In this document: piece after piece, positions 1 through 23,459 of the stretch
Position numbering within the stretch: the stretch's first letter is position 1
Layout: each line of letters starts with the position of its first letter
IMG/VR virus record: IMGVR_UViG_3300017996_000018
Location: 1 to 23,459 of that record
Strand: one strand, 5' to 3'
Length of the DNA stretch: 23,459 nt
Origin: a virus
Program-made: the position numbers and the translations under genes
The notes under the pieces: model-generated
Seen by the model: only the letters and a program-made list of their open reading frames with translations
What the model was told of the DNA's origin: nothing
Database searches by the model: none

Positions 1-24
1 GTTCTTGAAGAGGTGGCGCGGTGA
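1..24 (+). CDS. C-terminal end of upstream gene (probably portal protein), partial
   Basis: Only the last seven codons and a TGA are present (VLEEVAR then stop). The TGA at 22-24 overlaps the GTG start of the next gene as GTGA, which is the overlap style seen repeatedly in this block and argues that it is the real end of a translated gene. In phages with a Mu gpF-type minor head protein the gene immediately upstream is usually the portal, so portal is a positional guess only; the residues themselves carry no family signal. Confidence 0.45.
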   Translation, partial: VLEEVAR

Positions 25-812
25 GCGAGACCATCACCGAGACACTCTCCGCCTTCCTGGAGAAAGCGCAGCGTCCCGGCTTACTCGGCTTAGTCGGCAA
101 AGCGGTGCACAAGCGCTGCAAATCGGATCTGGCAAGCTACTTCCGCTATTTGGGCCAAAGAATCACCGAGATGAAGTTCGAGGACCTGGCAGAACCTGGC
201 CGGGGCATCGCTGCGGAACATGCGCGGCACGCCGTCGCGATGCGGATGCACAACCTGCTCCGCTCCCGGCGTCCTCTCCTGAAAGCCTTGCTGCACACGA
301 ACATCGTCGAAGCCATCGGGCAGGCAAACAAGATCCACGTCCTGGCTGAAGCGGATGACGACACCCCAGTGACCGACTATCCCGGCATGACAGCAGACCA
401 GGCAGCAAGCTACGCTGCCCAGAAAGTAGACTCCCTGATCACCGGATTGGATCAAACCAGCCTCGATTCCATTGCCGATGCCGTCAGCACTGGAATCACA
501 GACCGCCTGGGAGTGCCAGGAACCGCGGGCCTGATCAAAGCTGCTACGGATGGCATGTCCACTTACCGGGCGGAAATGATCGCCTCGACCGAGATGAACG
601 ACGCCATGTCGCAGGCGTTTCTGAAAAAGCTTGTGCGGAACGCGGTCGAGTACAAGCAGTGGATTCTTGGCGCAAATCCCTGCGAGGACTGCATCGAAAA
701 CGCGGAGGCCTCGCCGATTCCGGTGGACGAGGACTTTCCCTCTGGAGACGATGCGCCGCCTGCGCACCCGAACTGTGTTTGTGCGGTAGCTGGCGCGAGG
801 GCGCCGCTGTGA
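21..812 (+). CDS. Minor head / head morphogenesis protein (Mu gpF, SPP1 gp7 type)
   Basis: 263 residues. The C-terminal part (about residues 183-256) has the family pattern: an RAEMIASTEM segment, then a Cys pair (C221, C224, in NPCEDC) and a terminal HPNCVC (H249, C252, C254), which together look like a metal-binding knuckle. Proteins of this family are present in a few copies inside the head near the portal and help capsid assembly or DNA ejection. The N-terminal 180 residues are mostly helical and not specific. The GTG start is chosen because it overlaps the upstream stop (GTGA) and has a GAAGAGG purine run about 7 bases before it. The gene sits directly after the presumed portal, the usual position. 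Family assignment is fairly sure; the exact role in this phage is inferred. Confidence 0.85.
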   Translation: MSETITETLSAFLEKAQRPGLLGLVGKAVHKRCKSDLASYFRYLGQRITEMKFEDLAEPGRGIAAEHARHAVAMRMHNLLRSRRPLLKALLHTNIVEAIGQANKIHVLAEADDDTPVTDYPGMTADQAASYAAQKVDSLITGLDQTSLDSIADAVSTGITDRLGVPGTAGLIKAATDGMSTYRAEMIASTEMNDAMSQAFLKKLVRNAVEYKQWILGANPCEDCIENAEASPIPVDEDFPSGDDAPPAHPNCVCAVAGARAPL

Positions 813-889
813 GCCGCCTGATCCAAGGCCGCGAAGCGGTGATTTTCACAGCTCTGCTTTTTGCCGCGGCGGTGATGACGGCCAGATAG
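809..889 (+). CDS. Tiny single-pass membrane protein (26 aa), hypothetical
   Basis: A GTG overlaps the stop of the minor head gene (GTGA at 809-812) and opens a 26-codon frame ending in TAG. The product has a charged start (SRLIQGRE) and then one hydrophobic segment (residues about 10-24, VIFTALLFAAAVM) ending in Arg, so it would be a single-pass membrane peptide. The overlap and the hydrophobic pattern are the only support; no family is recognised. It could be a chance frame filling the gap between two genes. Confidence 0.4.
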   Translation: MSRLIQGREAVIFTALLFAAAVMTAR

Positions 890-895
890 GGACGT

Positions 896-1075
896 GTGTC
901 CTGCAAGTACATTGCGCTCTGCGCCTCCCAAGATGAAGAGCTTTACATTACCATGTGCGCCCGGCCCTGCGAGGGCGATTACTGCGCCCAGCACCAGAAA
1001 AGAATGGACCAGATCGAGCAGCTAGACCGCGAGATGCAGCAGATCGTCCGCGAACATCGAGAAAAGAAAAAATGA
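896..1075 (+). CDS. Small Cys/His protein with charged helical tail (59 aa), hypothetical
   Basis: Frame from GTG 896 to TGA 1073-1075, whose stop overlaps the ATG of the bacterioferritin-like gene (ATGA). Cysteines at residues 3, 9, 21, 25 and 30 and a His at 33 give a C-x3-C-x4-C-x2-H pattern that could bind a metal. Residues 34-59 are a highly charged helix (many Glu, Gln, Arg, Lys). An AGGGA lies a few bases before the GTG. An internal ATG at 953 would remove the first two cysteines, so the start is not certain. No family is recognised. The position directly before a ferritin-like gene may matter: both could handle metal. Confidence 0.55.
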   Translation: MSCKYIALCASQDEELYITMCARPCEGDYCAQHQKRMDQIEQLDREMQQIVREHREKKK

Positions 1076-1533
1076 AAAGCTCCCCGGAAGTGATCAAGGT
1101 TTTAAAAGCTGGGGTCGACGCCGAATCCAGGCTCAACCTGCGCTATCGGCTGGATGCGCGCTCGCTCAAGTTCATGGGCGTCAAAAAAGTGGCCTGCAAG
1201 GCGAAGGATTTCGGCGACGATGCCCACCTCTACATGAAAAAGCTCACCGACCGGATTCTGCTTTTGGGCGGCAGCCCGAGCTACAACTCCGGCGAGATCA
1301 CGGAGCAGACGACAGTGACCGCGCTCCTCAAGAATGAGCTGGCCATGGAAACCGCGATTGTTGCGCCCTACGAGCAGGCGGTGCAGGTTTCGATGAAGGC
1401 CCTCGACGACACCAGCCGGAATCTCTTCGAACACTTATTGAAATGGCATGAGAAGCACATCGGCTGGCTCGAATGCCAGCTTCGCCTGATCGAGGGCATG
1501 GGCGAGGAAGAGTACATCGCCGAGAAACTCTAA
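1072..1533 (+). CDS. Bacterioferritin-like protein with altered ferroxidase site
   Basis: 153 residues, close to the 158 of E. coli Bfr, and alignable without gaps over the first 67 residues. Shared signatures include Glu18, Tyr25, the DRILLLGG stretch of the second helix, LAME in the third helix and HIGWLECQLRLIEGMG in the fourth. Bacterioferritins are four-helix-bundle 24-mers that oxidise and store iron at a di-iron site. By alignment to Bfr, Glu18, Glu94 (here E93) and His130 (here H129) are kept, but Glu51 is Ala51, His54 is Tyr54, Glu127 is His126 (with a Glu at 127) and haem ligand Met52 is His52. Normal ferroxidase chemistry is therefore doubtful. The ATG overlaps the previous stop; a GTG further upstream at 955 would add a chain read out of frame from the 896 gene and was rejected. 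It lies inside the head gene cluster. The fold is secure; the function here is unknown. Confidence 0.85.
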   Translation: MKSSPEVIKVLKAGVDAESRLNLRYRLDARSLKFMGVKKVACKAKDFGDDAHLYMKKLTDRILLLGGSPSYNSGEITEQTTVTALLKNELAMETAIVAPYEQAVQVSMKALDDTSRNLFEHLLKWHEKHIGWLECQLRLIEGMGEEEYIAEKL

Positions 1534-1545
1534 GGAGCAGCACTG

Positions 1546-3636
1546 ATGCCTCTCAAATTCACGAGTCAAGAACGGCGGCAGATCACGCCGCCCTCACCGA
1601 GGATCAACATGGAAATCACTGAGCGAGAATTCTCCACTGCAGAACGCAAGGCCCTGGCGAAGAAAGGCCATGCCATGCCGAACGGCGGCTACCCGATTGT
1701 CAATGGCGAAGACCTGAAAAACGCGATCAAGGCCTTCGGCAGAAATCCCACGCCGGCGGTGAAAGCGCACATCAAGAAGCGCGCCGCCGCGCTTGGGATG
1801 ACAAAAGAACTTCCGGACACCTGGGAATCCGCGAGCTCGCAAGCAGGCTTGCAGTTCATTTCTCAGCAGCACATCGAAGAGGCGGTGAAGTATCTCGCGG
1901 GGAAAGGCCATCTGCCTTACACCGATGCCAGCGGTTCACCGAATCACCGTTTGATGGGCGCGGCCTGGGCCGCATTGCACGGCGGCTACCGAGGGAACAA
2001 GTACGAAGGCCCGGACAAAGGTGCGGCACTCTCCAAACTGAAAGCCCTCTACAAGTCCGAGAAGATGGATACGCCGGAAGAGAGCTTCGCACTAGACGGG
2101 GAATTTTTTCAGGAAGGCCTCGCGAAAGATGATTCCTTCCGCTCGACCGAATCGAAGGTCATGTCTGCGATCCAGGCCAAGATCAAGTCCGGCGAAGACA
2201 TGGACTGCGACGATGACGGCCCGGAAGATGCCGGAATGTGTTCGGGATGCGACTGCAAATGCGGCCAGGCCTTCGGTTGCTGCTGTTGCGCTGAATGCGA
2301 CTGCAAATCTCCGCAGTGGGCCTGGTGCATGGATATGTTCCCGGAGCAAGTCGTCTATTCGATGGAAGGGGAACTCTTCCAATGCGACTACTCAATCGAT
2401 GGGGACGAAGTAACTCTGGGCGATCCGGTGAAAGTCGAAACCAGCTACACCCCGGTCGAGGACGGAGACTGCGACCAGCAAGAGGAGTCCTTCCGGGTTC
2501 TTGCCTGCTCGGCCAGCCAGTTCCAGGAATCGGACTACGACCCGGCCACGGGCAAATTCACCATGACCATCATCAAGCCCGGATTCAATAAGTCGAAAGG
2601 TCGGTTCTATCCCCAGGAAACCTTGAAGCGGGATTACAAAGTGTTTGAGAACGCGAAGATGTTCGCCGACCACCAAACAGAGAAAGACGCGAAAGAGCGT
2701 CCCGAGGGCTCGGTCAATAACTGGGTGGCGCAGGTGTCAAGCGTCTGGCCGGAGTCGGACGGCACCATCAAAGGCAGCGGAGTGGTCATCGATCCGCCGT
2801 TCAAGGCGAAGCTTGACGCACTGAAAGAGCAAGGACTATTGCACGAAATGGGCGTCTCCATCCGAGCGATCGGGGAAGCCAGCGAGCAGGAGCGGGAAGG
2901 GGTTTCGACGAACGTCGTCGAAGCGCTGATCGCCGCGCGCTCGGTCGATTTTGTCACCTACGCTGGCGCGGGCGGCCAGATTGAGGCGATGGAGTCGGAG
3001 AAGTTCGACAACGAACTGGATGTGGACCTAGTCACGGAAGCGGTGCTCCGCAAACGCCGGCCAGACCTCATCCAGCTCGTTGAAACCCATGCCCAGGAGA
3101 CAGCCGTGAAGTCACTAGAACAGCAGTTGAAGGAAAGCCAGACCGAACTCGCCAAACTGACCAAGACGAACGCCGATCTCTCCGCCAAATTCGAGGAAGC
3201 AAAAGCCGCAGCCACGAAAGCGGAGACGGAGAAGGCCGCCGCCATCAAAGAGAAAACCGACCTCGCCGTCAAATTAACCGAGGCCGACAACAAAGCCACA
3301 GCCGCCGAGAAAGCATCCCAGAAAGTCGCGGCGCAGAGCGAACTCACGAAGATGCTCTCCGAATCGAAGCTCCCCGAAATCTCCCAGGCGCGGATCCGCA
3401 AGCAGTTCGCGGAAGCCGAGTCAACCGACGGGATTAAGGAAGCGATCACCGAAGAGGCCGCTTACGTGAAGCAGCTCGGCACGAATCGTCCTGCCCCGAA
3501 GAATCTCGGAGCCTCGGACAACGGCCACACCCACGAGCGGGAAACTGTGGAAGTTTCGCAGAAGGACATGGCGGAGGCCTTCAAGCTCCTGCCCGGACTC
3601 TCCGACGCGGAAGCCACGCTCGCTGGCAAGCTGTAG
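1546..3636 (+). CDS. Capsid maturation protease / scaffold fusion with cysteine-rich insert
   Basis: 696 residues. In order: an N-terminal helical region (25-95) containing KAFGRNPTPAVKAHIKKRA; a conserved-looking segment (118-172, HLPYTDASG..RLMGAAWAALHGGYRG); a patch with 12 cysteines between 221 and 261; a prohead-protease-like domain (about 335-480) with candidate catalytic His376 (in FADHQ) and Ser438 (in GVSIRA) and the closing VDFVTYAGAGG; and a long Ala/Lys/Glu coiled coil (510-645) typical of scaffold or delta domains. Such proteins scaffold the procapsid and then cleave themselves and the capsid protein. The ATG has AAGGAG 8 bases upstream. It precedes the decoration and capsid genes, as expected. 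Protease assignment rests on motif and position; the cysteine patch and N-terminal half are not explained by it. Confidence 0.8.
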   Translation: MPLKFTSQERRQITPPSPRINMEITEREFSTAERKALAKKGHAMPNGGYPIVNGEDLKNAIKAFGRNPTPAVKAHIKKRAAALGMTKELPDTWESASSQAGLQFISQQHIEEAVKYLAGKGHLPYTDASGSPNHRLMGAAWAALHGGYRGNKYEGPDKGAALSKLKALYKSEKMDTPEESFALDGEFFQEGLAKDDSFRSTESKVMSAIQAKIKSGEDMDCDDDGPEDAGMCSGCDCKCGQAFGCCCCAECDCKSPQWAWCMDMFPEQVVYSMEGELFQCDYSIDGDEVTLGDPVKVETSYTPVEDGDCDQQEESFRVLACSASQFQESDYDPATGKFTMTIIKPGFNKSKGRFYPQETLKRDYKVFENAKMFADHQTEKDAKERPEGSVNNWVAQVSSVWPESDGTIKGSGVVIDPPFKAKLDALKEQGLLHEMGVSIRAIGEASEQEREGVSTNVVEALIAARSVDFVTYAGAGGQIEAMESEKFDNELDVDLVTEAVLRKRRPDLIQLVETHAQETAVKSLEQQLKESQTELAKLTKTNADLSAKFEEAKAAATKAETEKAAAIKEKTDLAVKLTEADNKATAAEKASQKVAAQSELTKMLSESKLPEISQARIRKQFAEAESTDGIKEAITEEAAYVKQLGTNRPAPKNLGASDNGHTHERETVEVSQKDMAEAFKLLPGLSDAEATLAGKL

Positions 3637-3664
3637 ACAAAACCCGTTTCAAAACACGAACAAA

Positions 3665-3694
3665 TTCCAAATCGTTCCAAATCGTTCCAACCGG
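3665..3694 (+). repeat. 10-bp tandem repeat in the gap before the decoration gene
   Basis: TTCCAAATCG occurs twice head to tail (3665-3674, 3675-3684), followed by a partial third copy TTCCAACCGG. It lies in the 99-base gap between the protease/scaffold stop and the decoration gene. It may be an operator-like or mRNA element, or simple slippage; nothing decides between these. Confidence 0.5.
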
Positions 3695-3735
3695 TCCTGG
3701 GCGGATAGCTCCAGGCCAAAGGAGAAAACCGTCCC

Positions 3736-4191
3736 ATGAGAAACTTCTATGAAACTGGGGACAACCTGTCGTTTGTTGCCTCCCAAATCGTCGCCCCACA
3801 GCATTCTTCGGGCGATACCTATACCAGCCTCGTCGGACCCGGCGAAGGGGCAACCACGCCCATCAACCTGGTCGAAGATTCTGATCCCGTTGTGATCGGG
3901 CGCATCGTCGGCGTCTCGAATATGGACGCGGTGTTTGCAACCGATGTGATCGTGATTTCAACTCGCGGCGTCTACACCCTGTCGGTGAAGGCGAACGCCA
4001 CCGCCGGCATCCACATCGGCGAAACCGTCTACATCGATCCCGTCGCGGCCACATTGAGCGACAACCCGGCTGGCATCCCGTTCGGCTGCGCTTTGGCCGC
4101 GGTGGTTGGCGGAGCGACCACGACCATCCAGGTCAAGCTCTTCGGGCAGACCCCGGATTCGAACGGCTACCAGGGCGGCATCGGCAGCTAA
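3736..4191 (+). CDS. Capsid decoration (cement) protein, DUF2190-like
   Basis: 151 residues, rich in beta-strand, no membrane segment. The stretch from about residue 52 to 134 (GRIVGVSNMDAV, RGVYTLSVKANA, GIHIGETVYIDP, PFGCALAAVVGGATTTIQVKL) follows the DUF2190 pattern: a first-strand GVA-type segment, a GV(Y/F).L.K block, a GE.VY.D block, and a closing G.A.......T..V.L strand. Family members are small capsid cement proteins that trimerise on the outer shell. Position between protease/scaffold and major capsid genes agrees. An AAAGGAG is 11 bases before the ATG. A strong hairpin terminator follows at once, so this gene can be the last on its transcript. Confident on type. Confidence 0.8.
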   Translation: MRNFYETGDNLSFVASQIVAPQHSSGDTYTSLVGPGEGATTPINLVEDSDPVVIGRIVGVSNMDAVFATDVIVISTRGVYTLSVKANATAGIHIGETVYIDPVAATLSDNPAGIPFGCALAAVVGGATTTIQVKLFGQTPDSNGYQGGIGS

Positions 4192-4222
4192 TAACAAGCT
4201 CCAGATCGGCGGCGACCTTTCC

Positions 4223-4260
4223 AGGCTGGGCTCAAAAAGCCCAGCCTTTCGTTTCAGTTT
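4223..4260 (+). terminator. Rho-independent terminator between decoration and capsid genes
   Basis: A perfect 10-bp inverted repeat (AGGCTGGGCT 4223-4232, AGCCCAGCCT 4238-4247) with a 5-base CAAAA loop, followed by TTCGTTTCAGTTT. The GC-rich stem plus T-rich tail is the classical pattern, although the T run is interrupted. It would reduce or end transcription after the decoration gene. Confidence 0.75.
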
Positions 4261-4277
4261 CACAAATTCAAAACACA

Positions 4278-4301
4278 CCGGCCTCAGTGCCGGCTGAGGA
4301 G
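4278..4301 (+). promoter_or_regulatory. Alternative hairpins over the capsid-gene ribosome binding site
   Basis: Two mutually exclusive small hairpins can form. CCGGC (4278-4282) can pair with GCCGG (4289-4293), leaving the Shine-Dalgarno free. CCTCAG (4282-4287) can pair with CTGAGG (4294-4299), which hides the GAGGAG Shine-Dalgarno at 4296-4301. The capsid ATG is at 4310, 8 bases after that site. The pairings are seen in the sequence; any switch function is inference. Confidence 0.45.
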
Positions 4302-4309
4302 AAATTACT

Positions 4310-5503
4310 ATGAAAGACTTTTTGGAAGTGATGGAGGAAGGCGGCAAGCTTGAATCTTCCCTCACCGACGTCCGGCACCGCATTGCAAATTTTGACGAAA
4401 AGCTCGTGAAGTTCATCGAGCTCTGCGCCAACAAACCCGGCTACTCGTCCGCGAAACACCGTTTCCTCATGACCGAAGCGGAATCCACCGCAGATTTCCC
4501 CTTCCTGTTTGGAACCGTCCTCGAACGGCAGCTTTATGCCAAGTACAAGGCCGCAGTCCCCGACTGGCGCGATTACATCAAGGTCGGAACCCAGAACGAC
4601 TTCCGTCCGGCCTGGGTGATCGGCATCAACGGCGTGCAGGGCGTTCTGCCTGCAGTCGCGCTGCGCGGCGAGTATCCGAACGATGGCGCGCTCGTCGACG
4701 GCAAGGTGCAAATCCTTCTCCAGAAGTATGGCCGCGAATTCGGCCTGGCCTGGGAAGCCATGATCAACGACGATCTTGGCGCCTTCTCCGATTTGGCCGA
4801 GCGTTTCGCCACCGCGGCGCTGCGCTCCGAGTACAACTTCGCAACCAGCCTGTACGCGACCGCTACGGGACCGAGCACGAGTCTTTTCGGCTCTCCAATC
4901 GCGCACCCGTTGTATCCTTCCGGCTCGACCTACGGAAACATCACGAACCTGTTCTCCGGGTCCGGGTCGGTGTTCTCCATCACGAACCTCGCGGCGGCGG
5001 CTTCGGCCATGCGCCGGTTCCGCGATTATGACGGGCAGCCCGTCATCTTCGACGGCTTCGAGCTGGTCGTTCCGCCTGCTCTCGAAATTCCGATGCTGCA
5101 GGCCTTGAACCCCGCAAACATCATCCAGTCGGGCGGCGACGCGACGGCCGGCGCCAAGGCGCTGATCCGCAGCTCGTCGAACACGGTGCCGATGCTGAAC
5201 ATCACCGGCCACGTGAATCCTTATCTGCCCATCATCACCACGACTGGTACATACGGATCGACAAACTGGTACCTGTTCGGGAGGCTGACCAATGCCGGCT
5301 ATGCCGCGCGGATGAACTTCCTGCGCGGACACGAGTCGCCGGAACTGTGCATGAAGAACCCGAACAAAGTGGCCGTCGGGGGAGCCAGCATGTCCCCGCT
5401 CGAAGGCGACTACGAGTCGGATGCGATCCGCTGGAGAATCCGTCACATCTTCGGTGGAACCCAAGTTGACCCGAACTACGCCGCGGCCTTCATCGGTCAG
5501 TAG
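4310..5503 (+). CDS. Major capsid protein, HK97 fold
   Basis: 397 residues. A short charged helical N-terminus (1-50) may be a delta-like region. Residues 138-175 (GREFGLAWEAMINDDLGAFSDL) match the well-known P-domain/spine-helix signature of HK97-fold capsid proteins, of the kind seen in Mu gpT-type and siphophage capsids (REA.INDDLGAF). The central A-domain (about 245-300) and the C-terminal GHESPE....RWRIRHIFGG segment are also typical. It forms the icosahedral shell after proteolytic maturation by the upstream protease. The start has GAGGAG 8 bases upstream. The gene stands alone between two hairpin terminators, which fits its need for the highest expression in the block. A long reverse-strand frame over the same bases is a shadow. 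Confidence 0.9.
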   Translation: MKDFLEVMEEGGKLESSLTDVRHRIANFDEKLVKFIELCANKPGYSSAKHRFLMTEAESTADFPFLFGTVLERQLYAKYKAAVPDWRDYIKVGTQNDFRPAWVIGINGVQGVLPAVALRGEYPNDGALVDGKVQILLQKYGREFGLAWEAMINDDLGAFSDLAERFATAALRSEYNFATSLYATATGPSTSLFGSPIAHPLYPSGSTYGNITNLFSGSGSVFSITNLAAAASAMRRFRDYDGQPVIFDGFELVVPPALEIPMLQALNPANIIQSGGDATAGAKALIRSSSNTVPMLNITGHVNPYLPIITTTGTYGSTNWYLFGRLTNAGYAARMNFLRGHESPELCMKNPNKVAVGGASMSPLEGDYESDAIRWRIRHIFGGTQVDPNYAAAFIGQ

Positions 5504-5523
5504 GTAGTCTCGCGGTCCGGAAG

Positions 5524-5570
5524 CGGGGGGAGCCTCGTCGCAACCCCTTTTCTCCCCCCGTTTCTGTTTC
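5524..5570 (+). terminator. Terminator hairpin after the capsid gene
   Basis: A perfect 9-bp repeat CGGGGGGAG (5524-5532) and CTCCCCCCG (5552-5560) with a 19-base loop, followed by TTTCTGTTTCTG. The stem is very GC-rich; the loop is long and the T tail interrupted, so it is probably a partial terminator that steps down expression after the capsid gene. Confidence 0.6.
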
Positions 5571-5577
5571 TGCACGA

Positions 5578-5593
5578 TTTCGATATTTCGATA
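5578..5593 (+). repeat. Tandem 8-bp repeat (TTTCGATA x2)
   Basis: TTTCGATA is repeated twice head to tail in the gap between the capsid terminator and the next small gene. It is AT-rich compared with its surroundings and could be part of a promoter or a protein site, but no clear -35/-10 pair is seen. Confidence 0.4.
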
Positions 5594-5613
5594 TTGCTGC
5601 GCCTGGAGGCACC

Positions 5614-5814
5614 ATGTCTAAGAACCTGGATGCACCGAACAGCGGAAACGGCTCGGCCGGAAACACGGCGGAACCTTCCGGCACGGAAACCGTAACCGAC
5701 TCGCAGTGCGATAAAACCACTGCAGTCTATGTCCCTGCCTCTGCGGGCTCTGGAGCTTTGACCGGCGCGGGGGTTTCCTCGACCCAGCCGGACTCACTCG
5801 ACGAAGGCAACTAA
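5614..5814 (+). CDS. Small Ser/Gly/Thr-rich hypothetical protein (66 aa)
   Basis: 66 residues, low-complexity and probably disordered (Ser, Gly, Thr, Asn and Ala dominate), one Cys, no hydrophobic segment. ATG has TGGAGG about 5-6 bases upstream. It follows the capsid terminator and ends directly at the start of the next gene. Position between the capsid and head-tail adaptor genes is often filled by small accessory head proteins, but no family is recognised. Confidence 0.6.
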   Translation: MSKNLDAPNSGNGSAGNTAEPSGTETVTDSQCDKTTAVYVPASAGSGALTGAGVSSTQPDSLDEGN

Positions 5815-5991
5815 GTGCTGCAGCCGGTCGTCATCATTCCGAGCAACTCGGCTGAACCGCGCTTGACACCGGAGGAAATCGAGGAGATTGCCCGCTTCGC
5901 CTACACGGCGCACGACCATAGCGGCTCAACGCCGGCGCAGCCGAGTTTCTGGCTGAGAAGCGACTGCGATCTGTCGCACTTCTGGAACTAG
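5815..5991 (+). CDS. Small hypothetical protein (58 aa)
   Basis: The GTG start directly abuts the TAA of the previous gene, and the frame runs 58 codons to TAG. The product has a Pro/Val-rich start, an acidic helix (LTPEEIEEIARFAY) and an aromatic C-terminus (FWLRSDCDLSHFWN). It ends 9 bases before the adaptor gene. No family is recognised. The helix followed by an aromatic tail and the gene-to-gene spacing make it likely to be translated. Confidence 0.55.
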   Translation: MLQPVVIIPSNSAEPRLTPEEIEEIARFAYTAHDHSGSTPAQPSFWLRSDCDLSHFWN

Positions 5992-6000
5992 AGTCAACCT

Positions 6001-6438
6001 ATGTCCTTCACCTACAGCCTGCCCCCCGAAGGGATCGTTGATCAGATGCGCCTATTGATCGGCGACACGAACTCCGCCAACCCGAACTTCCAGGATGAAG
6101 AGTTGCAGACCATCGCGAACATCATCGGTGGCATGGAGTCTGGCTGGCCGACGGTTGCCTGGGGAGCGATTCCGCAGAACGAGTTACTTCTGCTCTGCTG
6201 CGCGCAGGCAATGGACTGTCTAGCCAGCCGAGTGGCGAGTTTTAGCAGCGGACAGACCGTTACCATCGGCGATTACAAGCTCACCGGCAAGGACCAGGTC
6301 AAGGCGATTCAAGACATCGCGAACCGCTTCCGCGATGCCGTCAACAATTTGCCAGCCTGGGGAATCATCGAAGAGAACCTCTGCGGCTTCAACGAGATGG
6401 TCATCATTCGGAACTGGGTGCTGAGGACGGAGCTGTAA
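6001..6438 (+). CDS. Head-tail adaptor (connector) protein, gp6/gp15-like
   Basis: 145 residues, mainly helical. The N-terminus (RLLIGDTNSANPNFQDEELQTI) is the pattern of small head-tail adaptor proteins: a short helix with IGDT, followed by an F.DEEL element before a long helix. Such adaptors form a ring under the portal and carry the stopper protein. The next genes are in the fixed order stopper, gp10-like, terminator, which supports the call more than sequence alone. The ATG has no strong Shine-Dalgarno; AGAGTCAA lies just upstream. Confidence 0.7.
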   Translation: MSFTYSLPPEGIVDQMRLLIGDTNSANPNFQDEELQTIANIIGGMESGWPTVAWGAIPQNELLLLCCAQAMDCLASRVASFSSGQTVTIGDYKLTGKDQVKAIQDIANRFRDAVNNLPAWGIIEENLCGFNEMVIIRNWVLRTEL

Positions 6439-6444
6439 CTTTCG

Positions 6445-6867
6445 ATGTCCGACAACTTCACCGATCCCTTCGATTCGCTCCTCAACCAGACGGCGAGCGT
6501 CATGGTGCGCGACGTGTCCGGCGCGGACGGCTATGGGCAGGCAAACCCGGCCTTTACGACTGTCGCAACCGGGGTGCCTTGCCGCATTTCAACGGCGGCA
6601 GTCCCAAGCGACAAAGAATTCCTGGCGAAGTTCAAGATGGACATCGCTTACAAAAAAGTCCTCTTGCGCCCCTGGTTTCTTGATCCCGCGCCCGACGGCT
6701 CCTATGTTCCGAATCACGTCGTCGGCGCGACGACCTACAACACCGAACCACTCACGCACGATCACTGGTTCCAGATCGACGGCCAGAATTTCGACATCTT
6801 CGAGCTGCACAACCCGGGCGGCATGAATCATCACCTCGAAGCCTGGTGCCGGCTGATTCTGCCGTAA
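6445..6867 (+). CDS. Head closure (stopper) protein, probable
   Basis: 140 residues, beta-rich. It begins with a short helix, then strands (ASVMVRDVSGADGYGQ, GVPCRIST), and ends with the H.FQIDGQNFDIFEL..PGGMNHHLEAWCRLIL segment. A small barrel with a late W..ID...Y.V......... block is typical of phage head-closure proteins (SPP1 gp16, HK97 gp7 type). These bind under the adaptor ring and prevent DNA leakage. The call leans on gene order; the individual motifs are weak. Confidence 0.6.
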   Translation: MSDNFTDPFDSLLNQTASVMVRDVSGADGYGQANPAFTTVATGVPCRISTAAVPSDKEFLAKFKMDIAYKKVLLRPWFLDPAPDGSYVPNHVVGATTYNTEPLTHDHWFQIDGQNFDIFELHNPGGMNHHLEAWCRLILP

Positions 6868-6895
6868 CTGCATAGCAACTGCATAAAACTGCATA
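6866..6895 (+). repeat. Three copies of AACTGCATA directly before a start codon
   Basis: AACTGCATA occurs at 6866-6874, 6877-6885 and 6887-6895, immediately before the ATG at 6896. The gap has no purine-rich Shine-Dalgarno, so these repeats occupy the translation initiation region. A regulatory role is a guess. Confidence 0.5.
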
Positions 6896-7309
6896 ATGGC
6901 CATCCACGCAATTGTGAACCTGAACCTGCGGACCGGCGATGCTCTCCTGAGCGTGAGAACGGCGATCCTCTCCGCGACCCAGGACCTGTTTGACGAAGAA
7001 ATCGTCCCGACGGCAAAAGAGCTATCCCCGGTCACACCCGAAGGCTATGCGCGAAATGAGGAACTGAAGGCGGAGCACAAGCTCGGCGGCCGACGAGTCG
7101 GCGGAACTGGTACCAACCGGCGCTCGATTGACGCCGTAGTGACCGACACTCCGGAAGGGCCGAAGGCGGAACTTTTCACGCAATCCGGCTACGGCGGCTA
7201 TCTCGAACTCGGCACCTCGAAGATGCGCGCCCAGCCCTATCTGAATCCGGCCTTCGAGATGCACATCGGGAAGCTCCCGGAAAAAGTGAAGGACAAGATC
7301 GGTGGTTGA
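6896..7309 (+). CDS. HK97 gp10-like neck / tail completion protein
   Basis: 137 residues. The C-terminal motif YGGYLELGTSKMRAQPYLNPAFE (residues about 100-122) is the hallmark of the HK97 gp10 family: a Y...LE.GTS.M.A.P.L.PA core. Members act at the head-tail interface or in tail completion. A basic stretch (KLGGRRVGGTGTNRRS) precedes it. The stop overlaps the GTG of the next gene. Its start region lacks a Shine-Dalgarno but holds three 9-base repeats. Confidence 0.85.
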   Translation: MAIHAIVNLNLRTGDALLSVRTAILSATQDLFDEEIVPTAKELSPVTPEGYARNEELKAEHKLGGRRVGGTGTNRRSIDAVVTDTPEGPKAELFTQSGYGGYLELGTSKMRAQPYLNPAFEMHIGKLPEKVKDKIGG

Positions 7310-7805
7310 CGCCAATCTTGTTGTCCGGGAATTTCTCCTTAGCCAGGCGGAAGTCACGGCCCTCCTCGGCACGAATGCGAACGGCTCGATCTACTGCGGT
7401 TATGACCTCCCGGAACATTTCGACCCGACGCTTGGCCCGGCGATTCAGATTTTCCGCGTCGGCGGCCATTCCCACCCGGAGATCATGGGCCTCGTCGATG
7501 CCCGCATGTGCGTCCGGGTCTGGGCCGCGGTCGAAAAGGCGCTGCTCGGCTCCCAGGTCTACGGGGCAATCAACGACGTTCTGCATGGACTCTGCGGCTT
7601 CACCGTAGCCGATGGGACGATCGTGCGCGCTTTGGAAGTCACCGGACCCCTGGAGATGACTGACCCGAATACCGGCTGGATCGCAGTCTATGCCTTCTAT
7701 CAGGTAATGGCGCGGCCGGGTGGCGTGGCTGGTCTCGCTTTGGAAAGCGGCGGCCTGTTCGAGATCGAAAGCGGCACGGGGACCATCTCCTTAGAGGAAC
7801 AATGA
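7302..7805 (+). CDS. Tail terminator / completion protein (DUF3168-like)
   Basis: 167 residues. The GTG start lies inside the end of the gp10-like gene, so the two are translationally coupled. The length, the opening helix (VVREFLLSQAEVTALLG), the I.C.YDLPE strand, the R..VRVWA...ALL...V..A..DVL helix and the D..TGW.AVYAFYQVMAR strand match small tail-terminator proteins that cap the tube and join it to the neck. Gene order (adaptor, stopper, gp10-like, then this) supports it. In most siphophages the tail tube gene would follow at once; here 5.8 kb of other genes come between. Confidence 0.7.
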   Translation: MVDANLVVREFLLSQAEVTALLGTNANGSIYCGYDLPEHFDPTLGPAIQIFRVGGHSHPEIMGLVDARMCVRVWAAVEKALLGSQVYGAINDVLHGLCGFTVADGTIVRALEVTGPLEMTDPNTGWIAVYAFYQVMARPGGVAGLALESGGLFEIESGTGTISLEEQ

Positions 7806-8809
7806 TGAAACGCCTTATCGTTTGTCTCTACCTGCTCCTGGCCACGTTTTCGCTCGCGCAAAACACCAAGATTTCGCAGCTCCCTGCAGGAGCTCCAGCG
7901 CAGGCGAATGACCTGCTGCCAGCGGCACGCAGCGGGTCGAATGTAAGCCTCAAAGTCTCAGACATCATCGGCTTCCTGAGCGCCGCCAACGTCAATGCGA
8001 TCTACGCGAATGCGGACGCAGTGATTCATGGCATAACCGTGGGTTTGGGTGGAGGAGCGCAGCCGTACAACATTGCCTTTGGCTACCAAGCGCTGTTGTC
8101 TAACACAACTGGTACGGAAAACCTAGCAATTGGCGGGCACACGCAGCAGCACGCAACAACCGGATCTTACAATCTTGCTCTTGGTACGTCTGCGATGGCC
8201 GCGGGGATTGCTACTGGCAACTATAACATTGCGCTTGGAGTGAGTTCCCTCGAAGACAACACCAGTGGTGCTAACAATATGGCGATTGGCGGATCTTCCT
8301 TGTTTTCCAATACCACCGGAAGTGACAACATCGCCATCGGCTATCAGGCTGGATACACTGCAAGCCCGTCCAACGCGAACGTAAGTGGCAGCCAAAACAC
8401 GTGGATCGGAAGCAATACTGGGCCTTCTTCCGCGACGCAGCTCACGAACGCCACAGCCATCGGCTACGCCGCTCTGAACACAGCCAGCAACCAAGTCGTG
8501 ATCGGAGACTCGGCTGTTACGAGTGTCATAATTGGCGGATTGGGACCGTTGCAGAGCGGCGCCTTTGCCCCAGTGCCAGTCGAAGGCAGCGGGACTTTGA
8601 GCTCCAGCGGTGACCCAGGGGCGATTTTGGTGGTTACTGGCCTCACATTCTCCAGCGCGAGCTATTTCGTTGCCATAACCCGGACAGGGCCGCCGGCTGG
8701 AAATGGAAACGGCATTCTCTATGTGACCAACCAGACAGCGACCGGGTTCACCATCGTCTCCACTGACACCACGGAAGACGGCTCGGCGATTTCCTGGGCA
8801 GCTTACTAA
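7802..8809 (+). CDS. Tail-fibre-like protein with signal peptide and YadA-head-type repeats
   Basis: 335 residues. Residues 1-19 look like a signal peptide: Lys/Arg, a Leu-rich core, then SLA before Gln20. Next comes the phage-fibre N-terminal phrase KISQLPAG...NDLLPAAR...LKVSDI (22-57). Residues 90-246 are about nine repeats of the form N.A.G...A (IAFGYQAL, LAIGG, LALGTSAM, IALGVSSL, MAIGGSSL, IAIGYQAG and others), the left-handed trimeric roll seen in YadA heads and some fibres. The end (247-335) is a fibre-tip-like sandwich closing in SAISWAAY. The start overlaps the previous stop. A second ATG at 7805 is better spaced (6 bases) from AGAGGA and may be the true start. A receptor-binding role is likely; the signal peptide is unexpected. 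Confidence 0.75.
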   Translation: MMKRLIVCLYLLLATFSLAQNTKISQLPAGAPAQANDLLPAARSGSNVSLKVSDIIGFLSAANVNAIYANADAVIHGITVGLGGGAQPYNIAFGYQALLSNTTGTENLAIGGHTQQHATTGSYNLALGTSAMAAGIATGNYNIALGVSSLEDNTSGANNMAIGGSSLFSNTTGSDNIAIGYQAGYTASPSNANVSGSQNTWIGSNTGPSSATQLTNATAIGYAALNTASNQVVIGDSAVTSVIIGGLGPLQSGAFAPVPVEGSGTLSSSGDPGAILVVTGLTFSSASYFVAITRTGPPAGNGNGILYVTNQTATGFTIVSTDTTEDGSAISWAAY

Positions 8810-8813
8810 AGCA

Positions 8814-10079
8814 GTGAAACTCCGCAACTTAGCGCTTCAGATATTCCTAGCTTTTGGCTTTTGTGGGATCGCTCTGTCTCAGGCGGTCATGTCGAGTCCG
8901 ACGCCCGGCTCGACCCTCACGAGCAGCTCCCAAACTTTCACCTGGACATGCTCCTCTTGCGGCGCGACTGCGTACTGGCTGGATATCGGCACGACCAAGG
9001 GAGGCAGCAACCTCTACAACTCCGGCAACCTCGGGAATGTCCTGGCTGTGACCGCGAGTGGGTTGCCGACCAATGGAGCCATGCTTTATGTGACGCTTTT
9101 CTCGCTGGTTAGCGGTTCCTGGCTCTACAACCAGTACACCTACACGGCGCTCAGCGGCACATCCGATGCAGCCGTGATGTCGAGCCCGACTCCGGGCTCG
9201 ACCCTGACCGGCAGCAGCGTGACCTTCACCTGGACGGCCGGGACTGGCGCGACGAACTACTGGGTTGACATCGGTCCAACCAAGTACTCGAACACTTGGT
9301 ATCAAACCGGATTTCTTGGAAACGTGCTGACGTTCACCGCAAAAAGCCTCCCATTGAACGGCAATCCGGTGTACGTGACCTTGTGGTCCCTGATCGGCGG
9401 AAATCTCTTTTACAACGAGTATCAGTACGCCTCGGAGAATGCGACGGCGGGTTTAGCCGTGATGCAAACCCCAGCTCCGGGATCGACACTGACTCAGAGC
9501 TCCAATACGTGGACTTGGACAGCAGATTCCAATGCTGCAGCGTACTGGATCGATATAGGCACGGTTGCCGGTGGGAACTCGATCTTTACATCGGGGAACG
9601 TGAATGCGACGACCGGATTGGGTAACGTAACAACTTACTACATCGGAGGAAGCACGCTCTTTCCTCAGTTCCCCGCGAACGGCAGCACGATTTACGTGAC
9701 CCTGGGTTCTCTCGTCAGTGGCCAGTGGTTCAGCAACAGCTACACGTACACACTCGCATCGCACTATGTCACTCTCTCCTGGACTGAGGCGAATAATTCC
9801 GATCCAGCCGTGGGCTACAACGTCTACCGCAGCTTTGAGAGTACCGGATGGAGCCAGTATTCCTGCAAACCGTCGAATTACAACTGCGGCCAGGTCAACG
9901 CGTCCTTAATCACCGCGACCACTTATAATGACGAGCCCTGCGCCAACGGAACGACTTGCACCGGTGCGGGCAGCCAGGGAATCGTACTTGGGGACACTTA
10001 TGCTTATGCGGTGACGGCAGTGGACGCCGCCGGCAATGAAAGCGCTTATTCCACACCGGTTTCAGTGGCCATCCCGTGA
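8814..10079 (+). CDS. Exported protein with three Ig-like repeats and a fibronectin III domain
   Basis: 421 residues. A signal peptide (1-23) ends near LSQA. Three repeats of about 90 residues follow (24-112, 120-206, 215-313), each starting AVM..P.PGSTL and containing YW.DIG, YVTL.SL and Y.Y. They are followed by a fibronectin-type-III-like domain (317-421) with VTLSWTEA, GYNVYRS and YAYAVTAVDAAGNESAYS. These are extracellular carbohydrate- or protein-binding scaffolds. This repeat and FN3 style is familiar to me from Acidobacteriota secreted proteins, which is the main host hint. The GTG start is 4 bases after the previous stop, and the stop overlaps the next start. It could be a virion fibre or a secreted host-surface protein; the sequence does not decide. 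Confidence 0.75.
   Translation: MKLRNLALQIFLAFGFCGIALSQAVMSSPTPGSTLTSSSQTFTWTCSSCGATAYWLDIGTTKGGSNLYNSGNLGNVLAVTASGLPTNGAMLYVTLFSLVSGSWLYNQYTYTALSGTSDAAVMSSPTPGSTLTGSSVTFTWTAGTGATNYWVDIGPTKYSNTWYQTGFLGNVLTFTAKSLPLNGNPVYVTLWSLIGGNLFYNEYQYASENATAGLAVMQTPAPGSTLTQSSNTWTWTADSNAAAYWIDIGTVAGGNSIFTSGNVNATTGLGNVTTYYIGGSTLFPQFPANGSTIYVTLGSLVSGQWFSNSYTYTLASHYVTLSWTEANNSDPAVGYNVYRSFESTGWSQYSCKPSNYNCGQVNASLITATTYNDEPCANGTTCTGAGSQGIVLGDTYAYAVTAVDAAGNESAYSTPVSVAIP
8883..9752 (+). repeat. Three-copy internal coding repeat (Ig-like module)
   Basis: Three diverged copies of an approximately 265-300 base unit at 8883-9149, 9171-9431 and 9456-9752. The copies remain recognisable as DNA at their starts (for example CCGGGCTCGACCCTGAC in the second). 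They encode the AVM..P.PGSTL modules of the exported Ig/FN3 protein. Copies 1 and 2 are closest, suggesting stepwise duplication. Confidence 0.8.
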
Positions 10080-10480
10080 GCAAAATAAGCTGTTCCCTCG
10101 CCTTCCTCCTGATTTTCTCCGGGATTTTGCTGGCGGAAGTCCCGGACGCCCCCAGCACCCGCTCGAATTGGAAGACGATCACCAACAAGACCTACCTGGC
10201 AACGGCTTTCGGGGATTTGGCGGCGACCTCCTTCGACATTGAAATGAGCAAGGAAGGCTACGCTCACCATCGCTGTGTGGAAGGCGGAGCGGGCCTGCCG
10301 AAATACCCGACGAGAGGGCAGCTTTACCGGCACGAATTGCCGGAGAACCTTTTCGCTTTTGGCTTCGGCTTTCTGCTCACGAAATTCAAGGCGCCGCGCT
10401 GGCTCATGCCCATCCCGGTGGCCTACCCGATCCAGGCTCACATCCGGGCGGGCCTCGGCTGGTACGAGCACTGTTGGTAA
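10076..10480 (+). CDS. Small exported or membrane protein, hypothetical (134 aa)
   Basis: The GTG overlaps the previous stop (GTGA). A signal peptide (1-20) ends in GILLA, followed by EVPDAPST, a junction I associate loosely with Acidobacteriota exported proteins. The mature part has one possible helix (YLATAFGDLAATSFDIEMS), a His/Cys spot (HHRC), then PTRGQLYRHELPENL, and two moderately hydrophobic stretches (LFAFGFGFLLTKF and LMPIPVAYPIQ). It ends in YEHCW. No function is recognised. It could sit in the inner membrane or periplasm. It is co-translated with the Ig/FN3 protein, so the two probably work together. Confidence 0.65.
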   Translation: MSKISCSLAFLLIFSGILLAEVPDAPSTRSNWKTITNKTYLATAFGDLAATSFDIEMSKEGYAHHRCVEGGAGLPKYPTRGQLYRHELPENLFAFGFGFLLTKFKAPRWLMPIPVAYPIQAHIRAGLGWYEHCW

Positions 10481-10569
10481 AAAGGACCCAACTGCATTCC
10501 CGCCGATTCCCCGGTGACCAAAGAGCTAACAAACCTAACCCATTGCCTCAGTTTCTAGGAGGACCAACC

Positions 10570-11328
10570 ATGCACAAACTACACAAACTGCTTCGTTTTC
10601 TTCTGCCGGTTCTGTTGCTCTCCAGTTGTCTCTTGGCAGACGAAGCCCGCCGCAATACCGTCGTGATTTCCGTCTCCGGCCAGACCGGTCCGCCGATTGA
10701 GAACATCAGCGGGGCGGTCACGGCCAGTTTCGAGGAGCTGATTGCTGGCTCGCCTTCCACCGTCTCGATCGTGATCCAGGGATGTATGCAAGGCGGGACT
10801 TGCACCACGCTCGAAACCAACACCTCGACCACGGCTGGGCAGATTCGCACGCCCACCATCTCGACTGTCTATGACTACTTCACGGTTCAGGCTTCCTGGA
10901 CCGGAGGAACAAAGGTCTCCGTCACCGTCAACGCCACTCTCACCACCGCCGTCAATGGCGGGGGTGGGGGAGGGCCATCCACCGTATGTATCCCCGGTTC
11001 CTTCGCCGCGCAAACCGACGGAGCGACGGTGACCTGGGCCATCGGCAGCTCCATTTGCGCCAATGCCTCGCTGCTGTTCACCGTGCACAGCGGCAGCCGG
11101 ACGTTAGCCCTGACCGGACTCGTTAATGGGGGCTCCTACATCCTGGAGATTCAGCAAGACAGCACAGGTGGAGAAGGTCTGACGCTCGGGTCAGGTTGCA
11201 CGTGGAAGGTATCGAACGGAGGCGGCGCAGCCGTCACGCCAAGTACCGGAGCGAGTGCGGTTGACGTGCTCGCTTTCACTTATGACGGAACCAACTGCCT
11301 CGCAAACTTCGCGACGAACTTCAACTAA
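10570..11328 (+). CDS. Exported fibre-tip-like protein, possible lipoprotein
   Basis: 252 residues from the ATG at 10570, chosen because AGGAGG stands 7 bases before it; an earlier in-frame start at 10474 overlaps the previous gene and would bury the signal peptide. Residues 1-23 are hydrophobic with a lipobox-like LSSC (Cys20) and an alternative cleavage site LLA (21-23). Domain 1 (28-127) is a beta sandwich. A run of six glycines (130-135) links to domain 2 (136-252), which carries the phage fibre-tip pattern: VTWAIG, TLALTGL..G..Y.L...QD..GG, and VDVLAFTYDGTNCLA. The tip domain is normally found at the end of tail fibres, so an exported or lipid-anchored form is odd. The export call is good; virion membership is unknown. 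Confidence 0.7.
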   Translation: MHKLHKLLRFLLPVLLLSSCLLADEARRNTVVISVSGQTGPPIENISGAVTASFEELIAGSPSTVSIVIQGCMQGGTCTTLETNTSTTAGQIRTPTISTVYDYFTVQASWTGGTKVSVTVNATLTTAVNGGGGGGPSTVCIPGSFAAQTDGATVTWAIGSSICANASLLFTVHSGSRTLALTGLVNGGSYILEIQQDSTGGEGLTLGSGCTWKVSNGGGAAVTPSTGASAVDVLAFTYDGTNCLANFATNFN

Positions 11329-11329
11329 T

Positions 11330-13498
11330 ATGAAACTGCAAATCTTAGTCGCCACAGCGGTTGCGTTGTTCTGCTATCCCATGTGGGCGGTCAACAACCA
11401 GCTTCTTGCCTCGGACAATTTTGCTTCCGGCTCGCTCGCCGCGGGCTGGACTGCATACGATGGTTATCTCGCCAGTGCGGTTGTTGCCGGATCTCCGAAC
11501 TTTGTTCAGCCTAATACCCTCTCGACTGAGGCGGGCCAGATTTGGACTGGACTTGCTTGGCCGAAGGACCAAATCTCCGAAGTCACAGTCAAAGCGCTAG
11601 CCATGGAGGCAGGAACTTACGTCCAACTGCTCGTTCGTGCGCAATCTGGAGCCGGAGACAGTGGGTATGTGGCGAACATCGGCGGCGGTGGAAATCTCCA
11701 AATCTATGAGATGACAAACGGAGCTGGCGTCCAGATCGGTTCGACCGTTACCGGCTTAACGCTTGCTGCGGGAGATGTGTACACATTCTCGGCAAACGGC
11801 AGCATCCTGACGGTCTATCAGAACTACAAAAGGCTGTTGTACGTTACGGCTACGAAATATACCTCCGGCTCTCCTGGATTCGCGCAGCAATCCTCGGTAG
11901 CGCTGGCGCATACGCAGGTCTACTCTTGGCGCGGCTACTCCGGTGTGCAGCAGGATGGCATCTGGCAAAAGCAGGGTGTACTCATTCCCGGCCTTGCGGG
12001 AGATTATGTCAGCGGGTCAGGCGGGACATTCTGCAACAGCCAAGTGTTCTACGGCGCTGCTTCCTTGCTGACTGGCAACGTATTTTATATGTGGATTTCG
12101 CAAGGTTCCGGGGCAACGGGAGCCATCTACTACGCAGAATCGACAGATGGCGTAACGTGGACTCGCAGCGCCTCTGCTGTCATTGCTGCGGCGGCGTTTC
12201 CTTCTGTAATCCAAAATGGTTCGACCTATAATCTCTACGCCCAGCCTAACGGTGACGGTGCTACGGACTTCGCTTTGTGGACATCCACGGATCGGGTGAC
12301 GTGGACTCAGCAGAGCACTACGATTGTTGGGTTGGGAGGGACAGGCGCATGGGACCATGCGTTTATTTGGAATTTCATCCCCGTCTCCATCGTGAGCGGA
12401 ACCTGGTACGCGCTATATTCGGCGGGAAGCAGCACAACGACGTATCAGTTTTCGACCGGCCTCGCCACCTCCAGCGACGGCGTAACGTGGACAAAATACG
12501 GGAGCAACCCCGTGCTTGCGAATGGGTACGTCGGCGCGGTGGTCTCCGTTGGAGGTAATTATTACGCTTGGTTCGGCCTTGCCCAACCAGGACAGAATCA
12601 GACGCTTCCAGCGTTAGATCCGACGCAGACCATTCGTTATCAGTCCCTAGACTTGAAAACGTGGAAGAACCCGACTCATTCCATTCACACCTCGCAGTTG
12701 TTTGAAGGCATGAACGCGACGACGGGGCAGTCTTATCCAAACTCTTTGGTGGACATCGGAAGAAAAGCCTACATGTTTACCACTAGCTCTAGTTCGGACA
12801 GCGCTGTGCCTAGCGTCTACAATTTAGGTCTCGCCATCGCTCCTGCCCCTATTGAGCTAATCGTCCTCTATCCAGAGGATGCGGCGCAACAAATTGCCAC
12901 GGACTCTTTTTCTGGGGGTGCCGGAAATCTCAGTGCAAAATGGACCACGCCGACGGGAGGGACGAAACTGCAAATTTCTGCCAGCTCAACCTCTGAGCCC
13001 TCGGCTATCAACACGCATTGCGGACAGTTCTATTCCGGAGCGACATTTTCCCCGAACCAGTATTCAGAGATAACCATTGGCAGCCTTTCCTCCGGCGGCT
13101 ATATGTACCCCACGGTTCGAGGGCAGACTGGGGCCGTCAGTTGGTATGAGTCGCCAATCCCAGGCCCAGCAGGAACGTTAACCACTACAGGTATTTACAA
13201 GATGGTCAGCGGGACCGAAACCCAAATCGGCCCCACTATCAGCTTTACTCCGCAAGTTGGCGACACTATGCGACTGATGGCGACGACTGGCAGCGACGGC
13301 TATCCTGTACTGACGCTCTTTCAGAACGGGTTTCAGTTGTTGCAAGTTGATGACTACGGAAACACCTTCACTTCCGGCTATCCCGGCATCAGCCAGTACG
13401 GATCAACAGTTTCCTATTCCCAGGTGAGTTCGTTTGCGGCAGGAAACGCGGGCGTGATTCCTACGTATAGCTCCACATTCTTCATTTTTGGAAGATAG
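11330..13498 (+). CDS. Exported five-bladed-propeller (GH43/GH32-like) protein with duplicated flanking domains
   Basis: 722 residues from ATG 11330, one base after the previous stop. A signal peptide (1-20) ends in PMWA. Domain A (25-203) and domain B (523-705) are similar beta sandwiches: both begin A(S/T)D(N/S)F..G and share G..IG.T(V/I), LT(V/L)(Y/F)QN(Y/G) and TSG(S/Y)PG(F/I). Between them (208-505) lies a propeller-like region with S.D..TWT turns at 271-277, 319-325 and 381-387 and a fourth DLKTW at 441-445, the style of five-bladed glycosidases such as GH43 or GH32. I cannot assign catalytic acids with confidence. A role in binding or cleaving surface polysaccharide, as a tail spike or secreted enzyme, is likely. 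A weak Shine-Dalgarno suggests coupling to the previous gene. Confidence 0.7.
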   Translation: MKLQILVATAVALFCYPMWAVNNQLLASDNFASGSLAAGWTAYDGYLASAVVAGSPNFVQPNTLSTEAGQIWTGLAWPKDQISEVTVKALAMEAGTYVQLLVRAQSGAGDSGYVANIGGGGNLQIYEMTNGAGVQIGSTVTGLTLAAGDVYTFSANGSILTVYQNYKRLLYVTATKYTSGSPGFAQQSSVALAHTQVYSWRGYSGVQQDGIWQKQGVLIPGLAGDYVSGSGGTFCNSQVFYGAASLLTGNVFYMWISQGSGATGAIYYAESTDGVTWTRSASAVIAAAAFPSVIQNGSTYNLYAQPNGDGATDFALWTSTDRVTWTQQSTTIVGLGGTGAWDHAFIWNFIPVSIVSGTWYALYSAGSSTTTYQFSTGLATSSDGVTWTKYGSNPVLANGYVGAVVSVGGNYYAWFGLAQPGQNQTLPALDPTQTIRYQSLDLKTWKNPTHSIHTSQLFEGMNATTGQSYPNSLVDIGRKAYMFTTSSSSDSAVPSVYNLGLAIAPAPIELIVLYPEDAAQQIATDSFSGGAGNLSAKWTTPTGGTKLQISASSTSEPSAINTHCGQFYSGATFSPNQYSEITIGSLSSGGYMYPTVRGQTGAVSWYESPIPGPAGTLTTTGIYKMVSGTETQIGPTISFTPQVGDTMRLMATTGSDGYPVLTLFQNGFQLLQVDDYGNTFTSGYPGISQYGSTVSYSQVSSFAAGNAGVIPTYSSTFFIFGR

Positions 13499-13599
13499 CA
13501 GAGCTGTGATCGAGTTTAGCTGTACGGGCTACTGAAGCGCCGCAGCATCAAGAAGTTCTGATCCAACAATCCCCACACAAATCCAAAGACTTTTCGTAA

Positions 13600-13622
13600 T
13601 CCCCTTCGGGGAGAAAAAGGAG
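13600..13622 (+). promoter_or_regulatory. Small hairpin and strong ribosome binding site before the tail tube gene
   Basis: TCCCC (13600-13604) pairs with GGGGA (13608-13612) over a TTC loop, and is followed by AAAAAGGAG ending at 13622, 10 bases before the ATG of the tail tube gene. It lies in a 134-base gap after the exported module. The hairpin could protect the mRNA 5' end or mark a processing site; there is no T run, so it is not a terminator. No convincing promoter is visible in the gap. Confidence 0.4.
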
Positions 13623-13632
13623 AACCACTACT

Positions 13633-14187
13633 ATGGGTGCACAACCCGATCAATCGCAAATCGTTGCAGGCCCCGGATTAATCATGATCGCTCCGCTGGG
13701 GACAACTTTACCTACTCTCACCCTGCCGCTCGTTTGGCCCTCGGGCTGGTTTGCGGTCGGCTACACCGACGCCGGGATCGACGCCATCTACACCCCGACG
13801 ATCAAGGAGCTCTATGTCGACGAGGTCCCGGCCCCGGTCGGCGACATTCTCGAAAAAGAGAAATTCGTGCTGCAGGCGCACCTGGCGGAAGCCAACTTGC
13901 TGAATTTGCAAGTGGCCATTTCGGCCTCCGTCTACAGCACTTCCCCGATCCAGATCACCGGCGGCGCGGAGCCATTGAGCTACGTCATGGTCGGCGTTTC
14001 GGCACCAGCGCCGAACGGCAGCACGCGCGTGATCCTGCTCCAGAAAGCGATCACCACCGTCGCCGTCTCCATGAAGATCACCCGTAAAGACAAGGTGGTC
14101 TATCCGGTGAGCTGGGATGCCCGCCAGATTTCTGGGACCTACCTGTTTCAGATCACCGATCTCGGCACCGGCTACGAAAACAGCTAA
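13633..14187 (+). CDS. Major tail tube protein
   Basis: 184 residues, beta-rich. The opening (VAGPGLIMIAPLGTTLPT...WPSGWFAVGYTDAGIDAIYTPTIKELYVDEVPAPVGDIL) is a common siphophage tail tube pattern: a G.G.I..APLGT start, W..VGYTD.G, and then a strand ending in E....P. The C-terminal half has the .......D..I..KA...... strand and ends in a basic strand plus WDARQISGTYLFQITDLG. Tube proteins stack as hexamer rings round the tape measure. The strong Shine-Dalgarno and hairpin before the gene fit high expression, and the next genes are the tail chaperones and tape measure, the invariant siphophage order. Confidence 0.85.
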   Translation: MGAQPDQSQIVAGPGLIMIAPLGTTLPTLTLPLVWPSGWFAVGYTDAGIDAIYTPTIKELYVDEVPAPVGDILEKEKFVLQAHLAEANLLNLQVAISASVYSTSPIQITGGAEPLSYVMVGVSAPAPNGSTRVILLQKAITTVAVSMKITRKDKVVYPVSWDARQISGTYLFQITDLGTGYENS

Positions 14188-14207
14188 CTTGATTCACGAG
14201 GCGACCA

Positions 14208-14606
14208 ATGAAACCACGCACCGAAGACGATGCCTTGTCCCGCGCGCCCTTGTCGGTAAAGCTTGGCGACAAGGACTACTCCATCCCGCTTTTGGCGGTC
14301 ATGGCCCAGCGCGAGTGGCGAAAGAACCTGTTCGCCGAACTCGCGCCCATCCTCGAATCCTTCAACTTCAAAGTTGACGGCAAGTCGATGGCCACGGGCC
14401 TGACTGCCACCCTTCTTACCTTCCCCGACAAGCTCTGCGACCTCGTTTTCTCCTACGCTCCCGATCTCCCGAAAGACGAGATCCTCGCAAGCGCCACGGA
14501 GGAGCAGATCGCTACGGCCTTCTCCGCGATCATGGCCGTGGCTTTCCCTTTCGTGCCCCAGCTGGGGATGGTGACGAACCTGCTGAGGGCGAACTCGCCA
14601 CGGTAG
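14208..14606 (+). CDS. Tail assembly chaperone, short form (lambda gpG analogue)
   Basis: 132 residues, helical. It lies between tail tube and tape measure, where siphophages carry the chaperone pair. The mid-part (LLAVMAQREWRKNLFAELAPILESF) and the VFSYAPDLPKDEILASATEEQIATAFSAIMAVAFPF segment are typical of this kind of protein. It is thought to coat the tape measure and recruit tube subunits. ATG is preceded by CACGAGGCGACCA. A slippery sequence at 14543-14552 near its end lets some ribosomes enter the -1 frame and make the longer form. Confidence 0.8.
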   Translation: MKPRTEDDALSRAPLSVKLGDKDYSIPLLAVMAQREWRKNLFAELAPILESFNFKVDGKSMATGLTATLLTFPDKLCDLVFSYAPDLPKDEILASATEEQIATAFSAIMAVAFPFVPQLGMVTNLLRANSPR

Positions 14607-14881
14607 GAGAAATCTACGAACTCTGGCTGCGGGAGTATCACGTCTCGCCGCGCGAGATCAACCTGGAATGGACGGAAGAGCAGATCGCACTGATGCTCGA
14701 CAAACGCAAAATCCATTTCGAACGGCTGGCCGAAGAGATCGAGAAGCGGCGGGAGAATGCTGGGGACAGCGAGCCCTCGCTCCATTCGGAAAAACCCCGC
14801 GTCGTCGACAACGCGATGTTTTTCTCCCGCATCCACCAGATGCGGCAAAAGGGTGGGGCGGGGAATGTACCGCTGTGCTAG
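14208..14881 (+). CDS. Tail assembly chaperone, long form by -1 frameshift (gpGT analogue)
   Basis: If ribosomes shift -1 within 14543-14552, reading continues to the TAG at 14879-14881 and gives about 224 residues (675 bases decoded, exactly 225 codons). The added part reads EIYELWLREYHVSPREINLEW, then a charged helix (KRKIHFERLAEEIEKRRE) and VVDNAMFFSRIHQMRQ. The -1 frame has no ATG, GTG or TTG before 14693, yet clear protein-like sequence begins well upstream of that and even before the 0-frame stop, so independent initiation is unlikely. This expression mode is widely conserved in long-tailed phages. In the lambda system the T domain binds the tube protein. Confidence 0.8.
14543..14567 (+). 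promoter_or_regulatory. -1 programmed frameshift site: tandem slippery heptamers plus small hairpin
   Basis: The 0-frame codons GCT TTC CCT TTC contain two overlapping X XXY YYZ heptamers: T TTC CCT (14543-14549) and C CCT TTC (14546-14552). Both allow tandem tRNA re-pairing in the -1 frame. Three bases later comes the perfect palindrome CCCCAGCTGGGG (14556-14567), which can fold as a 4-bp GC stem with an AGCT loop and may stimulate pausing. Seen directly; the efficiency is unknown. Confidence 0.75.
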
Positions 14882-14902
14882 CCGATTGAAAGCAGCCTAA
14901 CT

Positions 14903-17900
14903 ATGCCAGATACAGGACAAGGAATTGACGTTGGAGACGCCGTGTTGCATTTCCTTGGCGACACGACCCAGCTCGATCTAGCCTTCGACCGGGTTGCGAC
15001 CGATGCAGAAGTAAAAATGGCCAAGGCTGCTGACAGCGTTAGCCAGGTGGGCGACGCCATGGACTCGATCGGTCCGAGCGCCACGGCCGCGGGTGCGCAG
15101 ATCACCGCGGGCATGGGCAAGGCGGAGGTTTCAGTCCGCGGCGTCAGCGAGCAGGCCCGCGTGGCCGAAGAGATGCTCGGCATCCGTCTCCCAAGAGGCG
15201 TCAATACTTTCATCGCTACACTGCCAGGACTGCAGACTGCAATTTCTGCGGCCTTCAGTGTGGGCGTCGCGTTTTTTCTTATCGAGGCCCTGGTCAAAGG
15301 CATCGAGAAAATTCAGGAGTTTGTCGAACACGCGCACAAGATGGCGCTGGCCTTCGATGCCTTCGATACGGCAGTCGCGCAGAGCTTCGGAGGCCTCGAC
15401 GACAAACTTCTCCAGGCTGGAATCAAGATGGACGATCTGAAGGGCAACCACGTCGACGCCCTCAGAAAGCAACTGGAGCTGATCGATCATGTCTCGATGC
15501 ATGAGTTGGAGCAGCAATTCAGTCTGCTCGCGAAAGCCGCCGATGCGATGTTTGCCCAACTGACGGCAAGCTGGTATGAGATCGGCTCCGGCTCGAAGGG
15601 CGCACAGAATGCTCTGGCAGACCTCAAGGCGCAATACGATCTCCTGCTCGCCGAGGGCAAAAAGAAAGAAGCCTCAGACCTCTTAGCCGGCACGCTGAAA
15701 TCAGCACAAGATACTCAAAAGGCCCTGCAAGCCGCGAAGAAAGAGGCCGAGGAACTCAACGCCATGGCAGCCGAGACGCCAGGGGCAGCGCCCTCGGCGA
15801 ACGCGGGCCCGAGCGAAAAAGAACTGCAGGCGCAGGATGTCCTCGTCCGCGCCCTCGATGCGCAGGTCGAGGCTCAGAAGAAGATCGCCGAGCTGGAGAA
15901 AGACGAAACCTTCATCAAGCAGACCGAGGAAGGCAAACGGGCCGCGGAAGAGAGAGCCGCCGAAGAAAAACGCGCACTCGATGCCCAACTGGCGAACATC
16001 GAAGCCTGGAAGTCCGCGCAGCACGCGGCCTACGAGTCCGGCAAAACTGACCTGGCAACCTGGCTGGCCGCCGAGGTTCGCGCGTCCGACGCAGCTGCCA
16101 TCGCACACGAGGACTATCTGCAGAAAGTGATCGCCCTCTATACGCGATCGGGGCAGGCCATCAAAGCACAGGAAGCGGCCCAGCAACTGGCGACCCTGCA
16201 GACCAAGGATGCGGCGAAAGAGATGGACGAGCTCGCCTCGGCCATGAACAAGCACCATGAGGCCACGCGCAAGGTCGTCGAGGAGTACGCACGCTTGGTC
16301 GAGGCTAATGTCGCCAAAGACTTCGAAGCCGCACAAAAAGCGGCCGAAGGACTGACCAAGGCAGAAGACGAGCTCCTGAAGGCGCAGTCCAAACTCGCCG
16401 AAGACAAGCTCTCCCAGCACTACAAAGATCAGGAAGCTGCAATCACGAAACTCGCGGCGATGCACCTGATCACCGAGGAGCAGAAAGACGACCGGCTGAA
16501 ACTGCTTGAACAGCAGCAGGCGAATGCGGCGCTTGCGATTCTTAACGACCAGCTCGCGAAAGAGGAACTTGCAGTGCGCGCGGCGGCCGCCAAGTTAGCG
16601 GAAGTTAAGCTGAGCCCAGGCGTCTCGCCAGCAGCCGTGATCGAAGCCGAAGCCGAGCTGAAGAAACTGGAAACGGCTGTCACCAACACGGAAGACCAGA
16701 TCGTCCAGACGAAAGAGAAATTCAATAAGCAGAGCGAACAGGACGACAAGAGCCACTACGGAAAGGCATTGCTTGAAGCGATGGCCTACGGTGCGGAACT
16801 GCTCGCCGAACAGTTGAAGCAGAACCATGGGGATCTTCTGGCAGCGGAGAACCAACTCACGCTGGCGAAAGCCAGAGGCGAGAATACCGCCGCGATCCAG
16901 AAACAAATCGATGTTCTCAAACAGCACGAAAAGGAACTGGAGAAAGAAGCCAACGGGGATAAGACCCTCATCCTTGAGCAAGAGAAACATACGGAGGGGC
17001 AGCTACGGTATGCACAAGCTTTACTGGCAACCCTGAAAGCCGAAGGGATGCAGACGACCGAGGTCGAGAAGGAGATCAAAGACCTACAACTCCTGCTGAT
17101 AGCGCAACAGAAGGAAGCCCAGGAATTGCCCAAGATGAAGACGGCCATGCAGGGCGTCACCATGGCCAGCGAGAAACTCGGCACCATGCTGAAGAGCACT
17201 GCGCAGGAGATGGATAATGCGTTCGCGAGCGCCATCATGGGTGCCATCGCTAGCGGAAAATCCATCGGACAGGCGATGGAGCAAGCCACGGCTACAGTGC
17301 TGAAAAACCTCGCCACTCAAGCGCTCGCCCACGCGATCTACTGTACCGCCATGGGCATTGCCGAGCTGGCTTTGGGCGTGACCGACGAATCGGCTGCTGA
17401 ATGGTTTGCGGCTGCTGCCGAGTTTGGCTTGGTCGCTGGGGCCAGCGGCGCTCTAGGTGTCGCGATGGGTGGCAGCGGATCCAGCAGCGGCGGAGGCCAG
17501 CAGGCGCCAAGTGTCGGCCAGGCTTCAAGTTCTGCCGGCGCAGGTGGCGGCGCGGGCACACAAACCGTGGGAGTTACCCACTTAGCCGCCGGCGGCGTGG
17601 TCAGCCGAAAAATCATGATCGGGGATAGCCCATCCGGCGGCGATGCCGAGGAAGCGATTCTGCCGCTCTCCGACCAGAGCGCGATGCGGAAGATCGTCAA
17701 CGCCATTTTGCCGGTACTGCCCCAGAACGCGCCCGGCTTCGGTTTCGCCACACCCTCGCAGGCGCCTCCCAAAGGTTTCGATCTGAGTCAGCCCTCTTCG
17801 AGCGACCGGCCGGATATCCACTCCGGCAACCCGGCAGACGGGGACTTCACCCGGAGCGAGGCGTCGATTCCGCGGGATGCAATGGGCATGGAAGCCCTGG

Positions 17901-18232
17901 CGGCGAGTTTTGGCGGCCTGCTCTCAACCCCCACCCTCCGGGCCGCCGCAGGCTCTCGCCGCTCAACCGACGCGGCCGCTGCCGCGGCGCTGCCGCCTGT
18001 AGGATTCGATAGCGCCAGCATGGAGAAATTTGCCGACCGGGTGGGAAAACAGGTTAGCCAGATCAGCCAGCCCGCAGTGAGTGACCAGAATCATATCCAC
18101 GTCAATGTCAAGGGCATGATCTCGCCCGACAATTTGAATAAAGTCGTAAAGAAAATCAACCGGGCAGTGCAGAACCGCCAGACCACGCTCAACGCCTCGA
18201 ACTCGCTGCGCGTCACCCGCAGGAGCCAGTAG
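14903..18232 (+). CDS. Tape measure protein
   Basis: 1109 residues, the longest gene, placed right after the chaperones. It has a globular start (1-90), a hydrophobic segment (about 102-132, ATLPGLQTAISAAFSV..FFLIEAL), a very long charged coiled coil (about 135-770, with repeats rich in Ala, Glu, Lys and Gln), a second hydrophobic zone (about 773-855), a Gly/Ser linker (856-890) and a C-terminal domain with HLAAGGVVSRKIMIGDSPSGGDAEEAILPL, a common tape-measure end motif. It sets tail length and takes part in DNA entry. At roughly 0.15 nm per residue the tail would be near 165 nm. There is no obvious lytic transglycosylase or peptidase domain. The start has only a weak Shine-Dalgarno. Confidence 0.9.
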   Translation: MPDTGQGIDVGDAVLHFLGDTTQLDLAFDRVATDAEVKMAKAADSVSQVGDAMDSIGPSATAAGAQITAGMGKAEVSVRGVSEQARVAEEMLGIRLPRGVNTFIATLPGLQTAISAAFSVGVAFFLIEALVKGIEKIQEFVEHAHKMALAFDAFDTAVAQSFGGLDDKLLQAGIKMDDLKGNHVDALRKQLELIDHVSMHELEQQFSLLAKAADAMFAQLTASWYEIGSGSKGAQNALADLKAQYDLLLAEGKKKEASDLLAGTLKSAQDTQKALQAAKKEAEELNAMAAETPGAAPSANAGPSEKELQAQDVLVRALDAQVEAQKKIAELEKDETFIKQTEEGKRAAEERAAEEKRALDAQLANIEAWKSAQHAAYESGKTDLATWLAAEVRASDAAAIAHEDYLQKVIALYTRSGQAIKAQEAAQQLATLQTKDAAKEMDELASAMNKHHEATRKVVEEYARLVEANVAKDFEAAQKAAEGLTKAEDELLKAQSKLAEDKLSQHYKDQEAAITKLAAMHLITEEQKDDRLKLLEQQQANAALAILNDQLAKEELAVRAAAAKLAEVKLSPGVSPAAVIEAEAELKKLETAVTNTEDQIVQTKEKFNKQSEQDDKSHYGKALLEAMAYGAELLAEQLKQNHGDLLAAENQLTLAKARGENTAAIQKQIDVLKQHEKELEKEANGDKTLILEQEKHTEGQLRYAQALLATLKAEGMQTTEVEKEIKDLQLLLIAQQKEAQELPKMKTAMQGVTMASEKLGTMLKSTAQEMDNAFASAIMGAIASGKSIGQAMEQATATVLKNLATQALAHAIYCTAMGIAELALGVTDESAAEWFAAAAEFGLVAGASGALGVAMGGSGSSSGGGQQAPSVGQASSSAGAGGGAGTQTVGVTHLAAGGVVSRKIMIGDSPSGGDAEEAILPLSDQSAMRKIVNAILPVLPQNAPGFGFATPSQAPPKGFDLSQPSSSDRPDIHSGNPADGDFTRSEASIPRDAMGMEALAASFGGLLSTPTLRAAAGSRRSTDAAAAAALPPVGFDSASMEKFADRVGKQVSQISQPAVSDQNHIHVNVKGMISPDNLNKVVKKINRAVQNRQTTLNASNSLRVTRRSQ

Positions 18233-18256
18233 AACGCTACACAAACGCTATACATC

Positions 18257-19351
18257 ATGTCTTCCCTGATCCAATCGTCGAACGGTTTTAACTTTGGGAG
18301 CGGCGCCTTCCCATCAGGGACAACGGAAGGGAGCATGCTGGTCTGCATTTCCGCGGGCTATCTTTCGGGAGGGAGCGGCTACCCGGTGATCGACCTTCCA
18401 ACGACTCCTGGCCTTACCTGGGACCCTGTGACGAGTGAGCAGGGCCTATCTGGCGGGACAGCCCAGACTGTTTCGATCTTCTTTTGCCCGAACGCGCCTG
18501 CGATTTCACCAAGTACCGAGACCACGGTCCTTGCTTCCAATACCAATGGGGGAAGCTACAACCTGAACGGGTTTCAGCTACTCGAGGTTGGCGGGCTTGG
18601 GGTGGCAACGGTAGCCACCGTGCTCGGAGCCTCGGGTGCCGCCCCTGCATTTGCCGGAGCGGGCAATCTCCCCGTCCCTGGAGGCGGGTCGTTCCTGCTC
18701 GCTGTGGCTGCCGATCCCGAGCTCAACAGCGAAATGCTTGCCGGCAGTTCTTGGACGCTGACCCCCATTGGCGGCGGAATCGGGTCTTATCCGCTGGCAA
18801 GCCAGTATCTGGCCACGGCGACTGGCGGTTCCTATAGCACATCTTTTACTGATGCCACGGAGACGTGGTACGGGCCATGGGTGTGCGCCGCGGTTGCCTT
18901 TGCGATCATTCCCACCCCGACCACCGGATTCACCCCGAAGTATCCGCCCATCAAAAAACAGCCCTTTACCCTCTGGGGCCTCGAAGCCAAGCGGTTCGAC
19001 TCCATCACCGTCGATGGGCTGAAGGAATCTGTCTTAGAACGAATTGACGAGGTGACCACTCTGCACTTTCCCCAGGTGGCTCTGAGCGACATGACGGCCT
19101 GGAAAGCCTTCGAATCTTATGCGCTCACAGCAGGCGTCTTCACTTATCTGCCGATCCTTGATTTTCCGAACATTCCGATCGGTGATGCCATCGAGGATCA
19201 GATGTTCCAGTACCCGGGTACTGTCCCAGGCGAGACTGGATGCTCGCTCTGCCAGCTGCTCTCGATGGAGTGGAGGCCGAAATTCGAATCGTTCCAGATT
19301 TTCTCCTTGGACATGAAGCTGCGCCTCGTCGCCGATGAGGTTGGAAGCTAA
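18257..19351 (+). CDS. Distal-tail-like protein fused to an N-terminal sandwich domain
   Basis: 364 residues in two parts. Residues 1-217 form a beta-rich Gly/Ser domain (GSMLVCISAGYL, TVSIFFCPNAP, GSFLLAVAADPE, WVCAAVAFAIIP), a style seen in phage surface or adhesin domains and again in the truncated gene at 23121. Residues 224-360 are clearly similar to the next gene: FTP.YP.I.KQP, DSIT..G(L/I)K..VLERID(E/D)V.TL.F, SD..AWKA, and a final W.PK...........L..RL(V). That repeated part is probably a Dit-like or other tail-tip protein, judged by its place between tape measure and hub. The fusion suggests the N-terminal part is displayed at the tail tip. Confidence 0.6.
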   Translation: MSSLIQSSNGFNFGSGAFPSGTTEGSMLVCISAGYLSGGSGYPVIDLPTTPGLTWDPVTSEQGLSGGTAQTVSIFFCPNAPAISPSTETTVLASNTNGGSYNLNGFQLLEVGGLGVATVATVLGASGAAPAFAGAGNLPVPGGGSFLLAVAADPELNSEMLAGSSWTLTPIGGGIGSYPLASQYLATATGGSYSTSFTDATETWYGPWVCAAVAFAIIPTPTTGFTPKYPPIKKQPFTLWGLEAKRFDSITVDGLKESVLERIDEVTTLHFPQVALSDMTAWKAFESYALTAGVFTYLPILDFPNIPIGDAIEDQMFQYPGTVPGETGCSLCQLLSMEWRPKFESFQIFSLDMKLRLVADEVGS

Positions 19352-19771
19352 ATGACCGTCCCCTACATCCAGTGCATGTTCGTGTACAACACAGGCTCGG
19401 GAGACATCGAGTTTACCCCGACCTATCCCGCCATTGGGAAGCAGCCCCTGGATGGCTGGCTGGCCACGCGCCACGATTCGATCACCTCCTCGGGAATCAA
19501 GCAGGCGGTTCTCGAAAGAATTGACGACGTGATGACTCTGACCTTCTCCTACGTCCCGCAAAGCGACTTAGCCGCATGGAAAGCGATGATGCAGTGGCTT
19601 CTCGCGGGGAACGTCTTCGCCTATCGGCCGAACGCAGCTGATAACACAGTTTGGGGCGAATACACCTTGGACTCGATGGACTGGACGCCCAAGTGGATCG
19701 CCCCGCAGACCTATTCCTTTGAATTGAAGTGCAGGATGTGGGTCGGCGGGACCGTGGTGTCGGGAAGTTAA
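19352..19771 (+). CDS. Distal-tail-like protein, tandem paralogue
   Basis: 139 residues. The ATG follows the previous TAA with no gap. From residue 21 on it aligns with the C-terminal half of the previous protein (FTPTYPAIGKQPLDGW, DSITSSGIKQAVLERIDDVMTLTF, SDLAAWKAM, FAYRP, MDWTPKW...FSFEL-type end), but it lacks the N-terminal sandwich and has only a 20-residue leader (YIQCMFVYNTGSGD). Two paralogues in tandem may form a mixed ring at the tail tip or two successive rings. The structural family is inferred from gene order, not from a motif I can name. Confidence 0.6.
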   Translation: MTVPYIQCMFVYNTGSGDIEFTPTYPAIGKQPLDGWLATRHDSITSSGIKQAVLERIDDVMTLTFSYVPQSDLAAWKAMMQWLLAGNVFAYRPNAADNTVWGEYTLDSMDWTPKWIAPQTYSFELKCRMWVGGTVVSGS

Positions 19772-19774
19772 TTT

Positions 19775-20020
19775 GTGGACTTCAACACGGTCGTCGCAGA
19801 TCACGCCGCGGATTCCAGTCTCTTCTACCGATTTCTGAACAGCACGGAGCTGCGCCTGCGACAAGTGGCATTTGAAGCGGAAGATGACTCGATCCTGCGG
19901 CTGAACCAGTTGGACGTCCGCTTCCGGCACGAGCCGCTGAACTGCTGCAAGAGAAAGACCTGTGCCGAACAGCTTAGAGAGAAATCCCCGACGCCCGATC
20001 ATTTCCAAATCTTAGCATGA
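19775..20020 (+). CDS. Small hypothetical protein between tail-tip genes (81 aa)
   Basis: 81 residues from a GTG 4 bases after the previous stop; its TGA overlaps the ATG of the hub gene (ATGA), so it is very likely translated. It is charged and helical, with a strand-like RLRQVAFEAEDDSILRLNQLDV region and a Cys-rich spot (NCCKRKTC) at residues 56-63. No family is recognised. Position suggests a small tail-tip or chaperone protein. Confidence 0.6.
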   Translation: MDFNTVVADHAADSSLFYRFLNSTELRLRQVAFEAEDDSILRLNQLDVRFRHEPLNCCKRKTCAEQLREKSPTPDHFQILA

Positions 20021-21408
20021 TCTCCGCCACCGCCAACTTCAAAGCCGCTCTCGCCGCCTACACCTCGGGCAACATCATCGTCCAGGTGGTGATTGGGAAT
20101 TACTGGCGCGTCTTCACCAATTACCCAGACGCGATCTCGGGGCATTGTCCCTGGATCATCTCTCTCGACAATCTTGACCTCACGCTCGAGGATCTTGACG
20201 GCGGGGCCGACCAGCGCACGGGCGGAGTCACGGTGCAGGATAATGGCGGCGCGATCACGGCCGATTTCCCAAATTTCACCTTTGAAGGCCAGCAGCTCCA
20301 GATCCAGGTCGGCTTTCCCGGCCTCGCGCAAGTCGATTTTTGCACAGTCTTTACCGGCTTCATCGACACGGTCAGTTCCGCAAATTCCAACGCCGAGTAC
20401 TACATTCAATTCTCGGATGTGCAGACGAAACTCGCGGCAGTCGTCTACCAGACGGGCGATGACGGCGCCTGGACTTCCTCGACCAATGTCCGGACCGTGA
20501 GCGGCCATCCGCTGAACATCCTCTTGCAAATCTGCCAGGAGCTGGACGTGCCGGCAGACACGACGACGATTGAAGCCTACCGGGACGGCCCTTTCGCGGG
20601 CCTAACCTTCACTTTTTACCTGACGCAGGCGCCGGCGGCCGCCGACTTCATTAAAGCGCAGCTCATGAAGCCGCTCGGGGGCTATATGTGGATCAACGCC
20701 GCCGGGTTGCTAACCGTTCACTTTTTCTATCCGCTCACTGGCCCGGTTGCCGTCGGAGCGTTTTCGCGCGATACCTGGCTCGATATTCCCGAAGCCGGCC
20801 AGACCGACATGGTCAACACCGTGCAGATGCAGTTCGACCTGGACGACGCCAGCGCGAACAGCAGCAGTTCCGGCACGTATCTCTCTTCCTACACCGACGA
20901 ATACCTTCCGAGCTATGAGCTTTACGGGAACCTTTCGAGCGAGAAGACGATCAATGCCGACGGCGTTCGCTCCGCCTTCCAGGGCTTCTTCATCGCTGCT
21001 CTGACTGCTGTGCTGATCTTCATGCGCTACGGCTTCAAGAACTTGACCTTCGACAGCGAATCGAGTGGAGGCTCAAGCCCGGATTCCATCTGGAGCACTT
21101 TACTTTATGAGCCCGGCGACATCGTGTCAGTCACTCACCCACAGGTGCCGAACCGCAAAGCGGGGGTCATGGGGATCACAAATAAGCTCTTCGAGATACT
21201 CAACAAGTCGATCAACTTCACCGAAGGCAAACTGACTTACACCATGATCGACGCCAGCTACTTGTCGAATTTCGGCCTCTATCTGATCACCCCGCCAGGC
21301 GAGCCAGTTTATGCCTCGGATAGTTCTGCGAACCAGGCAAAGTATATGTACTTCTGCGGATCGAACGGCGAGTACTCGAACAGCGCGCCAGGGCACGTCT
21401 TAGGCTAG
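20017..21408 (+). CDS. Baseplate hub / tail tip protein
   Basis: 463 residues. Domain-level features fit hub proteins of the gp27/gp44 or Tal N-terminal type. An initial barrel (VQVVIGNYWRVFTNY...ISLDNLDLTLEDLDGGADQRTGGVTVQDN) is followed by the strand set FCTVFTGFIDTVSS and YYIQFSDVQTKLAAVVY. A helical middle (HPLNILLQICQELDVP...DFIKAQLMKPLGGYMWINAAGLLTVHFF) resembles the hub pattern of early assembly of a probe domain reading its own parameter ('GGY.WINA.G.L'). A late strand contains YEPGDIVSVTHPQVP. It sits after the distal-tail genes and before fibres. A short hydrophobic patch near residues 320-340 is probably core, not membrane. Confidence 0.65.
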   Translation: MISATANFKAALAAYTSGNIIVQVVIGNYWRVFTNYPDAISGHCPWIISLDNLDLTLEDLDGGADQRTGGVTVQDNGGAITADFPNFTFEGQQLQIQVGFPGLAQVDFCTVFTGFIDTVSSANSNAEYYIQFSDVQTKLAAVVYQTGDDGAWTSSTNVRTVSGHPLNILLQICQELDVPADTTTIEAYRDGPFAGLTFTFYLTQAPAAADFIKAQLMKPLGGYMWINAAGLLTVHFFYPLTGPVAVGAFSRDTWLDIPEAGQTDMVNTVQMQFDLDDASANSSSSGTYLSSYTDEYLPSYELYGNLSSEKTINADGVRSAFQGFFIAALTAVLIFMRYGFKNLTFDSESSGGSSPDSIWSTLLYEPGDIVSVTHPQVPNRKAGVMGITNKLFEILNKSINFTEGKLTYTMIDASYLSNFGLYLITPPGEPVYASDSSANQAKYMYFCGSNGEYSNSAPGHVLG

Positions 21409-21410
21409 CA

Positions 21411-21695
21411 ATGCCGGATCGCTACACGACCGGCCCACGAGGGATGCCCGGCCCGGTTGGGCCGCAAGGACCGCCGGGAACCCTTCGCCGGTACACGAAT
21501 TTCTTGTCGCCAGCGACACTGGTTCAGGTCGGCAGCTCTGCCGTGTGGACGATCCCAGCATCCATCACCGGAAGTGAGCTGGTTTTCAGAAATGGCCAGC
21601 TGCTCTCGCCGATAGTGGACTACACGGTCTCCGGGAATGCCGTCACCTTTCTCGTCCCTCCGCTTTCGACAGACAACCTCGTAGTCGTGCAATGA
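21411..21695 (+). CDS. Collagen-like mini-fibre protein (94 aa)
   Basis: Residues 8-23 are Gly-X-Y triplets (GPRGMPGPVGPQGPPG), a very short collagen-like stalk. They are followed by a beta domain with LVFRNGQLLSPIVDYTVSGNAVTFLVPPLSTDNLVV, a module common at the ends of phage fibres (NGQ.L....DYT.SG..VTF). The same module is present at the C-terminus of the next protein. It starts 3 bases after the hub stop. It probably trimerises through the stalk and is a short tail-tip appendage. Confidence 0.7.
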   Translation: MPDRYTTGPRGMPGPVGPQGPPGTLRRYTNFLSPATLVQVGSSAVWTIPASITGSELVFRNGQLLSPIVDYTVSGNAVTFLVPPLSTDNLVVVQ

Positions 21696-21720
21696 ACTCA
21701 GAAAAAAGGAAGTGGGCCCA

Positions 21721-22524
21721 ATGAATCCAACACTCGCAAACATCCTGCTGGCGGCCATTTTCGGCGTCACTGCATCCATCATGCTCTTCGGAGCCCTTGC
21801 CATGTTCTTCGCCCGTGATCTCTTTGCCCGCATGTGGGCGAACGTCACGAAGCCGCTCGGCCTGGCACTGGTTGTCGGCTACGTGGCCATTTGCGCTGCA
21901 GCGTCCCCGACTCTGTTCAGTCTTACCAGCCAAGTCCAAGGTATCTTGCCGCTGGTAAACGGCGGTACGAATCAATCAAGCGCCACAATTTCAGCTCACA
22001 ACTGGTTTGGGAACAATACAGCATCCACCACCGCCCCTGGCTATGAGCAGCCCGCGTGCGGCGATCTGTCTAACGCCGGCGCGGGATGCCAGATGTCAAC
22101 CACGGCAGCGGGCGATCTTAGCGGCACTCTCCCTTCAGCCAACGTCGTGAGCACTCACATCAGCGGAGGAACGAATACCGACCTTGCGATATTTAACTCG
22201 ACTGGGAACATGGTTAACTATGCCGGTGCATCGACGTGCACAGGATCACAAGCCGTGCAGACCATCACGGCTTCCGGCGGCGTGACCTGCATCACCACGA
22301 TCAGCGGAAATCTGGTGGACGCGGAAACTCCGGGCGGCTCATGTCCGACGACGACTCTGACGCTTGCGCACACTCCAAACCCTTCTACGGACCTGAAGCT
22401 GTACAAGAACGGCCAGCGGCTGATCGTAGGAGCATCGGCAGATTATACCCTTAGCACTTCGACTGTCACCTTGGCATCTTCGTGTGCCGCAACTGATGCG
22501 TTCATAGCCGATTACAGGTACTGA
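21721..22524 (+). CDS. Fibre-like protein with two N-terminal transmembrane segments
   Basis: 267 residues from ATG 21721, preceded by AAGGA 10 bases upstream; a GTG at 21712 lies too near that site. Residues 7-30 and 46-65 are strong hydrophobic segments separated by a charged loop (ARDLFARMWANVTKP), a two-pass holin-like topology. Then comes typical fibre text: LFSLTSQVQGILPLVNGGTNQSS, HNWFGNNT, GYEQPACGDLSN, DLSGTLPSANV, and the C-terminal LYKNGQRLIVGASADYTLS module shared with the previous gene. Fibres normally carry no membrane segments. It could be a membrane-tethered fibre or a real fusion of a small membrane protein and a fibre. Confidence 0.7.
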   Translation: MNPTLANILLAAIFGVTASIMLFGALAMFFARDLFARMWANVTKPLGLALVVGYVAICAAASPTLFSLTSQVQGILPLVNGGTNQSSATISAHNWFGNNTASTTAPGYEQPACGDLSNAGAGCQMSTTAAGDLSGTLPSANVVSTHISGGTNTDLAIFNSTGNMVNYAGASTCTGSQAVQTITASGGVTCITTISGNLVDAETPGGSCPTTTLTLAHTPNPSTDLKLYKNGQRLIVGASADYTLSTSTVTLASSCAATDAFIADYRY

Positions 22525-22536
22525 TAGGCCCGACGA

Positions 22537-23112
22537 ATGCAATGGAAGCGAATTGCGGCGACCGTAGCCCTGCTGTGGATTTCTGCTTGGCTCTTTCTCG
22601 GCTCGGCCAGCCTCTTCAATCTGGCGACTCAGGTGACTGGCATCTTGCCATGCGCCGACATGCCGGCCTTGACCGGGCCTATTACCACCACCGCGGGAGC
22701 ATGCGCCACCAGCCAGGCCGATCTGACGGGAGCGCTTTCGAGCGCAGTAACCATGACCACGGCGGGGACCTTCTACGCCGGGCCAACCGTCTCTCTGACT
22801 GCAGGGACGTGGCATCTCACGGGCTCCGTCAGCCTGCAAACGACGAGCACGGCCAGCGCCGTAGAGTTTACCTGCAAACTCTGGGACGGCACCACGACCG
22901 CAGGCGCTGGCTATGCAGCAATCGGGGCGGTGGGAACGGCGGCGGTACGCAATGAGCAGATGGCTTTGACTGGCGTCCTGGCCGAGACCGGGTCCGTGAC
23001 CGGGGAAATTAGCTGCACGTCCAATACAGCTTCCCAATTGATCGAAGCCGCGCCAGGCTACACATCGCCCGGAAACTACGCCAGCACTTTAGTCGCAATC
23101 CGAATTAAGTAA
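22537..23112 (+). CDS. Fibre-tip-like protein with N-terminal membrane segment
   Basis: 191 residues. Residues 7-26 (IAATVALLWISAWLFLGSAS) form one hydrophobic segment after a basic start, either a signal peptide or an anchor. Then LFNLATQVTGILPCADMPALTG, the same fibre phrase as in the previous gene, leads to a tip domain (about 70-190): TFYAGPTVSLTAGTWHLTGSV, FTCKLWDGTT, and NYASTLVAIRI, a frequent receptor-side sandwich of phage fibres. It follows the membrane-fibre gene after 12 bases. A weak Shine-Dalgarno (GACGA). Virion fibre or exported binding protein. Confidence 0.7.
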   Translation: MQWKRIAATVALLWISAWLFLGSASLFNLATQVTGILPCADMPALTGPITTTAGACATSQADLTGALSSAVTMTTAGTFYAGPTVSLTAGTWHLTGSVSLQTTSTASAVEFTCKLWDGTTTAGAGYAAIGAVGTAAVRNEQMALTGVLAETGSVTGEISCTSNTASQLIEAAPGYTSPGNYASTLVAIRIK

Positions 23113-23120
23113 CCCTCTTC

Positions 23121-23459
23121 ATGTCTCAGCCGACTTTCGTTCAGAAGATCGACGGCTCCTCTGCCGCGGCCAGTTCGCTCACGCTGACCCCCGGCTCGGC
23201 CACCACTGCGGGCAACACAGTTCTCGTCGGTGTCGTGCTGAACGCGAACGGGACGCAGACCCCTGCGGTCGTCGGCGGAATCCTCGATTCCGCAGGCGTT
23301 TCCTCGCCAGGGGTGCCGGTCAATAACTGGGTTTCCCTCGGCAATTCGAATGACGCCGGAATCCGCATGGAGTGGTGGGTCTGCAAGGGCGCCGCCTCGA
23401 TCTCCAGCCTCACGATCGACCTGACCTATGCAAACTCGATCATCGCCGTGATGCTCGAA
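23121..23459 (+). CDS. Adhesin/fibre sandwich-domain protein, truncated by the window end
   Basis: 113 codons from ATG 23121 run open to the end of the window. The N-terminus PTFVQKIDGSSAAASSLTL and the following TTAGNTVLVGVVLNAN, WVSLGNS..AGIRMEWWVCKGA, and LTIDLTYANSIIAVMLE make a beta sandwich (Cys in WWVCKG) of a type common in phage and bacterial surface proteins. It resembles the N-terminal part of the protein at 18257. There is no signal peptide here, unlike the two fibre genes before it. Full length and function are unknown. Confidence 0.65.
   Translation, partial: MSQPTFVQKIDGSSAAASSLTLTPGSATTAGNTVLVGVVLNANGTQTPAVVGGILDSAGVSSPGVPVNNWVSLGNSNDAGIRMEWWVCKGAASISSLTIDLTYANSIIAVMLE

Follow-up and report, generated by a model that had tools for sequence, protein, structure and literature searches.

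Predicted export of late fibre- and adhesin-like proteins encoded within a phage tail operon

Five genes between the tail terminator and the tail tube

The window analysed here is the whole of a 23,459-nt viral record of IMG/VR (IMGVR_UViG_3300017996_000018), a metagenomic fragment from a soil virus. Within its late structural operon, five same-strand genes, here called A to E, occupy positions 7802–13498 between a tail terminator gene (7302..7805, plus strand; phrog_123, 2.7e-8) and a tail tube gene (13633..14187, plus strand; Pfam Phage_TTP_17, 1.2e-6; phrog_2175), and all were present where the original prediction had placed them. Their reading frames are intact, and starts and stops overlap. 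The stop of the terminator gene overlaps the start of gene A, and four of the junctions abut or overlap, the sole gap being one of 89 b between C and D. A search of 396 Acidobacteriota genomes gave no match to the tail tube, and the host of the window itself is therefore unproven.

Pfam matches for A–E were absent or insignificant. The mature parts had all been read as phage-fibre or surface modules, and this held for A, D and E, which have homology to known phage fibres or spikes, but not for C, which is not fibre-like, or for B, whose modules are not of phage type. Gene A (7802..8809, plus strand, 335 aa) encodes a signal peptide (7802–7858), a KISQLPA-type N-terminal segment and a YadA-like roll, and its mature part contains zero cysteines. 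It matches phrog_6002 (3e-21) and phrog_4636 (tail spike, 9.4e-20), and its roll matches structural and tail spike genes of cultured phages. Since none of the 63 other phage proteins with this roll was flagged for a signal peptide, these relatives serve as a control and not as support.

Gene D (10570..11328, plus strand, 252 aa) combines a signal peptide with a fibre-tip domain at residues 137–252, in which a cysteine pair is invariant in the A1 alignment (GSGCTW...YDGTNC). Its structure model (pLDDT 87) has the capsid spike of phage Pa223 as its best PDB match (5e-4) and 159 viral matches in BFVD at E<=0.001, many of them tail fibre proteins; tblastn gave zero matches among cultured phages. 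Gene E (11330..13498, plus strand, 722 aa) encodes a signal peptide and a GH32/43/117-type propeller with a beta-sandwich domain on each side, and has only two mature cysteines. A PDB profile search returned GH43 (1.5e-7), and the model's fold matches are levanase, GH43 and GH117, with carbohydrate-binding-like flanks. The model is moderate (pLDDT 72), so these matches serve to define the class and not the catalytic sites; several acidic residues are invariant, and the predicted GH43/117-type propeller was assigned by fold class.

Gene B (8814..10079, plus strand, 421 aa) carries a signal peptide, three Ig-like repeats and an FN3-like segment, with six mature cysteines. Its repeats have matches in 5 of 199 Acidobacteriota genomes at 33–48% identity, some with signal peptides, whereas no phage relative was found and patterns derived from B gave no viral relative. 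Judged by its sequence, B belongs with the secreted Ig-repeat proteins of host type, although the Acidobacteriota proteins that share its repeats are chromosomal and lie outside phage operons. Gene C (10076..10480, plus strand, 134 aa) encodes a signal peptide and a small orphan, for which no relatives were found in IMG/VR or in 247 Acidobacteriota genomes. Farther along the plus strand lie two distal genes for fibre-like proteins: one at 21712..22524 (VQGILPLVNGG), with two N-terminal membrane segments and seven cysteines, and one at 22537..23112 (VTGILPCADM), with a signal peptide or anchor scoring 8.8 and, at the assumed cut position, four mature cysteines.

Signal peptides and their calibration

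Signal peptides were called with a crude signal-peptide scorer, which recovered 10 of 11 known E. coli signal peptides. The anticipated signal-peptide-like starts were flagged on all five block genes (A to E scoring 11.1, 9.2, 8.9, 10.5 and 6.8), and the window's classical virion genes lack them; among the other 21 window genes, only the two distal ones and an implausible case at 18257 (score 1.7) were flagged. In lambda, T7, P22 and HK97 together, only four of 81 late genes score at least 8: Lom and Rz1, which are truly exported, the membrane-anchored Rz spanin, and orf-314, which is a false positive.

The n-, h- and c-regions and the small residues at −1 and −3 that mark the signal peptidase I pattern are found across the block, E being weak at −3. 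Moreover, the five signal sequences are mutually unrelated and therefore do not reflect one chance motif. The proposed cleavage ends (SLA, SQA, LLA, LLA and MWA) fared unevenly: in A the predicted cut falls between FSLA and Gln as proposed, whereas B offers alternatives after ALS (before Gln) or SQA (before Val), and the site of E, between MWA and Val, is weak, with Met at −3. A typical leader of the exported fibre/spike-type proteins ends in Ala-X-Ala followed by Gln; the +1 residue is Gln in 23 of the 55 leaders from phages and in 18 of the 52 from Acidobacteriaceae. As for translation, D has a strong RBS (AGGAGG), and B and C have weak start signals.

Relatives, and modules with and without a leader

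A search of relatives for the same block at the same place bore the prediction out in part of the set, with two of four syntenic relatives carrying 2–3 signal-peptide genes between terminator and tube; of the remaining two, one has three such genes in its head region and the other has none. In unrelated soil phages, runs of signal-peptide genes lie within fibre clusters. A survey whose sample was picked via exported genes placed signal peptides on 55 of 119 fibre-like genes versus 9 of 204 other late genes, and within it the cysteine content of fibre-like genes was 2.07% for exported versus 0.67% for non-exported ones (p 5e-9). Leaderless virion fibres occur alongside exported ones in the same genomes.

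The strongest evidence lies in matched families, where one module occurs both with and without a predicted leader and the leader is joined right before a virion-type N-terminus. For example, orthologues of gene E carry a leader ahead of NNQLLASDNF in the window and in contig L036, eight others begin directly with M-A-NN.LASD.F, and that of L047 has no clear start; L036 has a clear leader at the spot matching the weak cleavage site of E, and the leaderless orthologues sit inside virion gene clusters. In L010_7166, a protein with a beta-helix domain, a leader precedes an N-domain matching the tail spike of Xanthomonas phage PBR31, which starts at its own Met. Likewise, gp12 of the cultured phage Tunturi_1 has a leader, whose predicted removal leaves the N-terminus QTAAY, and then an N-domain weakly matching the tailspikes of Serratia MTx, Klebsiella KA2-1 and Erwinia Cronus, whose matched domains begin within ~15 residues of Met.

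In four families, an extra cysteine pair is confined to the exported copies. The pair of the tip domain is present in 14 of 14 exported versus 0 of 3 distinct non-exported copies (Fisher 0.0015), the VPGATV N-domain has its extra pair in exported copies only, and the PLAGG N-domain has a cysteine-bearing insertion with the same restriction. Finally, a neck-type domain has the extra pair only when exported, in comparison with Caulobacter phages and terminator-fused paralogues.

Among cultured phages of soil Acidobacteriota, Tunturi_1 (PP887698), which infects Tunturiibacter psychrotolerans X5P2, bears leaders on gp12, gp13, gp14, gp16 and gp17, a set that holds its only large fibre/spike-like genes; that it has no other receptor-binding protein is a reading of composition and annotation, which a small or divergent one could escape. 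Tunturi_2 retains the leaders, its block too contains the only obvious fibre/spike candidates, and its gp14 is annotated as a pectin lyase. Both phages resemble the window in having tandem signal-peptide fibre/spike genes adjoining a tail gene (PMC11924767), but the Tunturi phages are podoviruses whose block follows the gp11 tail protein instead of lying between terminator and tube. The main text of the paper describing them mentions neither virion proteomics nor signal peptides (PMC11924767).

Export, docking and competing readings

Export of these late fibre- and adhesin-like proteins, the core of the original prediction, is strongly supported because the leaders are unrelated yet well-formed, because they are joined ahead of virion-type N-termini (gene E, L010 and Tunturi_1 gp12), and because the extra cysteine pairs are exported-only. 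The block proteins are very probably carried across the inner membrane, cut by signal peptidase I and folded in the periplasm with their cysteine pairs. The block would hold phage fibre/spike-type proteins made as Sec preproteins, plus one host-type adhesin (B). Late in infection, the proteins would cross the inner membrane via Sec, host signal peptidase I would trim the leaders, and folding would take place in the oxidising periplasm, where cysteine pairs would lock the fold. At lysis, virions built in the cytoplasm would meet the periplasmic content, and proteins retaining a virion-docking N-domain would, with moderate confidence, become bound to these particles as fibres with a receptor-binding or depolymerase role, leaving a disulfide-hardened fibre set on the virion. 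Of the window's proteins, B and C are the weakest candidates for docking and may act at the cell surface.

The whole chain, from export through docking onto virions at lysis, has in our judgement a nearly even chance of being correct. The broader idea, that some tailed phages possess a second, periplasmic branch of morphogenesis in which Sec-exported, disulfide-bonded fibres or spikes dock only upon lysis, is offered tentatively, as something that could well prove wrong. We know of no virion proteomics for these phages, nor of a step that joins cytoplasmic virions and periplasmic fibres before dilution, which counts against docking. The docking chain also sits uneasily with the host-type or orphan character of B and C, the lack of mature cysteines in A and the mere pair in E, and E's poor cleavage site.

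It is also conceivable, with an appreciable probability that falls well short of even, that the exported proteins never join virions and serve instead as free adhesins, receptor blockers or exopolysaccharide-opening depolymerases, before or at lysis, in the periplasm, at the surface or outside. The GH43/117-like propeller of E with its flanks, the beta-helix of L010_7166, the pectin lyase annotation in Tunturi_2 and the similarity of B to secreted host proteins all fit such a role, as do the several exported proteins with no recognisable docking domain and the leaderless virion fibres of the same genomes. Free effectors would be harder to reconcile with the several leaders that precede retained docking N-domains, with E orthologues that lie leaderless within virion gene clusters, and with Tunturi_1, whose exported genes are its only large fibre/spike-like ones.

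Hydrophobic N-termini that stay uncleaved, as an intravirion segment or membrane tether on proteins that remain cytoplasmic or anchored and follow the usual virion route, could explain the two membrane segments of 21712 and the weak site of E, but they are improbable in the face of mostly short leaders with a good Ala-X-Ala site, extra cysteine pairs found solely with leaders, and a +1 Gln preference like that of host exported proteins. Quite improbable is a set of lysogenic-conversion genes (morons) moved into the tail operon, whose expression in the prophage state would serve superinfection exclusion or fitness, as with lambda lom: consensus scans, which cover some promoter types, found fewer promoter and terminator sites in the block than in shuffles, and translational coupling to the terminator gene, fibre modules and a run of at least five in tandem also speak against it, even though exported Lom is encoded near tail genes and L034 adjoins host-like genes in an Acidobacteriaceae contig and may therefore be a prophage. 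Misassembly, decayed genes or chance hydrophobic starts are very improbable; the window's metagenomic origin and the weak starts of B and C would allow for them, but the pattern recurs in many independent contigs and two cultured genomes, with frames intact.

Among known systems, the tail fibres and tailspikes of Caudoviricetes share with the block the YadA roll, the tip beta-sandwich, the beta-helix, N-terminal docking domains and a late position among tail genes, but they are not known to carry the Sec signal peptide before the docking domain or the extra cysteine pairs, and the fibres and spikes described so far are synthesised in the cytoplasm. Lambda Lom and Bor and T5 Llp are likewise phage-encoded with a signal peptide, Lom near tail fibre genes, but they are single genes without virion fibre modules, acting in lysogenic conversion or receptor blocking. 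The inovirus pIII is a receptor-binding minor coat protein of the virion with a signal peptide and periplasmic disulfides, as proposed for the block, although inoviruses are filamentous and membrane-assembled, with no tail and no lysis. The open-access literature yielded no precedent for a tail fibre or spike that bears a signal peptide.

Tail fibres determine host range, and both their synthesis and their attachment are generally placed in the cytoplasm. Recurrent exported, disulfide-bearing fibres or spikes would, if real, add a compartment to tailed-phage assembly; alternatively, they would reveal a common repertoire of adhesins and depolymerases exported late in infection, and on either reading many "hypothetical" genes of soil phages become interpretable. 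The question is testable now with cultured phages of one host strain, Tunturi_1 with its exported set and Tunturi_3 without such a block. The tail fibre genes of Tunturi_3 are leaderless, and host-dictated export was rejected on that ground.

A Leader-Bearing Gene Block in the Tail Operon

The window, an IMG/VR fragment, covers part of the late region of a tailed phage, with genes ordered as head, tail terminator (7302–7805), the block, tail tube (13633–14187), two small genes, tape measure (14903–18232), and distal tail genes. Lambda and HK97 have no gene in the terminator–tube interval, versus five here (A–E). The junctions comprise an ATGA overlap between terminator and A, a 4-base gap (A–B), a GTGA overlap (B–C), and gaps of 89 bases (C–D) and 1 base (D–E), and a sequence scan of the block revealed no excess of promoter- or terminator-like sites above chance.

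Sec signal peptides (leaders) were detected with a simple, purpose-written n/h/c-region scorer, which found 10 of 11 known E. coli leaders; when it was applied to 81 lambda, T7, P22, and HK97 late genes, four reached a score of at least 8 (Lom, Rz1, the Rz spanin, and orf-314, the last a clear false positive). The original prediction of signal-peptide-like starts on all five block genes was borne out, with E scoring lowest (6.8; probable cut between MWA and V, with Met at −3). Genes at 21712 and 22537 were also flagged, and the other 19 genes of the window yielded only 18257, with a negligible score of 1.7. The former two (21712–22524 and 22537–23112) encode distal fibre-like proteins with QV(Q/T)GILP motifs and N-terminal membrane or signal segments.

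Behind its leader, A (7802–8809) has a KISQLPA-type start and a YadA-like roll (phrog_6002, 3e-21; phrog_4636 tail spike, 9.4e-20), and none of 63 phage proteins gathered by this roll alone bears a leader. B (8814–10079) has three Ig-like repeats, for which no phage match was found; they are present in 5 of 199 Acidobacteriota genomes, at loci whose large proteins frequently have leaders. C (10076–10480) is an orphan whose C-terminal half is hydrophobic, possibly a protein of the envelope or one involved in lysis. The fibre-tip domain of D (10570–11328) gave a good predicted model (pLDDT 87) with the phage Pa223 capsid spike as its top PDB match (5e-4), and 159 viral models match it at E ≤ 0.001. 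E (11330–13498) possesses a GH43/117-type propeller (profile match 1.5e-7) flanked by two beta-sandwiches, and its model, of moderate quality, matches levanase, GH43, and GH117 folds.

Four syntenic relatives (L002–L005) were collected via the tail tube, and two of them have leader-bearing genes between terminator and tube. L004 and L003 have three (6085, 7382, 8380) and two (6456, 8541) signal-peptide genes in the interval, respectively; L002 has none there and three among its head genes (1181, 1912, 3399), and L005 has none. This distribution marks the site as a hot spot and the leader-bearing class as mobile. At this site in L005 (3562–6039), a single reading frame of 825 aa joins the terminator to a lengthy fibre-like C-terminal extension.

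Matched Modules With and Without Leaders

The core evidence is the occurrence of the same modules with and without a leader. For example, E-family proteins of the window and one other locus (L036) have a leader followed by (V/A)NNQLLASDNF, whereas leaderless members from eight loci (L035, L037–L040, L050, L055, and L056) begin M-A-NN.LASD.F; identity within the aligned set is 44–50%, and one member (L047) has no clear start. Similarly, the leader of L010_7166 precedes a PLAGGKL.TY N-domain (≤47% identity to cultured phages) that begins at or near Met in the Xanthomonas PBR31 tail spike and others. In gp12 of the cultured phage Tunturi_1, the leader is followed by a VPGATV-type N-domain, distantly related (E 1e-4 to 2e-3) to those starting within ~15 residues of Met in the spikes of Serratia MTx, Klebsiella KA2-1, and Erwinia Cronus. 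Finally, a neck-type domain follows leaders in L004_6085 and L002_1181, forms the C-terminus of leaderless tail terminators (L003:5519–6445, L004:5107–6033), and has no clear leader in Caulobacter phages S2B, Cr30, and KSC. A head protein of L002 (73–1155) also has a C-terminal neck-type fusion, with the leader-bearing copy after it, as likewise in L004; in Cr30, the neck-type-domain gene is directly followed by a leaderless gene annotated as beta-1,4 xylanase (2857–4041).

In all four possible comparisons, each with few sequences but from independent families, exported copies have an extra cysteine pair that leaderless ones lack. The tip pair, GSGC.W...YDGTNC, is present in 14 exported and absent from 3 distinct leaderless proteins (Fisher 0.0015); the others lie in the VPGATV-type, PLAGGKL.TY, and neck-type domains. 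Across 28 loci, the cysteine content of fibre-like proteins is 2.07% when exported versus 0.67% when leaderless (p 5e-9). Mature A–E have 0, 6, 2, 6, and 2 cysteines, every count being even and A being the exception to the enrichment.

Late genes of the 28 loci have leaders on 55 of 119 fibre-like versus 9 of 204 other proteins (Fisher 1e-19), a contrast that counts within loci, although 55/119 is not a population rate since the loci were sampled through exported genes. Gln occupies +1 after the cut in 23 of these 55 leaders and in 18 of 52 from an Acidobacteriaceae MAG, one contig of which (L034) carries a tip-bearing gene adjoining host-like genes. A Nomurabacteria MAG also has, on a chromosomal contig, a signal-peptide gene with the tip (L033:9220–10400), interrupted by either ambiguous bases or a change of frame.

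Probable Export, Possible Docking, and Cultured Phages

Leaders, modules, place, and cysteine pattern are all observed features. Proteins of this type would almost certainly be exported by Sec and cleaved by signal peptidase I, and disulfides would very probably form in the periplasm. We give an even chance to the exported proteins then docking on virions at lysis, a reading suggested by N-domains that other phages have at the virion end of spikes and by the apparent lack of another receptor-binding candidate in Tunturi_1. Somewhat less probable is the alternative that they act as free adhesins or depolymerases, as enzymes are found among the modules, B is of host type, and leaderless fibres coexist in the same genomes. 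Both readings may be true, for different members. The parts are known, and a search of open-access literature found no report of their combination; docking at lysis, if shown, would constitute a new branch of tailed-phage assembly.

Tunturi_1 is a podovirus of Tunturiibacter psychrotolerans X5P2. Downstream of its tail protein gp11 lies a tandem set of genes with leaders, gp12, gp13, gp14, gp16, and gp17, of which gp14 is annotated as a tail spike and gp17 as a virion structural protein. Examination of its genes revealed no further large fibre-like gene. The main text of the phages' description (PMC11924767) presents no mass spectrometry and says nothing of signal peptides. Tunturi_2 retains these leaders, and fibres are leaderless in Tunturi_3, which grows on the same strain X5P2, and among the late genes read of Tunturi_4. 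On the early strand of Tunturi_1, gp78 (3744–4946), annotated as a tail protein, has a lipoprotein-like start (LLTGCAT) and is SGNH hydrolase-like.
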